From Megalodesulfovibrio gigas DSM 1382 = ATCC 19364 (GTDB lineage Bacteria > Desulfobacterota > Desulfovibrionia > Desulfovibrionales > Desulfovibrionaceae): 64,000 nt of DNA. Each line of letters starts with the position of its first letter. Positions within the stretch are counted from its first letter, which is position 1. The position numbers were made by a program, and so were the translations under genes. Location: assembly GCF_000468495.1 (NCBI RefSeq), contig NC_022444.1, positions 2,459,975-2,523,974 on the forward strand. Direction: 5' to 3'. Positions 1-64,000 of the stretch are shown in pieces. The notes beneath the pieces are model-generated. The model worked only from the letters and a program-made list of their open reading frames with translations. It did not search any database and was not told the origin of the DNA.

Positions 1-58
1 TGCAAAAGGGTTCCCCTCTCGATATGTCCTTTTTCAAAATTAAAATACGCTAATGACA

Positions 59-1210
59 TCAGGCCTCGGCCAGGCTTTCCTCCAGCGCCGTAAGCAGCCG
101 GGCCACGTCTGCCGGGGTGTTGTAAAGGTGGGGGGCGATGCGGATGGACGTTCCACGCACGCTCACGTACACCTTGCGCGCCGCCAGGGCCTTGGCCAGC
201 CCCTGGGGCACCTGTCTTGAGCGCAGGCCGGTCATGTGCGGCGCCCGGGCCGCCGGAGGCGGTGCGGAAAAGCCCAGCGCCGTGGCCGTGTCCAGAATGG
301 TCTGCAACATGGCTGCATTGTGCGCGGCCACTGTGGCCACGCCCCAGGCCTTGAGCAGCCTGAGGCCCTCCTCCACCACCGGCAGTTGGAAAAAGGCCGA
401 GACCCCGCCCGTGTCGAAGGTTCTGGCGCCGCCGCGGTAGGCGTCGGCATAACGGGTGAGTCCGGAAAAATCGTCGCTCCCCTTACGATTCAGCCAGTTT
501 TCTTCCAGGGGCTCGCCAGCCAGCCAGCGCGGATGCACGATGCAGAAGCCCATGCCGTACGCGCCGAAGCACCATTTGTGCGAGGCTGAGATGACAAAAT
601 CCGCGTCCAAGGCCGCCAGATCCAGGGGCATGGCACCAAGGGCCTGGGTGGCGTCCACCACCAGGGGCAGGCCGCGGTCCCGGCAGCTCGCGCCGATGCG
701 CACCAGATCCACCACGGTGCCGTCGGTCCAATGACAGGGCGGCAGGGCCACAATGCCCACCCGCTCGCCAGCCGGACCATTGAGGGTCTCCAGCACGGCG
801 GTGGTCCAGTCGTCATCCGCGGGGCGCGCCACGGTGAGCACCTCGCCGCCCACGGCCCGGACCTTCTTACGCCAGCAGTAGACATTGGACGGGAACTGAT
901 CTTCCAGCACCAGCACGCAGCCGCCTGGAGCAAGGGGAAGGTTCCTGGCGGCAATGGCCAGCCCGTAGGACGCCGCCGGCACCAGGGCGATGCGCTCGCC
1001 ATCCACGCCGAAGACCTCGCCAGCCAGAGGGCGAATGCGCTCCAGGACGGCGAAGAAGTCCGCCGGGGTGATGGTCCAGGGGTGGGCCTTGGCCTGCAGG
1101 GCGGCGGCGGCGGCCTGCGCGCCGGCATTGGGCAAGGGCGAGGTGGTGGCGCAGTTGAAATAGGCCACGTCTTCCGGGATATCGAACAGATGGCGCTGAT
1201 TGTCGGGCAT
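59..1210 (-). CDS. PLP-dependent aminotransferase, class V
   Basis: A 383-residue fold-type I PLP enzyme of the class V family (cysteine desulfurase/isopenicillin epimerase-like). The PLP pocket is visible: Asp186 and Gln189 in VVDATQ, and the Schiff-base Lys212 in SASHKW. The N-terminus YFNCATTSPLP and a C-terminal small domain with VRGTSIRIAPHLYNTPAD are typical of this group. No cysteine-bearing active loop like that of IscS is evident, so a desulfurase role is not supported; substrate unknown. It is transcribed away from the next gene and has an AGGAGGGATC ribosome site just before the ATG. Confidence 0.85.
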   Translation of the reverse strand: MPDNQRHLFDIPEDVAYFNCATTSPLPNAGAQAAAAALQAKAHPWTITPADFFAVLERIRPLAGEVFGVDGERIALVPAASYGLAIAARNLPLAPGGCVLVLEDQFPSNVYCWRKKVRAVGGEVLTVARPADDDWTTAVLETLNGPAGERVGIVALPPCHWTDGTVVDLVRIGASCRDRGLPLVVDATQALGAMPLDLAALDADFVISASHKWCFGAYGMGFCIVHPRWLAGEPLEENWLNRKGSDDFSGLTRYADAYRGGARTFDTGGVSAFFQLPVVEEGLRLLKAWGVATVAAHNAAMLQTILDTATALGFSAPPPAARAPHMTGLRSRQVPQGLAKALAARKVYVSVRGTSIRIAPHLYNTPADVARLLTALEESLAEA

Positions 1211-1328
1211 GATCCCTCCTTTTCACGGGGTCTTTGTGCGGCATCGGGGAAAAAAAGTCCAGCCGCGGAAATGTCCGAGAGTTGCCTTATGTCGCGGCCC
1301 TGGATACACACACGGGCAAGGAGCAGCC

Positions 1329-2138
1329 ATGCGCTACAACATTGCGGTCGCCGGCCTGAGCGGCGTGTTTGATTTGGGGCTTCAGTTGTTTCGCAACAAC
1401 GCCCGGGCGGCGCTGCTGGTGGGGCTGTTGTTGTCCCTGCCGGGGCTGCTGGCCACCGGCCTGGAGCTGGTGGATTCCGACCTGCTTAACGGCCCGGCCT
1501 TCTTTGGGGACAGCATTGACGAGACCATGGCGCCGTCTCCCCCCGCAGCGGCCGAAGACGAGCTGACCCCGCCCCGCCTCACCGTCAAAAACGCCATCAC
1601 CCTGGGCATCAGCCTGTTGCAGGCCTTTTTGTTCTTCCCGGTCTCCTCCGGGGCGCTGACGCTGCTGTTCACGGCGGATCTGTTCGGTGAATCCATGACC
1701 TGGCAACAGGCCCTGCGTCAGGCCTGGCAGCGCAAGGTGCCCCTGTGCGTCACCATGGCCCTGTCCACATTGTGCATCATCCTGGGCATGCTGCTCATCG
1801 TGCTGGGGGTGTACTTTGCCCTGCGCTTCACGCTGATCTATCAGACCGTCATGCTGGAACAGGCAGATCCCAAAACCGCCCTGCGCCGCAGCGGCGTGCT
1901 GATGAAGTCCAACTACTGGACCGCCCTGGCCCTGGTGCTGCTCATGTGGGGGCTGACCATCGGCGTCGTCATCGGGGTGTCGGTCACGGCCAGTCCTCTG
2001 GTGGCTGGCGTGGTGCAGTGGGTGGTGGAAGCCGGGACCATGTGCGCCGTGAGCGCCTGTTACACAGCCCTGTACTTTTCGGCCCGGCACGCCAAGGAAG
2101 GGTTCCAACTGCAGCCGGGAGCATCCCGGGCCGCATAG
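1329..2138 (+). CDS. Integral membrane protein, tandem paralogue 1
   Basis: A 269-residue protein with about five or six hydrophobic segments. The ATG at 1329 is chosen because AAGGAGC lies just upstream and the protein then begins MRYNIAVAGLSGVFDLG; the open frame further upstream lacks a ribosome site. The C-terminal pattern LYFSAR-x3-EGF and the internal AL-x-RSG segment recur in the next gene, so the two are paralogues. The next gene starts only 2 bp after this stop. The fold resembles YciC/DUF975-type membrane proteins of unknown role; no catalytic residues are evident. Confidence 0.75.
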   Translation: MRYNIAVAGLSGVFDLGLQLFRNNARAALLVGLLLSLPGLLATGLELVDSDLLNGPAFFGDSIDETMAPSPPAAAEDELTPPRLTVKNAITLGISLLQAFLFFPVSSGALTLLFTADLFGESMTWQQALRQAWQRKVPLCVTMALSTLCIILGMLLIVLGVYFALRFTLIYQTVMLEQADPKTALRRSGVLMKSNYWTALALVLLMWGLTIGVVIGVSVTASPLVAGVVQWVVEAGTMCAVSACYTALYFSARHAKEGFQLQPGASRAA

Positions 2139-2140
2139 CC

Positions 2141-2881
2141 GTGACCGCGCCCTTCACCCTTCGTCCGCTCGGCCTGTCTGGCGTGCTGGACCATGCCGTC
2201 AGGCTCTTCGTCCGCACCTTTGCCGACTGTCTGGTGACGGTGCTGGCCGTTTCCGGCCCGTTCTACGTCATCAACACCCTGCTGGACCGCGCCGCCGCCG
2301 CAGGGATGCTGACGGAAAGCACGGCCGCGGTATGGAATATTCTCATCTTCCTGTGCTATTTTTTCCTGCTCGTCCCGCTGCAGCAGGGCATCATCACGCC
2401 CCTGCTGGCGGCGGAATACCTCGGGGAGCCCATTACCCGCAGCCAGGCCTTCCGCCTGGCCCAGGCCCGGTTCTGGCGTCTGGTCTGGGCCAGGACCCTG
2501 CGCTACACCCTGGTGCTCGCCGGGCTGCCGGTATTTCTGGTGCTCGGCATCTGGCTGTATGTCCGCTATTTTTTTGTGGAGGAAGTGGTCATTCTGGAAG
2601 ACAGCAGCCCGGTTCGATCCCTGGGCCGCAGCGGACAACTGAGCCGGCACGCCGTCTGGATGATCCTGCTCACCAGCACGGTCTTCCTGACGGGGAGCAT
2701 TGCGGCATTCATCCATCTGGAGTCCATGCGGGACCCGATGCTGCGCATGTCCCTGGAGGTGGCCTTAAGCGTGCTGCTGGTGCCGGCGGAACTGGCGGTC
2801 AACTGCGTGCTGTACTTCTCGGCCCGCTGCCGCAGGGAAGGCTTCGCCGCACAGACGGCCGCCCTACGGGAGGCAGGATAA
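2141..2881 (+). CDS. Integral membrane protein, tandem paralogue 2
   Basis: A 246-residue membrane protein starting at GTG 2141, two bases after the stop of the preceding gene, which implies translational coupling. It shares the start LSGV-x-D-x3-LF, the central RSLGRSGQLS-like segment and the end VLYFSARCRREGF with its neighbour. The pair probably forms a complex or arose by recent duplication. Function unknown. The open frame extends far upstream, but that part is antisense-like overlap with gene 1. Confidence 0.72.
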   Translation: MTAPFTLRPLGLSGVLDHAVRLFVRTFADCLVTVLAVSGPFYVINTLLDRAAAAGMLTESTAAVWNILIFLCYFFLLVPLQQGIITPLLAAEYLGEPITRSQAFRLAQARFWRLVWARTLRYTLVLAGLPVFLVLGIWLYVRYFFVEEVVILEDSSPVRSLGRSGQLSRHAVWMILLTSTVFLTGSIAAFIHLESMRDPMLRMSLEVALSVLLVPAELAVNCVLYFSARCRREGFAAQTAALREAG

Positions 2882-2893
2882 CGCGGCGAGGCC

Positions 2894-4048
2894 CTACACC
2901 CGCACCAGCCGGGCGGCGAGTTCCTGCATGTCTGCCACTGTGGTGAAGCGGCCCCAGGAGATGCGCACAGTGCCCAGGCCGTGCCTCGGGTCCACGCCCA
3001 TGGCCTGCAACACGCCGGACATGCTCGCCGTGCCGCCATGGCAGGCAGCCCCGCCGGAGACGGCCACGTCCTCCATCACCAGTCCCGAGAGCACATCCCC
3101 TGCCCGCCGGCCGGTGAGGCCCAGGGAGAGCGTCTGCGGCAGCCGTGGGGCTTCCTGTCCATGGACCACAAATGCCACCCCCGCCGCGGTCAGGGCGTCC
3201 AGCAGGATGCCGGCCAACGCCGCCTGACGCTCGGCCTCGGCCGGCAGATCCGCCGCGGCCAGGGCGCAGGCCTCGCCCAGGGCCACGATGAGGGGGATAT
3301 TCTCCGTCCCGGACCGCAGGCCCCCTTCCTGGCCGCCGCCGAACACCAGGGGCGAGAGCCGTTCCCGGGCCGCCGCAGAGGCGCACACCAGCGCCCCCAC
3401 GCCCTTGGGCGCATACATCTTGTGCCCGGCGATGGTCAGATAATCCGCCCCCAGGGCCGGCAGGTTCACAGGGATTTTCCCCACGGCCTGGGCGGCGTCG
3501 GTATGCAGCAACGCGCCGTGGGCGTGGGCCAGGGCGGCGATTTCCGCCACGGGCTGCAGCACGCCGGTTTCATTGTTGGCCAACATGACGGACACGAGCT
3601 TCGGCCCCTCGGCGTCCCGGCTGCGGTGCAAGGCCTCTTCCAGGGCGGCACGCTCCACCACGCCGCGAGCGTCCACAGGAAGCGCGACCACCTGCACGCC
3701 GCGACGCTCCAGCACGCGCGCCGGCCCCAGCACCGCCGGATGCTCCACGGCGCTCACGGCCAGCCAGCCCGGCCCGGTCTGGCACTCGCGCATGAAGGTG
3801 CCCAGCACCGCCAGATGGTTGGCCTCGGTGGCGCCGCCCGTGAAGACCACGCCCGCCGCCTGCTCCATGCCGAGCAGGGCCGCCACCTGGGCGCGGGCGC
3901 ACTCCATGGCCTGCCTGGCGTCCAGGCCCACCTCGTGGGCGCAGCCGGGGTTGCCGGGACGATCGGCAAAAAACGGCAGCATGGCCGCCAGCACGCGGGG
4001 ATGCACGGCGGTGGTGGCGTTGCAATCGAAATACAGCGGTCGAGGCAT
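2894..4048 (-). CDS. Cysteine desulfurase (NifS/IscS-like)
   Basis: A 384-residue PLP enzyme starting MPRPLYFDCNATT, the hallmark start of NifS/IscS proteins. His103 (VEHPAV), Asp184 (HTDAAQ) and the Schiff-base Lys210 (IAGHKMYAPKG) are in place, as is RSGTENIP. The mobile catalytic loop is SGGAACHGG with Cys336, slightly different from the usual GSACSSG. It should remove sulfur from L-cysteine for Fe-S, tRNA or selenium chemistry. ATG 4048 is used rather than the upstream GTG because GGGAGAATCGCC sits correctly before it. Confidence 0.85.
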   Translation of the reverse strand: MPRPLYFDCNATTAVHPRVLAAMLPFFADRPGNPGCAHEVGLDARQAMECARAQVAALLGMEQAAGVVFTGGATEANHLAVLGTFMRECQTGPGWLAVSAVEHPAVLGPARVLERRGVQVVALPVDARGVVERAALEEALHRSRDAEGPKLVSVMLANNETGVLQPVAEIAALAHAHGALLHTDAAQAVGKIPVNLPALGADYLTIAGHKMYAPKGVGALVCASAAARERLSPLVFGGGQEGGLRSGTENIPLIVALGEACALAAADLPAEAERQAALAGILLDALTAAGVAFVVHGQEAPRLPQTLSLGLTGRRAGDVLSGLVMEDVAVSGGAACHGGTASMSGVLQAMGVDPRHGLGTVRISWGRFTTVADMQELAARLVRV

Positions 4049-4218
4049 GGCGATTCTCCCGGGACGCAGTGCAAGGGGTGGCCACGTTGTGACGCGCTCC
4101 CGGCGTCCGGTCAAGGCATCTGGTGGATCACAACGGCCTTGTCATCCATCCGGCCGGGACGTATGATAAGAGGATTCGCCCGCATTCGGCATCCACATCC
4201 ACCCCCGTTTGACCACGT

Positions 4219-5358
4219 ATGAACCACTCCCTGCGCATCACTCCCGTGGAGTTCGGCACGCCCGACTTCACCACGTTCCTGGATCTGCCCTGGAAGCTCC
4301 ACGGCCATGAGCCCAACTGGGTCCCCACCATGCTGCGCCTCCAGCAAAAGGACTTCCTCAACCCCAAAAAAGGGCCGTTCTTCGAGTTCGGGGAAGCACA
4401 ATACTTTCTGGCCTGGCGTGGCGATACGCCTGTGGGCCGGCTCAGTGCCCACGTGAACCGCAATTACGACGCCTTCCATGGGCCAGATACCGGCTTTTTC
4501 GGATTCTTCGTCTGCCAGGACGACGCCGAAGCCGCCGCCGCCCTCATCGACACGGCTGCGGCCTGGGTCAAGGCGCGCGGCAAGACCCGGCTCCTCGGCC
4601 CGCTGGGCTTCGGTATCTATGATGAAGTGGGCGTCCTCATCGACCGCTACGAGCTGCCCCCGGCGGTGATGCAGGTCTTCAACCCGCCCTACTATCCCGC
4701 CCTGCTCGAAGGAACGGGGCTGGCCAAGTCCATCGACTGGAAAGGCTTTCGCGGCCTGCCCACGGAGGAGATGCGCGAGGTGGCCCAACGCCGGCTCAAC
4801 GAGGCGCTGGAAAAGACCAATCTCACCTTCCGCAAGCCCTCCCCCGCCGAGGTGCTCAAGCGCGTGGAGGAAGTGCGGCTGATCTTCAACGAAACCTGGA
4901 AACGGAACTGGGGCCATGTGCCGTTTACGCCCAAGCAGTTCAAGGCCGTGCTGACCGAGCTGCGGCCCATGCTGCGCACCCGCTTCATGCGCGCCTTTTA
5001 TGACGAGCAGGACCGTCTGGCCGCCTTCATCATCACCATCCCGGACATCAACTATGCCATCAAGGACGCGAACGGCCGCCTGAACCTCATGGGCCTGTTC
5101 AAGCTCATCAAGGCCGCCTGGTTCTCGCCGGTGAAGAATGTGCGGACCATCATCATGGGCGTGAAGGAGGAATACCAGGGCCAGAGCCTGCATCATGCCT
5201 TCATCGCCGCCACCTACCTGCAGCTTCTGGACACGCCGAGCCTGGAATGGTGGGACTGCTCCCTCATCGTGGAGACGAACATCCCCATGATCCGGGCCAT
5301 GCGGGCATACAAGGCCCCCATGGGCCAGACGTGGCGCATCTACGAAAAAGCGCTCTGA
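4219..5358 (+). CDS. GNAT-like N-acetyltransferase family protein
   Basis: A 379-residue protein of the large YghO-like GNAT-related family. It opens with LRITPVEFGTPDFTTF and DLPWKLHGHEPNWVP, has a middle GPLGFGIYDEVGVLID and ends with VKEEYQGQSLHHAFI, where an acetyl-CoA loop would lie, then WWDCSLIVETN. These long GNAT-like proteins are widespread but lack a firm substrate assignment. The 3' end overlaps the convergent glycosyltransferase gene by 19 bp. No strong ribosome site precedes the ATG. Confidence 0.7.
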   Translation: MNHSLRITPVEFGTPDFTTFLDLPWKLHGHEPNWVPTMLRLQQKDFLNPKKGPFFEFGEAQYFLAWRGDTPVGRLSAHVNRNYDAFHGPDTGFFGFFVCQDDAEAAAALIDTAAAWVKARGKTRLLGPLGFGIYDEVGVLIDRYELPPAVMQVFNPPYYPALLEGTGLAKSIDWKGFRGLPTEEMREVAQRRLNEALEKTNLTFRKPSPAEVLKRVEEVRLIFNETWKRNWGHVPFTPKQFKAVLTELRPMLRTRFMRAFYDEQDRLAAFIITIPDINYAIKDANGRLNLMGLFKLIKAAWFSPVKNVRTIIMGVKEEYQGQSLHHAFIAATYLQLLDTPSLEWWDCSLIVETNIPMIRAMRAYKAPMGQTWRIYEKAL

Positions 5359-6989
5359 TCCGCCACCGCAAGACCAACCAGCGCGGCAGACCACGCCAGG
5401 GCCTGCTGCTGCAGCGCCGCCTTGTTGCCGGACCACTTGCCGGCCAGCTTGTGGAAGTTGGCCGCGGCATTGGCGGATTCCGCCGCGCTGGCCAGCAGGC
5501 CCCGGCCGGAGCGCTTCTTGTGGCGGATGGCCAGATGCCCCTGATACAGGGCCGGGAAGCCGGCCTTCGTCAGGGCGAAATCATGGTCCACATCATCGTA
5601 CTGAGTCGGACTGTAGCGGATATCGAAGGCCGGCACCGCCGCCAAGGCCGCGCGGCGGAACAGGTGGCAGCAGCCGGTGACGCTGAGGCACGGCCGGCAA
5701 TAGGTGAACTGCCCCAGATCCAGGGCGTGGCGGTGCACGTCCGCCATGGCGAAGGCGGCGTCTTCCTGGAAGAACTGCTCCACCTGCTGCACCAGACCGG
5801 GGCTTGCGTCCTCCAGCACCCGGGCCCCGGCCACGCCGGCCGTTGGGAAGGCGGCCAGCCCGGCATGCAGCCGGCCCAGCCACTCCGCAGGCAGCTCCAC
5901 ATCATCATCCAGAAAGGCCACAAATTCGCACGCCTGCACCTCGGGCAGGGCCAGCAGCCAGTTACGGGCCGGCGCTGCGCCCACATTTACCGGCAGGCGG
6001 ATCACGGTACAGGCCTCGCCCAGACGAGCCTGCCAGGCCGCGCAGACCTCGGGCGTGGCGTCGGTGGAGCCGTTGTCCAGGATCCGGATGATGGCCCCGC
6101 CCCGCTCGCTGGCGGCTAGGCTGGCCAGGGTGGCCTGCAGCTCCTCGGCCTTGTTGAAGGAATACAGGCAGATTGCGGTGGATGATTGCGGGATGGACAC
6201 CGCTCCGGCCAGGCCGTGCTGCAGATCCCGCACCGTCAGCAGGGCATTGATCCGCCAGGGCTGCTGCCGCAGGAGGGTCAGCAACGCCTGGATGGCGGCG
6301 GTCTGGTTGCCTTCCGCCACCCTGGCCCGGGCCAGGCGCTCCAGGTGCCAGGGACCGAGCACGTCGGCATGCCGCTCCAGCAGCCCCACTGCCGCACTAG
6401 TCCGGCCGGTACATAGCTCAAACTGCGCCTCCAGCCACTTGCCCACGGGCGCCAGGGGCGGAAAGGCCTTGAGCCCTTCCAGAATCTCCCAGGCCAGCGC
6501 CTGTCCCGTGTCGCCATCCACTCCGCCGATGCGGGCCAGTCCGTGATGCCAGCCGTGCCAGCGCCAGAAGCAGTTGCCCGGAGCGAGCGACAGTTCCCGT
6601 TCCACCATGATTCGCATGGCGTCCCAGTCCCCGGCGGCTTCCAGGGCCTCCAGGCGGGCGGTGCGATCCGGCGGACGGAAGGTTGCGGCGATGATTTTGG
6701 CGGCCTTGGCCAGTTCCGGATGGATGAACACCGGCGGCAGCGCCGCCACGTGGCGGGCCGTGGGACCGTGGAGGGGATCGGCCATCCAGGCCGCGACCAG
6801 CAATTCCGCCGCCAATCCCGTCAGGCCCGTCAGATTTGGCTGATTGGCCTCGGCCATCTGCATGGCCAGGGAGGCGCAGGCCAGCAGATGCGCCTGCCCT
6901 GTGGCATTGATCAGCAACCGGCGCGCCAGGGCCGGCGGCAGACTGCGCCAGAACGGGGCCATCATCTCGCGGTGAATTGCGTCATCCAT
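5340..6989 (-). CDS. Family 2 glycosyltransferase with helical N-terminal domain
   Basis: A 549-residue protein. Residues 1 to about 270 are alpha-helical, TPR-like repeats; the C-terminal GT-A domain begins AICLYSFNKAEELQATL, has DNGSTDATP for the nucleotide-sugar pocket and the metal motif FLDDDVELP. ATG 6989 overlaps the upstream glycosyltransferase by 28 bp, and the frame is open much further upstream only as a shadow of that gene; ATG 6965 is an alternative. Likely adds sugars to a cell-surface polysaccharide or to flagellin. Acceptor unknown. Confidence 0.78.
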   Translation of the reverse strand: MDDAIHREMMAPFWRSLPPALARRLLINATGQAHLLACASLAMQMAEANQPNLTGLTGLAAELLVAAWMADPLHGPTARHVAALPPVFIHPELAKAAKIIAATFRPPDRTARLEALEAAGDWDAMRIMVERELSLAPGNCFWRWHGWHHGLARIGGVDGDTGQALAWEILEGLKAFPPLAPVGKWLEAQFELCTGRTSAAVGLLERHADVLGPWHLERLARARVAEGNQTAAIQALLTLLRQQPWRINALLTVRDLQHGLAGAVSIPQSSTAICLYSFNKAEELQATLASLAASERGGAIIRILDNGSTDATPEVCAAWQARLGEACTVIRLPVNVGAAPARNWLLALPEVQACEFVAFLDDDVELPAEWLGRLHAGLAAFPTAGVAGARVLEDASPGLVQQVEQFFQEDAAFAMADVHRHALDLGQFTYCRPCLSVTGCCHLFRRAALAAVPAFDIRYSPTQYDDVDHDFALTKAGFPALYQGHLAIRHKKRSGRGLLASAAESANAAANFHKLAGKWSGNKAALQQQALAWSAALVGLAVADQSAFS

Positions 6990-8197
6990 CTGTCCCAGAC
7001 CTCCAGCAAAAGCGTGTCGCCCGCGGCGTGCGCCCGGGCATGTTCGGCCACGGCCACGGCCCGGAGCCCGGCCGCATCGGCCAGGACCTGACGCACGGCC
7101 GCCAGCCGGGTGCGCGCGGCCTGCAGCCGGCCGGCATCGCCGCAGATTCGGGCCAGCCGCTGCGTTTCTTCCAGCACCGCCAGGGAAGGCAAAAACGCCC
7201 CCTGCCGGGTCCGCACGGCCAGGGCGGCAGCCGGCTCCCCGCGCCGCTCCAGCCAGCCGGCCAGAATGACATAGCCTTTTTCCCAGGCCGGTTCCATCTC
7301 CAGCAAGGCCTCCACCCGCCCGGGGCGGGGATCGGCCTTCCAGGCGGCGGTCACGGTCCGCTCCCGCTCCGGTCCGGGATGCAGGACGGGATCCAGCCAC
7401 GGCGTGAAGCGCAGTGCATAGCCGTCTTCGCCTGCCAGCCGATGCAGGTCCGGCCGCAGCAGATCCCCGCACCGGTCCAGCAGCAGCCGGCTGTTCTCGC
7501 GCTCCCGGGCAAAGCGGCCGGCGCTCTGATGCTCGGCATGGATCAGCCGCGCCTGAGGCAGCACGGTGAAATGCCTGCCGGACGCCGCCACCCGGGCGCA
7601 GAAGTCCACGTCCTCCATGCCGTTGACATAGCCTTCGAAAAATCCGTCCAGATCCAGAAACAGCCGCCGGGAGACCACCATGGCCGCCGCGGTGATGCAC
7701 TGCAGCCGCCGGGACCTGCCGGCGACCTCGTGCCCCGACGGGTACAGATGATACGGATGCACGCACTTGATGGAATGCGCCACGGCCACGCCCAGGTGCT
7801 GCAGCCGGCCGCCCTCGGGGTATAGCAGCGTGGGGCCGACGCCGGCCAGGGCAGGATCGGCGTCCAGGGCGGCCAGGCAGGGGGACAGGCAATCGTGGGT
7901 CCACACGGTGTCGTTGTTGAGAAGCAGAAGCCAGTTGCCGCGGGCGGCCCGGCTGCCACGGTTCACGGCCGCCGCAAAGCCACGGTTGTGCGGCTGGCTG
8001 AGCAGCGTGAACGCCTCGCCGAACAAGGCCGCGCCCAGGCCGGGCAACTCGGCCGGGGTCTGGTCCGTGGAGCCGTCGTCCACCGCCAGCACCTCGAACC
8101 AGTCCCCGCGCAGATGCATCGCCAGGGACTGCAGACAGTCCCGGGTGCAGGCCCAGTGGTTGAACACCGGGACGACGATGCTGACGCGAACGGCCAT
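6962..8197 (-). CDS. Family 2 glycosyltransferase
   Basis: A 411-residue protein with an N-terminal GT-A domain: VSIVVPVFNHW, VDDGSTDQTP, then the NND metal-binding motif in LLLNNDTVW and GMEDVDFCAR for the acceptor side. The C-terminal third is helical. It is the first gene of a two-gene overlapping unit with the larger glycosyltransferase downstream, so the two probably act in the same glycan assembly. The gap to the cbiL-like stop region is 16 bp, so transcription from the B12 operon could continue into it. Confidence 0.82.
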   Translation of the reverse strand: MAVRVSIVVPVFNHWACTRDCLQSLAMHLRGDWFEVLAVDDGSTDQTPAELPGLGAALFGEAFTLLSQPHNRGFAAAVNRGSRAARGNWLLLLNNDTVWTHDCLSPCLAALDADPALAGVGPTLLYPEGGRLQHLGVAVAHSIKCVHPYHLYPSGHEVAGRSRRLQCITAAAMVVSRRLFLDLDGFFEGYVNGMEDVDFCARVAASGRHFTVLPQARLIHAEHQSAGRFARERENSRLLLDRCGDLLRPDLHRLAGEDGYALRFTPWLDPVLHPGPERERTVTAAWKADPRPGRVEALLEMEPAWEKGYVILAGWLERRGEPAAALAVRTRQGAFLPSLAVLEETQRLARICGDAGRLQAARTRLAAVRQVLADAAGLRAVAVAEHARAHAAGDTLLLEVWDRWMTQFTAR

Positions 8198-8213
8198 GCC
8201 TTGTGCGACTCCC

Positions 8214-8942
8214 CTACCCCTTGCGCTTGACGAGCATGAGGGTCAGATAATGCGGGGAATCGCCCAGGCTGTCCAGATCCCGGCTCCACTGCTCGCCTTC
8301 CAGGCCCAGCCGGGTGAAGGCGGCAGAGGTTTCGCCGCAGCCGGCCTCTGTGACCACCTGTTTCAGTTCCTTGTAATTCTTGTACGCCTTGAGCACGGCC
8401 ACGTTGGGCGAGGCCGCCATGGCGTGCCTGAGGGCCTCTCCGCCGGCCACACCGGGCAGCACCAGCAGGGCTTCTCCGGCCTCGGCCAGGGGCGTGACGG
8501 CCGTGGCCGCCGCCAGTTGGAAGGACGTGATGCCCGGCGTGGCCGCCAGCCGGGCCTGGGGGTACAGGGCCGCCAGGGTGCGCGCCAGATAGCCAAAGGT
8601 GGAGAACAGCAGCGGATCGCCCAGGGTGAGGAATGCGGCGTCCTTGCCGGCAGCCAGCACCTCGGCCACGGTATGGGCGTTGGCCTCCCAGGCGGCGGCC
8701 AGGGCGGCGGCGTCTGCCGTCATGGGGAATGGCAGACGCGTCACCGGCGTGTCGGGCTTCAGGTGCGGCCGGGCAATCTCCAGGGCGTGGGAAAAGTCGT
8801 TCCTGCTGGAGGCCGCGGCAAACACGGCATCCACCTGACCCAGCAGCCGCACGGCCTTGAGGGTCAGCAGTTCGGGATCGCCGGGGCCCACCCCCAGCCC
8901 GTGCAGCACGCCCCAGGACACGGACGAGGCAGTGGCGGTCAT
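8214..8942 (-). CDS. cbiL: Precorrin-2/cobalt-factor-II C20-methyltransferase
   Basis: A 242-residue tetrapyrrole methylase. The N-terminal HGLGVGPGDPELLTLKA is the family signature, with TLGDPLLFSTF (SAM loop), PGITSFQLAAA and a C-terminal YLTLMLVKR strand. The enzyme methylates C20 of precorrin-2 or its cobalt form in corrin-ring synthesis. ATG 8942 overlaps the upstream binding-protein stop (ATGA), showing translational coupling within the riboswitch-controlled operon, so synthesis and uptake of the corrinoid are co-regulated. Confidence 0.87.
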   Translation of the reverse strand: MTATASSVSWGVLHGLGVGPGDPELLTLKAVRLLGQVDAVFAAASSRNDFSHALEIARPHLKPDTPVTRLPFPMTADAAALAAAWEANAHTVAEVLAAGKDAAFLTLGDPLLFSTFGYLARTLAALYPQARLAATPGITSFQLAAATAVTPLAEAGEALLVLPGVAGGEALRHAMAASPNVAVLKAYKNYKELKQVVTEAGCGETSAAFTRLGLEGEQWSRDLDSLGDSPHYLTLMLVKRKG

Positions 8943-9856
8943 TGCGCGCCTCCGTGCAGCCAGGCGGCCAGCTCTTCCACGGCGTCTACCGCAGCCGGAC
9001 CGGTGCGGGCGAACTTCCGCCCCTCCACCACCAGGGTGCGGTTGTGTTTGACACAATCAAGATGCTGATAATGCGGACGATTCACATACGGCTCCGGATT
9101 GGGGTTCATGGGCCCGCGCTGCATGAGGCAGGCCTGCGGATTCAGCCGCAACAGGGTTTCTTCGCTCAGGCGGACGTGCCGGGCATCTTCCATCACCAGC
9201 TGCCGGCCGCCGGCCGCCTCCACAATATGACTGGCCAGGGACCCCCGGCCGGCCACCAACAGATTGGGATAGCGGATCTCCACCAGCACCGTCAGCCGCT
9301 CCCGGTCCTGCACCTGCCGCCGCACGGCCTCCAGTCGATCCTTGAGATCCTGGATGCGTTGCGCGCCGGTCTGCCCCGCATCCACCAGCACGGCCACGCG
9401 CTCCATGGCGGCAAACAGGGCGGGGAAGTCATCCATTGCGAAGGCAGCGGTGGGGATATTCAAGGACTCCAGGGCATTGAGCGGCTCGCCAGCCTCCTCC
9501 CGGCCGGCATGCTGCAGCACCAGATCCGGCGCAAGGGAGAGGATCAGTTCCAGATTGGGCCTGAGATGCGTGCCCACGGCCGGCACATGGGCCAGGGCCG
9601 GGGTGTCGTCGTCGGCAGTGGTCCGGCCGGCGATGGCGTCCGCCTTGTCCAGGACCAGGAGCACATCCGAGAGCCCGCCATGCAGACAGACGATGCGCCG
9701 GGCCGGGCGTTCCAGACGGATTGTCTTGCCGCGATCGTCAGTGACGCCAGCTTCCAGGGCCCACAGTGCGCGCGGCGGCAGGCACATCGCCAGGAGCAAG
9801 AGCCACTTGAGGCAGGCCCAGGAGCGGATGCTCCATGACCACGAGAGGTGTTTCAT
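8939..9856 (-). CDS. btuF: Periplasmic corrinoid-binding protein of ABC transporter
   Basis: A 305-residue class III periplasmic binding protein. Residues 1-33 form a signal peptide (charged start, CLKWLLLLAMCLPP core, cleavage near ALWA-LEA). The mature part has RIVCLHGGLSDVLLVL and LSLAPDLVLQHAG, typical of BtuF/FhuD folds. The start lies inside the ATPase gene, giving a 119-bp overlap in another frame; no later start would retain a signal peptide. B12 rather than siderophore specificity is inferred from the riboswitch and cbiL. Confidence 0.8.
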   Translation of the reverse strand: MKHLSWSWSIRSWACLKWLLLLAMCLPPRALWALEAGVTDDRGKTIRLERPARRIVCLHGGLSDVLLVLDKADAIAGRTTADDDTPALAHVPAVGTHLRPNLELILSLAPDLVLQHAGREEAGEPLNALESLNIPTAAFAMDDFPALFAAMERVAVLVDAGQTGAQRIQDLKDRLEAVRRQVQDRERLTVLVEIRYPNLLVAGRGSLASHIVEAAGGRQLVMEDARHVRLSEETLLRLNPQACLMQRGPMNPNPEPYVNRPHYQHLDCVKHNRTLVVEGRKFARTGPAAVDAVEELAAWLHGGAQ

Positions 9857-10565
9857 AAATGAATTCCAGGGCGGTTTGGCGCATCACCTGCTGCGGTGGT
9901 CCATCCAGAACCAGCCGACCCTGCTTGAGGAACAGCAGACGATGAAAGTACAGGGCCGCCAGGTTGATATCGTGCAGCACGCACACCACGGTGGTGCCGG
10001 CGGCATGGCGCCGTTGCAGCACCTGAAGCAGCGCGGCCTTGTGGGCAAGATCCAGGTTGGCGGTGGGTTCATCCAGCAGCAGGACGGGCGTCTGCTGGCA
10101 CAGGGTGCGGGCGATGCAGGCCCGCTGCAGTTCGCCGCCGGAGAGGCGTGCGGCGTCGCGATCCGCCAGATGCAGGACATCCGCCTGCAGCATGGCGTCC
10201 ACGGCGGCTTCGCGGTCGGCGCGGGTCAGTCCGGACCAGAAAGACGCATAGGGATGGCGGCCCATGAGGACGAGATCCCGCACCGTGCACCCCGCCGGAG
10301 CCTCCAGCTGCTGCGGCAGGCAGGCCACCCGCCGGGCCCGCACTGCCGGGGGCAGCCGATGCACCGGCGCACCGCCCAGCAGCATGCTTCCGGCCAGGGG
10401 TGGCAGCAGTCCGGCCATGGCCTTGAGCAGGGTGGACTTGCCGCTGCCGTTGGGTCCCAGCACGGCCACCAGTTCGCCCCGGCGCAGGTGCAGTTCCACC
10501 CCCTGCAAGACGGGCCGGCCCTGCGCCCCGGGATGGCTGCAGGCAAGCCCCTCGCAGCGGATCAT
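9738..10565 (-). CDS. btuD: ABC transporter ATPase, B12/iron-complex type
   Basis: A 275-residue ATPase of the FecE/BtuD family. Walker A GPNGSGKST, signature LSGGELQRACIAR, Walker B VLLLDEPTANLD and the switch His in CVLHDINLAA are all present. ATG 10565 overlaps the permease stop by 4 bp (ATGA). It energises import through the preceding permease. Its last 39 codons overlap the start of the binding-protein gene. Confidence 0.87.
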   Translation of the reverse strand: MIRCEGLACSHPGAQGRPVLQGVELHLRRGELVAVLGPNGSGKSTLLKAMAGLLPPLAGSMLLGGAPVHRLPPAVRARRVACLPQQLEAPAGCTVRDLVLMGRHPYASFWSGLTRADREAAVDAMLQADVLHLADRDAARLSGGELQRACIARTLCQQTPVLLLDEPTANLDLAHKAALLQVLQRRHAAGTTVVCVLHDINLAALYFHRLLFLKQGRLVLDGPPQQVMRQTALEFIYETPLVVMEHPLLGLPQVALAPGDVPAAARTVGPGSWRH

Positions 10566-11632
10566 GCCGCCCTCCTCGTCTGGCCGCGCCCCAGCAGGAC
10601 GCAGAAAAACGGACCGCCCAGCAAGGCCGTCACCACGCCCACGGGCAGTTCCATGCCGCCGGTTTCCGTGGCCAGCAGCGTGCGGGCCAGGACATCCGAC
10701 CAGACCAGCAGCACGCCGCCACCCAGGGCCGAGGCGGCCAGCAGGGCGCGCGAACGCGGCTTGAGCCAGAGACGGAAGGCATGCGGCGCCACCAGCCCCA
10801 CAAAGCCGATGATGCCGGAAACGGCCACCGCCGCCGCCGTGACCATGGTGGCCCCGACCAGCAACACCAGCCGGACCCGCGGGGCATCCACCCCCAGCAG
10901 CAGAGCCTGCTCCTCTCCCAGGGCCAACAGATCCAGCTCCCGGGCGTAGCGGACCATCACCAGACATCCCACCGTAAAAAAAGGCAGAAACAACGCCACA
11001 TGCCCCCAGCCACGGCCCTGCAGGCTGCCCATGATCCAAAACACCATGGCCCCCACCGCTTCCTCATGCACGGCTTTGACCAGGGTGATGCAGGCCGCCA
11101 GCACGCTGGACACCACCACCCCGGCCAGGACCAGGGTTTCCCGGGAAAGCCCGCCGGCGCGTCGGCCCAGCAGCAGCACGGCCGCCAGGGTGGCGAGCCC
11201 GCCCAAAAGCGCCGCCACGGGCAGCGCCGTCAAGGAAAGTGTCGCCAGGGCGGAATCCATGCCGGCCAGGGCGGCCACATCGCCCAGGCGCACGCCCAGC
11301 CCGAGGACCAGCGTGGCCCCCAGCGCCGCACCGGCAGAGACGCCGAGCGTGAACGGGTCGGCCAGGGGATTCTGCAGCACAGCCTGGAAGGTGACGCCGG
11401 CCATGGCCAGGGCCGCCCCCACGCCCAGGGCCAGCACGGCCCGGGCCAGACGCAGATCCACCACCACCGCGCGCACGGCGTCTGGCAACGTCGTGGCATC
11501 CATCAGGCCCAGCGCCCCGCCCACGGCGCGCACCACCTCGTGCAGGCCGATATCCCAGGGACCGAGCACGCAGGAAACCAGCACCGAACACACGGCGCAG
11601 GCCACGAGGACAATCCAGAATCCCTTATGCAC
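10562..11632 (-). CDS. btuC: ABC transporter permease, BtuC/FecCD family
   Basis: A 356-residue inner-membrane protein with about ten transmembrane helices. The family motifs RLARAVLALGVGAALAMAG and QNPLADPFTLGVSAGA (ATPase-contact region) are clear, followed by GIIGFVGLVAPHAFRLW. It starts at GTG 11632. First clear structural gene after the cobalamin riboswitch, so most likely imports B12 or another corrinoid. Confidence 0.88.
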   Translation of the reverse strand: MHKGFWIVLVACAVCSVLVSCVLGPWDIGLHEVVRAVGGALGLMDATTLPDAVRAVVVDLRLARAVLALGVGAALAMAGVTFQAVLQNPLADPFTLGVSAGAALGATLVLGLGVRLGDVAALAGMDSALATLSLTALPVAALLGGLATLAAVLLLGRRAGGLSRETLVLAGVVVSSVLAACITLVKAVHEEAVGAMVFWIMGSLQGRGWGHVALFLPFFTVGCLVMVRYARELDLLALGEEQALLLGVDAPRVRLVLLVGATMVTAAAVAVSGIIGFVGLVAPHAFRLWLKPRSRALLAASALGGGVLLVWSDVLARTLLATETGGMELPVGVVTALLGGPFFCVLLGRGQTRRAA

Positions 11633-11780
11633 GAGGAATCACCGGCCGGCAGACTGCAACGGAACTGGCGGACAACCGCAACATCGCCAACATCGCATAC
11701 GCGCTGAACACCATGGCATCCGGGGCGGGAACAAGAATGTCCGACGGCAGAAATGCAACAGACAACCCCATGCACGCCGC
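11625..11780 (-). CDS. Possible small hydrophobic ORF before btuC
   Basis: Between the riboswitch and the permease lies an open frame whose last 51 residues, from an internal ATG, read as a hydrophobic peptide (MAACMGLSVAFLPSD then two more apolar stretches). It overlaps the permease start by 8 bp, as coupled genes do. No relative is recognised, and it may simply be leader RNA. The upstream part of the frame lies inside the riboswitch and is not coding. Confidence 0.25.
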   Translation of the reverse strand, partial: AACMGLSVAFLPSDILVPAPDAMVFSAYAMLAMLRLSASSVAVCRPVIPRA

Positions 11781-11857
11781 CATGGCAATGCACGTGCTGC
11801 TGCAGGCCGGACAGATCGCGGCAGGCAATAGCCCCGTTGCCCGCGCGAGAAACAGCA

Positions 11858-12025
11858 CACCTTCAGGCAGGTCTTCCGGCTCGCCCCACCTGCCCCGGCC
11901 TTCCCAGGATCGCTCCCAGTGGCACATGAAAGAGGCAGACGCATCAAGGGCTTACGGCGGCGGGTCCGCTCCCGGGTTGCACGGGATTCCCTATCAAGCC
12001 AACGGCACCCAAAGGCGTGAAACGG
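11858..12025 (-). promoter_or_regulatory. Cobalamin riboswitch
   Basis: Reading leftwards, the RNA has GGGTGCC, then AGGGAA, then CCGCCGTAAG, later GCCACTG followed by GGGAAGG, and finally the B12-box-type end CCGGAAGACCTGCC (box complement at 11866-11874). This order matches the conserved core of adenosylcobalamin riboswitches. It lies upstream of the transporter and cbiL genes and should repress them when B12 is abundant. A TTGACA (complement at 12054-12059) about 30 bp upstream could be its -35 box. Confidence 0.9.
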
Positions 12026-12074
12026 CCAGAAGCTACGACTATTGCCGCAGCATTGTCAATGCGACTCTCCTGCC

Positions 12075-12105
12075 TTGACAGCATCACCGTGATGCATGTA
12101 AGAAT
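12075..12105 (+). promoter_or_regulatory. Possible sigma-70 promoter
   Basis: TTGACA at 12075-12080 is followed after 18 bp by TAAGAAT, a fair -10 element. It would drive the small secreted protein gene starting at 12190. Seen by eye only. Confidence 0.4.
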
Positions 12106-12189
12106 AACCGTCAAGAATGATTGTCTTTCCTAGAACAGCTCTACATCTTCTCTATTGCAGGGATGCAGGCAGTCAACAAGGAGCTTGTC

Positions 12190-12498
12190 ATGAAAATCCT
12201 GACCTTCTGCAGCGCCGTTCTCCTGCTGAGCCTGTGCCTCTGCAGCACTGCCTTTGCGTACAGGGAATACCGGGACGATCAGCGCCTGTTCAAGCGCGGA
12301 TGCTACATCGACAATTCCAGATTCATCGGGGAAGGCAACCAGGTGTGCGGTTTTTGCCGCAACACGGGCCAGCAGGTCTGCTGCAACGCCTTTTCGCAAA
12401 CCAACAGTTACACCTGCACCGTTGCCGGCAAGCAAGACGGCAGCAACTCCGCCCCCACCGTCAGCGAGGCGGCAGCCAAAGCCTGCGGCTGCTACTGA
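12190..12498 (+). CDS. Small secreted cysteine-rich protein
   Basis: A 102-residue protein starting at ATG 12190 behind AAGGAGC. Residues 1-23 are a clear signal peptide ending AFA. The mature 79 residues carry eight cysteines in the order single, CxxC, CC, single, then CGC near the C-terminus, consistent with disulfides or metal binding in the periplasm. No family recognised. Confidence 0.65.
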   Translation: MKILTFCSAVLLLSLCLCSTAFAYREYRDDQRLFKRGCYIDNSRFIGEGNQVCGFCRNTGQQVCCNAFSQTNSYTCTVAGKQDGSNSAPTVSEAAAKACGCY

Positions 12499-12545
12499 TT
12501 GCAGGGCCGCGTCAAGCGTTCTTGCGTTGTGACGCGACCATGCAG

Positions 12546-13088
12546 CTACGCCCCTGAAAGGCGCACCCGCTCTTCGCCGTCGCGCTCCTGCAGCAGCACA
12601 TCCACATGCTGGCTGCGCGTGGTCTGGACTGCCAACCCGAGATAGTCCGGCTGGATGGGCAGTTCGCGGTGGCCACGATCCACCAGCGCCAGCAGCTCGA
12701 TTCTGCGCGGCCGGCCAAAATCCAGGATGGCTTCCATCCCTGCCCGCACGGTGCGCCCGGTGTACAGCACATCATCCACCAGCAGGATGGCGCGCCCGTC
12801 GATATCAAAGGGAATATCCGTATGGCTGATGGACGGCCGCACGTCCAGCCGGGTCCAATCATCGCGGTAGAGATTGATATCCAGCTTGCCCAGGGGCACG
12901 GAAGCGCCCAGCCGGGCATCCAGAAGCCGCTTGAGGCGTTCGGCGAGGTCGGCGCCACGGCGCTGGATGCCGATGATGGCGAGGTCGCGGCAATTGTCGT
13001 GGCAGGCAATGGCCTCGGTCGCCATGCGCTCAAGGGCGGCGGCAATATCCCGGGCGTGCATCAGATCGTGACAGACAGGCATGGCCAT
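12546..13088 (-). CDS. pyrR: Bifunctional pyr regulator/uracil phosphoribosyltransferase
   Basis: A 180-residue PRTase-fold protein. The PRPP-binding motif ILLVDDVLYTGRT is at 101-113, and the N-terminal ALERMATEAIACHD and IIGIQRRGADLAERL match PyrR. In Gram-positives PyrR attenuates pyr operons by binding mRNA; outside them it may act mainly as a uracil PRTase. ATG 13088 is chosen over the upstream ATG because the protein then begins with the family's normal length; 13082 is equally possible. It stands alone. Confidence 0.88.
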   Translation of the reverse strand: MAMPVCHDLMHARDIAAALERMATEAIACHDNCRDLAIIGIQRRGADLAERLKRLLDARLGASVPLGKLDINLYRDDWTRLDVRPSISHTDIPFDIDGRAILLVDDVLYTGRTVRAGMEAILDFGRPRRIELLALVDRGHRELPIQPDYLGLAVQTTRSQHVDVLLQERDGEERVRLSGA

Positions 13089-13246
13089 GGGCGTCCCGTG
13101 TAATGATTTTGGAAAAACATTTCCCATTCTAAAATGATAGAGAACACCATTTCCGGGGAAAAGGCAATGCTCCACTGTTTATCTGGTGCCGCCCGGGCAT
13201 GTTTTCCTATGGGGTGCAGAGAGATTTTCTATGTGTCGGCATTTCG

Positions 13247-13275
13247 TTGACATTGCTCCCCCGCAGCCTTAGATG
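13247..13275 (+). promoter_or_regulatory. Possible promoter of the selenoprotein gene
   Basis: TTGACA (13247-13252), a 17-bp spacer and a weak TAGATG (13270-13275) precede the HesB-like gene, whose ribosome site GGAGG lies at 13298-13302. Confidence 0.35.
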
Positions 13276-13306
13276 CCAATACAACTCACACTCTTTTGGA
13301 GGCATC

Positions 13307-13627
13307 ATGGTTACATTGACGGACAATGCCATCCGGGAATTGGACGCGTACTTCGCGGACAAGCCCAAAAGCGCCATCCGCGTGTACCTCGCTCCTGGCG
13401 GTTGAGCCGGCCCGCGGCTGGCATTGGCTCTGGATGAGCCAAACGACAAGGACGAAGTGTTTACGCAAGGCGACTACTCCATCATCATGGAACGCGAACT
13501 TTTCAACCAGGCGAAGCCCCTGCGGATCGACGTCTCTTACATGGGCTTTTCCGTGGAATCCAGCCTGCAGCTCGGCGGCGGCGGCTGCAGTTCGGGCAGC
13601 TGCTCGGGCGGCTCCTGCAGCGTGTAA
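13307..13627 (+). CDS. HesB/IscA-like selenoprotein (UGA = Sec33)
   Basis: Start ATG 13307 follows TTTTGGAGG. The frame meets TGA at 13403-13405 and continues open and family-like to TAA at 13627, giving 106 residues if TGA is selenocysteine. The site reads YLAPGG-U-AGPRLALALDEP, aligned with the first conserved Cys of IscA (SGCSG). The end has Cys residues in GGGGCSSGSC and GGSCSV, replacing IscA's CGCG. A 7-bp hairpin with loop UGGAU (13424-13442) lies about 20 nt after the UGA, fitting a bacterial SECIS. HesB-like selenoproteins are known in deltaproteobacteria. Role likely Fe-S or redox chemistry; not experimentally settled. Confidence 0.9.
13424..13442 (+). promoter_or_regulatory. Bacterial SECIS-like hairpin
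   Basis: TTGGCTC (13424-13430) pairs perfectly with GAGCCAA (13436-13442) around loop TGGAT. The loop has a G in its first two bases and starts about 20 nt after the in-frame TGA, both features of bacterial SECIS elements bound by SelB. Confidence 0.75.
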
Positions 13628-13654
13628 TAGCCCCGCCCCTTCCCACACGCCAAG

Positions 13655-13697
13655 AACGCCTTTCCTGCCGGTCCACACCGTGCGGGAAAGGCGTTTT
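13655..13697 (+). terminator. Rho-independent terminator
   Basis: AACGCCTTTCC (13655-13665) pairs with GGAAAGGCGTT (13685-13695), followed by TT. It lies 28 bp after the selenoprotein stop. Confidence 0.65.
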
Positions 13698-13783
13698 GCA
13701 CATCCTGCCGCCGGCATCAAAAAAAAATGACACCTTGTGCTTGACAACCACCCCCACTCTTGGCTATCTCTCGCCACCTGCAC

Positions 13784-13859
<76 letters not shown>

Positions 13860-13869
13860 AATTTCCTAA

Positions 13870-13900
13870 GGGTTTCGGTTAATTACCGGGACCCTTTTTT
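13870..13900 (+). terminator. Terminator after tRNA-Ala
   Basis: GGGT-tt-CGGT, loop TAATT, ACCG-gg-ACCC then six T (13895-13900). A stem with a symmetric internal loop and a U tract. Confidence 0.7.
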
Positions 13901-13987
13901 CTTGCCCCAGGGCGGATTCCCGCCGTGGGCCTGCGCTGTGTCCGCATCGCGTTTGGCAAGACCCAGGACGCTACCCCTTCGGACGCG

Positions 13988-14018
13988 TTTTTATAAAGTT
14001 CGCGGCTATTTTTATAAA
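13988..14018. repeat. Left-edge AT-rich repeats
   Basis: Two copies of TTTTTATAAA, at 13988-13997 and 14009-14018, are spaced 21 bp apart. The same decamer recurs at the right edge. Phased spacing of about two helical turns fits transposase end sites. Confidence 0.5.
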
Positions 14019-14058
14019 TTAGCTTTCCTGGTATTCTCTACGTTTGGCATTATTATTG

Positions 14059-14535
14059 CTAGGCACAATGCTTGCATTTGGACTTGGCCGTATCCTCCAG
14101 TCTGGACACCTGTTGCACTGGCAACAAAACCCGACCTAGTCGGTAGGTGAACACGAGCACGTGCCACCGTCCATGTTCGTCCTGCATTGGGTTCGAGGCA
14201 AGGACGCATCGTTCATTCACGGGCACCCCATCCCGTTCTCCCAGCCACGCTCGGACATGGTCGCCTTTGACCAGGGGCGGGGGCCGGTGGAGCTCGGCCT
14301 GCTCCTCAAAAGCATGCCTCTCCAATACCCGCCACACGCCCTCAGGCGATAAGAATGTATACTGTTCTCCCTGGGCGCGGTACCAGACCCCGTCGATACG
14401 CAATCGAAACAGGCCAGGCAAGGCCCCATCCGCCGCGTCATCGAAGTCCTGGGCATTGAAGCATTCGACTTTCACAGCCCTTTTGCCCTGCTTCCTGAGC
14501 ATCCATGAACTGGCTGGCCGACGATGATCACTCAT
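14059..14535 (-). CDS. Hypothetical prophage protein
   Basis: A 158-residue basic protein. The C-terminal half VKGDHVRAWLGERDGVPV, then WHVLVFTYRLGRVLLP, looks like a small beta-barrel, loosely KOW/NusG-like, but no family is certain. Its ATG overlaps the stop of the upstream methylase gene (ATGA), so the two are co-translated. It is the last gene before the left prophage edge. Confidence 0.55.
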   Translation of the reverse strand: MSDHRRPASSWMLRKQGKRAVKVECFNAQDFDDAADGALPGLFRLRIDGVWYRAQGEQYTFLSPEGVWRVLERHAFEEQAELHRPPPLVKGDHVRAWLGERDGVPVNERCVLASNPMQDEHGRWHVLVFTYRLGRVLLPVQQVSRLEDTAKSKCKHCA

Positions 14536-15326
14536 ATCGCTCCCTCCAACAGCCCGGCGGGAGTGCCATTGCAGATGAGTACTTCTGCGGCTTTTTTGCT
14601 GTTTTTCGCATTCACAGAGTATTGCGTGTCCACATGACGTACAGTAAAGCCATCATACAATGTAATTATCTCCTGAACTGCGTTGTAACTTAAAATGAAC
14701 CTCCCTTGGATCGTACGCAGCACTGCTGCCAATCGGGCATGGTCCGCCCTGGAAAAGAGCCCGGCACCATAGTCGGACTCACTGCCTACATAGGGCGGAT
14801 CAATGTAAAAGCAGGTCTCGGGACGGTCATACCGTCTTAAGCACTCTTCCCAGGAAAGATGCTCAATAGTGACCTTGGCCAGACGCAGGTGCACGGCGGA
14901 CAACTCTTCTTCCATGCGTAGCAAGTTTATGCGAGGGGGCTCCGAAGCACTCACGCCAAAGGTACGCCCCGTCACCTTGCCCCCAAAGGCGCATCGCTGC
15001 AGGTAATAGAAGCGCGCCGCCCTTTCCACGTCCGTCAAGCCACCGGCCTCCAATTGTTGCTTAAAGTCGGCAAATGTCTCCCTGCCGACCAACAGAAACT
15101 TGAACTGCTTCAGGAATTCTTCCAGGTGCCGTTGCACTACCCGCCAAAATGCCACCAGGTCGCCGTTGATGTCGTTCAATACCTCCACCTTGCTGGGCTC
15201 TTTGGAAAAGAATACCCAGCCTGCTCCGCAAAAGGGCTCCACGTAGGTGCGATGTTCGGGAAGTGCCTTCAGAACGCGTCGCGCCAGTAGCCGTTTGCCA
15301 CCTATCCATGCCAAGGGAGATCGCAT
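14532..15326 (-). CDS. DNA adenine methylase, Dam/D12 class
   Basis: A 264-residue N6-adenine methyltransferase. It starts SPLAWIGGKRLL, has the SAM motif FCGAGWVFF near residue 32 and the catalytic DPPY at 176-179. D12-class enzymes methylate adenine in short motifs such as GATC. In a phage it probably shields DNA from host restriction or times transcription, a possible functional analogue of Mu Mom; target sequence unknown. Confidence 0.88.
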   Translation of the reverse strand: MRSPLAWIGGKRLLARRVLKALPEHRTYVEPFCGAGWVFFSKEPSKVEVLNDINGDLVAFWRVVQRHLEEFLKQFKFLLVGRETFADFKQQLEAGGLTDVERAARFYYLQRCAFGGKVTGRTFGVSASEPPRINLLRMEEELSAVHLRLAKVTIEHLSWEECLRRYDRPETCFYIDPPYVGSESDYGAGLFSRADHARLAAVLRTIQGRFILSYNAVQEIITLYDGFTVRHVDTQYSVNAKNSKKAAEVLICNGTPAGLLEGAI

Positions 15327-15427
15327 ATCGCCTCTTTACTGTCTGCCGTCCGCCTGCTACCCATGCTTTGCCCCGGTTCCCGAAGGGGCCTCATGGCGCA
15401 GCGGTTTCGGCCGTGGTCCGGTGTTCA

Positions 15428-15460
15428 CCCACCGGGCCGGTGGGGTGCTCGAACACCCCG
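15428..15460. other. GC-rich inverted repeats between phage genes
   Basis: CCCACCGG/CCGGTGGG is immediately followed by GGGGTG/CACCCC around CTCGAA. They lie in the 151-bp gap between the methylase and the next upstream leftward gene. They could attenuate or terminate transcription; there is no T tract. Confidence 0.35.
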
Positions 15461-15477
15461 CCTGCGCCTCCGTTCAC

Positions 15478-15801
15478 CTATGTTGTCTTGCCCTTTGCGG
15501 GAGGTTCCGACCGCCCCCGCTGTTCTTCCATGATCATTGCGAAGCCTCGTTTGAACGCCTGCGTCCAGATATCACCGCCTGCAATGCATGGTGCCGTTGC
15601 TTCTTCTGAGGAGGGCAGCAAGCCCTCAAGGGTTCCCCGCAGCATGTCCGTTTCCAGATGCATGGATTCTGGAGCCCCTTCATACAGCTCGATCAACCGC
15701 AACGCGGCAATGAGCTGTTCGCATAGCGCGTTCTCTGCCGCGCGGTTCTTGCCCCCGGTTCCGGCGCGGGCATACAGCCGATCCAGTTCTTGCCGAATCA
15801 T
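15478..15801 (-). CDS. Hypothetical prophage protein
   Basis: A 107-residue, mostly helical, charged protein starting MIRQELDRLYARAG. Its start overlaps the stop of the next upstream gene by 4 bp (ATGA). No family recognised; it lies between lysis genes and the methylase. Confidence 0.5.
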   Translation of the reverse strand: MIRQELDRLYARAGTGGKNRAAENALCEQLIAALRLIELYEGAPESMHLETDMLRGTLEGLLPSSEEATAPCIAGGDIWTQAFKRGFAMIMEEQRGRSEPPAKGKTT

Positions 15802-16127
15802 GCCTCACCAACTTGGCGCATGCCTGCTTCTCCTGTGAGGGGCGCTTTCTCATACCGATACTCCACCCCCCCGGCGGCAAGCACCAGGTGGCCACCCTCC
15901 AGGCGCGCCTCCACGCGCTTGGCCCCGGACAGAAAGCGAATTGCGGAGTCTCCAGCCAGCTCCAGGGATTCGATGGGCTTGGCAAAGGCGTGGCCATTCA
16001 CAAAACCCCACCATCTGCCCATGCCGGCCTCAAACCGGATCACATGCACCCCATCGCGCCACACGCCCTGCATGCGGCCCATGAGCAAGGCCAAGGTATC
16101 TGTGGTTTCCAGTGCATCAGTGGTCAT
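15798..16127 (-). CDS. Hypothetical prophage protein
   Basis: A 109-residue protein starting at ATG 16127, preceded by AGGAAACC. It contains MGRWWGFVNGHAFAKPIESLEL and ends with beta-rich VLAAGGVEYRYEKAP. The stop (ATGA) overlaps the next gene, and its own start overlaps the lipoprotein stop. A longer frame upstream is a shadow of the lipoprotein gene. Function unknown. Confidence 0.5.
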   Translation of the reverse strand: MTTDALETTDTLALLMGRMQGVWRDGVHVIRFEAGMGRWWGFVNGHAFAKPIESLELAGDSAIRFLSGAKRVEARLEGGHLVLAAGGVEYRYEKAPLTGEAGMRQVGEA

Positions 16128-16507
16128 GGTTTCCTTCCTGTCCGGCTTGTTCCGGCCGTTCCGACTGTTCCGACTGTTCCGACTGTTCCGGCATGTTCCG
16201 GCTGGAGCTGTTCCCGGGCCGCGATCTGCGCGGCGTAGCATTCCAGCGTCTGTTCCATGCTCTGGATGTAGGACATGGCCACGGGCCAGCCGAGGATCAG
16301 GGCCTCCACGTTTTGCGGAGCCCGCAGCTCCACCCCGGCGTATTCCGGATCGACGGCCATGGTCATGCGTGGAAATTCCGGGCGAACCGGCGTCCCGCAC
16401 CCGGTGTAGGGGTCGAGCACTTCGACGCGGATGGCGGGCTGTTTGGCCGAGCACGCCGAAAAGCCTGCCAGTATCAACCCCAACATCAACAGCCTGGCGC
16501 ATGTCAT
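16124..16507 (-). CDS. Prophage lipoprotein, possible outer-membrane spanin
   Basis: A 127-residue protein with a signal peptide and lipobox AGFSAC (lipidated Cys19). It sits just downstream of an endolysin and an Rz-like protein, where an Rz1-type outer-membrane subunit is expected. The C-terminus carries VGT repeats encoded by 9-bp TGTTCCGAC-type units at 16148-16200, a variable-looking tail. The position supports a lysis role, but Rz1 proteins are usually shorter and proline-rich. Confidence 0.5.
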   Translation of the reverse strand: MTCARLLMLGLILAGFSACSAKQPAIRVEVLDPYTGCGTPVRPEFPRMTMAVDPEYAGVELRAPQNVEALILGWPVAMSYIQSMEQTLECYAAQIAAREQLQPEHAGTVGTVGTVGTAGTSRTGRKP

Positions 16508-16525
16508 CGTGCAGACCTCCTGTCA

Positions 16526-16927
16526 TCACCAATTGCCGTCGATGGCATCATTCCACAGCCGGATGATGGCCGCGTGGTCATAGGCGTCCTGCTGATCGTG
16601 TACGGCGGCTGTTGCGTTAGATAAGCTGGCAACGGGTTTGCGAGTGGCCAGCACCCTTGCCAGGATGGTCGGTTGCTTGCCAGCCTGATTGAGGCATGCA
16701 TCCAGGCGCGCCTGCACCGCGGCGTCGGCAATTTGCCTACCTGCCTGCTCCAGTTTATAGCCCGCCTCTCGCTCCAGGGCCTGCTGCGTTTTCAATTCCA
16801 ATTCTGCAATGATCGGCGCGTCCCACGCCAGACGTGCTTGCCACCCGCCGGCAAAGACCGCGATGCACACAATTCCCAGTGCAAGCCAGCGACCCCAGGC
16901 CGGGAGAATGGATGTCAACAGACTCAT
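16526..16927 (-). CDS. Rz-like inner-membrane spanin candidate
   Basis: A 133-residue protein with one N-terminal transmembrane segment (LALGIVCIAVFAGGW) then a helical, coiled-coil-like periplasmic part (LELKTQQALEREAGYKLEQA). That architecture and its place directly after the endolysin fit an Rz-type spanin. ATG 16927 overlaps the endolysin stop (ATGA) and is preferred to the GTG nine bases upstream. Confidence 0.6.
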   Translation of the reverse strand: MSLLTSILPAWGRWLALGIVCIAVFAGGWQARLAWDAPIIAELELKTQQALEREAGYKLEQAGRQIADAAVQARLDACLNQAGKQPTILARVLATRKPVASLSNATAAVHDQQDAYDHAAIIRLWNDAIDGNW

Positions 16928-17553
16928 GCCCGCCACTCCTGGCCTGTCCTGATGCGCTTCAGCAGCCGTGTACGATCCTGCAACCCGTTGGACCCGCCAT
17001 TGATGCGGCGCGTCACCCCGGCCACATCATCCTGATCTGCCGACGCATTGCACTGTTTCAGCGCCCATACGGTGGCCGCCACCAGCAGGGCCGTCTCCGG
17101 GGCGCAGGCCAGCTCCGGCGAAGTTTCCAGGTCCAGCCCTGCAGCCCGGCCGACGCGGGCGTACATCTCCCGCCCAGTGAGCTGCAGCAGGCCCCGGCCA
17201 CGATATGCCCAACCATCCCCGGGCTGGGTGTTGCCCATGCGGCCGCCGTACACGGCATTGGCCAGCGCCTGCGGATTGCTTACAAACGGCATGGCGTCTG
17301 CCGGCCGTTTGAACCGTGACGGCCAGACAACCATCAGCCGGGCCGCCGTGGTGTAGTTCAAGCTCTCTTCGGCTCGCCGCAATTGCCCGGTCTCGTGAAA
17401 GACCTGGGCCAGGAAATGCTGCAGCCGCAGTCGGGTGCCGATGCCGTGCCCGGGCAGAACATCCCCGGCGTGGTCAAATGCCTTGACCAGATCGGGTTCC
17501 GCAGCCGGGCACAGCCGGTTGATGGTCGCCTGGATCGGCGTCTGGATGTCCAT
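16924..17553 (-). CDS. Endolysin, glycoside hydrolase family 19
   Basis: A 209-residue GH19 (chitinase-like) lysozyme. Catalytic Glu54 is in QVFHETGQL; the substrate-side motif YRGRGLLQLTG and the end GVTRRINGG are typical. No signal peptide, so it needs the holin (28.0-28.5 kb) to reach peptidoglycan. It is separated from the holin by the tail and capsid genes, unlike compact lysis cassettes. Confidence 0.88.
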   Translation of the reverse strand: MDIQTPIQATINRLCPAAEPDLVKAFDHAGDVLPGHGIGTRLRLQHFLAQVFHETGQLRRAEESLNYTTAARLMVVWPSRFKRPADAMPFVSNPQALANAVYGGRMGNTQPGDGWAYRGRGLLQLTGREMYARVGRAAGLDLETSPELACAPETALLVAATVWALKQCNASADQDDVAGVTRRINGGSNGLQDRTRLLKRIRTGQEWRA

Positions 17554-17556
17554 TGC

Positions 17557-19242
17557 TCATCCTCCCACAATGATAGGTTGCACCGCGTCTATTTCGGTCA
17601 CCACGCGGCCGCCATGTTCGGCGTGATGCCTCACGGCCCGCACCCACGCCCGACCATGCACCCGCAGTGACGGCAACTGCAGCCCGACCACATCCCCCGG
17701 CGCCAACGGACGCCACGGGATGGTCACCGTGATGATCCGCCGGTCAAAGGCATACTCAAGCAACCACGCCTGCCCGAGCAGCAACGCAATCCGCTCGGAT
17801 GTCACCAGGGGGTCTTCAATGGGGTCGGCCGCGCGGTCCCGGGCGGCCAGGGCGGCAGATTGCACAACCACATGCACGCCATCCGGGGCCGTGCCTTGCA
17901 CCACGAAGAGTACCGTCTTTTCAGAACAGCCACGTACAAGCCACCGTGTAATTACGGTATCATATGTGATGTCCGCCACACCGTGCCGGCTGACGTCGGC
18001 CAAGGTCAGATCCGTCGCGCCGGTCGCAACGCTGATGTCCCCGGCATCCGCACCAATCCACTGCCAGGCGAGCTCCCCCGCCACGACGCGGGAGGCCTGC
18101 CCTGCACCGGCCGAAAATGCGATCCGTTCCGTCACCGTCTCGCGGGAAGTACCCAACGGCGTCACTCGTCCAGATGAGGTCCAGACATCCCACACATCCA
18201 GACCTGACTGACCGTAGGCGCGCACCACCATATCCTCTCCCGCGGCAGGCGATCCTTCCACCTCCAGGGATGGCATGACCGCTTCAGAGGTCGTGCCGGA
18301 GAGCTCCACCCGATCCACAGGCGTTCCGGCCTCGTGAGCGACCGAGCACGAGAGGACACAGTCTTCATCCAGGCGCGCTGCGGCTGGAGTGGCGTCATCC
18401 CGTATCACCGCCAGGCCGCCCGGCCACCGTGGCCGCACGCGCATTCCACCGGCAGGCAACGCCTGCACCACACCGCCTGCGGCCGCAGCCAGGGTCTGCA
18501 GGCCCTCCATGGCATCGCCGGCATAGGTGTAGGAGGCCGGCAATACCCAGTCTTCCAGCGCCCAGACCAGCCCGCCTCCGGTCACATCTCCGACCAGTTC
18601 GGCGGCAACGGCGCGTGCCGTCGGCGCGGTCGCATACGGCCCCATGGCCACTGCGGCCGCAAACGGCTCCGACAGCAACGCGGAGGCTCCGCGACCCCAT
18701 ACCGAACAGCGGTCCACGGCCAGCTCCCGACGCTCCACCAGAAACGCATGGGCCGGACCACCCCGGAATTGTACCTGCAGCCGGAGCGTGCCCGGCAGGC
18801 GCGCCGGATCGGCCGTCCCAAAATGCGCCGGGGCCAGGATGGTCAGATCGACCTGATCATGCAGCGCGTCCTGATCCAGGCTGATGGAGATATCAGACAC
18901 GGCCGTGCTGATGTCCTGCCCGTCCAGGAGAACCGCCGGCATGCCAACCGACGGGACAAGCACGGGCAGCACGGCGTCCAGCAGCGCCTGGTGGCCGCGT
19001 CGGGCATCCACGCGTGCCAGTTCAACACCCAGGGGCAGCATGCCGCGGCAGCCGGCCGCAGTGCTGCCGGAAATGCACAGGCGGCCGCGGCGACCGGCGC
19101 TCAATGCAGAGCACACCGCCAGCCGTCTGCGCTTGCCCATCCCTGCGAACAGGAGCTGCCGCCGCGTGACGCCCACGCTGACGGGAAAAGGGAGTTGCCC
19201 TTGCAGGTCCGACTGGGATCCCCAGAGCAGCACCAGCGTCAC
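17557..19242 (-). CDS. Phage tail/baseplate hub-like protein
   Basis: A 561-residue beta-rich protein downstream of the tape measure gene. It has segments such as MPAVLLDGQDISTAVSDISI, then a middle with ALEDWVLPASYTYAGDAMEG and a C-terminus with PLAPGDVVGLQLPSLRVHGR. Position and composition match tail hub proteins (T4 gp27-like fold) of siphoviruses and Mu-like phages. Its start overlaps the preceding stop by 4 bp. Assignment rests mainly on position. Confidence 0.6.
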   Translation of the reverse strand: MTLVLLWGSQSDLQGQLPFPVSVGVTRRQLLFAGMGKRRRLAVCSALSAGRRGRLCISGSTAAGCRGMLPLGVELARVDARRGHQALLDAVLPVLVPSVGMPAVLLDGQDISTAVSDISISLDQDALHDQVDLTILAPAHFGTADPARLPGTLRLQVQFRGGPAHAFLVERRELAVDRCSVWGRGASALLSEPFAAAVAMGPYATAPTARAVAAELVGDVTGGGLVWALEDWVLPASYTYAGDAMEGLQTLAAAAGGVVQALPAGGMRVRPRWPGGLAVIRDDATPAAARLDEDCVLSCSVAHEAGTPVDRVELSGTTSEAVMPSLEVEGSPAAGEDMVVRAYGQSGLDVWDVWTSSGRVTPLGTSRETVTERIAFSAGAGQASRVVAGELAWQWIGADAGDISVATGATDLTLADVSRHGVADITYDTVITRWLVRGCSEKTVLFVVQGTAPDGVHVVVQSAALAARDRAADPIEDPLVTSERIALLLGQAWLLEYAFDRRIITVTIPWRPLAPGDVVGLQLPSLRVHGRAWVRAVRHHAEHGGRVVTEIDAVQPIIVGG

Positions 19243-19613
19243 AGCGCCACCACCTTGATGATGATGTCTGCAATGGGATCATCCGGGGCGGGATCCGCAT
19301 CGGGATAGACGGCTCGGCCGTCTATGCACGGCTGCTCCCAGACACGGAACAGTACCTGCAGGGCGCGCCCATCATTGAGCTCCAATGGATAGACGGCGCC
19401 GGCCTGGCTGGCCAACTCCCGCAGCCGATCCAGACTCGCGCGCGGCAACCAGCCGTATTCGGCTCCGCCTACCAGATCCATGGGGATCCCTTGCGTCGGA
19501 GCGGTCCAGACCAGCAAGGCCCCGGACAGTGTGCGTTCCATTTTGGCGTCCATGGGCACGTGCCATGCATCCAGAATGGCCACATCTTCCAGATCCACGT
19601 CAGCGAGGCGCAC
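19239..19613 (-). CDS. Small tail-associated protein
   Basis: A 124-residue protein between tape measure and hub genes, overlapping the former by 14 bp and the latter by 4 bp. Contains ADVDLEDVAILDAWHVPMD and ends DPIADIIIKVVAL. Probably a distal tail or hub accessory protein by position; no family identified. Confidence 0.5.
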   Translation of the reverse strand: MRLADVDLEDVAILDAWHVPMDAKMERTLSGALLVWTAPTQGIPMDLVGGAEYGWLPRASLDRLRELASQAGAVYPLELNDGRALQVLFRVWEQPCIDGRAVYPDADPAPDDPIADIIIKVVAL

Positions 19614-22600
19614 GGGAAACTCCGGCCAAACGGGCTCTGGTCAACTGTTCGGCGAGGTCCGCAGCCACGGCGCGTTCCGAGACCACCTGAAATTCCCGGC
19701 CGCCCACTTCCAACGTCAAGGTGCCCCAATGGCCGCCGGACAAGCCTCCCGCAGGCGCGGGGGCCAGCCCGCCAGCGCTGTAGCGCAAGGGTTCGGTGAT
19801 CTGCCGCACCGGAATCCGGAGGTCCACTGCCGCGTGCTGGATGCGGGCCGCCAGCTCCGACAGGGAAATTTCCCCGGTGCGTGCCCGCTTCAGATCCCGG
19901 AACAGTTGCGCGCCAAAGAACCGCACGGTTTCCTTATCCGTCACCGCTTCGCCCGGCTCCAGACGGGCCGGGATGATATCCCCGCCGCCATACCCTGGCA
20001 GAATCACGCCTGTGGCGTACCCGGGGGCCTCACCTTCGCCCCCGGCGTCTCCAGAAGAGTTGCCGCCTCCCTTGCGGCGCTCTTCGATGGTGATGATTTT
20101 CGTTTCCGGCTTCAAGAGTTCCCGGAGCAAGGCCTTGAACGCAGCGGCCTCGGCCTCCAGCGTCACGGATTTTTCCTCGGGGGCCAGGGCATTGGCAATG
20201 ACGTCCTGCGCCGCATCAGCCTCGGCATGCAGCACGATGGACTTTTCCGCCGGTGCCATCACGGCCTCCAGCGTTTCCTGAGCCACTGTGGCATCCGCCA
20301 CCAGTGTCACGGGTTTTTCCGCTGGCGCAATCAGTGCTTCAAACAAGGCCACGGCGGCATCCCCGATGGGGTGCACCGTGATGGCCTTCTCTGCTGCCGC
20401 AGTCAGGCCTTCAAACGCTGAGGCTGCCTCCGCCGTGTTCACCACCGCGACAGCCACTTCCTTGGTTTGCGGCGCGGCCAGCGCATCCACGCGCGCCTGG
20501 GCCGCCTCGGTCACCGCCTTGATAACCAGCTGTCCTTCCTGCAGCAGAGGCGATGCCGGGGCATACGGCTTGCCGCTTGCGTCCTGAAAGAGCACGGTGT
20601 GCGTTCCAGTGGTTGAGAGCCCGTTCAAGACGGCGAGGATTTCGGCCTTCACCACCTCGGCATTGTGCACCACCTCGATCTGGGGCTTGGCGTTATTGAC
20701 TTCATCGGTTGCATCACCCACGGCATCGCCGATCTGCTTTGCCGCCGCCTCGTTTGCTGTGGCGGCATCCTTGGTCTTTTGCGTCACAGCGTCCCAGGCT
20801 TTGCCAATGAGCTCTGCGCCGCGTTGCACATCCTGGGCCGCCTCCTGAGCGATGGTCGGCTTCTGCGCCGGACTCGCTGCCGACTCCATCTGCTTGTACA
20901 AGGATGCCAGCTTCTTGAGCTGTTCTTCGGCCTGCTTGAGGGATTCTGCGTCTCCTTTTGCCACCAACGTCCGCAATTCGGCATTGGCCGCCATGATTTC
21001 ACGCTTCAACGCCGCCACCTTTTGGGTGGGATTCATGGTGTTGAGCGCTGTTTCAAGGATCAAGTCAGCAGCGGTCTTTGCAAATTCCTTCTGCGCAGCC
21101 TGCAAGCTGGTGAGCTCTTCCTGGAGCTTGCGGCCATGGGCAATAACCTGATCGTATATCTGCTGCGCAGACGCGGCATAGGCCTGCAAGGCCCCCAGCC
21201 TGGCCTGAGACAGTGACTCCTCAATGGCCTTTGCCTCGGCGGCATGTTTTTGTTCGGCCAAACCAGCCTTGTCCAACGCCGCCTGACGGGCAGCGGCCTC
21301 TTCTTCGGCCAGGGCGATCACCACATCTCGCTGCTGCCGTCGCACCGCCAGCACGGCCGCCACCTGGGCAACTTCGTCCTGGCTGCTTTTTTTCGCGGCC
21401 GCGGCCAGGGCGTCGTAGTGCTCCACAATCGCCGCCGTGGCCTCGCGGAACACGCCGGCAACCGCAGTGGTCGCATCTGCAAATGTTTGGCTGGCGGCGT
21501 ATGCCGCCTCATATTCGACGCGCAGTCGCGATATTTCACCCGCGAACCCGGACAACGGCGAAAGCGGCAGGGACGCCAGCACCTCCAGCACCCGCAGCCA
21601 TGGTCCGGCATTGCTGCCCAGCTCAACCACCCCTCGCGCCAGGGTGCCCAGCACCTTGACCACGCCGGTCACAATGGTGCCCAGGTTCACCAGGGCCTCT
21701 GACGTCTTGCGAGCCCAGCGCTCCAGGTCGCCAGTCTCGGCCATCCGCTGTACTTCGGCCAACAGCGCCTTGATCTGCGCCTTCGCATAGTCCATGACCC
21801 CGGCATCGCCCACCAGCCGCAGGAAGTCTTCCCACTCGCTTTCCAGGGTCTGCGTCATGCCCTCCCAGGTGTCGGCCATGCCTGCGGCTGCGCCGCCGAA
21901 GCGCTTCTGCAGCCCTGCCATGAGGGCCTCCATGACCTTTTCCACGGGGATGGCCTGATTGCCGATGTCCGCCACCTGAGCGCCCGTGAGCTTGAGCTCC
22001 TCCCGCAGGATGGCATATGCCGGCACGCCGCGTTCGGCGAGCTGCATCAATTCTTCGGCCGACGCCTTGCCCTTGGCCTGCATTTGACCCAACGCGGTCA
22101 CAATGCCGGAGAATGCCTCATCACCCCCGCCCACGGCCACCACGGTATCCTTCAGCGTGGTCATGTCCTTGATGGTGGGCTGCACGCCCATCGACCGGAG
22201 CTTTTTGAATGCATCCACGGCCTCAGCCGTGTTCCCCGGCATGACCTTGGCCCAGGCATTGAGCTGCTCGAACCAAGTGTCCCCATGCCCACCGGTTACG
22301 GTATCCAGGGCATTGCGCAACTGCTCATATTTCCCGGCCGTGTCCACAGCCGCGGTGCCCAGTTCCTTGGCCGCCGTCACCAGCTCCCACACCAGATTGA
22401 CGGCTGTCTGGAACGCAACATAGGCCACAGCCACCCCGGCCACCTTGCCAGCCAGAGCGGTCAGCGCCAGTCCATGTTCCGTCTGGGCCGCCGTGGCGCT
22501 GCGGGCCGCCGCGGTGCTGTCTTCCCCCATTTTCACAAACCGGCCGGACGCATCACGTGCGCGCCCGGCCGCGTCATTGATCACGGTGGATGCCTTGTCT

Positions 22601-22641
22601 TCGGCGGTGATTTTGATCTGATACAGCAGGTCGTTCGCCAT
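19600..22641 (-). CDS. Tail tape measure protein
   Basis: A 1013-residue protein starting MANDLLYQIKITAEDKAS, a typical tape-measure start. Residues about 100-260 form the conserved N-terminal domain with GTAAVDTAGKYEQLRN and LMQLAERGVPAYAILREEL; there are hydrophobic stretches (VVKVLGTLARGVVEL region) and long Ala/Glu-rich helices. It sets tail length: by the usual rule of about 0.15 nm per residue the tail would be about 150 nm. It begins 6 bp beyond the frameshifted chaperone stop. Confidence 0.88.
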   Translation of the reverse strand: MANDLLYQIKITAEDKASTVINDAAGRARDASGRFVKMGEDSTAAARSATAAQTEHGLALTALAGKVAGVAVAYVAFQTAVNLVWELVTAAKELGTAAVDTAGKYEQLRNALDTVTGGHGDTWFEQLNAWAKVMPGNTAEAVDAFKKLRSMGVQPTIKDMTTLKDTVVAVGGGDEAFSGIVTALGQMQAKGKASAEELMQLAERGVPAYAILREELKLTGAQVADIGNQAIPVEKVMEALMAGLQKRFGGAAAGMADTWEGMTQTLESEWEDFLRLVGDAGVMDYAKAQIKALLAEVQRMAETGDLERWARKTSEALVNLGTIVTGVVKVLGTLARGVVELGSNAGPWLRVLEVLASLPLSPLSGFAGEISRLRVEYEAAYAASQTFADATTAVAGVFREATAAIVEHYDALAAAAKKSSQDEVAQVAAVLAVRRQQRDVVIALAEEEAAARQAALDKAGLAEQKHAAEAKAIEESLSQARLGALQAYAASAQQIYDQVIAHGRKLQEELTSLQAAQKEFAKTAADLILETALNTMNPTQKVAALKREIMAANAELRTLVAKGDAESLKQAEEQLKKLASLYKQMESAASPAQKPTIAQEAAQDVQRGAELIGKAWDAVTQKTKDAATANEAAAKQIGDAVGDATDEVNNAKPQIEVVHNAEVVKAEILAVLNGLSTTGTHTVLFQDASGKPYAPASPLLQEGQLVIKAVTEAAQARVDALAAPQTKEVAVAVVNTAEAASAFEGLTAAAEKAITVHPIGDAAVALFEALIAPAEKPVTLVADATVAQETLEAVMAPAEKSIVLHAEADAAQDVIANALAPEEKSVTLEAEAAAFKALLRELLKPETKIITIEERRKGGGNSSGDAGGEGEAPGYATGVILPGYGGGDIIPARLEPGEAVTDKETVRFFGAQLFRDLKRARTGEISLSELAARIQHAAVDLRIPVRQITEPLRYSAGGLAPAPAGGLSGGHWGTLTLEVGGREFQVVSERAVAADLAEQLTRARLAGVSRAPR

Positions 22642-22647
22642 GGGGAG

Positions 22648-23090
22648 CTATGTTCTCTTCTTTTCCGCCAGCATGTTGAGCATCCGGACCGCCACGCCCC
22701 AGCCGTATTGCCAGGCCCCTACATGTCCCCGGCTCACGAGGACGCAGACGGCCCGCTCGATCGCGTCCCGCAAGGCCTGGCCAGCTGGTCGAGCAGCCCC
22801 TTTGCCCCGTGCAGCTCCTGGAGCAGGGGCAAAAAATCGGCCAGCACCTCCCGCACGGCAGCGGTCACAGCGCGCGCTTCGGACGGCGTGAGCTTGCCGA
22901 ACTCCTCGGGCTGCAGATCCGAAACCGCCGCCAACAGCGAGGCAGGCAGCGGAGCACGTCCGGTCATCACCTCATGGGGATCAAACAGGATGTCCGGCCG
23001 GCCCACGACCTGCCACAGCGTGGCAAGGGTCGGCTCGGTGACGGTGATGGCGCGCACGGCGGTCGGAACGGTACGAGTCTGAACAGGCAT
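22648..23090 (-). CDS. Tail assembly chaperone, -1 frameshift product (gpGT-type)
   Basis: If ribosomes slip -1 on A-AAG-GGG (complement at 22797-22803), the short chaperone continues in the -1 frame to TAG at 22648. The extension reads AARPAGQALRDAIERAV, then WQYGWGVAVRMLNMLAEKK, a protein-like aromatic and helical tail with no start of its own. This mirrors lambda G/GT, where the long form binds the tape measure protein. Gene order (tail tube, ..., chaperones, tape measure) agrees. Confidence 0.8.
22734..23090 (-). CDS. Tail assembly chaperone, short form (gpG-type)
   Basis: The zero-frame product is 118 residues, starting MPVQTRTVPTAVRAITVTEP behind an AAGGA site. It contains VLADFLPLLQELHGAKG at the slippery site and ends in a low-complexity SSGPSASS tail, which is expected when most ribosomes stay in frame. 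It lies immediately upstream of the tape measure gene. Confidence 0.75.
   Translation of the reverse strand: MPVQTRTVPTAVRAITVTEPTLATLWQVVGRPDILFDPHEVMTGRAPLPASLLAAVSDLQPEEFGKLTPSEARAVTAAVREVLADFLPLLQELHGAKGLLDQLARPCGTRSSGPSASS
22797..22803 (-). promoter_or_regulatory. Programmed -1 frameshift slippery heptamer
   Basis: Reading leftwards the codons are GCA AAG GGG, giving A-AAG-GGG, an X-XXY-YYZ heptamer that lets both tRNAs re-pair after a -1 slip. The -1 frame is open for another 147 bases. Confidence 0.75.
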
Positions 23091-23106
23091 GGCAAAATCC
23101 TTCTTT

Positions 23107-23580
23107 TTACGAGTGGTTGTGGACCCTGACTTGATCCAGCGTCACATCCACAATGCAAATGGCAATGCCATTGGCGTAGCTTGCGCCGTAGGCCCGCTCC
23201 ACCACACAGGGTTTGAGGCCGGGCAGGACAACCTGGGCATGCATGGCATCCCGGGCCGCCTCAACCAGTGCATAGACGCCCGGGCCGGAGACGCCGCCTT
23301 CCGCAGCCACATCACGCCGGAAGCTTTTGTCCCCGCAAATCACGGCAAAGTGCAGCCGCTCGGCATGCCGGCGATTCTCCAACGCCAGAGGCCTGGATTC
23401 ATTCCAGGCGACCAGATAGGCCGGCAGTCGCTGCCGCAAGGTCGGCAACTGCGCCTGGTCAAATTGGAACCGGTAGGGTTCCACCTGCACGCCAGGCAGT
23501 TGCAGTGCCAGGAGGGTGCGCACGATGGCTGTCTCGATGTCGCGGATCGAATGAGCCGGGGCATAGGAAAGACGCTGCAT
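23107..23580 (-). CDS. Mu gp37-like protein (DUF1834 family)
   Basis: A 157-residue protein starting MQRLSYAPAHSIRDIETAIV. The pattern with FAVICGDKSFRRDVAAEGGVSGPGVYALVE matches the Mu gp37/DUF1834 tail-terminator-like family. Start ATG 23580 overlaps the previous stop by one base. Likely acts at the head-tail junction or the tail terminus. Confidence 0.65.
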   Translation of the reverse strand: MQRLSYAPAHSIRDIETAIVRTLLALQLPGVQVEPYRFQFDQAQLPTLRQRLPAYLVAWNESRPLALENRRHAERLHFAVICGDKSFRRDVAAEGGVSGPGVYALVEAARDAMHAQVVLPGLKPCVVERAYGASYANGIAICIVDVTLDQVRVHNHS

Positions 23581-24089
23581 CAGGCACGCTCCAGATGGTG
23601 GGTGAGGATGTCTGAAATCTCGTCCCAGTCCTCTGCCCCCACGCCCAAATATGGCCGCGGCGGGACGACTGAGCCAGGATGATTGACCTTCTTGCGCGGG
23701 CCGGCCGCGCCCGGCCACCAGAGGGCCTTTTTGTATCGGGGCCGGATCACGTGCGGCTTGGTGCGCCCACCCGTTTGATGGATGGCTGCATACACGACAT
23801 TGCTGCCCACCGAGACTTCCAGATGCTTTGACCTGGCGGTAATGGATGCACGCAGCCGCCCGGTGTCGATGAGGGTTTGTCCATTTTCAGCCTGGGCGCG
23901 TCCCGAAGGCTCCCAGGGGTCACCATTTGCCGGGTCCGCCTGCCTCCGGAAGGCCTCCATGCTGATGTCCACCAGCTCCTGACCCACCTCCTTGAAGGCC
24001 GGCGCAGTATCCTGCAGGCCGTCACGCAGGCGCCGCAACAACGCATCCACAGGATGTGAATCAATCACAATCACGGTTTCAACAGACAT
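23580..24089 (-). CDS. Virion morphogenesis protein (Mu gpG-like)
   Basis: A 169-residue protein of the phage virion-morphogenesis family (Mu gpG, lambda Z-like tail completion). It has FKEVGQELVDISMEAFRRQ, then the signature LIDTGRLRASITAR with YAAIHQTGGR and the C-terminal PPRPYLGVGAEDW. It overlaps the upstream gene by 11 bp and shares one base with the next gene. Confidence 0.78.
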   Translation of the reverse strand: MSVETVIVIDSHPVDALLRRLRDGLQDTAPAFKEVGQELVDISMEAFRRQADPANGDPWEPSGRAQAENGQTLIDTGRLRASITARSKHLEVSVGSNVVYAAIHQTGGRTKPHVIRPRYKKALWWPGAAGPRKKVNHPGSVVPPRPYLGVGAEDWDEISDILTHHLERA

Positions 24090-24453
24090 TGGCCCCGCCC
24101 TCTCGCAGAATTTGAGACACCCGCCGGGGCGTCAGGCTGTAGGCCACCGCCAACTCCCGCACCGATGCGCCAGCGGTCCGGCGGGCGCGCAATTCGGCGT
24201 TTCTCGCCGCCCGCAGCACGGGCTCTGCGGATGGCACATCCACGCGTACGCCTCCATAGGCACCATGCAGGGCCTGCCAGGCAGCGGGAGACAAGAGCTG
24301 GCGCAATGGATGCTCCACCGGCGCACGGATCGGGACATAGACGAGCAACCCGGCGTACGCATTGCAAAGCGCTACGGCATCCTCAAGCCCCAGCAGCCGC
24401 ACCAACCCCTGCAGTGTTTTGTACTTATCTCCTAAATCAGGAACGGTCCGCAT
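24079..24453 (-). CDS. Mor-like DNA-binding protein within the tail module
   Basis: A 124-residue protein. The N-terminal part LVRLLGLEDAVALCNAYAG then LVYVP resembles the dimerisation region of Mor activators, and the end ASVRELAVAYSLTPRRVSQIL is a helix-turn-helix. A second Mor-type gene lies at 43.5 kb at the end of the early region. Its place among tail genes is unusual; it may regulate late transcription or be a displaced C-like activator. Confidence 0.6.
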   Translation of the reverse strand: MRTVPDLGDKYKTLQGLVRLLGLEDAVALCNAYAGLLVYVPIRAPVEHPLRQLLSPAAWQALHGAYGGVRVDVPSAEPVLRAARNAELRARRTAGASVRELAVAYSLTPRRVSQILREGGANVC

Positions 24454-24465
24454 GGATGCCTCCGA

Positions 24466-25224
24466 CTATGCAGGCGTCTGCGTCGCCCGCGGGAAGGTCC
24501 GCATCCGGTACATGCCTGCCTCGCCCTGCTTGAGCAGGGTCTTGATGTTGAAGCCGGCCTCCACCACCTCATCGCTGATCCAGTTGAGATCCCCATCCGG
24601 AGACAGGGTGGCCTTGGGGATGTCCAGCACAAACGGCTTGTTGCCAAACTCGTTCACCCCGTCCAGCCGGAGCTGCACGTAGGCCACGGCCACTGTGCCG
24701 GCATCGATCTGGTAGCCGTCGATGTAGGCGCAGTTGAACGTCACCTGATATTCCTGGCCGTCAGTCAAGGCGCCGCCAGGCACAAGCTTGATCTGCCCGG
24801 AGTCGGGCAGGACCTCAAAGTCCGTCCCTTCAACCCCGCCTGTGACGCGCACGTTGGAGACCTTGTACTTTCCCAAATCCATATAACCGCGCTCGTACAA
24901 CTTCAGCGCGACCTGCTGATCCGTGCCGGCGGCCTGGATGAAGTCGGAATCAGCCCCCATGGTGGCCAGGGCGTAGGTAGTCCGGTTCAGGGTGTCGATG
25001 GTCAGCTTGCCGCCCACGGTATCGATCGAGGTGGCGCTATCCAGCGGGAGTCCTTTGGTTCCCTTGCGCCGGGAGAGGCGTTCCGTGGTCTTCGTGGAGA
25101 TGTTCGTCACCAGCAACGTGGCGTTGCCCAGGTCCACCATCGGTTCGTCGGAGTCCATGGGCCGCATGGTCAAAATCCCACTCAGGACGGCCCCTTCCTC
25201 CAGCCCAAATCCGTACCCTGCCAT
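24466..25224 (-). CDS. Major tail tube protein
   Basis: A 252-residue beta-rich protein starting at ATG 25224 behind GAAGGAGCC. Features: GFGLEEGAVLSGILTMRPMD, TLLVTNISTKTTERLSR, QVALKLYERGYMDLGKY. Position between head-completion genes and chaperones fits the tail tube of siphovirus-like tails; no sheath gene is seen nearby. Assigned by order and composition. Confidence 0.6.
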   Translation of the reverse strand: MAGYGFGLEEGAVLSGILTMRPMDSDEPMVDLGNATLLVTNISTKTTERLSRRKGTKGLPLDSATSIDTVGGKLTIDTLNRTTYALATMGADSDFIQAAGTDQQVALKLYERGYMDLGKYKVSNVRVTGGVEGTDFEVLPDSGQIKLVPGGALTDGQEYQVTFNCAYIDGYQIDAGTVAVAYVQLRLDGVNEFGNKPFVLDIPKATLSPDGDLNWISDEVVEAGFNIKTLLKQGEAGMYRMRTFPRATQTPA

Positions 25225-25245
25225 ATTCGGCTCCTTCAATGCTCG

Positions 25246-25659
25246 TTAAAAAACCTGTTCCAACCCGGCCAACCGGCCATCCCCCCGCACGGCCCGGGCA
25301 CGGCCAGCCGCAACCGGCTGATCGCTCATGCCCAGAGACAACCGCCCGGCTGCAATGGCCGCCAGCAGGCGCAGCACCTCGGCACGGTCTGCCGCCCAGG
25401 CCTCGGGCACAGTATGCAACTGGCGAAAGAGGCCATGCACGGCCAGCCGGGACGTCAGTTGCACTACCAGCGGGCTGGGCTGGGCCAGGGGCACGGCCAT
25501 GCGGGTGGACAGATAGGCGTCAACTTCGGCGCTGGCCGCCTCACAGACGGATTCAAGCCGGCGGCCCGCTTCCGGTTCATACGGCCAGCCGCCCACCAGG
25601 TCCGCCAAATCGTCTTCACCCAACACGCGGCGCAAGTCGTCCGCATTGCAATAGGCCAT
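25246..25659 (-). CDS. Mu gp36-like head-tail protein (DUF1320)
   Basis: A 137-residue protein with the DUF1320 start MAYCNADDLRRVLGEDDL and the helical AEVDAYLSTRMAVPLAQP segment. Members follow the major capsid gene in Mu-like phages and probably form part of the head-tail connector. Confidence 0.78.
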   Translation of the reverse strand: MAYCNADDLRRVLGEDDLADLVGGWPYEPEAGRRLESVCEAASAEVDAYLSTRMAVPLAQPSPLVVQLTSRLAVHGLFRQLHTVPEAWAADRAEVLRLLAAIAAGRLSLGMSDQPVAAGRARAVRGDGRLAGLEQVF

Positions 25660-25690
25660 GCCCTGTGCCCTCCTTCGCGTTTCAGACTAG

Positions 25691-25708
25691 TCTCAGACTA
25701 GTCTGAGA
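25691..25708. repeat. 18-bp perfect palindrome
   Basis: TCTCAGACTAGTCTGAGA, preceded by another copy of TCAGACTAG at 25682-25690. It lies in the 51-bp gap between the capsid stop and the gp36-like start. Could be an RNA hairpin adjusting capsid versus tail expression, or a binding site. Confidence 0.6.
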
Positions 25709-25710
25709 TT

Positions 25711-26616
25711 TCAGCGCAGATGTCCGGACACCAAGAGCTCAAAGGCCTTGTAGAGCTCGTTGGTTTCGCCGCCGGCCAAGGTTTCCTTGTTCACCAGCAC
25801 TTCCGCTGCGCCACGCAGCGAGGGCGGCACCACCAGCAGGTTGGGCGTCACGTCCAGCGGCGTGCCGGCGTCGTCCACGTATTCTTCCATGGCCTGGCGC
25901 GCGGCCTTGAGGTTCGCCGTGTTGAGCTCTTGCTTGCTGCCGTAGGCCAGCTGCCAGAACCCGAAGCCGAAAGCCCCGCGGGCTTCGACGCTGTAAAGCA
26001 GCTGCCCTTTCATGAAGGTATGGGTGTTGGTCACCGCATTGCGTTCGCCTTCGCCCTGGCCGGCCAGCTCCACCAGGTGGGGCGCTTCGCGCTCCTGAAA
26101 CACCAGGGGTTTGAAGGCCACCTGGCTGGTGCACAAGAGGAACCAGGGCGTGCCGTTGCCGCCCCCGCTGTTGCTCTGCACGCCGCCCTTGTACGGGTGG
26201 GCATTGGAGAAAAAGGGCTTGGCATCGTAGCAGATGCCGTCCCACCCCTGCAGCAGCAGCGGGAAAAGGAACGCATCCGGCCACAAAGCCGCCTTGCCAC
26301 CCCAGGCCGCGGCCGTATTTGCGAACATGCCGTACTTGTCATCGGCCAGCGAGTTGCGAGGCACGCCAAAGGTGCCCTCGAAGTCTTCATTGGCCAGGGT
26401 GTAGCCGTTGGCCTTGAGGTTCTTGATCTCCTTGTCGCCCACCCACCGTTGGATGCTCGGCAGCCCCGAGAGCCAGCCATAGTCTTCGGCATCGCTGGTG
26501 GAAGGCACGTGCATGGCGATGGCCGGCCACTTGGGCGCGGCCAGGGCCAGCCCGCTCTGAAAGGCCGTGTTCAGGCCGACGAAAAAGCTCGCAATGTTCT
26601 GCGCGTTCACAAGCAT
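25711..26616 (-). CDS. Major capsid protein (Mu gpT-like)
   Basis: A 301-residue protein of the Mu gpT head-subunit family: LNTAFQSGLALAAPKWPAIA, MHVPSTSDAEDYGWL, LPSIQRWVGDKEIKNL and YTLANEDFEGTFGVPRN are strongly characteristic. It builds the head shell after maturation by the upstream gpI-like protease. Confidence 0.9.
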   Translation of the reverse strand: MLVNAQNIASFFVGLNTAFQSGLALAAPKWPAIAMHVPSTSDAEDYGWLSGLPSIQRWVGDKEIKNLKANGYTLANEDFEGTFGVPRNSLADDKYGMFANTAAAWGGKAALWPDAFLFPLLLQGWDGICYDAKPFFSNAHPYKGGVQSNSGGGNGTPWFLLCTSQVAFKPLVFQEREAPHLVELAGQGEGERNAVTNTHTFMKGQLLYSVEARGAFGFGFWQLAYGSKQELNTANLKAARQAMEEYVDDAGTPLDVTPNLLVVPPSLRGAAEVLVNKETLAGGETNELYKAFELLVSGHLR

Positions 26617-26627
26617 ACAAATAGCTC

Positions 26628-27035
26628 CTAGCCCGCCGCCGCGGGGTCGAGGTCTTTGCGGACAAACCCGGTGTCCACCCAGGCGAAATCGTCCACCTTG
26701 AGCAGCACGCCCGCCACAATGCCGTTGACGCCAGCGGCCACCGAGACGGTTTCGGAGTCTGCCACATAGACAAACTGCCCCAGGTTCGCCGCAGTGGGCG
26801 GCGTGGCGGCGGCCTTTTCCCAGTTGAACACGCCCCGGCGCACGGTCACCCGGCCATGCCTGAGGCCACGTTCAATGCGCCCGACCACAACGAGCCCCTC
26901 GGCGTCAGCGGCCAGGTGCAACAGGCCGGTGGCATCCACCGCGGCCATGTGGCCCACCGGAAACTCCGTGGCCGTGGGCGCGGGAAGGTATTCGAACAAC
27001 TCACCCTGGATGCAATGCGTATCGCGATCCATCAT
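26628..27035 (-). CDS. Head decoration/accessory protein
   Basis: A 135-residue beta-rich protein between protease and capsid genes, starting MMDRDTHCIQGELFEYLPAP and containing VTVRRGVFNWEKAAA and FVYVADSETVSVAAGVNGIV. This resembles DUF2190/gpD-like capsid cement proteins found next to Mu-type capsid genes. Assigned by position and sequence style. Confidence 0.55.
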   Translation of the reverse strand: MMDRDTHCIQGELFEYLPAPTATEFPVGHMAAVDATGLLHLAADAEGLVVVGRIERGLRHGRVTVRRGVFNWEKAAATPPTAANLGQFVYVADSETVSVAAGVNGIVAGVLLKVDDFAWVDTGFVRKDLDPAAAG

Positions 27036-27038
27036 GGC

Positions 27039-28010
27039 CTAGCCCTCCTTCCCGGTCTGGCCATTCCGACCGGTCCGTGCGCCGGCCTGGGCCTTGGTTT
27101 TTACATAGTTGGCCGGATCAAGCCCCATGGCCTTGCAGATAGCCAGGTCATTGCCGTCCAGCGTTGCCATGGCGGGATCGCCGTTCGTCGGACCTGCGCC
27201 CTGGCCGGCCTGGCTCGCCGCCAGGGTGGCCAGCCCCTTGGGGGTAGCATTCAGCAGCGCTTCCAGGGCGTTCTTGTCCACCTTGCCCAGGGCGATGGCC
27301 GCATCGCGCTGGGCCGGCGTCAACCGGCCATCGGCACAGGCATTGGCCACCAGGGCCTCTACAGCCGAGTGCTGCTGGGCCGATGTCATTGCCGCCAGGG
27401 CGTTCATGGTGCTGGCGTTCTGCTCGGTCAGCAGGCGAACCTGGCCGGCCAAGGACTGCACCTGGACGGAGAGCTGCTCCACGGAGAGCTGCTCCAAGGA
27501 TGCCGGGGCAGCCGATGCAGCGGGGCCGGGCGAAACGGGCGAAACGGGCGGACTGCCCGGCGCGACGCCAGCCGCATTCAGGGCGGGCAATTCCGCAATG
27601 TTCGGGTTGTTCACCAAAGCAACAGAGTGCAGCCGGAGGATGCGCGGCCCTTCATCCGTGGCGAAGGCCGGAGAAAGATACCGATACTCCTTGGAGGCAA
27701 TGGCCGCGGACCCGGCTTCAGTCCATTCCACTTCCGCCGTGATGCCAGCATCCTCCAGCTGGAAATTGCGCAGCCAGCCGGCGGCCCGGCCACCGCTCCA
27801 ACAGGTGGAGTGGTCATAGTCGATGACAATATCCACGCCTTCGGCCTGGACAATGTTCACCAGGGCCTGGGCGTCTCCGGGGGTCAGGTCCCAATACCGG
27901 CCATCGCGCCCCTTGATCTCACCCAGCGGCAGGATCAGCAGCCGGGCTCCGGACTGCACGGCATTGGCTTCCACGGCCAAGCGCACCACGCTGCGATGCA
28001 TAGTCGTCAT
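27039..28010 (-). CDS. Mu gpI-like head protease/scaffold
   Basis: A 323-residue protein of the Mu-like phage I family. The N-terminal protease part has LLILPLGEIKGRDGRYWDLT, then VDIVIDYDHSTCWSGGRAAGW and LSPAFATDEGPRILRLHSVALVNNPN (split here by family blocks). The C-terminal part is a helical scaffold with EQLSVEQLSVQVQSLAGQV. Start ATG 28010 is chosen behind GGAGCATGAG. Near its end lies a GRNGQTG repeat-like tail. Confidence 0.85.
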   Translation of the reverse strand: MTTMHRSVVRLAVEANAVQSGARLLILPLGEIKGRDGRYWDLTPGDAQALVNIVQAEGVDIVIDYDHSTCWSGGRAAGWLRNFQLEDAGITAEVEWTEAGSAAIASKEYRYLSPAFATDEGPRILRLHSVALVNNPNIAELPALNAAGVAPGSPPVSPVSPGPAASAAPASLEQLSVEQLSVQVQSLAGQVRLLTEQNASTMNALAAMTSAQQHSAVEALVANACADGRLTPAQRDAAIALGKVDKNALEALLNATPKGLATLAASQAGQGAGPTNGDPAMATLDGNDLAICKAMGLDPANYVKTKAQAGARTGRNGQTGKEG

Positions 28011-28020
28011 CTCATGCTCC

Positions 28021-28500
28021 TTAGGCACGCGGCCGGCCTGCAGGCCGCGACGCGCTTTCGGTGTTGCTGATTTCGTCCCGGTAGCATTTGAGCCTGGCCA
28101 CCAGCCGTGCCGGCAGGGGCACATTCAGGCAGGCCAGGTGCTCGCAGATGGACAGACTCTCGCTGAGAGCAAGATAGACGATAATAAGATTACGGCAGGT
28201 TACCGGAAATTCCAGACCGATTCCGGCAAGAAACATGGCATCCAATACATGCCCCATGACCACGGCCAGGCCAAAGAGCACGAACTTGCCCGCGCCGTGC
28301 AGCATGCGCCGCCCGGAAAGCGTGCCGGCCGTCCAGGCCCGCCCGAAGCCCAACGCGAAATCCAGGACCAGCAGGGTCACCAGCCCCCAGACAACGGCAT
28401 CCACCGGCCCGACCAGATACGCCCCGGCCGCAGCCAGCGCGCTCTTGACGCCGCAATGGTCCGCGAGCGTCCGCCACTGTTCGATCATGTCACGCACCAT
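28021..28500 (-). CDS. Phage holin
   Basis: A 159-residue membrane protein with three or four hydrophobic segments (AYLVGPVDAVVWGLVTLLVL, KFVLFGLAVVMGHVLDAMFL, NLIIVYLALSESLSI). The pattern LDFALGFGRAWTAGTLSGRR resembles the TcdE/phi29-type holin family. It would form the pores that release the GH19 endolysin. Start could be ATG 28500 or 28488. Confidence 0.72.
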   Translation of the reverse strand: MVRDMIEQWRTLADHCGVKSALAAAGAYLVGPVDAVVWGLVTLLVLDFALGFGRAWTAGTLSGRRMLHGAGKFVLFGLAVVMGHVLDAMFLAGIGLEFPVTCRNLIIVYLALSESLSICEHLACLNVPLPARLVARLKCYRDEISNTESASRPAGRPRA

Positions 28501-28675
28501 GCTGCACCCCTATTGCCCTCACATTGTACCGCTGGTTCAAGAGAACATTTTCACGCATTAGTGAAACAAAGCAACCTAGACGCAATGCACAGTTTGCGTT
28601 GTAATAGATCGGTACAACGCAATCCACTAAAGCGCTTTAGTGTTTCACAAGCATAAAATATGGTAAGGATGTGCC
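28501..28675. promoter_or_regulatory. Divergent late control region with nested dyads
   Basis: This 175-bp gap separates leftward holin/head/tail genes from rightward terminase/portal genes. It holds the perfect palindrome CACTAAAGCGCTTTAGTG (28625-28642), an inverted repeat GCGTTGTA/TACAACGC (28596-28603 and 28613-28620), and a TTAGTGAAAC half-site near 28558 resembling the TTAGTGTTTC right of the palindrome. Likely a bidirectional late promoter with activator or repressor sites. Confidence 0.65.
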
Positions 28676-29167
28676 ATGAAGGACTACAGCAAGGTGCGCA
28701 AGAAGATGCGACAAATGTACGCCGCTGGCAAGAGCATTGATGAGATTGCCGTTCTCTTCGATTTGCAGCCGGCATCAGTGCAGTATCATCGCCGTATCGA
28801 TGCGCGAAACGGCGCAGACTGGGACGCCCTGCGGGTGGAATGCCGGGTGGGGGAGACGGCCACGGAAGAAGCGCATCAGCAGTTCCTGGGCACGCTCTTC
28901 GGCTGCTTTGCTGAAGAACTGCCCAAGCTGCGCGAGATTACGGACGCGGCCAAGCGCCTGGACATCCTGCGCACCTACTCCCGGACCTATTCGGAACTGA
29001 TCCGGGCCGTGCGCACGGATCCCAGGATCGACGTGGGCGAAGTTGTCGCCAAAACCCTGGACCTGCTGGTGGATCAAGCCATCGAAGACGGCCGTGATGA
29101 CCTGGCCCTGTGGCTGCAGGCCAGTCTGGACGCCATCCGGGACAAGGTCCGCAAGGAGTTCGCCTGA
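28676..29167 (+). CDS. Small terminase-like protein (DUF1804 type)
   Basis: A 163-residue protein. Residues 1-40 form an HTH (MYAAGKSIDEIAVLFDLQPA), followed by a helical part with LREITDAAKRLDILRTYSRT. This matches Mu-like gp27/DUF1804 proteins thought to be the small terminase subunit. Its stop overlaps the large-terminase ATG (TGATG). Confidence 0.75.
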   Translation: MKDYSKVRKKMRQMYAAGKSIDEIAVLFDLQPASVQYHRRIDARNGADWDALRVECRVGETATEEAHQQFLGTLFGCFAEELPKLREITDAAKRLDILRTYSRTYSELIRAVRTDPRIDVGEVVAKTLDLLVDQAIEDGRDDLALWLQASLDAIRDKVRKEFA

Positions 29168-30768
29168 TGCCTCCCGCGCCAAAACGTCTGGACCGCAAAC
29201 AGCTGGATCGCGACCTGGCCGCCCTGCGCCAGCGCCTGCAGCGCATGTCCGCCCTGGCCGAAACCGGGCGCGAGGACCGCATCCCGGCGGCCAAGGCAGA
29301 CTTCCGGCTGTTCTGCCAAACCTACCTGCCGCACTATCTGGACCGGCCCTCATCATCCTTTCATCACTGGATTTTCGCCCAGGCCCCATGCTGGGGACAG
29401 GGGGCAAAGCTCTGCATCGCCGCGCCCCGCGGCTATGCCAAGACAACGTATCTGGTGCGGGCCTACTGCCTGTGGCGTCTGGCGCGAGGGGATGCGGCCT
29501 TTCCCGTGCTGCTGCAGGATTCCTCGGAACTTGCCGAGCAGTCCTTGGCCGTCATCAAGGTCGAGTTGGAAGACAATCCCCGCTTGGCTGCAGACTTCCC
29601 GGAGCTGGTGGGGGAAGGCCGGCTCTGGCGGCAGGACAAAATCATCACCGCCTCAGGCGTGCCCGTGGCCGCCCTGGGCTCCGGCAAACGCATCCGCGGC
29701 CTGAACATCAACGGCCTGCGGCCGTCCCTGGTCCTCGCGGATGACCTGGAGAACGATGAAAACGTCCTCTCCAAGACCCAGCGGGACAAGGTCGAAAGCT
29801 GGTTCGTCAAAGCCGTGCTGGAGCTGGGGTTGGCCGACGGCAGCCTGCAGGTGATTTTGGTAGGCACCATGCTCCATGCGGATTGTCTGGTGGCGCGCAT
29901 GCAGCGGCGGCCGGACTTCGAGAGCCACACCTTCAGCGCCGTGGCGCGCATGCCTGAACGCCTGGACCTTTGGGACGAATGGGGCAGGCTGCTGGCCGTG
30001 GACGCCCCGGCGGCAGCGGCCTTCTACAAGGCCCGCCAAGGGGAGATGGACGCAGGCGCGGAAGTCCTCTGGCCGGAGATGGAGCCCTTGGAGCGGCTCA
30101 TGGCCAAGCGCGCCCTTGATCCGCACACCTTCCAGACCGAAAAGCAGAATCAGCCCCTTGATCCGGACTCCCAGGTCTTCCGGACCCTCCATTTCTACGT
30201 GGAGATGCCCAACGCCTGGCGCTTGATCGTCGGGGCGGTGGACCCTGCCCAGGGCCTGATCAAGGGCGACTTCACGGGCATCGTTATCCTGGGGCAGCGG
30301 GACGATCGCAAGGCCCTGGTGCTGGAAGCCGACGTCACCAGGCGCAATCCCATGGCCACCGTGGATCGCGTCATCGAGCTGCAGCGCAAGTGGGGCTGCG
30401 CCCAATGGGCCGTGGAAGACGTGGCCTTCCAGGCCGTCCTGCGGGACATCATTCTGGAAAAATCCCTGGAAGCCGGGGTGCCCGTGCCCGTGCTCGCGGT
30501 CAAGCCCCTCTTTGCCAAGGAAGTCCGCATCCTGTCCCTGCAAGCACCTGTGGCCGCGGGGCAAATCCTCTTCAACCCCCTGCACGGCACCCTGAACCAG
30601 CAGCTCCAGGAATTCCCCCAGGCTGCACACGACGACGGGCCAGACGCCCTGGAGCTGGCTTGGTCCCTTTTACGCCACGCCGGGCAGATCGCCTTCAAGT
30701 CTTCTGGTGGCGGCGGTGGCGGCGGCATCTTTGGCCGGCTCTTTGGCGGCAGGCAGCGCGGATTCTAA
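29167..30768 (+). CDS. Large terminase (Mu gp28-like)
   Basis: A 533-residue packaging motor. ATPase motif AAPRGYAKTTYL at about 85-95, Walker B LVLADDLEND, and a C-terminal nuclease domain with GAVDPAQGLIKGDFTGIV, VEDVAFQAVL and AHDDGPDALELAW carrying the acidic metal ligands. It cuts and packages DNA into the head. The C-terminus is a glycine-rich tail followed by FGRLFGGRQRGF. Start ATG 29167 overlaps the previous stop. Confidence 0.9.
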   Translation: MPPAPKRLDRKQLDRDLAALRQRLQRMSALAETGREDRIPAAKADFRLFCQTYLPHYLDRPSSSFHHWIFAQAPCWGQGAKLCIAAPRGYAKTTYLVRAYCLWRLARGDAAFPVLLQDSSELAEQSLAVIKVELEDNPRLAADFPELVGEGRLWRQDKIITASGVPVAALGSGKRIRGLNINGLRPSLVLADDLENDENVLSKTQRDKVESWFVKAVLELGLADGSLQVILVGTMLHADCLVARMQRRPDFESHTFSAVARMPERLDLWDEWGRLLAVDAPAAAAFYKARQGEMDAGAEVLWPEMEPLERLMAKRALDPHTFQTEKQNQPLDPDSQVFRTLHFYVEMPNAWRLIVGAVDPAQGLIKGDFTGIVILGQRDDRKALVLEADVTRRNPMATVDRVIELQRKWGCAQWAVEDVAFQAVLRDIILEKSLEAGVPVPVLAVKPLFAKEVRILSLQAPVAAGQILFNPLHGTLNQQLQEFPQAAHDDGPDALELAWSLLRHAGQIAFKSSGGGGGGGIFGRLFGGRQRGF

Positions 30769-30786
30769 CACTTCAAGGATATTGAG

Positions 30787-32466
30787 ATGCCTACGTTGTA
30801 CGATCATCGCGGCGTGCCCGTCTCATCGCGGGACCTCAAGGAATCCCAGGCCGAAGCCGTCCGGCGGCGCTCCCGGCTGGGCGGCTCCGCCGGCCTGGAC
30901 ACCTGGACTCCCGCCCGCGGGGCCCTCACGGCCCGGCAGTTGGCCGGCCTGCTGCGGGCCGGCGGCGCCGGGGATGTGGCCGCCCAGGCCAACCTGTTTG
31001 ACGAGATGGAAGAAAAGGATCCCCACATCGGCCACCTGGCCAGCATCCGCAAGCGCGCCGTCTCCGGTCGCAGCTGGCAAATGGATGCCGCGGACGATTC
31101 GCCAAAAGCCGCGGAAATAGCCGGCTTCTGTCAAACGGTCCTGGAAGCCTTGCCCCTGCGCCAGGCCTTCCGCGATGCCCTGGACGCCACGGGCAAGGGC
31201 TTCGCCGCCCTGGAGCTGTACTGGGACGTCTCCGCAGGCCAGGCCGTGCCCACGCGCCTGGAGTTCGTGGAACAGCGGCGCTTTGGCTGGCTCCGCCTTG
31301 GGAATGGGGCCTTGGAATTGGGCCTGGCCGGGGATGGCAGCCTCAGGGAACCCGAGCCCCTGTGGCCCTTCAAGTGGCTGGTGCACCGGTCCCAGGCCCG
31401 CAGCGGCGTGCCCTGGCGCGGTCCCCTGTATCGTACCCTGGCGTGGCTGTATCTCTTCCGCAACTACAACCTCGCCGGCTGGGCGCGCTTTGTGGAAAGC
31501 TACGGCATTCCCACGCGGCTGGGTCGCTATCCTGCCGGTGCCACGGAAACGGAACAGAACACCCTGCTTGCCGCGGCCCAGGCCATCAGCAGCGAGGCCG
31601 CGGTCATCATCCCCCAGGGCATGCAGCTGGAATTGCTGGAAACCAAATTCTCTAGCGCTGCCAAGACCCCGCATGAGGGGTTCCTGGACTGGACCACCCG
31701 CAGCATTTCCATCGCCCTCATTGGCGGCACCCTGACCACAGACACGGCCTCCGGTGGTGGCGGGGCCTATGCCCTGGGCGAGGTGCACAACCAGGTCCGC
31801 TGGGACCTTCAACGCGACGACGCCGAACAGCTCTGCGCCACCCTCAACCGCGATCTTGTCAAGCCCCTGGTGGACCTGAACTTCGGCCCGCAGCCGGCCT
31901 ATCCCACCCTGGCCATTGACGTCCCGGAACCCGCGGACCTCCAGGCCCTGGCCCAGGTCATCGCCACCCTGGGCCAGGCCGGCTATGACGAGATTCCCCT
32001 GTGGTGGATTCGCCAGAAGTTCCGCATCCCCAAGGCCGAAGGCGACGAACCCACCTTGCGCAGCCTGCGCCAGGCCAGCACGCCCGCCGGCCCTGCCGCG
32101 CCGGAGGCCCCGCCCGCCCCCCAGCAGACGCGTGCAGGCGGGTTCCTGCCGTCGCAACTTGCTGCCAACGCAGCACAATCACCAGCCGTCACCGAGGCCG
32201 AGGCCCATGCCGAGGCCACCGTGGAAGCCCTCTCCCGGCAGGTGCAGGAAGAACTGGTCGCCCCGCTCCTCGCCCGGCTCCAGGCCTGCGGCAGCTTCGA
32301 GGAAGCCTTGGCCACGGTCCAGACCGGCTTCGATCACGCCGCCACCGAGGGCTTGGGCCACCGCCTGGCCAGGGCCGGCTTTATTGCCAATCTCTACGGC
32401 CAGCTGGAGGTGCAGGACGGGCAGGCCGGGCAGGACGGGCAGCCAGATGAAGGGGAAGACGCCTGA
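30787..32466 (+). CDS. Portal protein (Mu gp29-like, DUF935)
   Basis: A 559-residue DUF935 portal. Features: LFDEMEEKDPHIGHLASIRK and AVSGRSWQMDA near the N-terminus, NLAGWARFVESYGIPTRLGR and ALGEVHNQVRWDLQRDDAEQ in the core, then a low-complexity C-terminal QDGQAGQDGQPDEG. It forms the dodecameric head vertex for DNA passage. Stop and next start share one base. Confidence 0.9.
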   Translation: MPTLYDHRGVPVSSRDLKESQAEAVRRRSRLGGSAGLDTWTPARGALTARQLAGLLRAGGAGDVAAQANLFDEMEEKDPHIGHLASIRKRAVSGRSWQMDAADDSPKAAEIAGFCQTVLEALPLRQAFRDALDATGKGFAALELYWDVSAGQAVPTRLEFVEQRRFGWLRLGNGALELGLAGDGSLREPEPLWPFKWLVHRSQARSGVPWRGPLYRTLAWLYLFRNYNLAGWARFVESYGIPTRLGRYPAGATETEQNTLLAAAQAISSEAAVIIPQGMQLELLETKFSSAAKTPHEGFLDWTTRSISIALIGGTLTTDTASGGGGAYALGEVHNQVRWDLQRDDAEQLCATLNRDLVKPLVDLNFGPQPAYPTLAIDVPEPADLQALAQVIATLGQAGYDEIPLWWIRQKFRIPKAEGDEPTLRSLRQASTPAGPAAPEAPPAPQQTRAGGFLPSQLAANAAQSPAVTEAEAHAEATVEALSRQVQEELVAPLLARLQACGSFEEALATVQTGFDHAATEGLGHRLARAGFIANLYGQLEVQDGQAGQDGQPDEGEDA

Positions 32467-33677
32467 TGCCTGCGGAACCAATGGACATCCGCTTCGATGT
32501 CGATCCCCAGGAGGCCATCGACCACTTCGGCGGCAAGGGGCTGGCCCCGTCGGACCATTATTCAGACGTCTGGGGAGAACAGCATGCAAAGGACTTCACC
32601 GTCGCCAAGATGCTGGACCTGGATCTGCTCAAGAAGACGCAAGACTCACTGGAAGACGCCCTGCGCGAAGGCAAAACCTTCGATGACTGGCGCAAAGAGA
32701 TTGAGCCCCAAATGCGCAAGGCCGGCTGGTGGGGCAAGAAGGAAATCATCGACCCCAAAACCGGCAAGAAGCGCACCGTCCAGCTGGGCAGCCCGCGCCG
32801 CCTGGAGCTGATCTTCCGGCAGAACATGCTGGACGCCTACAACGCCGGCCGCCGCCAGCGCTTGCAGGACATGGCCGACCGCCGCCCCTGGTGGCGCTAC
32901 GAAAGCGTCCTGGATGACCGCACCCGCCCGCAGCATCGCGCCTGGGACGGCATGCTCTTGCGCCATGACCACCCCTGGTGGAAGACCCATTTTCCGCCCA
33001 ACGCCTACCTCTGCCGCTGCACCGTCAGCTCCATGAGTGACGGCAAGCGCCAGCGCCGTGGCCTTGCGCCCACGCCTGATGACCAGATTCCCGGCTACGG
33101 CGAAACCCGCAAATGGACCAACCCCCGCAACGGGGAAGTCTTCGACGTCCCCTGGGGTCAGGATCCCGGCTTCGACCACATGCCCGGCGATCCCGCCCGC
33201 ATGGGCGATTCCCTGGCCGCCAAGATGGCCGCCGCCCCCCAGGGGCTGGCCAAAGAGGTGGCCGAAAGCCTGCTCAAGGGCGAGGCCTTTCAGGAGTTTT
33301 ACAACAACCCCGTGCCCGGCGTGGAGATGCTGGCCGGCGTGGTGCCCGAGCCCGTGCAAGAAGCCATCGGCGCCCAGGGGCCAGGGGCCTTCCTCTCCGG
33401 AGACACCCTCCAGAAGAACAAGGACCATCACCCCGAACTGGGCATGGGAGACTACGCCCGGATCCCGGAGCTGCTCTCCACTCCGGACCTGGTCATCCAG
33501 GACGGGGAACAAACCGTGGTCTGCCTCAAGAAAGACGGCGAATGGTGGCTGGCCGCCGTCAAGGCCACCAAGACCGGCCAGCGCAACTACGTGACCAGCT
33601 TTCGCCGTACCCGCTGGGCAGACATTCAACGCCGCCTGACCAACGGCGAAGTGCTCTTGGGCGAGGTGGCGGAATGA
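32466..33677 (+). CDS. Mu gpF-like minor head protein with C-terminal PBECR-like domain
   Basis: A 403-residue protein. Residues about 1-190 match the Mu gpF/SPP1 gp7 family: RRLELIFRQNMLDAYNAGR, DDRTRPQHRAWDGM, FPPNAYLCRCTV. The C-terminal 110 residues (KNKDHHPELGMGDY, DGEWWLAAVKATKTGQRNYV, TSFRRTRWADIQRRL) resemble phage barnase-EndoU-ColicinE5/D-RelE-like (PBECR) nuclease domains fused to gpF proteins. Such domains may be injected with DNA. The nuclease call is by motif look only. Confidence 0.8.
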   Translation: MPAEPMDIRFDVDPQEAIDHFGGKGLAPSDHYSDVWGEQHAKDFTVAKMLDLDLLKKTQDSLEDALREGKTFDDWRKEIEPQMRKAGWWGKKEIIDPKTGKKRTVQLGSPRRLELIFRQNMLDAYNAGRRQRLQDMADRRPWWRYESVLDDRTRPQHRAWDGMLLRHDHPWWKTHFPPNAYLCRCTVSSMSDGKRQRRGLAPTPDDQIPGYGETRKWTNPRNGEVFDVPWGQDPGFDHMPGDPARMGDSLAAKMAAAPQGLAKEVAESLLKGEAFQEFYNNPVPGVEMLAGVVPEPVQEAIGAQGPGAFLSGDTLQKNKDHHPELGMGDYARIPELLSTPDLVIQDGEQTVVCLKKDGEWWLAAVKATKTGQRNYVTSFRRTRWADIQRRLTNGEVLLGEVAE

Positions 33678-33982
33678 GGCGGCATAAAAATGTGATATAT
33701 CGGGATGATACTTCGGTGGTCATATTGACCACCGAAGTATCATGCTTGATTTGCAACACATTTCCGACTGTTGGAAGAAAAGGTGTGACATTACAGCGAG
33801 ATGCTTCCGTCGTCAATTTGGGGACGGAAGCATCTCGCTGTGATTGCTGCACATTCTCAAAGGGAAATCAAAAAGGCACAGCATTACAGGCAGATGAAGG
33901 AGGCCCCAATATGGTGTCACCTTCATCGTGCTGCAATTGCTGCATATATCCGCCCTGCAATATGGGGTGGGCAAGGCCATCC
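33674..33982 (+). CDS. Possible repeat peptide ORF, coding status uncertain
   Basis: From ATG 33674, coupled to the gpF stop, about 103 codons run through the hairpin repeats before the frame continues as an open but antisense overlap of the repressor gene. The translation has three 31-32 residue units: RDDTSVVILTTEVSCLIC, QRDASVVNLGTEASRCDC and QADEGGPNMVSPSSCCNC. The repeats keep a multiple-of-three period and the cysteines, but both strands are open because of the palindromes. The end given is where unit 3 fades, not a stop codon. Confidence 0.3.
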
Positions 33983-34189
33983 AGCAACGCACGTCAGGAT
34001 GACTTAGATACAATATTATCAAGGGATTGTGAATGGAAGGCAAAAGAAAACGGCGCACGGCAGGGCCTCCCGCAAAACCCTGCATGGCGCTCCGCAGACC
34101 CCGAAGGATCCACGTGCTACGGCCGGGAGAATAACACCGTGTCGCGTGCGCCGCATACAGAATATGCGCCTTCCAGGGCGGGGCGTCAA
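33678..34189. repeat. Three tandem ~93-bp hairpin repeats in an AT-richer gap
   Basis: The 512-bp gap between gpF and the repressor stop holds three degenerate repeats about 93 bp apart (near 33691, 33784 and 33877). Each has a hairpin: a 17-bp stem at 33705-33743, a 19-bp stem at 33793-33841, and an 8-bp core stem at 33893-33927. Flanks ATTACAG and ATTGCTGCA(C/T)AT are shared by units 2 and 3. A rightward frame from ATG 33674 (ATGA overlap with gpF) reads through all three, giving repeats with DxSVVxLxTE and paired cysteines. The rest (33960-34189) shows no clear gene. Confidence 0.65.
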
Positions 34190-35152
34190 CTATCCAAACG
34201 CCCGCCCAAGCCACACCACGCGCCCCACAATCCAGGCCGCAGACCTGTCCTTGGGCAGCATCGTTTGGGTGTCCGTGGGCCGGCTTGCCGCCCACAAGGC
34301 AATGCCGCTGGGCATGCGCAACAGCGTGCGCACCAGCAGTTCCCCAGCCACGGCCACCACATACACCTTGCCACTGGCGGGCTCCACCTGCCCCTGGTCA
34401 AAGACCAGCAAGTCATTGTTCACAATCACATTGTCCATCTCGTTGTTCGTCACCCGCAGGCAGGCCATCCGATCGGGATCGCCAAGGGCCTGCATTGCTT
34501 CCCTATGAAATGCAACCGAAGCCTCGCCGTGATTGATCAATGCACCATGCTCATCCAGGCGGTGCCCGACCAACCGAAGCCGAACCAAAGGCAACCCAGA
34601 GTCAGGGGCTTGCACATCTCGAACCCCATGGGCGGAAGCGCCCGCCGGGGTGATGGCAATGTGTGGGGAGGACGGCCCATAGTAGAGCCAGTCTATAGAA
34701 ACATTAAAATCCTCAGCGATTTTAAAGAACCAGCTAGATGGAAGAGACTTCTTTTCAATTGCCCCGCTGACACTTGCAGGCTTGATCCCCAGAGCTCGCG
34801 CAAGCTCGCTGTAGTTTTTAGCATCAGAAGCCCGCATGAGACGCTCTATTCTTCCTGGCAAGTCAGCAGGTTGCCTGTTCGCCAACTCCTTGGAGAAAGG
34901 AGCACCGAGGGGCTGCGGATCGTCCATGGAGGATTCAGCAGTACGGCCAAAATACAGCCAATCCAGGGAAACATTTTTTTGAGAAGCTATTTTCAGTGGC
35001 CATGTTGGTGGAATCGTCTCGCTGTCGACGGCGCGTTTTACAGATTGAGGCGTTATTTCAAGCGCGCGCGCCAAGTCTGACATGGTATTTCCGTGGATCG
35101 ACTCCAACATCCTTGCGTATAAATCCTTAAAATTCACAGTCTGTTCTGTCAT
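34190..35152 (-). CDS. Prophage repressor, two CI-type HTH domains plus S24-like domain
   Basis: A 320-residue repressor. Two homologous CI-type HTH modules lie at about 12-70 (MSDLARALEITPQSVKRAV) and 100-160 (YSELARALGIKPASVSGAI), each ending in NVS(L/I)DWLY(F/Y)G. Residues 190-320 resemble the S24/LexA dimerisation domain, but the usual GDSM is RVTNNEMD (Glu238 in place of Ser) and the Lys is replaced in ELLVRTLLR, so self-cleavage seems lost. It is divergent from the early genes, as a lysogeny repressor should be. Confidence 0.85.
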   Translation of the reverse strand: MTEQTVNFKDLYARMLESIHGNTMSDLARALEITPQSVKRAVDSETIPPTWPLKIASQKNVSLDWLYFGRTAESSMDDPQPLGAPFSKELANRQPADLPGRIERLMRASDAKNYSELARALGIKPASVSGAIEKKSLPSSWFFKIAEDFNVSIDWLYYGPSSPHIAITPAGASAHGVRDVQAPDSGLPLVRLRLVGHRLDEHGALINHGEASVAFHREAMQALGDPDRMACLRVTNNEMDNVIVNNDLLVFDQGQVEPASGKVYVVAVAGELLVRTLLRMPSGIALWAASRPTDTQTMLPKDRSAAWIVGRVVWLGRAFG

Positions 35153-35290
35153 TATTTTAGCCTCACCCGTAAATTTTCAAATTTTTCTATTGCCAATTTA
35201 ATCTCTAGACTGTATTTCATTAGTCACGACATCGAATGTAGGCCGCAAGGCCTTAATGACAGCAAATAGCTTAAACTGCGGAGCCCCACA
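35153..35290. promoter_or_regulatory. Repressor/early divergent promoter region
   Basis: A 138-bp AT-rich gap between repressor start and first early gene. It includes AAATTTTCAAATTTTT and AGGCC-GCAA-GGCCT (35242-35255), a short hairpin. Operators for the HTH repressor are expected here; none was delimited by eye. Confidence 0.5.
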
Positions 35291-35479
35291 ATGGAAAACA
35301 CCGCCCCCACCGCCCAGCAGTCCGCAACCTCCCTCATCTTCTCGGGAATCTCTTTTGACGGTCTGGCCGCGTACACGCCCGCCGGTCCCGAAGGCGTCAC
35401 CGTCACCACCATCCCCGCCCGCAGCCCCGCAGCCGTCCAGGCTGAAGACGCCGCCGCTCTGAAAGGGTTCATCCTCTAA
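35291..35479 (+). CDS. Small early prophage protein
   Basis: A 62-residue protein, first gene of the rightward early region, with GCGGAG upstream of ATG 35291. Sequence MENTAPTAQQSATSLIFSG then a Thr/Ala-rich part ending ALKGFIL. No family recognised. Confidence 0.45.
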   Translation: MENTAPTAQQSATSLIFSGISFDGLAAYTPAGPEGVTVTTIPARSPAAVQAEDAAALKGFIL

Positions 35480-35562
35480 GAGCCAGATTTAGGCCTGACA
35501 CCTGTCAGGCCGGCCAAGCGGAGCAACACTCGGCACTATCCGGAACAACAAAGGAGCCCACC

Positions 35563-36321
35563 ATGTCTTTCTTCTCCCGTTTCACCACCCCCAAGCCCCA
35601 GCCCGAACCCAACGCCACCCCCAACGCGGAACCCGTCGCCTCCTTGCAGTCCCTGTCCCCGGCCATCGCCGCGGGGCAGCCCCTGCTCCAGGGTCTGGGC
35701 GAAATCAAGTACCTGGAACGCGATGGCGAATTCTGGTTCACCGGCGACCAGCTCGGCCAGTTGCTCGGGTACTCGGATCCTCACAGAAACATTGCCAAGT
35801 TGCACAGCCGCCACGTTCAACAATTACAGGAGCATACTTCGGTGGTCAAATTGACCACCGAAGCAGGCACCCGCAATACCAGGGTTTTTTCTCAGGTTGG
35901 TGCGCTGTACCTGATCATGAAGTCCGACACGGAAAAAGCCAATGAAGTCAGCATGGTTTTCGCCCAGCTCCTCAAGCGGCTGTATGACGGCAAGCTGCAG
36001 GAACACATCGCCTCCCTGCAGGGCGAGATCGAGCTGTTGAAGGTGCAACACCGGGAGGACAAGGAAGCCGCCGTGCGCCTGGCCCTTGGCCTGCATCCCA
36101 GCCGTCGCAAGCACATCCTGCCCGCGGTGCGCTACCGGCGCATGGGCCTGAAGAACCGGGAGATCGGCAAGCTGCTGGACGAGCACGACCGTACCGTCGG
36201 TTCCGCCCTCTCCACCGCCCGCAAGTTGGGCCTGCTGGAGCCCGCCACCCGCCGTGCCCCGGTCATCCGCATGCCCAACCCCTCCCCCAAAACCTCGCGC
36301 CCCAGCGGCAAGGCTGCCTAG
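35563..36321 (+). CDS. Bro-N-type antirepressor-like protein
   Basis: A 252-residue protein. Residues about 48-140 look like a Bro-N domain: IKYLERDGEFWFTGDQLGQL, then HTSVVKLTTEAG and VFSQVGALYLIMKSDTEKAN. The C-terminal part is helical with an HTH-like NREIGKLLDEHDRTVGSAL. Bro-N proteins often act as antirepressors or KilA-type regulators. Within it, ATTACAG and a 12-bp hairpin (35834-35863 region) match the repeats at 33.7 kb. Confidence 0.7.
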   Translation: MSFFSRFTTPKPQPEPNATPNAEPVASLQSLSPAIAAGQPLLQGLGEIKYLERDGEFWFTGDQLGQLLGYSDPHRNIAKLHSRHVQQLQEHTSVVKLTTEAGTRNTRVFSQVGALYLIMKSDTEKANEVSMVFAQLLKRLYDGKLQEHIASLQGEIELLKVQHREDKEAAVRLALGLHPSRRKHILPAVRYRRMGLKNREIGKLLDEHDRTVGSALSTARKLGLLEPATRRAPVIRMPNPSPKTSRPSGKAA

Positions 36322-36331
36322 GAGCACGACC

Positions 36332-36550
36332 ATGGCAACCATCATTGTCTGCGACCAAACCGATAACGCCTTCTGGCGGTTCCTGACCGATGCCTGCCGC
36401 CATGCTGCCAACGCGGAGCACACCAGCGCGATTTTTCGCAGCGATGTCGCTGCCCTGCGTCAGGAACTGGCCGAGCTGCGCCAGGAATTGCGGGCCAGTC
36501 GTGAAGCCAATCCCGCTGGGATTCACCCCTCTTCGACAGGGAGGCCCTAG
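36332..36550 (+). CDS. Small early prophage protein
   Basis: A 72-residue protein from ATG 36332, preceded by AGGAGC. The C-terminal half VAALRQELAELRQELRASRE is a short coiled coil. Its stop abuts the next ATG. Function unknown. Confidence 0.5.
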   Translation: MATIIVCDQTDNAFWRFLTDACRHAANAEHTSAIFRSDVAALRQELAELRQELRASREANPAGIHPSSTGRP

Positions 36551-36856
36551 ATGCACAGCCAACACCCGGCCTCTGGTTTTGAAGGGCAATTCGCACGGCT
36601 CATGCAAGCGATTTCCGCCAGATATGCGGCTGATCTCGCCATCGCCTTAGGCATCACCCCGCAATCGGTCAGCAAAGCGCTCAGCCGCAAGACGATCCCT
36701 CCGGCCTGGTTCTTTGAAATCGCTCAAAAATTCAACGTGTCCGCTGATTGGTTGGCGTTTGGAATAGTCCCACCAATCCTCTGTTCCCGGCCCGACGACA
36801 ACGCTGCTCCACTTCCACCAATCTTCCCCAAGGAGCCCCATCATGACCTTCGATCC
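36551..36856 (+). CDS. CI-type HTH protein lacking its own stop codon
   Basis: ATG 36551 begins a protein whose residues 10-72 (LAIALGITPQSVSKALSRKT ending NVSADWLAFG) closely match the two HTH modules of the prophage repressor. After about residue 95 the frame should end near the next ATG (36843) but has no stop; it stays open in the same frame through the downstream gene at 37202 to 37804. A TGA exists in another frame at 36844. Either a frameshift removed the stop or a 417-residue fusion is made. The end shown is approximate. Confidence 0.55.
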
Positions 36857-37169
36857 CAAAGCCTTGCTTGGGTGGTGTCAGGAAAACCTCGGTATCCAGA
36901 ATGCGCAGGAACTCTCCTTCGAGCTGCGGATCAACCCCAGCGTGGTCAACAAATTCATCAAGGGCGAACGGCCGGACTTCGGCGTCGCGCGCGCCCTGCT
37001 CAAACGCGGCTGCCCGCCGGAGCTGTTGCCCTCACTGCCGATGCACAAGCCCATACTTGGCTGCGTGAACTGCCCGCACAACCCCGCCAACGCCGATGTC
37101 TTGCAGGCCATGTCCGACGTCAAGCCCGCCAAAACCGCCAAACCCAAGCTCGCGCCCAAGGCGGCGTAG
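36843..37169 (+). CDS. Small XRE-like HTH protein
   Basis: A 108-residue protein behind AAGGAGCCCC. Residues 8-60 look like an HTH (AQELSFELRINPSVVNKFIKG); a CVNCPHNPAN segment follows, then a Lys/Ala/Pro-rich tail KPAKTAKPKLAPKAA. Likely an early regulator (Ner-like position), function unproven. Confidence 0.55.
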   Translation: MTFDPKALLGWCQENLGIQNAQELSFELRINPSVVNKFIKGERPDFGVARALLKRGCPPELLPSLPMHKPILGCVNCPHNPANADVLQAMSDVKPAKTAKPKLAPKAA

Positions 37170-37201
37170 CGCCTCATCGTACCAACGCAAAAGGAGACGT
37201 T

Positions 37202-37804
37202 ATGGAACCCCATGCCGACACCGCCCTGCCTGAACTGCCACCCTCCGAGGCCGTGCTCATCGCGTCCACAGAAGTGGACATGGACGGCCGTCCCCTGCGG
37301 GTCATGACCCTGGACTGTCTGGCCGACGCCCTGGAGCTGCATGACAGGCACGATCCGCGCGCCTGGTTCGAGTTCCGCTGCCGGCAGTTCGGGTTTGCCT
37401 GCGGCCGGGACTGGATCGACAGCAGCCCGGACGATCCCCTCATCGGGCTCTCCATGGCCAAGGTGCTGGCGGTGCTGGAGCGCAAAAGCCCGCGCGGCAT
37501 GCTGGTGCATCAGGCCATCATCGCCCATGAACAGCGGCTGTGGGCCTTGCAGCGCATGAGTCTGGTCACGGAATTCGACCCGGACTGCGGCGCGGGTGGG
37601 TTCTGCCTGGGGACGGTGCCGAACTACATCGCCGATGTCGTTGCTGACCAGCCCGACCAGCCCGACCGGCCCGACCAGGCCCCGGAAGACGGCAGCACCA
37701 CCCTGCGCGTCACCGTCCGGCTGCATCCCCTCACGGATCCTACCGACGCCCCCGGCTCGCTCTCCACCGCGTCCTCCACCTCCACCACGCAGGACGCGGC
37801 CTGA
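37202..37804 (+). CDS. Hypothetical early prophage protein
   Basis: A 200-residue protein from ATG 37202 behind AAAGGAGACG. Contains RPLRVMTLDCLADALELHD and RAWFEFRCRQFGFACGRDWI, then a repetitive DQPDQPDRPDQ and a Thr/Ser-rich end. Same frame as the stop-less HTH gene upstream. The stop overlaps the next ATG. Confidence 0.5.
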   Translation: MEPHADTALPELPPSEAVLIASTEVDMDGRPLRVMTLDCLADALELHDRHDPRAWFEFRCRQFGFACGRDWIDSSPDDPLIGLSMAKVLAVLERKSPRGMLVHQAIIAHEQRLWALQRMSLVTEFDPDCGAGGFCLGTVPNYIADVVADQPDQPDRPDQAPEDGSTTLRVTVRLHPLTDPTDAPGSLSTASSTSTTQDAA

Positions 37805-38067
37805 TGAAGCCGGGCCTGCGCCAATACGCCTCCATCCTGACGTCGTCTTCGGCGGCGTCAGGATGGCTGGCCCTGCATGAGGCAGAGGATGTGCCGCCCC
37901 CTGCGCGCACCTGGCCGTGCCGCTGCTGTGGCGTGCACTCCGCCAACCGGTTGCATTGCCCGGATTGCCTGTCCCGCCTGACGCGGCGCGGCGGCCTGGA
38001 TGCGAGCCTGGAGGCCGTGCACGATGGCGGCGATACTCTCTTGGACGACATGGAGGTGGCGCTATGA
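37804..38067 (+). CDS. Small zinc-ribbon-like early protein
   Basis: An 87-residue protein with CRCCGVHSANRLHCPDC, a CxxC-x9-CxxC-type metal site. It overlaps its neighbours by 1 and 4 bp and directly precedes the transposase gene. Function unknown. Confidence 0.55.
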   Translation: MKPGLRQYASILTSSSAASGWLALHEAEDVPPPARTWPCRCCGVHSANRLHCPDCLSRLTRRGGLDASLEAVHDGGDTLLDDMEVAL

Positions 38068-40262
38068 GCATCCTGGCAACCCAGCTCGCCCACGTGCTCT
38101 CCCTCTCGCCCCGCGCCCTGGAACGCCGGGCCGTGGCCGAAGGCTGGCCGGCCCTGTCCATCAAGCCCTTGCGCTTCGCCCTGGCGGAACTCCCGGAGAC
38201 CGTCCGGGCAGCCGTCCGCCAGGCCCAAGCCCAGGGACTGCACCTGGAAACGCCCTTGGCTCTGCCCGGCATGCAGACGTCCTCCCTGGCCATCCGGCAG
38301 CAGGACGTGCCGGCGGAACTGCCCGTCAGCGAGCGCAGCAAGCGCAAGGCCCTGGACCGGCATCGCCTGGGCGAGGCGTTTCAGGAAGCCTTGGACAACG
38401 CCCCGCGAGGCGACAAGGCCCAAGCCGCCAAGGCCTTTGTGCTGGCCTACAATTCTGGGGTGGTGTTCCCGGAAATCCATGCCCGCGTGGGCCGTGTCAG
38501 CGAGGCGTCCTTGCGGTTGTGGTCCAAAACCTACCGCCGCAGCGAGGGCGACTACCTCGCCTTCTGCCCGACGCCACGTCAGATCGGGCTCTCTCTTTCC
38601 ATGGAATATCGGGAGGTCATCTTGCGGTGCTGGCTGCACCCCTCGCGGCCAAGCATCCGCCTGGCGTGGCGCGCCGCCTGCACCGCCCTTGGGATTAAGG
38701 ATGCCCAACATACCAAGGACGCCCAGGAGTCCAAAGACGCCGAGAAAGCGGCGTTGAGCTACGACGTTTGCTACCGCTTCATCAAGCGCTTCGAGGAGCG
38801 CAATTACGACCTGGTCTTGCTCGCACGCTTTGGCGAAAAAGCCTTGAAGGACAAGGCCCTGCCTTACATCACCCGCGACGATTCCGTCTTGCGCGTCGGG
38901 GATGTCGTGGTGGCCGACGGCCATGTCCTCAACTTCACGGTGCGCCACCCGCGCACCGGCAAGCCGGCACGCCTCATGCTGGTCATGATGTACGACTGGG
39001 CCAGCCGTTATCCCGTGGGCTGGCAGATCATGCCCACGGAATCCACCATTGCCGTGGCCGGCGCCCTGCGCATGGCCTGCCAGACCCTGGGCCGGCCCCC
39101 CTTGCACCTGCTCCTGGACAACGGCAAGGCCTTCAAGGCCAAGGTGTTCACCCGCACCAGCCCGGACTTCCAGGACTTTGCCGGGCTCTTCGGCCGCCTT
39201 GGGATCCTGGTGCATTTCGCGGCCCCATACAACGCCCGCGCCAAGGTCATTGAACGCTTCTTCTGGACGCTGCAAACCCAGTTCGAGCCCCTGGTGCCGT
39301 CCTACTGCGGCAGCTCCATCGAGGCAAAGCCGGCCCACCTCATGCGCAATGAAGAGTTTCACCGGCGTTGGCACGAGGCCCGCACCAACAATTGGGTGCC
39401 CACCGTGCGCGAGGCCGCCCACATGCTGGACGCCTACATCCAATGGTACGCCCGCACGCCCCATGACGGCCTGGACGGCATGACCCCCCTGGAAGTCTTT
39501 GAAGCCGGCCTCCCGGAACCCACGCCGGACATGGCCTGGCTGGACCGCGAATTCCTCTGGCGCGAAGAGCGCACGCCCGCCAACTGCCGCGTCCAGCTCT
39601 ATGGCGTGGACTACGAAAGCGATGCCCTCATGGGCATCAAGGTCCCGGTCACTGTCTACTACAACACCGCAGACATGACCCGCGTGGAGATTGCCTTGGA
39701 TGGCCGCAGCCTGGGCGAAGCCCTGCCCGTGCAGGCCGTGCATCCCCTGGTGGCCATGCTGGAAGACGGCGACGCCGCCTTGTCCGATCTCAAGGAGGCA
39801 CTGGCCCGGCAACGCGGCATGGCCAAAAAGGCAAAAGCCGACCTGGCCGAGGCCCTGGGCGAAACAGGCCGGGATCTGGCTGAGGTGCTGGACTGGAAGC
39901 CAACCATGGCCGTTGCCGCAGTCAAGCCCAAGGCCCTGCCTGCCGGCCAGGTAGCAGCCCAGCCCATCCCGGCCACCTCTCCCGAGGAAACCGCGCGCCT
40001 GCGCAGCCTGGCCGTCGCGGCCCAGCAGGACCAGCAGAGCCGGGCAGAACCGGCCAGCGACCGGCCAGCGTTCTTTGTTTCCGATCTCGCCCGATATGAA
40101 TGGATTTTCCGCGCCCAGGCTGCAGGCAAGGCCGTCTCAGCCGATGACGCGGCCTGGCGCGCTGAATTCGAACAATCCAACGCCTTCAACCCGTACCGCC
40201 AGCGCTTCGCGGATCTGGCCCAAGTCCTCGCCCGCAAGGACAAGCAGCGTGCGGCAGCCTAG
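38064..40262 (+). CDS. MuA-like DDE transposase
   Basis: A 732-residue transposase. The N-terminus (VLSLSPRALERRAVAEGWPA) is the Mu-type DNA-binding domain; the RNase H core has Asp285 (VVADGHVL), Asp352 (LLLDNGKAF) and Glu397 (AKVIERFF) as the catalytic triad, followed by a Mu-type C-terminal beta-barrel and a helical tail for MuB contact. Residues 210-228 hold a KDAQ-type repeat insertion. ATG 38064 overlaps the prior stop (ATGA). It drives integration and replicative transposition. Confidence 0.93.
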   Translation: MSILATQLAHVLSLSPRALERRAVAEGWPALSIKPLRFALAELPETVRAAVRQAQAQGLHLETPLALPGMQTSSLAIRQQDVPAELPVSERSKRKALDRHRLGEAFQEALDNAPRGDKAQAAKAFVLAYNSGVVFPEIHARVGRVSEASLRLWSKTYRRSEGDYLAFCPTPRQIGLSLSMEYREVILRCWLHPSRPSIRLAWRAACTALGIKDAQHTKDAQESKDAEKAALSYDVCYRFIKRFEERNYDLVLLARFGEKALKDKALPYITRDDSVLRVGDVVVADGHVLNFTVRHPRTGKPARLMLVMMYDWASRYPVGWQIMPTESTIAVAGALRMACQTLGRPPLHLLLDNGKAFKAKVFTRTSPDFQDFAGLFGRLGILVHFAAPYNARAKVIERFFWTLQTQFEPLVPSYCGSSIEAKPAHLMRNEEFHRRWHEARTNNWVPTVREAAHMLDAYIQWYARTPHDGLDGMTPLEVFEAGLPEPTPDMAWLDREFLWREERTPANCRVQLYGVDYESDALMGIKVPVTVYYNTADMTRVEIALDGRSLGEALPVQAVHPLVAMLEDGDAALSDLKEALARQRGMAKKAKADLAEALGETGRDLAEVLDWKPTMAVAAVKPKALPAGQVAAQPIPATSPEETARLRSLAVAAQQDQQSRAEPASDRPAFFVSDLARYEWIFRAQAAGKAVSADDAAWRAEFEQSNAFNPYRQRFADLAQVLARKDKQRAAA

Positions 40263-40275
40263 GAGAATCATCCCG

Positions 40276-40995
40276 ATGAATCACGCAGTGTTTGTTGAAA
40301 CAGCCAACCACGTAAAATTGTTGGAAGCCATGACCATCCTGCAGGACGCTGCCCAGGGCATGCCCGGCCTGGGCCTCGTGTGGGGCAGGGCCGGCCGCGG
40401 CAAGACCGAGAGTTGCCGGACCTACGCCGTGCGCTCCGGAGCCAAATACCTGCGAGTCATGGAAGGCTGGAGCCCGGCTGCCATGTGTCGCGCCCTGGCC
40501 GCGCTCTTGGTGCCTGCTGCGGAACCGCGGACCATTGAGCAAAGCAAGCGGCTGATTCTCGCCGCCTTGGACGCCCGGCGCGCCGTGGTCATTATGGATG
40601 AAGCGGACCGCCTGCGCCACATCTCCCTCATAGAGCACTTGCGCGACATCCACGACATCACCGGCGCGCCGGTTGTCCTGGTGGGAGAGGAAGCCCTCTT
40701 CGGCATGATCAACGCCCGCCGCCGCATCTGGTCCCGTGTCACGCAATGCGTGGAATTCGGCCCCATCACCCCGGAAGACGTGACGGTCTACGGCGGCAAG
40801 GCCGCCGGCCTGGACGTGGCCGACGTCGCCCACACCTTGTGCGAGCGTGCCGGCGGGGACTTCCGTCTGGTGTGCCGGGACATGCTGGCCCTGGAACGTC
40901 TGGGAAAGGCGTCCGGCGTCCAGACAATCACCCCGGCCATGATCGCGGCGCTGCCATCCCTGCAACCCTCTGGAGGCCTCCATGGGCGTGCGTAA
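40276..40995 (+). CDS. MuB-like AAA+ ATPase, target-capture protein
   Basis: A 239-residue ATPase. Walker A GRAGRGKT at 37-44, Walker B VVIMDEADRL at about 104-113, and a C-terminal helical domain with FRLVCRDMLALERL. MuB-type proteins bind target DNA and activate the transposase. It follows the transposase by 13 bp with its own AGGAGAATCATCCCG site. It overlaps the next gene by 14 bp. Confidence 0.88.
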   Translation: MNHAVFVETANHVKLLEAMTILQDAAQGMPGLGLVWGRAGRGKTESCRTYAVRSGAKYLRVMEGWSPAAMCRALAALLVPAAEPRTIEQSKRLILAALDARRAVVIMDEADRLRHISLIEHLRDIHDITGAPVVLVGEEALFGMINARRRIWSRVTQCVEFGPITPEDVTVYGGKAAGLDVADVAHTLCERAGGDFRLVCRDMLALERLGKASGVQTITPAMIAALPSLQPSGGLHGRA

Positions 40996-41599
40996 CGAGA
41001 TCATCCAGGCCGTGGCCGCCTTTCTTGGGGCAATGGGCAAGTCCTCCATCAAGCAGGTGCGCGAGGAATTGCGCTTGACGGAAGACCAGGCCAAGGACGC
41101 CGTGCACGCACTGGTGGAGCGCGGGCGCGTCGTGAAAACCGGCCGTGGCGTGTACGCGTGGCAGGCATCCTCCGGGGTGTCCGGATCCGTGGCCGCCCGT
41201 GTCTGGCATGCCATGCTCATCAATACGCCGGCCTGGACTCTGGACGATATCGCCCGCCAGGCCGGCACCACTATCAACTACGTCCGGCGCTGCCTGGTCT
41301 ACTGGCGCAAGGCCGGCCTGGTGGAGCAGTACGGGCAGCGCAGCTTGCCCGAAGGCGGCCGGATCAAGCTCTTCCGCACCACGGCCAAGGCCAAGGACTA
41401 TCCCAACCCCAGCGTGGATACGCCCTGGGCGCCTGACGCACTCACCGTGCAGGCCGTCGAACTGATCCGCCTGCTGGCCACCGGCCAGGCCGCCCGCATT
41501 CCCAAGGACTGCGCCCGTGCCCAGGCTCTGTGCGAGGTCATTGCCCAGGAACTGCGGCAAATGAACACCCAACATGCGGCCGCCCAGTGCGGCAGATAA
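40982..41599 (+). CDS. Winged-helix early protein
   Basis: A 205-residue protein with two winged-helix-like parts: SSIKQVREELRLTEDQAKDA and WTLDDIARQAGTTINYVRRC, then a helical C-terminus. Likely DNA-binding, perhaps in replication or regulation. No precise family. Confidence 0.6.
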   Translation: MGVRNEIIQAVAAFLGAMGKSSIKQVREELRLTEDQAKDAVHALVERGRVVKTGRGVYAWQASSGVSGSVAARVWHAMLINTPAWTLDDIARQAGTTINYVRRCLVYWRKAGLVEQYGQRSLPEGGRIKLFRTTAKAKDYPNPSVDTPWAPDALTVQAVELIRLLATGQAARIPKDCARAQALCEVIAQELRQMNTQHAAAQCGR

Positions 41600-41608
41600 G
41601 GAGCATCT

Positions 41609-42226
41609 ATGACCACTGCTGTTGATGTCCCACCTGGATACATGCGGGACGCCCTCGGCCGCCTGGTTCCGGAAAGTATCGTGTCCGACAAGGACAAGAT
41701 GGAAGACGAGCTGGTCCGCGAGCTGGTTTCCAAGGCGTTGGCTGTCCAGGAATCGATCAAGGAATTCCGCAGCTACGCCTTCCAGAACGTGGACGCCTTC
41801 ATCGCCCTGGTTGCGGACAAATTCGGCGCCACCATCGGCGGTCGAAAGGGCAATGCACAGCTCGACACCTTTGATCGGGAGCTTCGGATTCAGGTGCAGG
41901 TTTCTGAACGCGTGGCCTTTGGCGAAGAAATCGAGGCTGCCAGAGCACTCATTGAAGAGTGCCTGCAGGACTGGACCAAGGGCAGCCCCGACGAGTTGAA
42001 GGCGCTCATCCAGGACGCCTTTCAGAAGGACAAGGCCGGCGCCCTGAACGCCGTGCGCATCCTTTCCTTGCGCAACCTGGACATCAAGGAACCGCGCTGG
42101 ATCAAGGCCATGCAGGCCATCAACGAGGCGCTGCAGGTCTCCAGTTCCAAGCGACTGATCAGGCTCTACAGGCGCAATGCCGAGGGCAGGTACGATCCCG
42201 TCACCCTCGACATGAGCTCGCTCTAA
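41609..42226 (+). CDS. DUF3164 family protein
   Basis: A 205-residue protein of the DUF3164 (sulfate/phage early) family, common beside MuB. Seen: VPPGYMRDALGRLVPES, AFQNVDAFIALVADKFGA, FDRELRIQVQVSERVAFG. Biochemical role unknown. Confidence 0.78.
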   Translation: MTTAVDVPPGYMRDALGRLVPESIVSDKDKMEDELVRELVSKALAVQESIKEFRSYAFQNVDAFIALVADKFGATIGGRKGNAQLDTFDRELRIQVQVSERVAFGEEIEAARALIEECLQDWTKGSPDELKALIQDAFQKDKAGALNAVRILSLRNLDIKEPRWIKAMQAINEALQVSSSKRLIRLYRRNAEGRYDPVTLDMSSL

Positions 42227-42244
42227 AAACAGGAGGATAGCACC

Positions 42245-42541
42245 ATGACATTCCAAGACTTTACAGCCCGCATCGTTGGCCGGCTCAGGCAAAGCGGCGA
42301 GACGCTGCACATCAGCAAGTCGGCAGTGGAAGCAACGCTCAAGGCTATGGCCGCGGAAACCGCCGCCGTCCTGGCCGAAGGCGGCCGCGTGCAGCTCCCC
42401 GGCCTGGGTGTGTTTGAAACTCAGGCCCGCGCCGCCCGCCAGGGCCGCAACCCCCGGACCGGCGAAGCCATCGCCATCCCTGCCCGCAAGGCCGCAACCT
42501 TCACCCCGGGCAAGGCCCTCAAGGAGACCATCAATGCCTGA
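42245..42541 (+). CDS. HU-family DNA-binding protein
   Basis: A 98-residue HU/IHF-type protein. The C-terminal signature GRVQLPGLGVFETQARAARQ followed by GRNPRTGEAIAIPA is diagnostic, with an end FTPGKALKETINA. It probably bends phage DNA in transposition complexes, as host HU/IHF do for Mu. It overlaps the next gene by 8 bp. Confidence 0.92.
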   Translation: MTFQDFTARIVGRLRQSGETLHISKSAVEATLKAMAAETAAVLAEGGRVQLPGLGVFETQARAARQGRNPRTGEAIAIPARKAATFTPGKALKETINA

Positions 42542-42695
42542 TGATCCCATTATCCGCAGTCTCGAAGAACTGGCCGAGCTGGAGAACGTCTGGGCCGATG
42601 CCATGGACGACGGCGTGCCTGGTGCCGCGACTGTGCTGGACCTCATCCTGTGGCTGACGGACCCAGGCCTCGATCCGCCCATGCCCGAATCTTAA
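42534..42695 (+). CDS. Small acidic early protein
   Basis: A 53-residue acidic peptide, MPDDPIIRSLEELAELENVW and ending GLDPPMPES. It overlaps the HU gene by 8 bp, which supports translation. Function unknown. Confidence 0.5.
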   Translation: MPDDPIIRSLEELAELENVWADAMDDGVPGAATVLDLILWLTDPGLDPPMPES

Positions 42696-42705
42696 AAAAA
42701 GAAGA

Positions 42706-42741
42706 GGGGCGCTTACGCAGGCCCATCTGCGTAAGCGCCCC
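42706..42741. terminator. Strong 15-bp hairpin
   Basis: GGGGCGCTTACGCAG (42706-42720), loop GCCCAT, CTGCGTAAGCGCCCC (42727-42741). A run of seven A precedes it, so it has a U tract on the leftward strand; rightward it lacks one and may only attenuate. Confidence 0.6.
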
Positions 42742-42783
42742 AGCACCAGGAGAAACACACGTCCAACCATCCCGGGAGTAGCT

Positions 42784-43230
42784 ATGGCACAGGTAAAAAA
42801 TCGACGCCAGGTGGAAACACTTCCCCCAAAAGACCCGCGCCGCACCGCACTCCTCAAAAAAGTGCATGTGCTCAAGCGCCAGCAAGGCATGGATGACGCC
42901 GCGTGGCGGACCATGCTCGCCGAAAATTTTCAGGTCTCCAGTTCGGGGGACCTGCCCGTAGAAAAATTGGTGGCGCTCGCCAATCACCTGGGCGGCGTGC
43001 TGCCGGCGCAACAGCCTGCACGCCGTGCGTCCGGGGCTCAATCCAGGGCCACGCAACGGCAAATCAACTATATCCGCAAGTTGTGGAGTGAGTTTGCGAG
43101 AAGCAAAGACGTGGGGTCCCTGGAAGTGTGGCTGAACCGATTTCACAAGGTCGCCCGGCTGGAATGGCTGCCGCGCGAGACGGCAAGCAAGGTCATCGCA
43201 ATACTGGAGCGCGAGACGGGGCATGCATGA
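42784..43230 (+). CDS. gemA: GemA-like regulatory protein (Mu gp16)
   Basis: A 148-residue protein of the GemA family: LLKKVHVLKRQQGMDDAAWR near the N-terminus and ATQRQINYIRKLWSEFARS near the C-terminus are characteristic. In Mu, GemA alters host gene expression and DNA supercoiling. Overlaps the next gene by 8 bp. Confidence 0.82.
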   Translation: MAQVKNRRQVETLPPKDPRRTALLKKVHVLKRQQGMDDAAWRTMLAENFQVSSSGDLPVEKLVALANHLGGVLPAQQPARRASGAQSRATQRQINYIRKLWSEFARSKDVGSLEVWLNRFHKVARLEWLPRETASKVIAILERETGHA

Positions 43231-43540
43231 TGACATCCTGGCACGGATTCGCACCCGCCATGGCACGGTGCATCGTTTCTGCCTGGCCGCCGGCATTGGG
43301 CGAAGCACGGTCTACCAGGTGCTCGCCGGACGCTATGCAGGCAACACCGCGCGTCAGCTCCGGCGTATTGAAGCGGCGCTGGCAAACCAGATGGAGGCGG
43401 GGCGCATGGCGCAGGTTGCCGAGGCCATTCAAGCCGTGGCCTGCGCCCGCTGCGCCGCCGGTCCCATGCGGCGATGCGACGCCTGCCGGGAGCTCTTCCT
43501 TGCCCAGGCTCAGGCCGTGCTGGAGGTGATGGCCCAATGA
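43223..43540 (+). CDS. HTH early protein
   Basis: A 105-residue protein whose first 50 residues form an HTH (HRFCLAAGIGRSTVYQVLAG), then a segment CARCAAGPMRRCDACRELF with four cysteines (CxxC pairs). Possible zinc-binding regulator. Overlaps both neighbours. Confidence 0.55.
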   Translation: MHDDILARIRTRHGTVHRFCLAAGIGRSTVYQVLAGRYAGNTARQLRRIEAALANQMEAGRMAQVAEAIQAVACARCAAGPMRRCDACRELFLAQAQAVLEVMAQ

Positions 43541-43845
43541 CGAAACTGGACGGGATTTACGGAGAGCTGGCCGCCGTGGTGGGCGAGGAAAACGCACTCA
43601 AGATCGCCACGGTCTTCGGCGGACAGTACATTTACTTCCACAAGCTGGACCGGATCGAACGCGCGGCCCGCAATGAGGCAATCGTACGTGAGTTTACCGG
43701 CTCAAACCATCGCGCGCTCGCCGAAAAGTACAACCTGTCCACCCAGCGCATCCGGGCAATCGTCGCCAGCACAAAAAAGACAACACCTGCACAATCTGAA
43801 GAAAAACAAAATCCTATGCGCCAGGGCAACCTGCTGGAGTTGTAA
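43537..43845 (+). CDS. mor: Mor-type middle transcription activator
   Basis: A 102-residue Mor-family protein at the end of the early operon: GEENALKIATVFGGQYIYFH (dimerisation part) and HRALAEKYNLSTQRIRAIV (HTH). Mor activates the middle promoter in Mu, leading to late transcription. ATG 43537 overlaps the previous stop. The next gene starts within its stop codon. Confidence 0.85.
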   Translation: MTKLDGIYGELAAVVGEENALKIATVFGGQYIYFHKLDRIERAARNEAIVREFTGSNHRALAEKYNLSTQRIRAIVASTKKTTPAQSEEKQNPMRQGNLLEL

Positions 43846-44654
43846 TGCCTGAAACCACCCACCTCCTTATCGACGTGAGCACCGCCGCGGCAGATACAAA
43901 ACTCATCACCATGGAACAGGATCCAGAGTCAGAAGCCTGCATCCGTGTCTTCGCCGCCTGCCAGTATGCACTGATGTCATCCTGCCGCGGAACCATTCGG
44001 AAAATAGGCCGTGATCTCAGGTTTAATCACGCCGAATATCTGACATTTACCATGAGTGACGCAGCCAGCCTGCAATACGTCCCTGCAGATCAATCCATAG
44101 CCTGCACCTGGATTGGCGTTGATCATGGGCAAATATGGACGCTGGCCGGCAGCGATATCACGCTGTCACAGAGCGTAGTTGGTGTGCTGCTGGTGGAATA
44201 TGCCGTGTCGTATGACCGCTGGCAACTGCCTGTTTCCGCACTGGCCTTGCCCCGCATCGCTGTGGTGGCGTCCTGCCGGGATGCACTGGCGTCCCTGGGA
44301 ATCGATCCTGAATCCAAGAGCACAACGGCAACGACCAGCACTCTCGCAACATCCAGTGCATCTTCGGCATACATGGTATCCGACGGCAGCAACCCTGCCG
44401 AGGACCTCACATTGAATGATGCCGCTGCCGAAGCCACCGTCTATCTGCATCTATCCGTCATCAACAAATGTACCCAGACACCCATTGCCAACGCATATGT
44501 GCAGACGTCCCTGGGAAACGGCTACACGGATGCCCAAGGCTATGCGATGTTTGGCCCGGGACGGCGGGGTCAGCGTGTCACATTGCGCATCACCTCCCCT
44601 GAATCCACCCCCAGCTATGAAGACGTCCTGCATAATGACTGGGTGACGTTATGA
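43845..44654 (+). CDS. Unknown prophage protein with Ig-like C-terminal domain
   Basis: A 269-residue protein coupled to mor (TAATG) and to the next gene (ATGA). The N-terminal 140 residues are beta-rich (TWIGVDHGQIWTLAGSDITL); a Ser/Thr linker (STTATTSTLATSSASS) follows; the last 65 residues (NKCTQTPIANAYVQTSLGNG, then TDAQGYAMFGPGRRGQRV) look like a carboxypeptidase-regulatory/Ig-like fold. Likely a virion surface or tail-tip protein; no match recognised. Confidence 0.6.
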   Translation: MPETTHLLIDVSTAAADTKLITMEQDPESEACIRVFAACQYALMSSCRGTIRKIGRDLRFNHAEYLTFTMSDAASLQYVPADQSIACTWIGVDHGQIWTLAGSDITLSQSVVGVLLVEYAVSYDRWQLPVSALALPRIAVVASCRDALASLGIDPESKSTTATTSTLATSSASSAYMVSDGSNPAEDLTLNDAAAEATVYLHLSVINKCTQTPIANAYVQTSLGNGYTDAQGYAMFGPGRRGQRVTLRITSPESTPSYEDVLHNDWVTL

Positions 44655-46975
44655 ACGACAAATACGTGGATATCTACGTCTGCTGCGCCAATAGCACCCA
44701 ACGGGGCTCCCTACGGCAACGTGTGTGTGACGATGCGCCCAGGGTGCAGCGACAGGGGGATGTGCTGACCATCCAGGCGCAGCCGGCCGGCTCGGGCCGC
44801 CCTGGCGATGTGTATGTCACCGTCGCAACCCGCCCGCGTCAGGCCACACAGTATTGCGACCTCGCTGACCCACGATTGACCGTCGGCCAAGCAGCACAGG
44901 CAGTTTACGGCAGTGATGATATCGCGCCCCTCCCATATGCAGTGGTGCAGTTCAACAATCCGGATGACTGCCGCTGGCGCGGGTCCCGTGCGATCAAGCA
45001 CGGCTACGATGCTGCCGCCGGGCCGCTGGGCATCCAGGTTGGCGTCAGTTCCCAACCCTCCATGCAGGGTGGAGACGCAGAGAGCGAGCAACTCATCCCC
45101 GGAGCCGGTGCCCTGATCCGTTCCGATCTCCAGAATGTGTGCGTGGCGCCGGGCGAATGGATCGAACCTGCCATGACCATGTTCGACGGCATCGAGTATG
45201 CCATGCACACCGGCGAAGGCACACATTTTGCCACGGCATGTCTCGCCGGTGGCAGAGTGCTGGACGTGCTGGGAAAGCATGGCAGTCAGGACGTGCAATA
45301 CCTCGTGGCAGTGATCGGCCCGGCAGGTGCCATCCTGCAAAAATGCATGTGCACCCCCAGTGATTACGCGGAGTGGGCCATTGGCGATTGGGTTATTGTC
45401 GCCATCGGCCTCGACGACTGCGATGATCAAGCCATGACGCCGGTAGACATATATAATGATGGGACAGGCTCCACAACGCGGGTTGATCTGACAGGAGGCA
45501 TCATCCTGCCCCTGGCCGCAGGTGCATACATCGCTGAATCCACGCCGTATCAACCATGGCCAGTGCCTCGCGTCACACGGCACCCCATGGGAGACGTGCT
45601 GGCGTTGTGCCTGCGCACGGGCACAATCGCCGCTGTCAACCGAAACGGCACCATGGATATTGAGATGCCCTGGGGCATGGCCTACGACGTCCCTGCGCAT
45701 TACCACTGCCCGGAGGCTGCCACCGTGGCCGGGGGCCACACGGCCTTCCAACCAGGCGACGCCGTTATTGTAGCCTCCACCCGCGCGCAGGAAGTGGCGC
45801 ATGTCGTTTTCGGATTTGCCGATGGCGCTCCCCGGCCATGTTCCGAGTATATTGTCATATCAACAGGCATCCCCAATCATGGAGGGCGGGAGTTCTACTT
45901 AGTCTGGGATGCCGTGGCCGGTCGGCCGGCTGCCGATTTACCTGATGGTAATGGAGGAGTGCTCCCGCCCAGCGTCTTTCCCTGCACCCGGGATGTCATC
46001 TTGCCCTGGCTGGAGCAGAGCCGCTCCGTATCTGTTGAGGATCAGATGGACAACCTGCACGCGGCAGAGCGCCTGGGCTGGCAGGAGACCGCCTCAGGAC
46101 GCGTGGATGCATGGCCCTCGGCAGGACGCATGTGCGCCGACTTGGCTTGCGATCCCCCACACGAGTGCCCTTGGTACAACGCATATGTAGACGGTGAACG
46201 ACTGGGCGGACACTGCGGATATTGTCATGACGAAATACAACAACCCAATGCAGTCAGCGGATACGACACCGCCTCCATGGACCGCCAAGTGACCCATCAA
46301 TTCATAAATGAGGAAGGACACATCCATGTGCTGCAATACTGGCATGAGGAACATCCGTTTATCCAGAACGAGAGGGAATCATCATTATCCAGGCCTCCCT
46401 ACTCGGTGCGGTGCGTCTGGGCTGAGTTCGAAAGCGTGATCCAGGCGTCCCGAACATATTCGGCACGCCGTGAGGTGTTTTTCGCAACGGACCTCTCGGA
46501 CAATTTGGTGCTGTTTGAAGAAGAAATAACAGACCGCGTCACATTTCCAGGGGTTGGCTTCCGGCCAGACTGCGAATGGACGGAAAAAACAACCGTCCGC
46601 AAGCCTGCCGCGCCGCAGGGAGATGAGGATGTCCGGGAATGGACCTGGAATGATCGTACGGTGACCGTCAATGGCTTCGGCCTGCGCACGCACCGATCAT
46701 GGTTGTTCGCATACGTCATGGTATCAAGGCGATGGTGGGTGGAGCCCTACGTGAATAGTGAAGCAAAGCACGTACACCCAGGCTTCGACATTGTCGTGGC
46801 CGCGGGCAGCGGCAGTGTGTTGGACGATCCATTGACTGTCTCGCCATTCAGTTTGCCAACAGATGCGGCACTGGAAATGGCGTTGACTGCATTGGTGCAG
46901 GCTGCGTTTGACGATGCCGAGTTCACCACTGCCATCCACACCGAAAATGCATTCCGATGGGAGGTCCGGTCATGA
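44651..46975 (+). CDS. Large unknown prophage protein, possible tail tip/fibre
   Basis: A 774-residue protein, no signal peptide or membrane segment, rich in Cys, Trp and His. Segments include VVQFNNPDDCRWRGSR, VLDVLGKHGSQDVQYLVAVI, HGGREFYLVWDAVAGRP, CPWYNAYVDGERLGGHCGYC and FRPDCEWTEKTTVRKPA. The two CxxC-like clusters suggest metal binding. It is coupled at both ends to small partners, so the three form a unit after mor. A tail-tip or receptor-binding role is inferred from size and place only. Confidence 0.6.
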   Translation: MNDKYVDIYVCCANSTQRGSLRQRVCDDAPRVQRQGDVLTIQAQPAGSGRPGDVYVTVATRPRQATQYCDLADPRLTVGQAAQAVYGSDDIAPLPYAVVQFNNPDDCRWRGSRAIKHGYDAAAGPLGIQVGVSSQPSMQGGDAESEQLIPGAGALIRSDLQNVCVAPGEWIEPAMTMFDGIEYAMHTGEGTHFATACLAGGRVLDVLGKHGSQDVQYLVAVIGPAGAILQKCMCTPSDYAEWAIGDWVIVAIGLDDCDDQAMTPVDIYNDGTGSTTRVDLTGGIILPLAAGAYIAESTPYQPWPVPRVTRHPMGDVLALCLRTGTIAAVNRNGTMDIEMPWGMAYDVPAHYHCPEAATVAGGHTAFQPGDAVIVASTRAQEVAHVVFGFADGAPRPCSEYIVISTGIPNHGGREFYLVWDAVAGRPAADLPDGNGGVLPPSVFPCTRDVILPWLEQSRSVSVEDQMDNLHAAERLGWQETASGRVDAWPSAGRMCADLACDPPHECPWYNAYVDGERLGGHCGYCHDEIQQPNAVSGYDTASMDRQVTHQFINEEGHIHVLQYWHEEHPFIQNERESSLSRPPYSVRCVWAEFESVIQASRTYSARREVFFATDLSDNLVLFEEEITDRVTFPGVGFRPDCEWTEKTTVRKPAAPQGDEDVREWTWNDRTVTVNGFGLRTHRSWLFAYVMVSRRWWVEPYVNSEAKHVHPGFDIVVAAGSGSVLDDPLTVSPFSLPTDAALEMALTALVQAAFDDAEFTTAIHTENAFRWEVRS

Positions 46976-47214
46976 AACAGCTGTCGCCGGAGTTATTCAA
47001 CAGCAAGGACAAAGGACAGTTGACCGGCACAGTTGCCGGTTTCGTCGGAGATCGTGCCCTGCTCAAAGTCGGTTCAACCACGCTGACGGTGCGGATCACT
47101 GGTGCCCGGCCTGCCCTGGGCGCAAAAGTGGTAGCCATGGCCACGCCTGCAGGGTATATCTGCGTCGGTTCGGTCGGCGCGGCAACCCAACCGAAAAAAA
47201 TTTTTATAGACTAG
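46972..47214 (+). CDS. Small beta-barrel-like protein after the large unknown gene
   Basis: An 80-residue protein from ATG 46972 overlapping the previous stop (ATGA). Alternating strands (LTGTVAGFVGDRALLKVGST, TLTVRITGARPALGAKVVAM) suggest an OB-like barrel. The 3' end (IFID) lies in an AT-rich TTTTTATAGA copy of the edge repeat. Confidence 0.55.
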   Translation: MKQLSPELFNSKDKGQLTGTVAGFVGDRALLKVGSTTLTVRITGARPALGAKVVAMATPAGYICVGSVGAATQPKKIFID

Positions 47215-47356
47215 GCGTTCGCTTTTTATAAAAATGACCACAAAATGAGGCCAATTTGGCCTCATTTTTATAAAAATGGTTTTTTGGCGAAAAAAATTTT
47301 ATTCCCACGATATGACTGAACTTTCCCCCCTCTCCCCCAGATTCCCTTTTTATAAT
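47201..47356. repeat. Right-edge AT-rich repeats
   Basis: TTTTTATAGA (47201), TTTTTATAAA (47223), TTTTTATAAA (47265) and TTTTTATAAT (47347) recur here, with spacings of 22, 42 and 82 bp. They match the two copies at the left prophage edge and suggest multiple transposase sites at the right end. Confidence 0.5.
47236..47269 (+). terminator. Terminator at the right prophage edge
   Basis: ATGAGGCCAA (47245-47254) pairs with TTGGCCTCAT (47256-47265) followed by TTTT; upstream AAAA makes it bidirectional. Confidence 0.7.
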
Positions 47357-47360
47357 TCTC

Positions 47361-47886
47361 GCTGCAAAGCCGTAGACGCACCCACTCCCGATTCCAGCTT
47401 CCGGTTTTTGAGTGCCAGGCACTTCTTGCGCGATGGCAGCAAGGAGGCGCGGGCCTGCCTTGGCCGCCGTGTCTGCCACATGGTGCCATGCGCGCGGGAA
47501 TCGGTACGGGAAAACTCCCGGCGAATCAGGAAGATGTGCGAGGCAATGAAAAATGTGGCGTCAACTACGCCCAGACGATGATTTTTCCCTTGCAGAACCC
47601 CGCCACCTTATGGCTTATTGGGGCCAGCGACGGCGACGGCGACGGAGGCGGCAGGGGGCTGGCTGCCAACACCGATCCCGGCACCTCCCCTCGCGCAGGC
47701 CGTGGCCTCCCAGCCTCGCTCCTCGCTCGCTTGGGGCGTGGGCACGAGCAAAGACATCGAAAGTGGCATTATTCACATTCAGGATTGGCTATACCAGAGC
47801 CCCAAAAAATAAATACCCCGCGTTGCTAGGCAAATATCCAAATACAAACGCATGACCAATCACGCGTCATTACAGAGGGAGGCCTC
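47361..47886. other. Gap with decayed coding traces
   Basis: No intact gene is convincing here. Rightward, MIFPLQNPATLWLIG in one frame appears to continue in another frame as PLAQAVASQP and SKDIESGIIHIQDWLYQSPK, ending at 47812; the break sits at a GCGACG repeat (47632-47652). This looks like a frameshifted gene remnant. The sequence then becomes AT-rich ahead of the TIR cassette. Confidence 0.35.
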
Positions 47887-48333
47887 ATGCAACAGAATGG
47901 CATACTAACAATAGACTCAACTAACATTCAGACTCATCTATCAATTCTGCAAGGCATTATCAGCAGACTCGCTGGAAATAGTGCCCTGTGCAAGACACTG
48001 TGCATAACTCTCACTGCTGCAGTGGTTGCGATTGCCGTAACCAGTGAAAACACCACTAGTGTCCTATTAATCGCTGTTTTTGTAACGTTATTATTTTGCG
48101 CTTTAGATGTTTTTTACTTATCCCTTGAAAGGGAATATAGGAATATGTACAACAATTCTGTCGAAAAACTCCATGATAACACATTCTCGAAAGACGAATT
48201 ATTTGTCGCAAAGAGGTCCAACCGAGGCTTATCGGCCGCTAATTGCTGGGATGCGTTGAAATCATGGTCAATTAGCTTTTTTTATCTTGGTATAATTATC
48301 TCAATATTTTTCGTATGTTGTATAGCCCAATAA
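47887..48333 (+). CDS. Small membrane protein of a TIR cassette
   Basis: A 148-residue protein behind GGAGGCCTC. Three transmembrane segments are visible: about 37-53 (TLCITLTAAVVAIAVTS), 57-77 (SVLLIAVFVTLLFCALDVFY) and 126-147 near the C-terminus, with a soluble stretch between the second and third (LEREYRNMYNNSVEKLHDN). Much more AT-rich than the flanking genome. Layout resembles SLATT/Cap15-like membrane effectors; it may disrupt membranes when TIR signals accumulate. Family not firmly identified. Confidence 0.65.
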   Translation: MQQNGILTIDSTNIQTHLSILQGIISRLAGNSALCKTLCITLTAAVVAIAVTSENTTSVLLIAVFVTLLFCALDVFYLSLEREYRNMYNNSVEKLHDNTFSKDELFVAKRSNRGLSAANCWDALKSWSISFFYLGIIISIFFVCCIAQ

Positions 48334-48343
48334 GGAAAACAAG

Positions 48344-48856
48344 GTGGCAAGACGCGTATTCTTCAGTTTTCATTACCAGAATGACATTTGGCGTGTTGCT
48401 CAAATACGTAACTGTTGGGTCACTAAAGAAAGAACAGCTGCTGGATTTTGGGATGCAGCAGAATGGGAGAGTATCAAGCGCCGCGGCGACGAGGCAATTA
48501 AATCATGGATCAATTCGCAATTATTCAACACATCTGTAACTATTGTTTTAATAGGAGAAGAGACATTTAAAAGAAAATTCGTTCGATATGAAATCTTGCA
48601 GAGCCACGCGAGGGGCAATGGATTGCTTGGAATTTTTATTCACAACCTGAAAGATCGCCTTGGAAACACTTCACCAAAAGGCGCCAACCCCTTCTCTGTG
48701 CTAACTGCGCATCACAACGGAAGAAATGCTAATTTGTCTGATATCTATCCCGTCTATGATTGGGTGATTAACAACGGTCAAGCCAACCTTGCAGCATGGA
48801 TCGAAAATGCTGCATCAAAAGCAGGGAGAGGCACTCTACATGGTATTCATTACTGA
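48344..48856 (+). CDS. TIR-like protein (ThsB/DUF1863 type)
   Basis: A 170-residue protein from GTG 48344, behind AAGGAAAAC. The start RRVFFSFHYQNDIWRVAQIR with RGDEAIKSWINSQL and VTIVLIGEETFKRKFVRYEI is the MTH538/DUF1863 TIR-like fold used by Thoeris ThsB sensors; the Glu in RYEI could be catalytic. ThsB proteins sense phage and make a cyclic ADP-ribose-type signal. It lies 10 bp after the membrane gene and overlaps the next TIR gene. Confidence 0.82.
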   Translation: MARRVFFSFHYQNDIWRVAQIRNCWVTKERTAAGFWDAAEWESIKRRGDEAIKSWINSQLFNTSVTIVLIGEETFKRKFVRYEILQSHARGNGLLGIFIHNLKDRLGNTSPKGANPFSVLTAHHNGRNANLSDIYPVYDWVINNGQANLAAWIENAASKAGRGTLHGIHY

Positions 48857-49412
48857 GCACGATTTGAGGCTAGCCAAAACTGAACACCATAAAAGCTTTT
48901 TTGTGAAAAAAATCTATGCTCATAGGCGAGACCCTGATACTAATATTTTTTTATCACATAGTCATCACGACAAGGATCTAGCGTTAGGCATCAAATATGT
49001 CCTAGAAAAACTCGACTACACTATATATATTGACTGGCTTGACAGCAACTTATCTCCAGTCACCGACATCACAACAGCAAAAGCATTAAAACAGAAAGTA
49101 AATGAATCAGACCTTGTTCTTTTGCTTGCGACAAATAACGCTTTGAAATCTCGCTGGGTGCCTTGGGAAATTGGATTAGCCGATGGGCTAAAATCTCCCG
49201 ACAGAATTGCAATCATACCTGTCGCTGACAGCACTGGTGTTCACACAAAAAACGAATATCTACAACTATATCAATCATTCGAATACAATTCAAAAGAAGA
49301 GCTTATAGTGAAGTCCTCGATACAGACTGCCAAGAAATCAGATGGAATTATTCTTGAGTCGTCATCTAAAGCAGACATTCTCGTCAAAGACTTCCTTAAG
49401 AAACGTCATTAG
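48840..49412 (+). CDS. TIR-domain protein
   Basis: A 190-residue protein from ATG 48840, which follows GGGAGAGG and overlaps the previous gene by 17 bp. Canonical TIR boxes: NIFLSHSHHDKDLALGIKYV, then ESDLVLLLATNNALKSRWVP and WEIGLADG with the catalytic-type Glu. It differs from its neighbour, giving two distinct TIR proteins in one operon. Likely an NAD-processing sensor or effector of phage defence. Confidence 0.82.
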   Translation: MVFITEHDLRLAKTEHHKSFFVKKIYAHRRDPDTNIFLSHSHHDKDLALGIKYVLEKLDYTIYIDWLDSNLSPVTDITTAKALKQKVNESDLVLLLATNNALKSRWVPWEIGLADGLKSPDRIAIIPVADSTGVHTKNEYLQLYQSFEYNSKEELIVKSSIQTAKKSDGIILESSSKADILVKDFLKKRH

Positions 49413-49800
49413 AGCCCATTGAATTGTATCGTTTTGCATTCTTGCATTGGCAAAAATCACTTTTGAGACCTGTGAGTGATTCACATAACATGGATTATGA
49501 CGAGTATCTCATTTGCCCACTTCAATCGTGTCCGCTATGTGTCCGCTCTCATATTTCCCCCCTGCGCAACCTCTTGAAATCATGCGCAGCGCGGCACGGC
49601 ATGCACAAAACGAATGTGCGGCGGAGTGACGGGGAATGCTCGGAATGTCAGAGGGTTAAGCGTTATTTTTTTGTTTGTTGTGGATTGGGTGCCATGCAAG
49701 AGGTCATAGAGATAATTCCCGCCAGCGCAACTATCGCATGACGGTTTCAGTGGGATAGCCAATCAATCGCCATCCCCCCGGAGAAAGTGGCGGGGCGCCA
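49413..49800. other. Gap between TIR cassette and host genes
   Basis: A 388-bp stretch with no convincing gene. It carries two copies of GTGTCCGCT (49528 and 49539) and shifts from AT-rich to GC-rich near 49770, where host sequence appears to resume. It may contain an old element boundary. Confidence 0.4.
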
Positions 49801-50727
49801 TCAGGCCTTGCGCCAGCGCCGCGCAAGCAGCTTCAGCTGGCCCGTGGTGATGGCCGCGCCGAAGATGGCCACCAGCCCCCCCAGGATGGACAACTGGCCT
49901 GGCAATTCCCCCAGCCACACCAGCCCCACGGCCATGGCAATGAAGGGCTGGCTGAACTGCGTGCTGGAGATCCATCCCACCTGCCCCTTGGAAAGCGCGT
50001 AGTTCCACAGCACATAGCCCAGGGCCGCGGGGCAGACGCCCAGGTAAATCACGCTCCAGAACCCTTGCGGCGAGGCCTTGGCCACGGCGTCGCCCAGGCC
50101 GGGCAGACTCAGGCACAGGAATATCGTCCCGGCCCACATGGTATAGATGGTGTACGCCAGGCTGCCATAGCGGGCCAGCCGCTCCTTGATGGCCACGAAG
50201 TACACGCTCTCGGCCACGGCAGCCACCAGCACCAGCAGCGCGCCGCGGTCGAAGGTCAGCCCGCCGCCCTCGCCGAGTGCGATGATCGTCACCCCCAGGA
50301 TGCTCACCACCAGCCCCAGGATGGCCCGGCGCGTGAGGGCTTCCTTCAGAAACAGCGCCGCAAGCAGGGTGGAACAGACCGGGATGGCCCCGATGAGGAA
50401 GGCCGCCGACGCCCCGGTGACGGTCTTTTCCCCTTCGTTTAGCAGCATGTGGTAGACGAAAAATCCCACAAACCCGTGCAGAAAGATGCCCGGCAGGTCC
50501 CGGAGACGCGGCGGCGGGAAGAAACCGTTGCGCAGGCGGTGGACGATGACCATGGGCACCAGACAGGCCGAGGCCGTCAGAAAACGCAGGCAGGCGAGGT
50601 GGCCCGGGGAAAAGTCCGGCAACGCTGCGCGAATGGCCACAAACGCCGAGGACCAGAACAGCAGCGCCACGCACAGCGCCGCCACGGCCACCGGAGGAAA
50701 CGAAGAGGGAGTGGATTTGACGTTCAT
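49801..50727 (-). CDS. EamA/DMT-family transporter
   Basis: A 308-residue inner-membrane protein with ten hydrophobic segments in two homologous EamA halves. Typical motifs: FWSSAFVAIRAALPDFSPG at the first helix, TGASAAFLIGAIPVCSTLLA and AALGYVLWNYALSKGQVGW. Such proteins export amino acids or other metabolites; substrate unknown. It is leftward and single. Confidence 0.88.
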   Translation of the reverse strand: MNVKSTPSSFPPVAVAALCVALLFWSSAFVAIRAALPDFSPGHLACLRFLTASACLVPMVIVHRLRNGFFPPPRLRDLPGIFLHGFVGFFVYHMLLNEGEKTVTGASAAFLIGAIPVCSTLLAALFLKEALTRRAILGLVVSILGVTIIALGEGGGLTFDRGALLVLVAAVAESVYFVAIKERLARYGSLAYTIYTMWAGTIFLCLSLPGLGDAVAKASPQGFWSVIYLGVCPAALGYVLWNYALSKGQVGWISSTQFSQPFIAMAVGLVWLGELPGQLSILGGLVAIFGAAITTGQLKLLARRWRKA

Positions 50728-50947
50728 GACTGCTGCCTGTGATCCCTTTGCCCGGCGCTGTCAAGACGGAACAGGTCCGCCTATTCGCCCTGCCGGCCAG
50801 ATCGGTATTGATTTGTGCACACCCCAGTGCCGCGGCGCCAGACTGACCATGCGCCGCCGGCAGCCATCCGCGTCAACAGGAACGCCCGCACGGTGCATCG
50901 CCAGCGCAGGTGTGGCGCGAATCGGGAAAAAGTCGAGCGATTTTGGC

Positions 50948-50983
50948 AAAAAAACCCCGCCCGGACACATGGTCCGGACGGGG
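50948..50983 (-). terminator. Terminator of ppaC
   Basis: On the leftward strand, CCCCGTCCGGAC, a five-base loop, GTCCGGGCGGGG, then seven T. It lies 45 bp after the ppaC stop. Confidence 0.85.
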
Positions 50984-51027
50984 CGCATGGGCTGCATCTC
51001 CCCCCGCTGCACGGGGAGACGGCAGAC

Positions 51028-51945
51028 TTAGGCGAAAGCCTTCTCGAAAGGAGGCACCACGTCCTTCTTACGGGAGAGCACGCCGGCCAGCCAGAGTTCC
51101 TTGTCGGCCTTGGTGCCGAAAGCCTTCTCGACCACGGTGGCGTCGTCGGTGGCGATGAGCATCAGAGAGCCTTCCTTGATGATGTCCGTGAGGAGCAGGA
51201 AGACGCTGTGGTTGCCCTTTTCGGCCTTGATCTTGATGATTTCTTCAGCCAGGCCGGCGCGGTGGGCGTCCAGGATGGCCAGGTCCACCACTTCCAGCTG
51301 GCCGATGCCAACTTTCTTGCCGCTCATGTCGAAGTCTTTGTAGTCGCGGAAGACCAATTCGCGGGCAGGCACGCCGTCCACGGCGGACTTGACCTTGAAC
51401 ATTTCCATGCCCAGGGCCTGCAGGTCGGTGGCGCCACAGATGGCGGCCAGTTCTTCACAGGCCTTCTTGTCAGCGTCGGTGCAGGTGGGGGACTTGAAGA
51501 TCACGGTGTCGGACAGGATGGCGCACAGCAGAGCGCCGGCGATGTTGGCAGGCACTTCGACCTTGAAGAAGTCGTACATGGCCTTGACAATGGTGCCGGT
51601 GCAGCCCACGGGCCAGACCCACATTTCCAGGGGGGCGGGGGTGGTCAGGCTGCCGAGCTTGTGGTGGTCCACCACGCCCAGCACTTCCGCCTTGGCGATG
51701 TCGTCGGGCAGCTGGGTCAGGTCGGTGGTGTCCACCACGATGACCTTCTGGCCAGCCACGGACTCCACCACTTCAGGAGCGGTGAGGCCGAACTTGCCGA
51801 GCACGAATTCGGTTTCGGGATTCAGCTTGCCGAGGGCCACAGGCTTGGCAGCCACGCCCAACTTGCTCTTGAGATCCGCAACGGCGATGGCGCTGACGAC
51901 GGTGTCGGTATCCGGGCTCTTGTGGCCGAAAACGAGAACAGACAT
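51028..51945 (-). CDS. ppaC: Manganese-dependent inorganic pyrophosphatase
   Basis: A 305-residue family II (DHH/DHHA2) pyrophosphatase. Metal motifs are GHKSPDTDTV at the N-terminus, VDTTD and the DHH motif in VVDHHKLG; the C-terminal domain carries SRKKDVVPPFEKAF. It hydrolyses pyrophosphate made in sulfate activation and biosynthesis. ATG 51945 is preceded by GAGGAGAGAC. It closes the PTS/rapZ/rpoN block. Confidence 0.95.
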   Translation of the reverse strand: MSVLVFGHKSPDTDTVVSAIAVADLKSKLGVAAKPVALGKLNPETEFVLGKFGLTAPEVVESVAGQKVIVVDTTDLTQLPDDIAKAEVLGVVDHHKLGSLTTPAPLEMWVWPVGCTGTIVKAMYDFFKVEVPANIAGALLCAILSDTVIFKSPTCTDADKKACEELAAICGATDLQALGMEMFKVKSAVDGVPARELVFRDYKDFDMSGKKVGIGQLEVVDLAILDAHRAGLAEEIIKIKAEKGNHSVFLLLTDIIKEGSLMLIATDDATVVEKAFGTKADKELWLAGVLSRKKDVVPPFEKAFA

Positions 51946-52037
51946 GTCTCTCCTCCTCACAGGTTGTTGGCATGCATCGACGCAAGGCAACGGATGTTGC
52001 ACAAACGTCCAGTGATTTCAACGTGGTACAGATTAAC

Positions 52038-52819
52038 TCACATGGAGTTCGTTCCAATTATCACAAACCAAAGCGCCTGACAACCGCCTTCTCCGCACTG
52101 AAAGAGCCTCCAGAGCGTAAACACGGCCACCAGCGTCATTAAAACAGCGTACGCGCGTTTGTTGCGCAGGGAAAGCGCCCCGCCCAGTGCGGCAGCAAGC
52201 CAGCAATGTCCCCATGTTACGGTAATATTCATGTCCCGGCACAGGGTTGGGAGGTTCAGCCAGCGCAGGAGCAGGCCAAGGCCAAGAAATGTGACAAAAC
52301 ACACAATCAAATTGAGGACAAACATTCTGCTCACGGCTTTCCAGATCACCGCGCCGGGGGAGGCCGCATCTGCGCCGGCCATGGCAAGGGAGGCATCGCC
52401 TTCCATCGTGGCCCACCGCAGCATGCGGTCATAGTCCGCATCCAGGGCGGTGCGACGCCGGGCTTCCAGCCGGGCGCCCAGCCGGGCTGCCGGCAAGGAC
52501 ACCGCCAGAGCCAGGGGCAATTCCGCCGGGGCAGGCATGGAAAAATAGGAGAGCAGCCCCAGGCACAGAATGGTGGAGAAGGCGTTGTTCGGGGGGATGT
52601 GGGTGCCGGCGGGGATGGAATCCAGCCAGAACAGCTCAAAAAAGATGCCCACGCCCAGGGCGGCTGTCATATCGCCGAAAAACAGGCCCCAGAGAAAGGC
52701 GATGCACAGAGGCCGTTCCAGGATACCCAGATTGATGGTGAAGCGGCCCAGACCTGTCAGGGCAAAAAAAAACTTGCCGTCAACGCGGCCAGAGGCAGGG
52801 GCATGAGGGCAAGATCCAT
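52038..52819 (-). pseudogene. PTS mannose-family IIC component, frameshifted in a homopolymer
   Basis: The gene starts MDLALMPLPLAALTASFF at 52819 but hits TGA just after a run of nine T (complement of 52764-52772). One more T would give FFFALTGLGRFTINLG joined to the remaining membrane protein (GDMTAALGVGIFFELFWLDS) ending at 52038, about 260 residues. IIC is the sugar channel of the mannose PTS. The break may be a sequencing error, phase variation or slippage correction. No IID gene follows. Confidence 0.75.
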
Positions 52820-52826
52820 GGCGCGT

Positions 52827-53297
52827 TCACCAGATGGGCTTGAGGGTGACGGGCTCCGTGGGCAGGCAACGGAAATCCAACTCCACGCCGTGCCCTGCCA
52901 GCCAGGCCAGGCAGCCGGACTCTTCTTCGGAAACAGCCACATGGGCCAACAGCTGACGCTTGCCCGGAGCATAATGCAGGTTGCCGATGTTCACAATCCT
53001 GCAGCGGAAGCCGTGCTCCACGGCGGCGCGGGCATCCATGCAGGAGTTGAACAGGACCAGGGTATTGGTCACCTCGTAATTGCGGGCCAGACGGGTCATG
53101 GTGGCGGGCAGATCGGCCACCGTGACGAACAAGGTTTCGATGGCGTGGGGGATGGCCAGGGTCATGATTTCCTGCTGCAGCACATCGCCGGCCACGGCAT
53201 CGTTGCACACCACCAGCACTTCGCAATCGGTATGCGGCAACCATGTTTCGATCACCTGGCCATGCACCAGGCGGTTGTCCACACGCACCCAGAACAT
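52827..53297 (-). CDS. PTS mannose/sorbose-family IIB component
   Basis: A 156-residue IIB protein. The N-terminal VRVDNRLVHGQVIETWLPH contains the phospho-accepting His of this family, and ALFVTVADLPATM-like central and C-terminal strands fit. It takes phosphate from IIA and passes it to sugar or acts in regulation. ATG 53297 lies just after the IIA gene. Confidence 0.88.
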   Translation of the reverse strand: MFWVRVDNRLVHGQVIETWLPHTDCEVLVVCNDAVAGDVLQQEIMTLAIPHAIETLFVTVADLPATMTRLARNYEVTNTLVLFNSCMDARAAVEHGFRCRIVNIGNLHYAPGKRQLLAHVAVSEEESGCLAWLAGHGVELDFRCLPTEPVTLKPIW

Positions 53298-53310
53298 GGC
53301 GGCTCCCTTT

Positions 53311-53760
53311 TTAACTTCCTTTGACGCGGCTGCGCAAGAGTTCGCCCGCCACGACAATGCCCTGCCCGCCTGCCTTTTTGGCTTCCACGGCCAGTTGCTC
53401 CGGCCCCAGATGCCGTGCGCCAAGGGCCTTGAGGAGCATGGGCAGGTTCACGCCGGTCACCACTTCCAGGTCGCACAGGGGTGGTTCCTGCCCCAGGAGG
53501 GAGAGGCTCAGGTTGGTGGGAGTGCCGCCGAACATATCCGTCACCAGCAGCACGCCGGGACCTTCGTTGCAGCGAACCACGGCTTCCTTGAGGCGCTCCA
53601 CAATGGCGTCCACGCTCTGGGTGTTGTCCACGCACAAGGCGGCGCAGCCGGTTTGCGGGCCGAGGATGAATTCCGCCGCATGCAGCAGGTGCGCGCCGTA
53701 GTCGGCATGGGTCACCACCACCACGCCGGTGCGGGGCTGGGCTTGGGAGTCCTGAGTCAT
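53311..53760 (-). CDS. PTS mannose-family IIA component
   Basis: A 149-residue EIIA-Man protein: VVVVTHADYGAHLLHAAE holds the active His; DMFGGTPTNLSLSLL is the family signature. It follows rapZ by 18 bp and precedes IIB. In Desulfovibrio such partial PTS sets are thought to be regulatory rather than for uptake. Confidence 0.9.
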   Translation of the reverse strand: MTQDSQAQPRTGVVVVTHADYGAHLLHAAEFILGPQTGCAALCVDNTQSVDAIVERLKEAVVRCNEGPGVLLVTDMFGGTPTNLSLSLLGQEPPLCDLEVVTGVNLPMLLKALGARHLGPEQLAVEAKKAGGQGIVVAGELLRSRVKGS

Positions 53761-53778
53761 GCGTTCCCCTGATGTTGG

Positions 53779-54720
53779 TTAGCCCAGCGCGATGTGCCGG
53801 TGCTCAATAGAAACCGGATAGCCGGCAGCCTTGAGCGTGGCGTACAGGGCTTCCGTGACCGCCACGGAACGATGCCGGCCACCGGTGCACCCGATGGCAA
53901 TGGCAATGCGGTACCGGCCTTCCGCGTCATAGAGCGGCATCAGGTACAGCACAAATTCCTTGAGCCGGTGGAGGAAGGTTTTCCCGGGATCCGTGGCGAG
54001 CACATAGTCCACGATGGCGGGGTCCTTTCCTGTCAACGGGCGCAATTCCTCCACAAAATACGGGTTGGGGAGGAAGCGCAGGTCGAACATCAAGTCGGCC
54101 TCCGAGGGCGGGCCGTATTTGAAGCCAAAGGTGATGAGGTGGATGGTCAGGGCCTTGCCGTTCTGGTCCAGCGCGCCCCACTTGTCCTTGATGACGCGCC
54201 GCAGATCGTGCACGGAATGGTCGGAGGTGTCCACCACCAGGTCGGCCAGGGTACGCAGGGGCTGCAGGGCTTCGACTTCTGTTTCGATGGCCTGTTCCAG
54301 GCCCATGCCGCAGGTTTCTTCCCCGGTGCAGAGCAGTTGCAGCACGGGGTGCGGCCGCCGGGTGGCGGCGTAGCGCCGCATGAGCACCGGGGTGCGGGCT
54401 TCCAGAAAGAGGACCTGGGGGCTGGCCCCCAGGCCCTTCATTTCTTCCATCACCGCCATCCAGGCATTGGCGATGCTTTCCTTGCTCTCAACATTGCGCA
54501 CATCCACGCCCAGGGCCAGGCCGCGGAACTGCCGGCGGGTTTCGCCGATGAAGAGTCCGGCCAGCTTGGGCGCCAGGCTGGGCGGGATGCCGTCCACGGT
54601 AAAAAACCGCAGATCTTCAAACACGCCCAGGGCGGTGGATTTGCCAGCTCCCGACAGGCCACAGACAATGACCAGGGGGAACGTGGCGGACGACGCTATG
54701 TTCTCGCAAGCAGTTTCCAC
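53779..54720 (-). CDS. rapZ: RNase adapter protein RapZ
   Basis: A 313-residue RapZ/YvcJ protein. Walker A GLSGAGKS near residue 21, DVRNVE, then the C-terminal domain with FGFKYGPPSEADLMFDLRFL, NPYFVEELRPLTGKD and IAIGCTGGRHRSVA. In enterobacteria RapZ guides RNase E to a small RNA controlling GlmS. It overlaps ptsN by 25 bp. Confidence 0.95.
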   Translation of the reverse strand: METACENIASSATFPLVIVCGLSGAGKSTALGVFEDLRFFTVDGIPPSLAPKLAGLFIGETRRQFRGLALGVDVRNVESKESIANAWMAVMEEMKGLGASPQVLFLEARTPVLMRRYAATRRPHPVLQLLCTGEETCGMGLEQAIETEVEALQPLRTLADLVVDTSDHSVHDLRRVIKDKWGALDQNGKALTIHLITFGFKYGPPSEADLMFDLRFLPNPYFVEELRPLTGKDPAIVDYVLATDPGKTFLHRLKEFVLYLMPLYDAEGRYRIAIAIGCTGGRHRSVAVTEALYATLKAAGYPVSIEHRHIALG

Positions 54721-55145
54721 AGACTCTCCTTATCCGGCGTGCTCAGAAAATCGCGCCGGAAGGCTTCATCCTTGAGCAGGCGGGAGATGTGAGCCAGAAT
54801 GCGCAAATGCATGCCGGCCACCTGCTCCGGTGCAAGGACCAGAAAGAAGATGGTGCAGCGTTTGAGATCCAGGGCCTCGAAGTCCACGCCATCCTTACTG
54901 CGGCCCACCACCAACACAATCTTGTCCAGTTCCGCCAGCTTGCCGTGCGGAATGGCAATGCCGTCGCCAATGCCGGTGGTGCCCAGATATTCGCGCTCCA
55001 GCAGCACCTGCAGGGCTTTTTTGACGTCGAATCCGGGCAGCACATCTGCCACCGGGGTGATGAGCTCCTGCAACACAGCCGGCTTGGCGGTTGCGTGCAG
55101 GTCGGGCAGCACCAGCCGCGGGTCGAGGTATTCCTCCAGTTTCAT
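54696..55145 (-). CDS. ptsN: Nitrogen-type PTS IIA (PtsN)
   Basis: A 149-residue EIIA-Ntr/fructose-type protein. The phospho-His is in GIGDGIAIPHGKL, and FFLVLAPEQVAGMHLRILAH is typical. It is a regulatory PTS protein linked to rpoN in many Proteobacteria. Lies 18 bp after hpf. Confidence 0.92.
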   Translation of the reverse strand: MKLEEYLDPRLVLPDLHATAKPAVLQELITPVADVLPGFDVKKALQVLLEREYLGTTGIGDGIAIPHGKLAELDKIVLVVGRSKDGVDFEALDLKRCTIFFLVLAPEQVAGMHLRILAHISRLLKDEAFRRDFLSTPDKESLWKLLART

Positions 55146-55163
55146 ACCGCTGCTCTAATCTCC

Positions 55164-55724
55164 CTACAGGCCAGGATCAATGAGGCCGAAGTCGCCGTTT
55201 CTGCGCCGGTAGAGCACATTCACGCGGCTGGTATCCGAATCCTGGAACACGAGGAACTGTTCCTGGGCATTTTCCAGCTGTTCGGCAGCTTCGTCGATGC
55301 TCATGGGCTTGGGCTCAAAGTGGTCCGAGTCCACAATGCTGCGCTCGCGACCGCCGGAGGGCGTGGCGCTGAACTGGAACACTTCCGTGCGCACGGTGCG
55401 GCCGCTGGCAGAAACGTCCCCACCCTTGCGCTTGTCCTTGCTCTTTTCGCGGTGCTTGCGCATCTGGGCGTCGAGCTTGTCCAGGATGAGGTCCACGGTC
55501 TGGTACATGTCTTCGCTGGACTCGGAGGCGGAGAGGTGCAGGCCATCGCCCACGAGCTTCACTTCGGCCATGTGACGCTGTTTTTCCACGCTCAGGGCGA
55601 CTTGCAGCTCCGCAGTGGCGTCGGTGCGCTCAAGGTATTTGGTGAGCTTCTCAAAGCGACGATGCGCATACTGCTTGAGGTGCTCGGACGGCTCAAAGTT
55701 CTTGAACGTAAAGGTAATTTGCAT
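55164..55724 (-). CDS. hpf: Ribosome hibernation promoting factor, long form
   Basis: A 186-residue HPF with the N-terminal YfiA/HPF domain (MQITFTFKNFEPSEHLKQYA, then MYQTVDLILDKLDAQMRKH) and the C-terminal dimerisation domain of long HPF (FLVFQDSDTSRVNVLYRRR). It dimerises inactive 70S ribosomes. Middle linker is charged. Confidence 0.94.
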   Translation of the reverse strand: MQITFTFKNFEPSEHLKQYAHRRFEKLTKYLERTDATAELQVALSVEKQRHMAEVKLVGDGLHLSASESSEDMYQTVDLILDKLDAQMRKHREKSKDKRKGGDVSASGRTVRTEVFQFSATPSGGRERSIVDSDHFEPKPMSIDEAAEQLENAQEQFLVFQDSDTSRVNVLYRRRNGDFGLIDPGL

Positions 55725-55781
55725 AGGCGCTCCCGGTCGGTGCGCCGCCGCGCCGCTATAAGCGTCGGGCGGGGTTTAGGA

Positions 55782-57209
55782 TCAGAACATTTCCCGTCGC
55801 TTGGACGAGGAAGGGATGTCCAGGGCCATACGGTACTTGGCCACTGTACGGCGGGCGATGTTTACATGCAACGTCTCTTTGAGGATTTCTGCAATGCGCT
55901 CGTCGGAAAGGGGCGCCTTGACATCCTCGGCACTGATGTGCCGCTTGATGAGGGCCTTGACGCTCTCCGAACCCACCTGGGTGCCATCGTCCAGTTCCAG
56001 AGCGCTGTTGAAGAAAAATTTCAACTCAAAGGTGCCGTGGGGGGTGGCCATGTATTTGCTGGTGGTAATGCGGGAGACCGTGGATTCATGCATGCCGATA
56101 TCTTCAGCAATATCCTTGAGAATCAACGGTTTAAGCTGCGTAACACCGTGTTCAAAGAACTCCCGCTGGTATTTGACCACGCTCTCCGCCACCTTGAAGA
56201 GCGTACGCTGACGCTGGTAGAGACTTTTCATCAGCCACTGGGCGGAACGCATTTTTTCCTGCAGGTAATCACGTTCCTTTTCGCTTCTGGAGGGCAGCTC
56301 CCCATAGGCTGTGGACAGCTCCAACCGGGGCAGGCCTTCCTCGTTGAGCAGCACCACCCACTCGTCGCCGAGCTTGTAGACAAAGACATCCGGGCTGACG
56401 TAGCTGGGCTCGCCCGATCCGAAGCTCGCGCCGGGCATGGGATCCAGCCCCTGGATAACCTCCAGGTACTCTCGCAATTCTTCCAGGGAAATCTTGAATT
56501 TGCGCGCAAGAGGCTTGTAGCGCTTTTTTTCCAGATCTTCCAGATGCTCCCGGACCAGCCCCACGAGGATGGGGTCCGTATCCATTTTGTACAATTCCAG
56601 CTGCAGCAACAGGCATTCCTGCGGCGTGCGGGCTGCCACGCCCACAGGGTCCAGGCGCTGCACCTTGTACAGCACGGCCTCCACCTCGTCCACGGTGGCG
56701 CTGGTCATGGCGGCCAGCTCCTCGGCGGTGGCCTGAAGATAGCCGGAGGACCCGAGATTGCCGATAATGGCATCCCCTATCTCCAGCTCCCGCGGCGTGG
56801 CGCAGGAGAGCCGCAACTGCCATTCCAGGTGCCCTTCCAGGCTGTGGCTGGAGGTGAGACGAGCCTCAAACGAGAGGCCGTCCTCGGGAATTTCCGTTTC
56901 GCGCGGGTTCATCTGGCGCGTGGTGGAGGCGAAGTCGCCGATGTAATCTTCCCAATCCGCACTCTTGAGCATGTCCCGTTCGGTGACGGCGTCACGCTCC
57001 TGGCCCACGGGGGCGGCATCCTGACAGGCCTGCTCCGGCGTGGCTTCCTGGGCTGATTCTTCCAGAAACGGATTTTCCAACAGCTCCTGCTGGACGGTCT
57101 CCAGCAGCTCTATTCTGGAAAGCTGCAACAGCTTGATGGCTTGCTGCAACTGGGGGGTCATCACCAGTTGCTGGCTCAGCTTGAGGGATTGTCTGAGTTC
57201 CAGGGCCAT
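55782..57209 (-). CDS. rpoN: RNA polymerase sigma-54 factor
   Basis: A 475-residue sigma-54. Region I begins LRQSLKLSQQLVMTPQLQQA with the glutamine-rich activator-contact region; the core-binding part follows; the C-terminal RpoN box ARRTVAKYR near residue 450 reads the -24 element. It runs in the block with hpf, ptsN and rapZ, the common arrangement. Confidence 0.96.
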   Translation of the reverse strand: MALELRQSLKLSQQLVMTPQLQQAIKLLQLSRIELLETVQQELLENPFLEESAQEATPEQACQDAAPVGQERDAVTERDMLKSADWEDYIGDFASTTRQMNPRETEIPEDGLSFEARLTSSHSLEGHLEWQLRLSCATPRELEIGDAIIGNLGSSGYLQATAEELAAMTSATVDEVEAVLYKVQRLDPVGVAARTPQECLLLQLELYKMDTDPILVGLVREHLEDLEKKRYKPLARKFKISLEELREYLEVIQGLDPMPGASFGSGEPSYVSPDVFVYKLGDEWVVLLNEEGLPRLELSTAYGELPSRSEKERDYLQEKMRSAQWLMKSLYQRQRTLFKVAESVVKYQREFFEHGVTQLKPLILKDIAEDIGMHESTVSRITTSKYMATPHGTFELKFFFNSALELDDGTQVGSESVKALIKRHISAEDVKAPLSDERIAEILKETLHVNIARRTVAKYRMALDIPSSSKRREMF

Positions 57210-57398
57210 GTTTCAGCTGCGCTCCATGAGCAAAGAATCACAAGATTGACAAGACAGCGGCTGCAACCTGCATCCTAACGTCTTGGACGGTTTAAGTAAT
57301 GCCACAGAAGCACGACCCTTGCAATAGATGGTGGGATGGCGGAACATATCCAGACATGTCAAGGGGGAAGCGCGAGGATGCGCGGGCCGGCAGGGAGG

Positions 57399-59725
<2,327 letters not shown>

Positions 59726-59917
59726 TCATGCTGGAAGGCGCTGCACGCGGGAGCAAAACTGGCGCTTGAAATCCCGGCCAAGACTGTGCACAACGGCGGC
59801 GGGTGGCACGGCGCTCGGGAGAATACTTTTGCGAAAGACCTCCCTTTCGTCAAGCCCCCTGCGACATCTTGGCGCATCTCATGACGCATAGCACGATTGG
59901 ATACAAGGAAGTCTCTC

Positions 59918-60753
<836 letters not shown>

Positions 60754-60757
<4 letters not shown>

Positions 60758-61305
60758 TGATCTGCCCTGCCCCGCCGCTGTGTCCGCCTGCGGCCTGGAC
60801 GGCGTGGCCCGACTGGGACGCCCTGATGCGTCTGGCCCTGGAGCAGGCGCATCAGGCCGCCGCCGCCGGGGAAGCGCCCGTGGGTGCGGTGCTGCTGGAT
60901 GCCGCCGGCCAGGTGCTGGGCACGGGCCACAACGCGCCCATCGCCACGGCAGATCCCACGGCGCATGCGGAAATACTGGCCCTGCGCGCGGCGGCCCGGG
61001 CCTGCGGCAATTATCGCCTGCCGGGGAGCGTGCTGGTCTGCACCCTGGAACCCTGCGTCATGTGCCTGGGGGCGCTGGTGCATGCGCGGGTGGCCGGCGT
61101 GGTGTTCGGCGCGCTGGACGCCAAGGCCGGGGCGCTGGTGTCCAACCTGCCGGGTGCCGCCCTGCCCTTCTTCAACCACCGCTTCTGGACCCTGGGCGGC
61201 GTGCTGGGCGAAACATGCGGCCGCCTGCTTTCGGACTTCTTCCGCACCCGGCGCCTGGCTCGTCAGCACCAATCTCCCCTTGCGAACGCGCCGGGAATGG
61301 GGTAA
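60754..61305 (+). CDS. tadA: tRNA-specific adenosine deaminase
   Basis: A 183-residue cytidine-deaminase-fold enzyme. Catalytic zinc motif TAHAEILALRAAA (His, Glu) and TLEPCVMCLGAL (two Cys) are intact. TadA makes inosine-34 in tRNA-Arg(ACG). Overlaps purQ by 4 bp. N-terminus has about 25 extra residues before ALEQAHQAAAAGE. Confidence 0.92.
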
Positions 61306-61334
61306 ACAACTCCGCTTCACCCGTCAGAATATGC

Positions 61335-61428
61335 GGAGAGGTACCGAAGTGGCCGTAACGGGCTCGACTCGAAATCGAGTTGGGGGCTAATCACCTCCAC
61401 GTGGGTTCGAATCCCACCCTCTCCGCCA
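61335..61428 (+). tRNA. tRNA-Ser (CGA)
   Basis: A 94-nt class II tRNA with long variable arm. Acceptor GGAGAGG (61335-61341) pairs with CCTCTCC (61418-61424), discriminator G, encoded CCA. Anticodon loop CTCGAAA between CTCGA and TCGAG gives anticodon CGA. The T-arm is GTGGGTTCGAATCCCAC. Likely the integration site of the downstream island. Confidence 0.96.
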
Positions 61429-61443
61429 TCCAAGATTTTCAAG

Positions 61444-61486
61444 AAGGCTCTCAGTGTCTTAAAGGCACTGAGAGCCTTCACTTTTT
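61444..61486 (+). terminator. Terminator after tRNA-Ser
   Basis: AAGGCTCTCAGTG (61444-61456) pairs perfectly with CACTGAGAGCCTT (61466-61478); TTTTT at 61482-61486. Confidence 0.85.
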
Positions 61487-61622
61487 GCGCTTTACGCGTC
61501 TCATGGCAACCAGGCTGATGACTGACCGCGCATGCACATTGGGGGCATTTTGGGGGCATAGCTCACCCTGGAAGCCCTTTCTCTTCGATTATGCCCCAAA
61601 TCCTGACGGTGGTGTGACCCCT

Positions 61623-62854
61623 ATGCCCCCACTGACCGAAGTAAGAATATGAAATATCAAGGCATCAGGAAAGATTGAGCGGTATCATGATTCCTTGGGG
61701 TGTACCTGGAATTGAGCAAGGCCGGCGGCAAGCTCTGGCGCTGGAAGTACCGCTTTGAGGGGAAAGAAAAGCGGCTGGCTCTGGGCGCCTGGCCTGATGT
61801 CAGTCTGAAAGAGGCCAGGGAGAAGCGCGACATTCACGGGAAAGTGTTGCAGGAAGGCCAGGACCCAGGTGTGGCGAGCAGAAAGAAAGTGCTCCCGGTC
61901 TCCAGGGGTATGACGTTTGAATACGTGGCCAGAGACTGGATTGCGGGGAGAATGGGAATCTGGTCACAGCGGCACGCCGAAACCGTGGTGGATCGCCTTG
62001 TCACCAACGTCTATCCCGCGCTTGACAACAAGCCCGTCGCCGAGATTGTACCTGCCGACGTACTCTGGGTGGTGCAGAGGATTGAGGAGCGCGGATCGTT
62101 GGAAGTCGCCAAACGAGTGCTTGGCATATGCTCCCAGATCTTTCAGTTTGCGGTCGCCCGCCTGTTGATTACGTCCGACCCGTGTCGAGATCTGCGGGGC
62201 GCACTCTGCCCACGAGTCAAATCGCGTTTCGCCGCCCTGACGACTCCTGATGAAGCAGGGGAACTCATGCGGCGAATTGACGAATATCAGGGGACTGCCG
62301 TGGTTCGGGCCGCGTTGGTCTTCTCGGCCCTAACCTTCAATCGACCCGGCCCAATCCGGCACGCCGAATGGGACGACATTGATTATGATGCAAGACAATG
62401 GGTTGTTCCTGCCGACAAAATGAAACTCACGAAGGAAATGAAGTTGCGGGGCGAGCCTCATATTGTTCCGCTGGCAACACAAACCATCTTGCTGCTTTCA
62501 AAAGTCCAGCATTTCACAGGCAGAGGCCGTTACATCTTTCCGAATCCCAGGAACAAGGATTTGCCCATGTCGGAGAACGCGGTCAATGTGGCCATCCGAC
62601 GTATGGGCTACACCAAAGAACAGATGACGACCCACGGCTTCCGGTCCATGGCCTCGACGCTGCTCAATGAAGCTGGATTCCGTCATGATGTCATAGAGGC
62701 CCAGCTTGCCCACACCAGTGCGGACAAGATCAGGGCCATCTACAATCGGGCGCAGTACAAAGAAGAGCGCCGGGCGCTCATGCAGGCCTGGGCGGACATG
62801 CTGGACACTCTTCGTTCGGAAGCTGTTGCAAGAGCGCAGCAGCATAGGCCCTGA
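61623..62854 (+). pseudogene. P4-type tyrosine integrase with broken 5' end
   Basis: From GTG 61700 the frame codes 384 residues of a P4/DUF4102 integrase: ELSKAGGKLWRWKYRFEGKE, catalytic HGFRSMAS, HTSADKIRAIYNRAQYKEER (Tyr) and an NRPGPIRHAEW box where the first Arg is expected. The missing N-terminus is visible upstream: MPPLTEVRI, in-frame TGA at 61650, then NIKASGKIERYHDSLG, and a one-base deletion in GGGG at 61697-61700 before VYLELSK. In the NRPGPIRHAEW box the usual TGMR-type arginine context is altered. Probably inactive, or shortened. Confidence 0.75.
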
Positions 62855-62857
62855 CCT

Positions 62858-63010
62858 GTGACTCCGGCCAAGCGGGTGTTCGGGACCTGGAAGCGCGGCT
62901 ACGGCCTAGCCCGGGCGCGCTATCTGGGCCTGAAAAAGGTCCAGGCGAAACTGTATCTGGTGGGGATAGCCTTCAATTTGAAGAAAGCCGTGCTGTTGAT
63001 GCGGACTTGA
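62858..63010 (+). pseudogene. IS5-type transposase C-terminal remnant
   Basis: A 51-codon stretch reads VFGTWKRGYGLARARYLG then VQAKLYLVGIAFNLKKAV, the usual C-terminus of IS5-family DDE transposases (the Glu region is lost). Nothing upstream of it matches, so only a fragment remains, 4 bp after the integrase stop. Confidence 0.7.
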
Positions 63011-63189
63011 GGGGATGGTGCGCCCAATTTTTAAGAGAAATGCAGAGAATAAGGGGTAAATGAAGAAAACGATGGCAATGTCGGTCAAAATCTGAGGTCG
63101 AAAAGGCCAATTATCCAAAGTAAGGCCATTCGGGCGGCGTTGCGCAGAGGTCTCAGGTTGGTGGAATAATCCGAAGCTGACCACTTGTA

Positions 63190-63203
63190 TTTTGTATACA
63201 AAA
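63190..63203 (+). promoter_or_regulatory. Palindromic operator of the GntR gene
   Basis: TTTTGTATACAAAA is a perfect 14-bp palindrome 17 bp before the regulator start, similar in form to FCD/GntR binding sites (TNGTATACNA). It suggests autoregulation. Confidence 0.65.
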
Positions 63204-63220
63204 TGCACTACGGTGTTTGC

Positions 63221-63931
63221 ATGAGCAAGAAGCACACACCTGAAAAGGATTTATCCACTTCAGAGACGATCCCGATCCAGCACGAGAACCTTGACGACAA
63301 GGTCTGCCTGCGCATCAGGGACATGATCGCACGGGGAACTCTCACGCCCGGGCAGCGCATCATTCAGGAGGAACTTGCCGCACAGCTAGCCATCAGCCGC
63401 ACGCCACTGATCAGCGCCCTTAAGCGCCTGACCCAGGAAGGGCTGCTGGAATGGGTTCCCCGCCGAGGCATCTATGTACGCTCTCTTGACCCGGAGGAAC
63501 TTGTCCACCTTTACGAACTGCGTGAGCGTTTGGAACCCCTGGCAGCCGAATTGGCCGCGGTCCGCATCGGGGCGGACGAAGCGCGAGCCATGCGGATCCA
63601 GTGGCGCGGCATGGCGGATATTGCGGACACCCCGGCATCTCACGCACTGTTCATCGACCATGACCGGCGCTTTCACTGGCGACTGGCAGAGCTTGCGGGC
63701 AACCCCTATCTGCGTGCGGCTCTGGCCCCTGTGAACATGATGGCCTCGTTGTATCTGCAGGGAAACCCCAGACCTTGGGACGACACCATTCCAGATCATC
63801 TGTCGATCATCGACGCACTTGAGTGCGGCGACGCGGCTGCCTGTGGCGAGGCCATGCGCCGCCATATCATGAAGTCCTTGGACGCCCTGCGCCGCGAGGC
63901 TGATGAATACAGAAACACAACAAACAGATAA
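63221..63931 (+). CDS. GntR family regulator, FCD type
   Basis: A 236-residue regulator. The winged HTH (VCLRIRDMIARGTLTPGQRI, then LAAQLAISRTPLISALKRL) is followed by an FCD domain with LYELRERLEPLAAELAAVRI, DHDRRFHWRLAELAGNPYL and HLSIIDALECGDA containing metal-binding His/Asp. ATG 63221 is preferred to the upstream ATG because the latter lies in the operator. It likely controls the downstream hydroxyacid genes. Confidence 0.88.
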   Translation: MSKKHTPEKDLSTSETIPIQHENLDDKVCLRIRDMIARGTLTPGQRIIQEELAAQLAISRTPLISALKRLTQEGLLEWVPRRGIYVRSLDPEELVHLYELRERLEPLAAELAAVRIGADEARAMRIQWRGMADIADTPASHALFIDHDRRFHWRLAELAGNPYLRAALAPVNMMASLYLQGNPRPWDDTIPDHLSIIDALECGDAAACGEAMRRHIMKSLDALRREADEYRNTTNR

Positions 63932-63945
63932 CATACAGGAATAAC

Positions 63946-64000
63946 ATGCCGAAATTTTCAGCCAATCTCTCAATGCTATTTACAGACCTGCCGTTTCCTG
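63946..64000 (+). CDS. hyi: Hydroxypyruvate isomerase-like protein, partial
   Basis: The last 55 bases start a protein MPKFSANLSMLFTDLPFP, the conserved start of hydroxypyruvate isomerases (Hyi/OtnI type). AGGA upstream; 14 bp after the GntR stop. It continues beyond the window. Confidence 0.75.
   Translation, partial: MPKFSANLSMLFTDLPFP

Follow-up and report, generated by a model that had tools for sequence, protein, structure and literature searches.

A palindrome within the coding region of phage antirepressor genes and its extra copies next to a prophage repressor gene

The analysed window, a 64,000-nt stretch of the Megalodesulfovibrio gigas DSM 1382 = ATCC 19364 genome (contig NC_022444.1, positions 2,459,975 to 2,523,974), contains a Mu-like prophage. 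The TerL, portal and MuF genes read up to an array of three tandem repeats, which is followed by a CI/S24 repressor gene on the other strand, the Bro-N antirepressor gene, and MuA/MuB-type genes. The head genes are split, as the protease gene reads left while TerL, portal and MuF read right, an unusual order for a Mu-like phage. The locations of the features are summarized in the table.

Features of the window (positions are those of the 64,000-nt stretch).
Position	Strand	Feature	Properties
27039-33677		head genes	protease reads left; TerL, portal and MuF read right
32466-33677	+	MuF-like minor head gene	ends just before the array
33684-33776		array unit U1	palindrome 33705-33743 (18 bp + 3 + 18 bp), 26/27 identical to the Bro-N in-gene palindrome
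33777-33869		array unit U2	palindrome 33793-33841 (19-bp perfect arms around 11 nt), core TCCGTCGTCAA shared with the in-gene palindrome of another phage's Bro-N (locus L016)
33870-33962		array unit U3	imperfect dyad 33893-33927
34190-35152	-	CI/S24-type repressor gene	3' end facing the array
35563-36321	+	Bro-N antirepressor gene	PF02498, E 3.4e-12; PHROG "anti-repressor Ant"
35671-36009	+	modelled Bro-N domain	AlphaFold2 pLDDT 88.8, pTM 0.78; predicted helices 25-31 and 37-47 (HTH), strands 56-63 and 66-74 (wing)
35837-35863	+	in-gene palindrome	CTTCGGTGGTCAA-A-TTGACCACCGAAG, 27 bp with one central base; codons TSVVKLTTE, residues 56-64 of the modelled domain; DSSP strand 56-63, first strand of the wing hairpin
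25682-25706		other perfect inverted repeat	12-bp arms; a doubled TCAGACTAGTCT
42706-42741		other perfect inverted repeat	15-bp arms
47242-47268		other perfect inverted repeat	13-bp arms; looks like a terminator

The three units are spaced by 93 bp, and their ungapped identities are 53/93 (U1-U2), 54/93 (U2-U3) and 40/93 (U1-U3). The observation made in the preliminary description, that three repeats with long hairpins and paired changes between the copies lie between the head genes and the repressor and are echoed in the Bro-N gene, is confirmed, although the first perfect stem is 18 bp rather than 17 bp long. U1 is the longest perfect inverted repeat of the window (loop up to 6), and GTNGTCANNNTGACNAC occurs twice in the window against none in 100 shuffles. 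The RNA folding z-scores are -8.5, -9.8 and -2.8 for U1, U2 and U3, respectively, and -5.7 for the in-gene site. The ATTACAG motif shared 5' of the palindrome is also present in the Bro-N gene of L016. The proposed reading of the repeats as 31-codon peptide units holds only in one frame, and the ORF that contains them also runs out of frame through MuF and is not evidence of a gene. No copies were found elsewhere in the same genome beyond the Bro-N echo, and none in 98 relatives; blastn and tblastn searches of INPHARED with the repeat array gave no match.

Following the Bro-N echo led to a more general feature. In IMG/VR, the degenerate palindrome TCNGTNGTCANNTTGACNACNGA was found in five to six independent antirepressor genes of unrelated phages. 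The wobble bases left free by this pattern were complementary for the V1-T1 codon pair in every one of them, with four different base pairs. A scan for the peptide S-V-V-[NK]-x-T-T-[DE] with all wobbles free showed consistently symmetric wobbles in the antirepressor genes and mixed ones elsewhere. A broader viral pattern was dominated by chance VVxxTT codons, but the antirepressor hits stood out by their symmetry, and further Bro-N and P22_AR_N genes were added, again all symmetric at that pair. An exact wide pattern searched in genome contigs gave one perfect 16-bp palindrome, CTAGGTCTGTCGTCAAATTGACGACAGACCTAG, in Streptomyces geranii (locus L068, 925-947), which is apparently intergenic and shares the core with the Bro-N palindrome, probably by chance.

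We then selected genes by protein alone. In 67 distinct Bro-N genes, perfect inverted repeats with arms of 7 bp or more fall at codon -12.5 from the NESGLY anchor in 17 genes against 0.35 expected from within-gene synonymous shuffles, with a smaller group at -15.5 (5 against 0.35), while the rest of the gene does not exceed chance in total. The sequences are largely unrelated to each other. Named phages of Rhizobium, Staphylococcus, Pseudomonas, E. coli (N15), Gordonia, Acetobacter, Lactococcus and Klebsiella have the palindrome at or within a few codons of the same place, with different DNA and different amino acids, whereas Mycobacterium phage IronMan and Vibrio phage X29 lack a clear one. 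In 49 P22_AR_N genes, 27 such repeats against 1.75 expected are located at -12, including a 26-bp perfect palindrome, with mirrored amino-acid pairs such as N-C-F-D/I-E-T-V, N-C-V-H/M-N-T-V and N-C-G-H/I-T-T-V. The ant gene of P22 itself has AACTATGTCGATATCGACATGGTT at this place (12 of 13 pairs), which resembles none of the annotated C2, Arc or Mnt operators of this phage; no site was found in P22 rha.

When pairs were counted against synonymous-codon shuffles over about 600 possible centres, with every other centre in the same genes as the control, the site was the single maximum in each of five families: P22_AR_N (z 14.6), Bro-N (13.8), Firmicute Bro-N (13.2), Phage_pRha (18.1) and ORF6N (14.9, with 9.3 of 10 pairs), the last including chromosomal genes. 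The background standard deviation of z is 1.6-2.1 rather than 1 because related genes are not independent, so z is a rank and not a probability. The retrieved sets are the best hits to the queries rather than a random sample, and some queries (three alignments and two tblastn queries) contained consensus-like family sequences that we composed, although all counts rest on retrieved genes. Only a weak signal was obtained for DinD-type Bro-N (z 4.8 with 10 genes), and AntA and KilA-N yielded too few loci or no usable anchor. In two ORF6N genes (loci L612 and L620) and one Bro-N gene (L015), the palindromic wing segment is duplicated in tandem and in frame, giving two different palindromes or palindrome-like segments in one gene, for example LRCQIGTSN-LRSKFATS.

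The mismatch pattern fits a dyad in duplex DNA rather than an RNA hairpin. Among pairs that involve a wobble position in four families, Watson-Crick pairs are observed 780 times against 397 expected (1.97 times expectation), G-T 57 against 152 (0.38), and A-C 68 against 183 (0.37); in ORF6N the corresponding values are 175 against 66 (2.66), 3 against 24 (0.13) and 2 against 15 (0.13). An RNA stem on either strand would spare one of the two mismatch types. The P22_AR_N genes alone spare G-T slightly (0.49 versus 0.29), so RNA is not excluded there. The central pair, which cannot form in a hairpin, is also symmetric in Bro-N (37 against 17.7) and P22_AR_N (32 against 19.6), and close relatives differ by mirrored substitutions.

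In the AlphaFold2 model, the Bro-N domain adopts a predicted winged-helix-like fold, with the palindrome encoding the first strand of the wing. The most probable solved matches found by Foldseek are DdrC, a dimeric DNA-binding protein (TM 0.51-0.54), and MarR-type regulators with DNA, but all are weak and none is better than E 0.07. The distance of the palindrome from the start codon varies while its place in the domain does not, and we infer that it is tied to the protein element. Partial Mantel tests on genes with a real palindrome placed many of the residues that co-vary most strongly, beyond overall protein similarity, with the palindrome of the same gene at -10 to -20 (around the predicted recognition helix) and at +6 to +14 (wing) in all four families tested, but these tests control phylogeny only in part and the signal is no more than suggestive. 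For Bro-N, this restriction was made because a subfamily split confounded the unrestricted analysis.

Most phages have only the in-gene copy. Extra copies near the gene were found in about 5 of 83 loci, and clear ones in two of the 13 long records examined; they mostly lie 5' of the gene (record G397/L212, loci L250 and L473). In L473 (480-1339), a truncated second ant copy ends shortly after its palindrome, an exact copy of the downstream ant palindrome, and runs into a terminator-like stem and unrelated sequence; another variant palindrome lies further upstream. In G397 (L307/L308), a third relative of this phage's Bro-N palindrome is followed by a T-run (37495-37521) in a region without an identified coding context. 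Two ORF6N genes have leader arrays of four to five different palindromes (L616, 1150-1480, and L592, 1200-1420), comparable to the window array. Members of these arrays resemble the in-gene palindromes of other ORF6N genes and have no homology to their own gene beyond the palindrome. The window array has the same logic, with U1 corresponding to its own Bro-N gene and U2 close to that of L016.

The comparative analysis thus demonstrates a selected palindrome of variable sequence and near-perfect symmetry, with selection on synonymous sites, at a fixed codon position in five antirepressor-type families, and the window array as extra copies of it, while its covariation with the HTH and wing residues is indicated rather than established. 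Binding and autoregulation are inferred from sequence alone. We suggest, with a probability of roughly 45%, that a dimer of the encoded protein, or of a close sibling, could bind the palindrome as its own intragenic operator and limit its own transcription. In this view, the three units, like the ORF6N leader arrays, would be extra operators or decoys, U1 for the Bro-N protein of this prophage, and U2 and U3 for related alleles. The array would help to keep the prophage's own antirepressor, and perhaps that of an incoming relative, in check next to the repressor gene. This tentative model has to accommodate the scarcity of extra copies, array members that often match palindromes of other genes rather than of their own, the lack of a clear palindrome in some antirepressors, and window hairpins that are longer than a usual operator, with outer stems that could suit RNA.

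The interpretation offered in the preliminary description is supported in part. Of the possibilities it listed, operators and copies of an antirepressor segment behaving like an in-gene palindromic element are both close to the comparative data, whereas a structured RNA array is disfavoured. That description rested on one phage, while the feature is present across phages of many hosts and in chromosomal ORF6N genes. A plain decayed Bro-N gene without conserved pairing, the outcome set beforehand as a refutation, was not what we found.

Among the alternatives, the least unlikely is a recombination or diversification site, where symmetric DNA (cruciform, template switching, cassette exchange) makes the wing hypervariable and arrays are scars or donor cassettes. 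The very variable sequence, the in-frame tandem duplications, the short copies in leaders and the truncated ant copy in L473 are consistent with it. However, wobble transitions, which would accumulate first in decaying palindromes, are the most depleted mismatches, so symmetry is maintained; central pairs that no hairpin uses are symmetric; and the leader copies in ORF6N arrays lack further homology to the gene.

It is less likely that the dyad is the operator of another dimeric regulator (phage repressor, Cro, Mnt/Arc-like) that silences the antirepressor gene. Antirepressors must be silent in lysogens, the signature is that of duplex DNA, and P22 ant is annotated as being under Arc/Mnt control. 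On the other hand, the P22 ant palindrome is unlike the annotated operators, and most whole prophages have no further copies, where repressor operators would recur in the immunity region, the window array being the nearest exception. Moreover, the palindrome is fixed to the wing codons in five families with different neighbours, also in chromosomal ORF6N genes.

Still less likely is an RNA hairpin or antisense system like P1 c4 or P22 sar, in which array RNAs would pair with the identical, hence complementary, hairpin in antirepressor mRNA. U1 and U2 fold strongly as RNA, a palindrome copy is automatically its own antisense, and P22_AR_N genes tolerate G-T a little better. However, G-T mismatches are as depleted as A-C over the four families and in ORF6N, the search of Rfam gave one hit far below its gathering score, and no clear promoter was found at the array. 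An antisense-direction intrinsic terminator is very improbable, since a T-run follows the stem on the antisense strand only in canonical Bro-N genes with D-E-K codons, including three such stems in G397, and is absent from the prophage's own Bro-N gene, from L016 and from P22_AR_N examples such as L444.

No prior description of this palindrome was found in the open-access literature, to which our search was limited. Autogenous or intragenic operators of phage and bacterial regulators also have dyad symmetry in duplex DNA near or in the gene of a wHTH regulator, but here the position is locked to the wing codons, the sequence is free, five families share it, and binding is inferred. In P22 immI (Arc/Mnt/sar) and P1 c4, which likewise control antirepressor genes in an immunity setting, the sites or RNAs lie at or before the start of ant, whereas this palindrome is inside the coding region and unlike the Arc/Mnt operators. 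Rickettsia palindromic elements are in-frame palindromic segments in coding DNA with extra copies outside; the palindrome described here is not one sequence spread through unrelated genes and is confined to antirepressor-type genes and their vicinity. The coding palindromes in mitochondria of Nematomorpha (PMC6649704) are inverted repeats maintained together with protein function, but they are up to 284 bp long and lie in mitochondrial genes, in contrast to about 27 bp of variable sequence at one site of DNA-binding proteins. REP elements (PMC3733652) are also short palindromes, but the palindrome studied here is not high-copy or extragenic across the genome.

A further reading, which is not excluded but is less likely than not, is that antirepressor-type genes carry their own operator inside the codons for the DNA-reading wing, so that protein specificity and target site would be inherited, swapped and diversified as one short DNA segment. 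Arrays of such segments beside repressors or in leaders would then be collections of sites for own and foreign family members, an immunity-like record.

Antirepressors help to decide when prophages wake, and what their N-terminal domains read is not known to us. A palindrome of conserved position and free sequence in their genes, P22 ant included, gives a concrete predicted target for each such protein from its gene alone. It would make their DNA specificity, autoregulation and cross-talk between phages directly testable, and it is a rare case where amino-acid changes follow DNA symmetry.

Follow-up and report, generated by a model that had tools for sequence, protein, structure and literature searches.

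A small membrane protein with TIR partners in Megalodesulfovibrio gigas: a cassette that probably works like Thoeris

The 64,000-nucleotide stretch of Megalodesulfovibrio gigas DSM 1382 = ATCC 19364 analysed here (contig NC_022444.1, positions 2,459,975 to 2,523,974; hereafter the window) carries a cassette of three genes, memb, tirB and tirC. The product of the first, a small membrane protein, is the constant element across related loci; its TIR partners are diverse and keep their catalytic glutamate. In relatives of the cassette it stands in the slot held by ThsA in rhizobia. Lacking ThsA, the cassette falls outside the definition of Thoeris; its mode of action is probably Thoeris-like. The reading that we favour, and consider reasonably likely, is a Thoeris-type signalling module in which ThsA is replaced by memb, which would read an NAD-derived signal and damage the membrane.

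The cassette and its surroundings

The open reading frames of the window gave again the coordinates, the 10-bp gap and the 17-bp overlap (between tirB and tirC) that the first-pass annotation had assigned to the three genes. The features are as follows.

13870..49790, no strand: stretch between conserved flanks with phage-type genes, the cassette at its right end; context, outside the mechanism
47873..47883, + strand: probable ribosome-binding stretch of memb, purine-rich (gagggagg), called from the sequence
47887..48333, + strand: memb, ATG start, 148 aa; helical protein with three transmembrane helices, proposed membrane effector; PADLOC PDC-M50A
48334..48343, + strand: 10-bp gap between memb and tirB, part of the tirB ribosome-binding region (aaggaaaacaag)
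48344..48856, + strand: tirB, GTG start, 170 aa; ThsB-type TIR, catalytic Glu83; PADLOC PDC-M50B / ThsB PDLC00431
48840..49412, + strand: tirC, ATG start, 190 aa; canonical TIR (TIR_2; ThsB PDLC00436), catalytic Glu110

Purine-rich stretches lie upstream of all three starts, with cagggagagg just upstream of the tirC ATG; an alternative TTG start of tirC at 48789 would give a protein of 207 aa. The cassette had been described as far more AT-rich than its surroundings, and its GC content is indeed 40.1% (38–43% in the single genes) versus 63.3% in the remainder of the window, where the lowest value for a stretch of the same length is 53.2%. From the last small frame on the phage side to the cassette, ∼670 bp (47215–47886) hold no obvious gene; they include an inverted repeat near 47225–47280, the two arms of which lie around gaggccaatttggcctc.

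That the cassette lies at a prophage's right edge, as proposed, is a reasonable view, since the congener G459 shares the flanks without the cassette. PHROG matches at 14.5–41.6 kb include terminase, portal, head, tail, endolysin, anti-repressor and transposase. The left flank matches G459 up to ∼13870 (the end of tRNA-Ala) and the right flank from 49801; the cassette was not found in this congener, the contigs of which break at both flanks of the phage-gene stretch, with no empty site seen there. A search for att repeats joining the end of tRNA-Ala to the right edge gave 9-mers only, and neither end of the phage could be placed exactly.

Both TIR assignments of the first-pass annotation hold. 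The second gene had been called a ThsB-type (DUF1863) TIR, DUF1863 being the earlier name of the Pfam family ThsB_TIR, and tirB matches that family (PF08937) with an E value of 1.5e-24; its closest solved relatives, at E ∼1e-39, are PDB 9b7d (named ThsB1, E 9.9e-40) and 6lhy. Within PADLOC-DB, tirB scores 219.5 bits with PDC-M50B (E 6.7e-66) and about equally, 226.2 bits, with ThsB PDLC00431. The third gene, annotated as a canonical TIR with its Glu, matches Pfam TIR_2 (E 6.7e-12), has that residue at E110 counted from the ATG, and has ThsB PDLC00436 as its top PADLOC-DB model. The ThcB4 protein of type III Thoeris (NCBIfam) was rejected for tirC, at 22.4 bits versus a cut-off of 220.

The membrane protein and its relatives

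The 148-residue membrane protein predicted earlier is borne out by an AlphaFold2 model that is all-helical and confident (pLDDT 92.3), with two long helices (residues 12–52 and 56–96), a short one (117–124) and a last one (127–147). Six residues, Q22, R27, K36, D74, L78 and E81, are invariant in alignments of 75–79 sequences and sit on both long helices. Judged by position, helices 1 and 2 packed antiparallel would set R27 opposite E81 and K36 near D74; provided that helix 1 has its N-terminal half inside, these pairs would be located at the cytoplasmic end. At one conserved position the protein of the window has Leu38 versus Trp in 96% of its relatives, which counts against the Thoeris-type reading.

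In PADLOC-DB, memb matches PDC-M50A (PDLC04686, E 2.3e-27); all four PDC-M50A models were matched, and PDC-M50A was matched by all 75 aligned memb sequences. In PADLOC-DB 2.0.0 the phage defence candidate PDC-M50 consists of PDC-M50A and an adjacent PDC-M50B, here memb and tirB. The pair is already catalogued as a candidate, without description in that database, and the cassette of the window adds to it the second TIR, tirC. A literature search that reached few of the subscription papers gave no mechanism or description for the PDC-M50, 8xMP or Thc genes.

No Pfam or NCBIfam family was found above the cut-off for memb, nor an NCBIfam family for its relatives. A PDB sequence search gave no match, and a Foldseek search with the model gave nothing significant in PDB or among viral models; the resulting lack of a solved relative, by sequence or by fold, counts against the Thoeris-type reading, as does the absence of any domain recognisable as ligand-binding (neither SLOG nor macro nor CARF). 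Membership in the 8xMP family (PF24838) was rejected (22.1 bits versus a cut-off of 30; hhalign probability 0.1%).

The 8xMP proteins nevertheless offer a comparison, since in two loci (L138:1007–1953 and L139:1017–1947) a ThsB_TIR gene lies directly upstream of one. They too are small membrane proteins with a predicted helix order like that of memb, yet memb falls below the Pfam cut-off and hhalign finds no relation; the model of the L138 protein has a pLDDT of just 72.6. This protein has no PADLOC match and represents a second family of small membrane proteins paired with TIR.

A scan of GTDB contigs from seed memb relatives yielded 131 relatives, with 80 loci kept. According to the record titles, they come from Acidobacteria, many Proteobacteria, Actinobacteria, Cyanobacteria, Chloroflexi, Bacteroidales, Chlorobium, Brocadia, Verrucomicrobia, Brevibacillus, Latescibacteria and a Methanosarcinales archaeon; plasmid-borne relatives extend the range to haloarchaea and Ligilactobacillus.

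TIR partners and the slot of ThsA

The set of loci used for the analysis of gene neighbourhoods comprises 98 relatives and the window. It was gathered mainly by memb homology (L015 entered via tirB), and TIRs were detected with profiles grown from the proteins of the window. A TIR is present in 83 of these 99 loci, which are partly non-independent (L010 and L041 are near copies, as L012, L039 and L040 seemingly are too). The distance to memb is at most 150 bp in 80 loci, and in 69 the genes lie within 20 bp or overlap; TIR and memb share one same-strand gene run in 76. Among control genes, defined as non-family genes more than 3 kb away and drawn solely from the flanks of the same loci, which counts against the comparison, 7 of 381 have a TIR within 150 bp. 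Hence the co-occurrence that had been put forward as a check on the first-pass reading is found, and memb is no chance neighbour of TIR genes.

The trio itself, the recurrence of which in other genomes was also in question, is found again in L010, L015 and further loci. The most frequent order is TIR then memb (37 loci), and since the most frequent unit is memb with one TIR, the second TIR is regarded as an optional addition; at least two TIR frames per run occur in 25 loci, a few of them probably split genes. The partners belong to several TIR classes and include a TIR/SEFIR-TPR protein (L053) and a Roc-COR-TIR protein (L058). Because the TIR partners vary and memb is constant, memb would be the shared output. 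The catalytic Glu, present in both TIRs of the cassette as in TIR-signalling defence in general, is kept in all 104 TIRs in which that alignment column is filled; TIR chemistry therefore matters.

Several of these neighbourhoods have features of their own. The Roc-COR GTPase-TIR fusion lies at L058:187–2208, near memb, on an Acaryochloris contig. Plasmid p1 of Vibrio chagasii carries two adjoining memb systems, each with different TIR partners (L017:5977–10188). A HIT-domain gene adjoins the memb-TIR pair in haloarchaeal and Dietzia plasmids (L104, L115, L117), recalling ThsC, which has been proposed for some Thoeris systems (PMC8565338).

Sixteen of the 99 loci have no TIR match in the stretch covered, which counts against the Thoeris-type reading and for which reason memb may at times act without a TIR, or with an unlinked one. 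A few of these loci are truncated by contig ends, and the others are mainly from cyanobacteria and Chloroflexota. In L043 a TIR/SEFIR-TPR protein without a profile match adjoins memb; in L006, where a tirB relative begins, and in L046 the contig edge falls inside the next gene. Four cyanobacterial memb genes (L068, L073, L083, L090) have no TIR in the stretch covered. At L077:4387–7444, with no TIR match, memb follows an AAA ATPase (AAA_21, AbiEii-like) and a 315-aa protein with no family assignment, which points to a possible non-TIR partner.

A plasmid search with tirB led to rhizobial operons of the order TIR > SIR2 protein > TIR; in the two examined (L106 and L107) the SIR2 protein carries SIR2_2 and STALD. 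The Sinorhizobium operon L106 reads TIR(PDLC00431) > ThsA(PDLC00407, 4.8e-152) > TIR(PDLC00436), so that its TIRs share their best ThsB models with tirB and tirC, respectively. The same TIR classes thus flank or accompany either ThsA or memb. In L010, L021, L024 and L041 the order is TIR > memb > TIR, and memb therefore occupies the ThsA slot; the order in the window differs, with memb first, followed by tirB and tirC. A further arrangement, TIR > 386–388-aa TIR > third gene, was seen at L102:3001–5314, L108:2802–5405 and L114:3001–5362, the third gene in L102 and L108 encoding a SLOG cluster3 protein, another effector choice with the same TIR class.

Mapping the memb label onto the tirB tree takes 6 changes, and a single clade of memb-partnered TIRs is rejected (p-AU ∼1e-112); the memb-linked L008 is sister to the ThsA-linked L109 with support 100/99. 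The plasmid loci L115, L116 and L117 were counted as memb-bearing. The tree is midpoint-rooted and has only 5 ThsA-linked rows, which counts against the comparison; it gives the swaps no direction.

The first-pass annotation had seen no ThsA-like SIR2 or macro-domain effector in the cassette, and profile searches extend this to the genome, which returned no STALD, no ThsA_Macro and no full-length ThsA (PDLC00407). Nor is a ThsA-like gene required elsewhere: STALD was found in none of 50 memb genomes by a search that was positive in all three plasmids with ThsA, ThsA_Macro was found in one of the 50, and some of these genomes gave partial matches to the SIR2 half of ThsA only. Together with the TIR co-occurrence, the absence of STALD supports the earlier reading of a Thoeris-related TIR–membrane module.

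Among the described systems, the cassette resembles type I Thoeris (SIR2-STALD ThsA and ThsB) in having both TIR classes, with two ThsB TIRs; in the rhizobial type I operons, as in several relatives of the cassette, the effector sits between two TIRs. Unlike in type I, the effector is a 148-aa membrane protein and no SIR2-STALD ThsA is present. With type II (TM-macro ThsA and ThsB; His-ADPR) it would share a TIR signal passed to a membrane-acting effector (PMC11204291, PMC12847820), whereas memb has three TM helices and no macro domain. In comparison with type III, tirC scores far below the ThcB4 cut-off, and in comparison with type IV, Pfam detects no caspase-like effector among the three genes. 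Type I ThsA is driven by 3'cADPR, type II ThsA by His-ADPR with perturbation of the membrane, and in type IV N7-cADPR acts on a caspase-like protease (PMC12847820; PMC11204291).

Proposed mode of action

Since the pairing of TIR and memb recurs across bacteria and archaea, the cassette probably serves as an anti-phage alarm with a signal that takes effect at the cell membrane. Phage infection would activate one or both TIRs, which would turn NAD+ into an ADP-ribose-type signal; memb would sense this signal with its conserved pair of cytoplasmic helices and would oligomerise or open, with the result that the inner membrane would be depolarised or breached and the infected cell would halt before any phage is released. 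With two TIRs that differ in their surfaces, one effector may answer a broader range of phage triggers. As tirB is a member of the ThsB class that partners SIR2-STALD ThsA, the signal would most likely be 3'cADPR or something closely related. We infer the defence activity, the ligand and the pore of the cassette. That memb answers a TIR-made signal is suggested by its constancy, by the variety of its Glu-keeping partners and by the exchange with ThsA in one slot; that it may open a pore and damage the membrane is suggested by its topology and by precedents, such as the TM effector of type II Thoeris (PMC11204291) and Cam1, which depolarises the membrane. Cam1 and Csx28 serve CRISPR systems as membrane effectors and are small TM proteins tied to membrane depolarisation in phage defence (PMC10808066); no CARF domain was found in memb, unlike in these proteins, and the resemblance is one of mode only.

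TIR assemblies might instead gate memb by contact, binding its cytoplasmic face directly and opening or clustering it, with NAD+ cleavage being secondary. Genes that overlap or abut in 69 loci, as in obligate complexes, would suit such gating, as would self-assembly, a common mode of action of TIR domains, and the lack of a known nucleotide-binding domain in memb. It is nonetheless unlikely, given that one memb family serves 124-aa ThsB-like, TIR-TPR and Roc-COR-TIR proteins, for which a shared small molecule is easier to envisage, that the catalytic Glu is invariant, and that the same TIR class serves SIR2-STALD ThsA, known to be activated by a diffusible signal.

It is quite unlikely that the TIRs themselves arrest the cell by NAD+ depletion, with memb sensing, anchoring or regulating instead of killing. 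TIR NADases can themselves be effectors (PMC12847820), tirC is a canonical TIR, and the 25 loci with at least two TIR frames per memb would agree with such a role; however, memb takes the place of ThsA between TIRs of the same classes, it is the constant part of the system and the TIR the variable one, and nucleotide-signalling defence typically has its output through small multi-TM proteins.

The position at the edge of a phage-gene region would accord with superinfection exclusion, in which the cassette would act on behalf of the resident prophage, stopping DNA from entering at the membrane and leaving the cell alive; factors of this kind are commonly membrane proteins. We regard this as very improbable, because relatives lie mostly outside viral collections (4 loci in all in IMG/VR, and no tirB relative among 50,697 phage records) and TIRs with an invariant Glu imply signalling. 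Accidental adjacency within unrelated AT-rich cargo, which the high AT content and the mobile context alone would permit, is refuted by the co-occurrence and by the recurrence of the trio, and its probability is negligible.

The preferred reading, a TIR-made signal read by memb, may also be put in a broader form, which we offer tentatively and with less than even confidence: an undescribed Thoeris type would extend across numerous bacterial phyla and into some archaea, and its ThsB-class TIRs would send an NAD-derived signal to new three-TM effectors that bind it directly through the cytoplasmic helix pair, without a known nucleotide-binding domain. If the preferred reading is right, the Thoeris principle of a TIR signal with a swappable effector has a widespread branch with a very small membrane output, and phage sponges against Thoeris signals would be predicted to blunt the memb-TIR module. 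Since TIRs of these classes have ThsA as their partner in other loci, the system would then provide a direct route to asking how a membrane protein without a known nucleotide-binding domain could read a TIR product. For a catalogued and so far undescribed defence candidate, the reading given here supplies a proposed mechanism.
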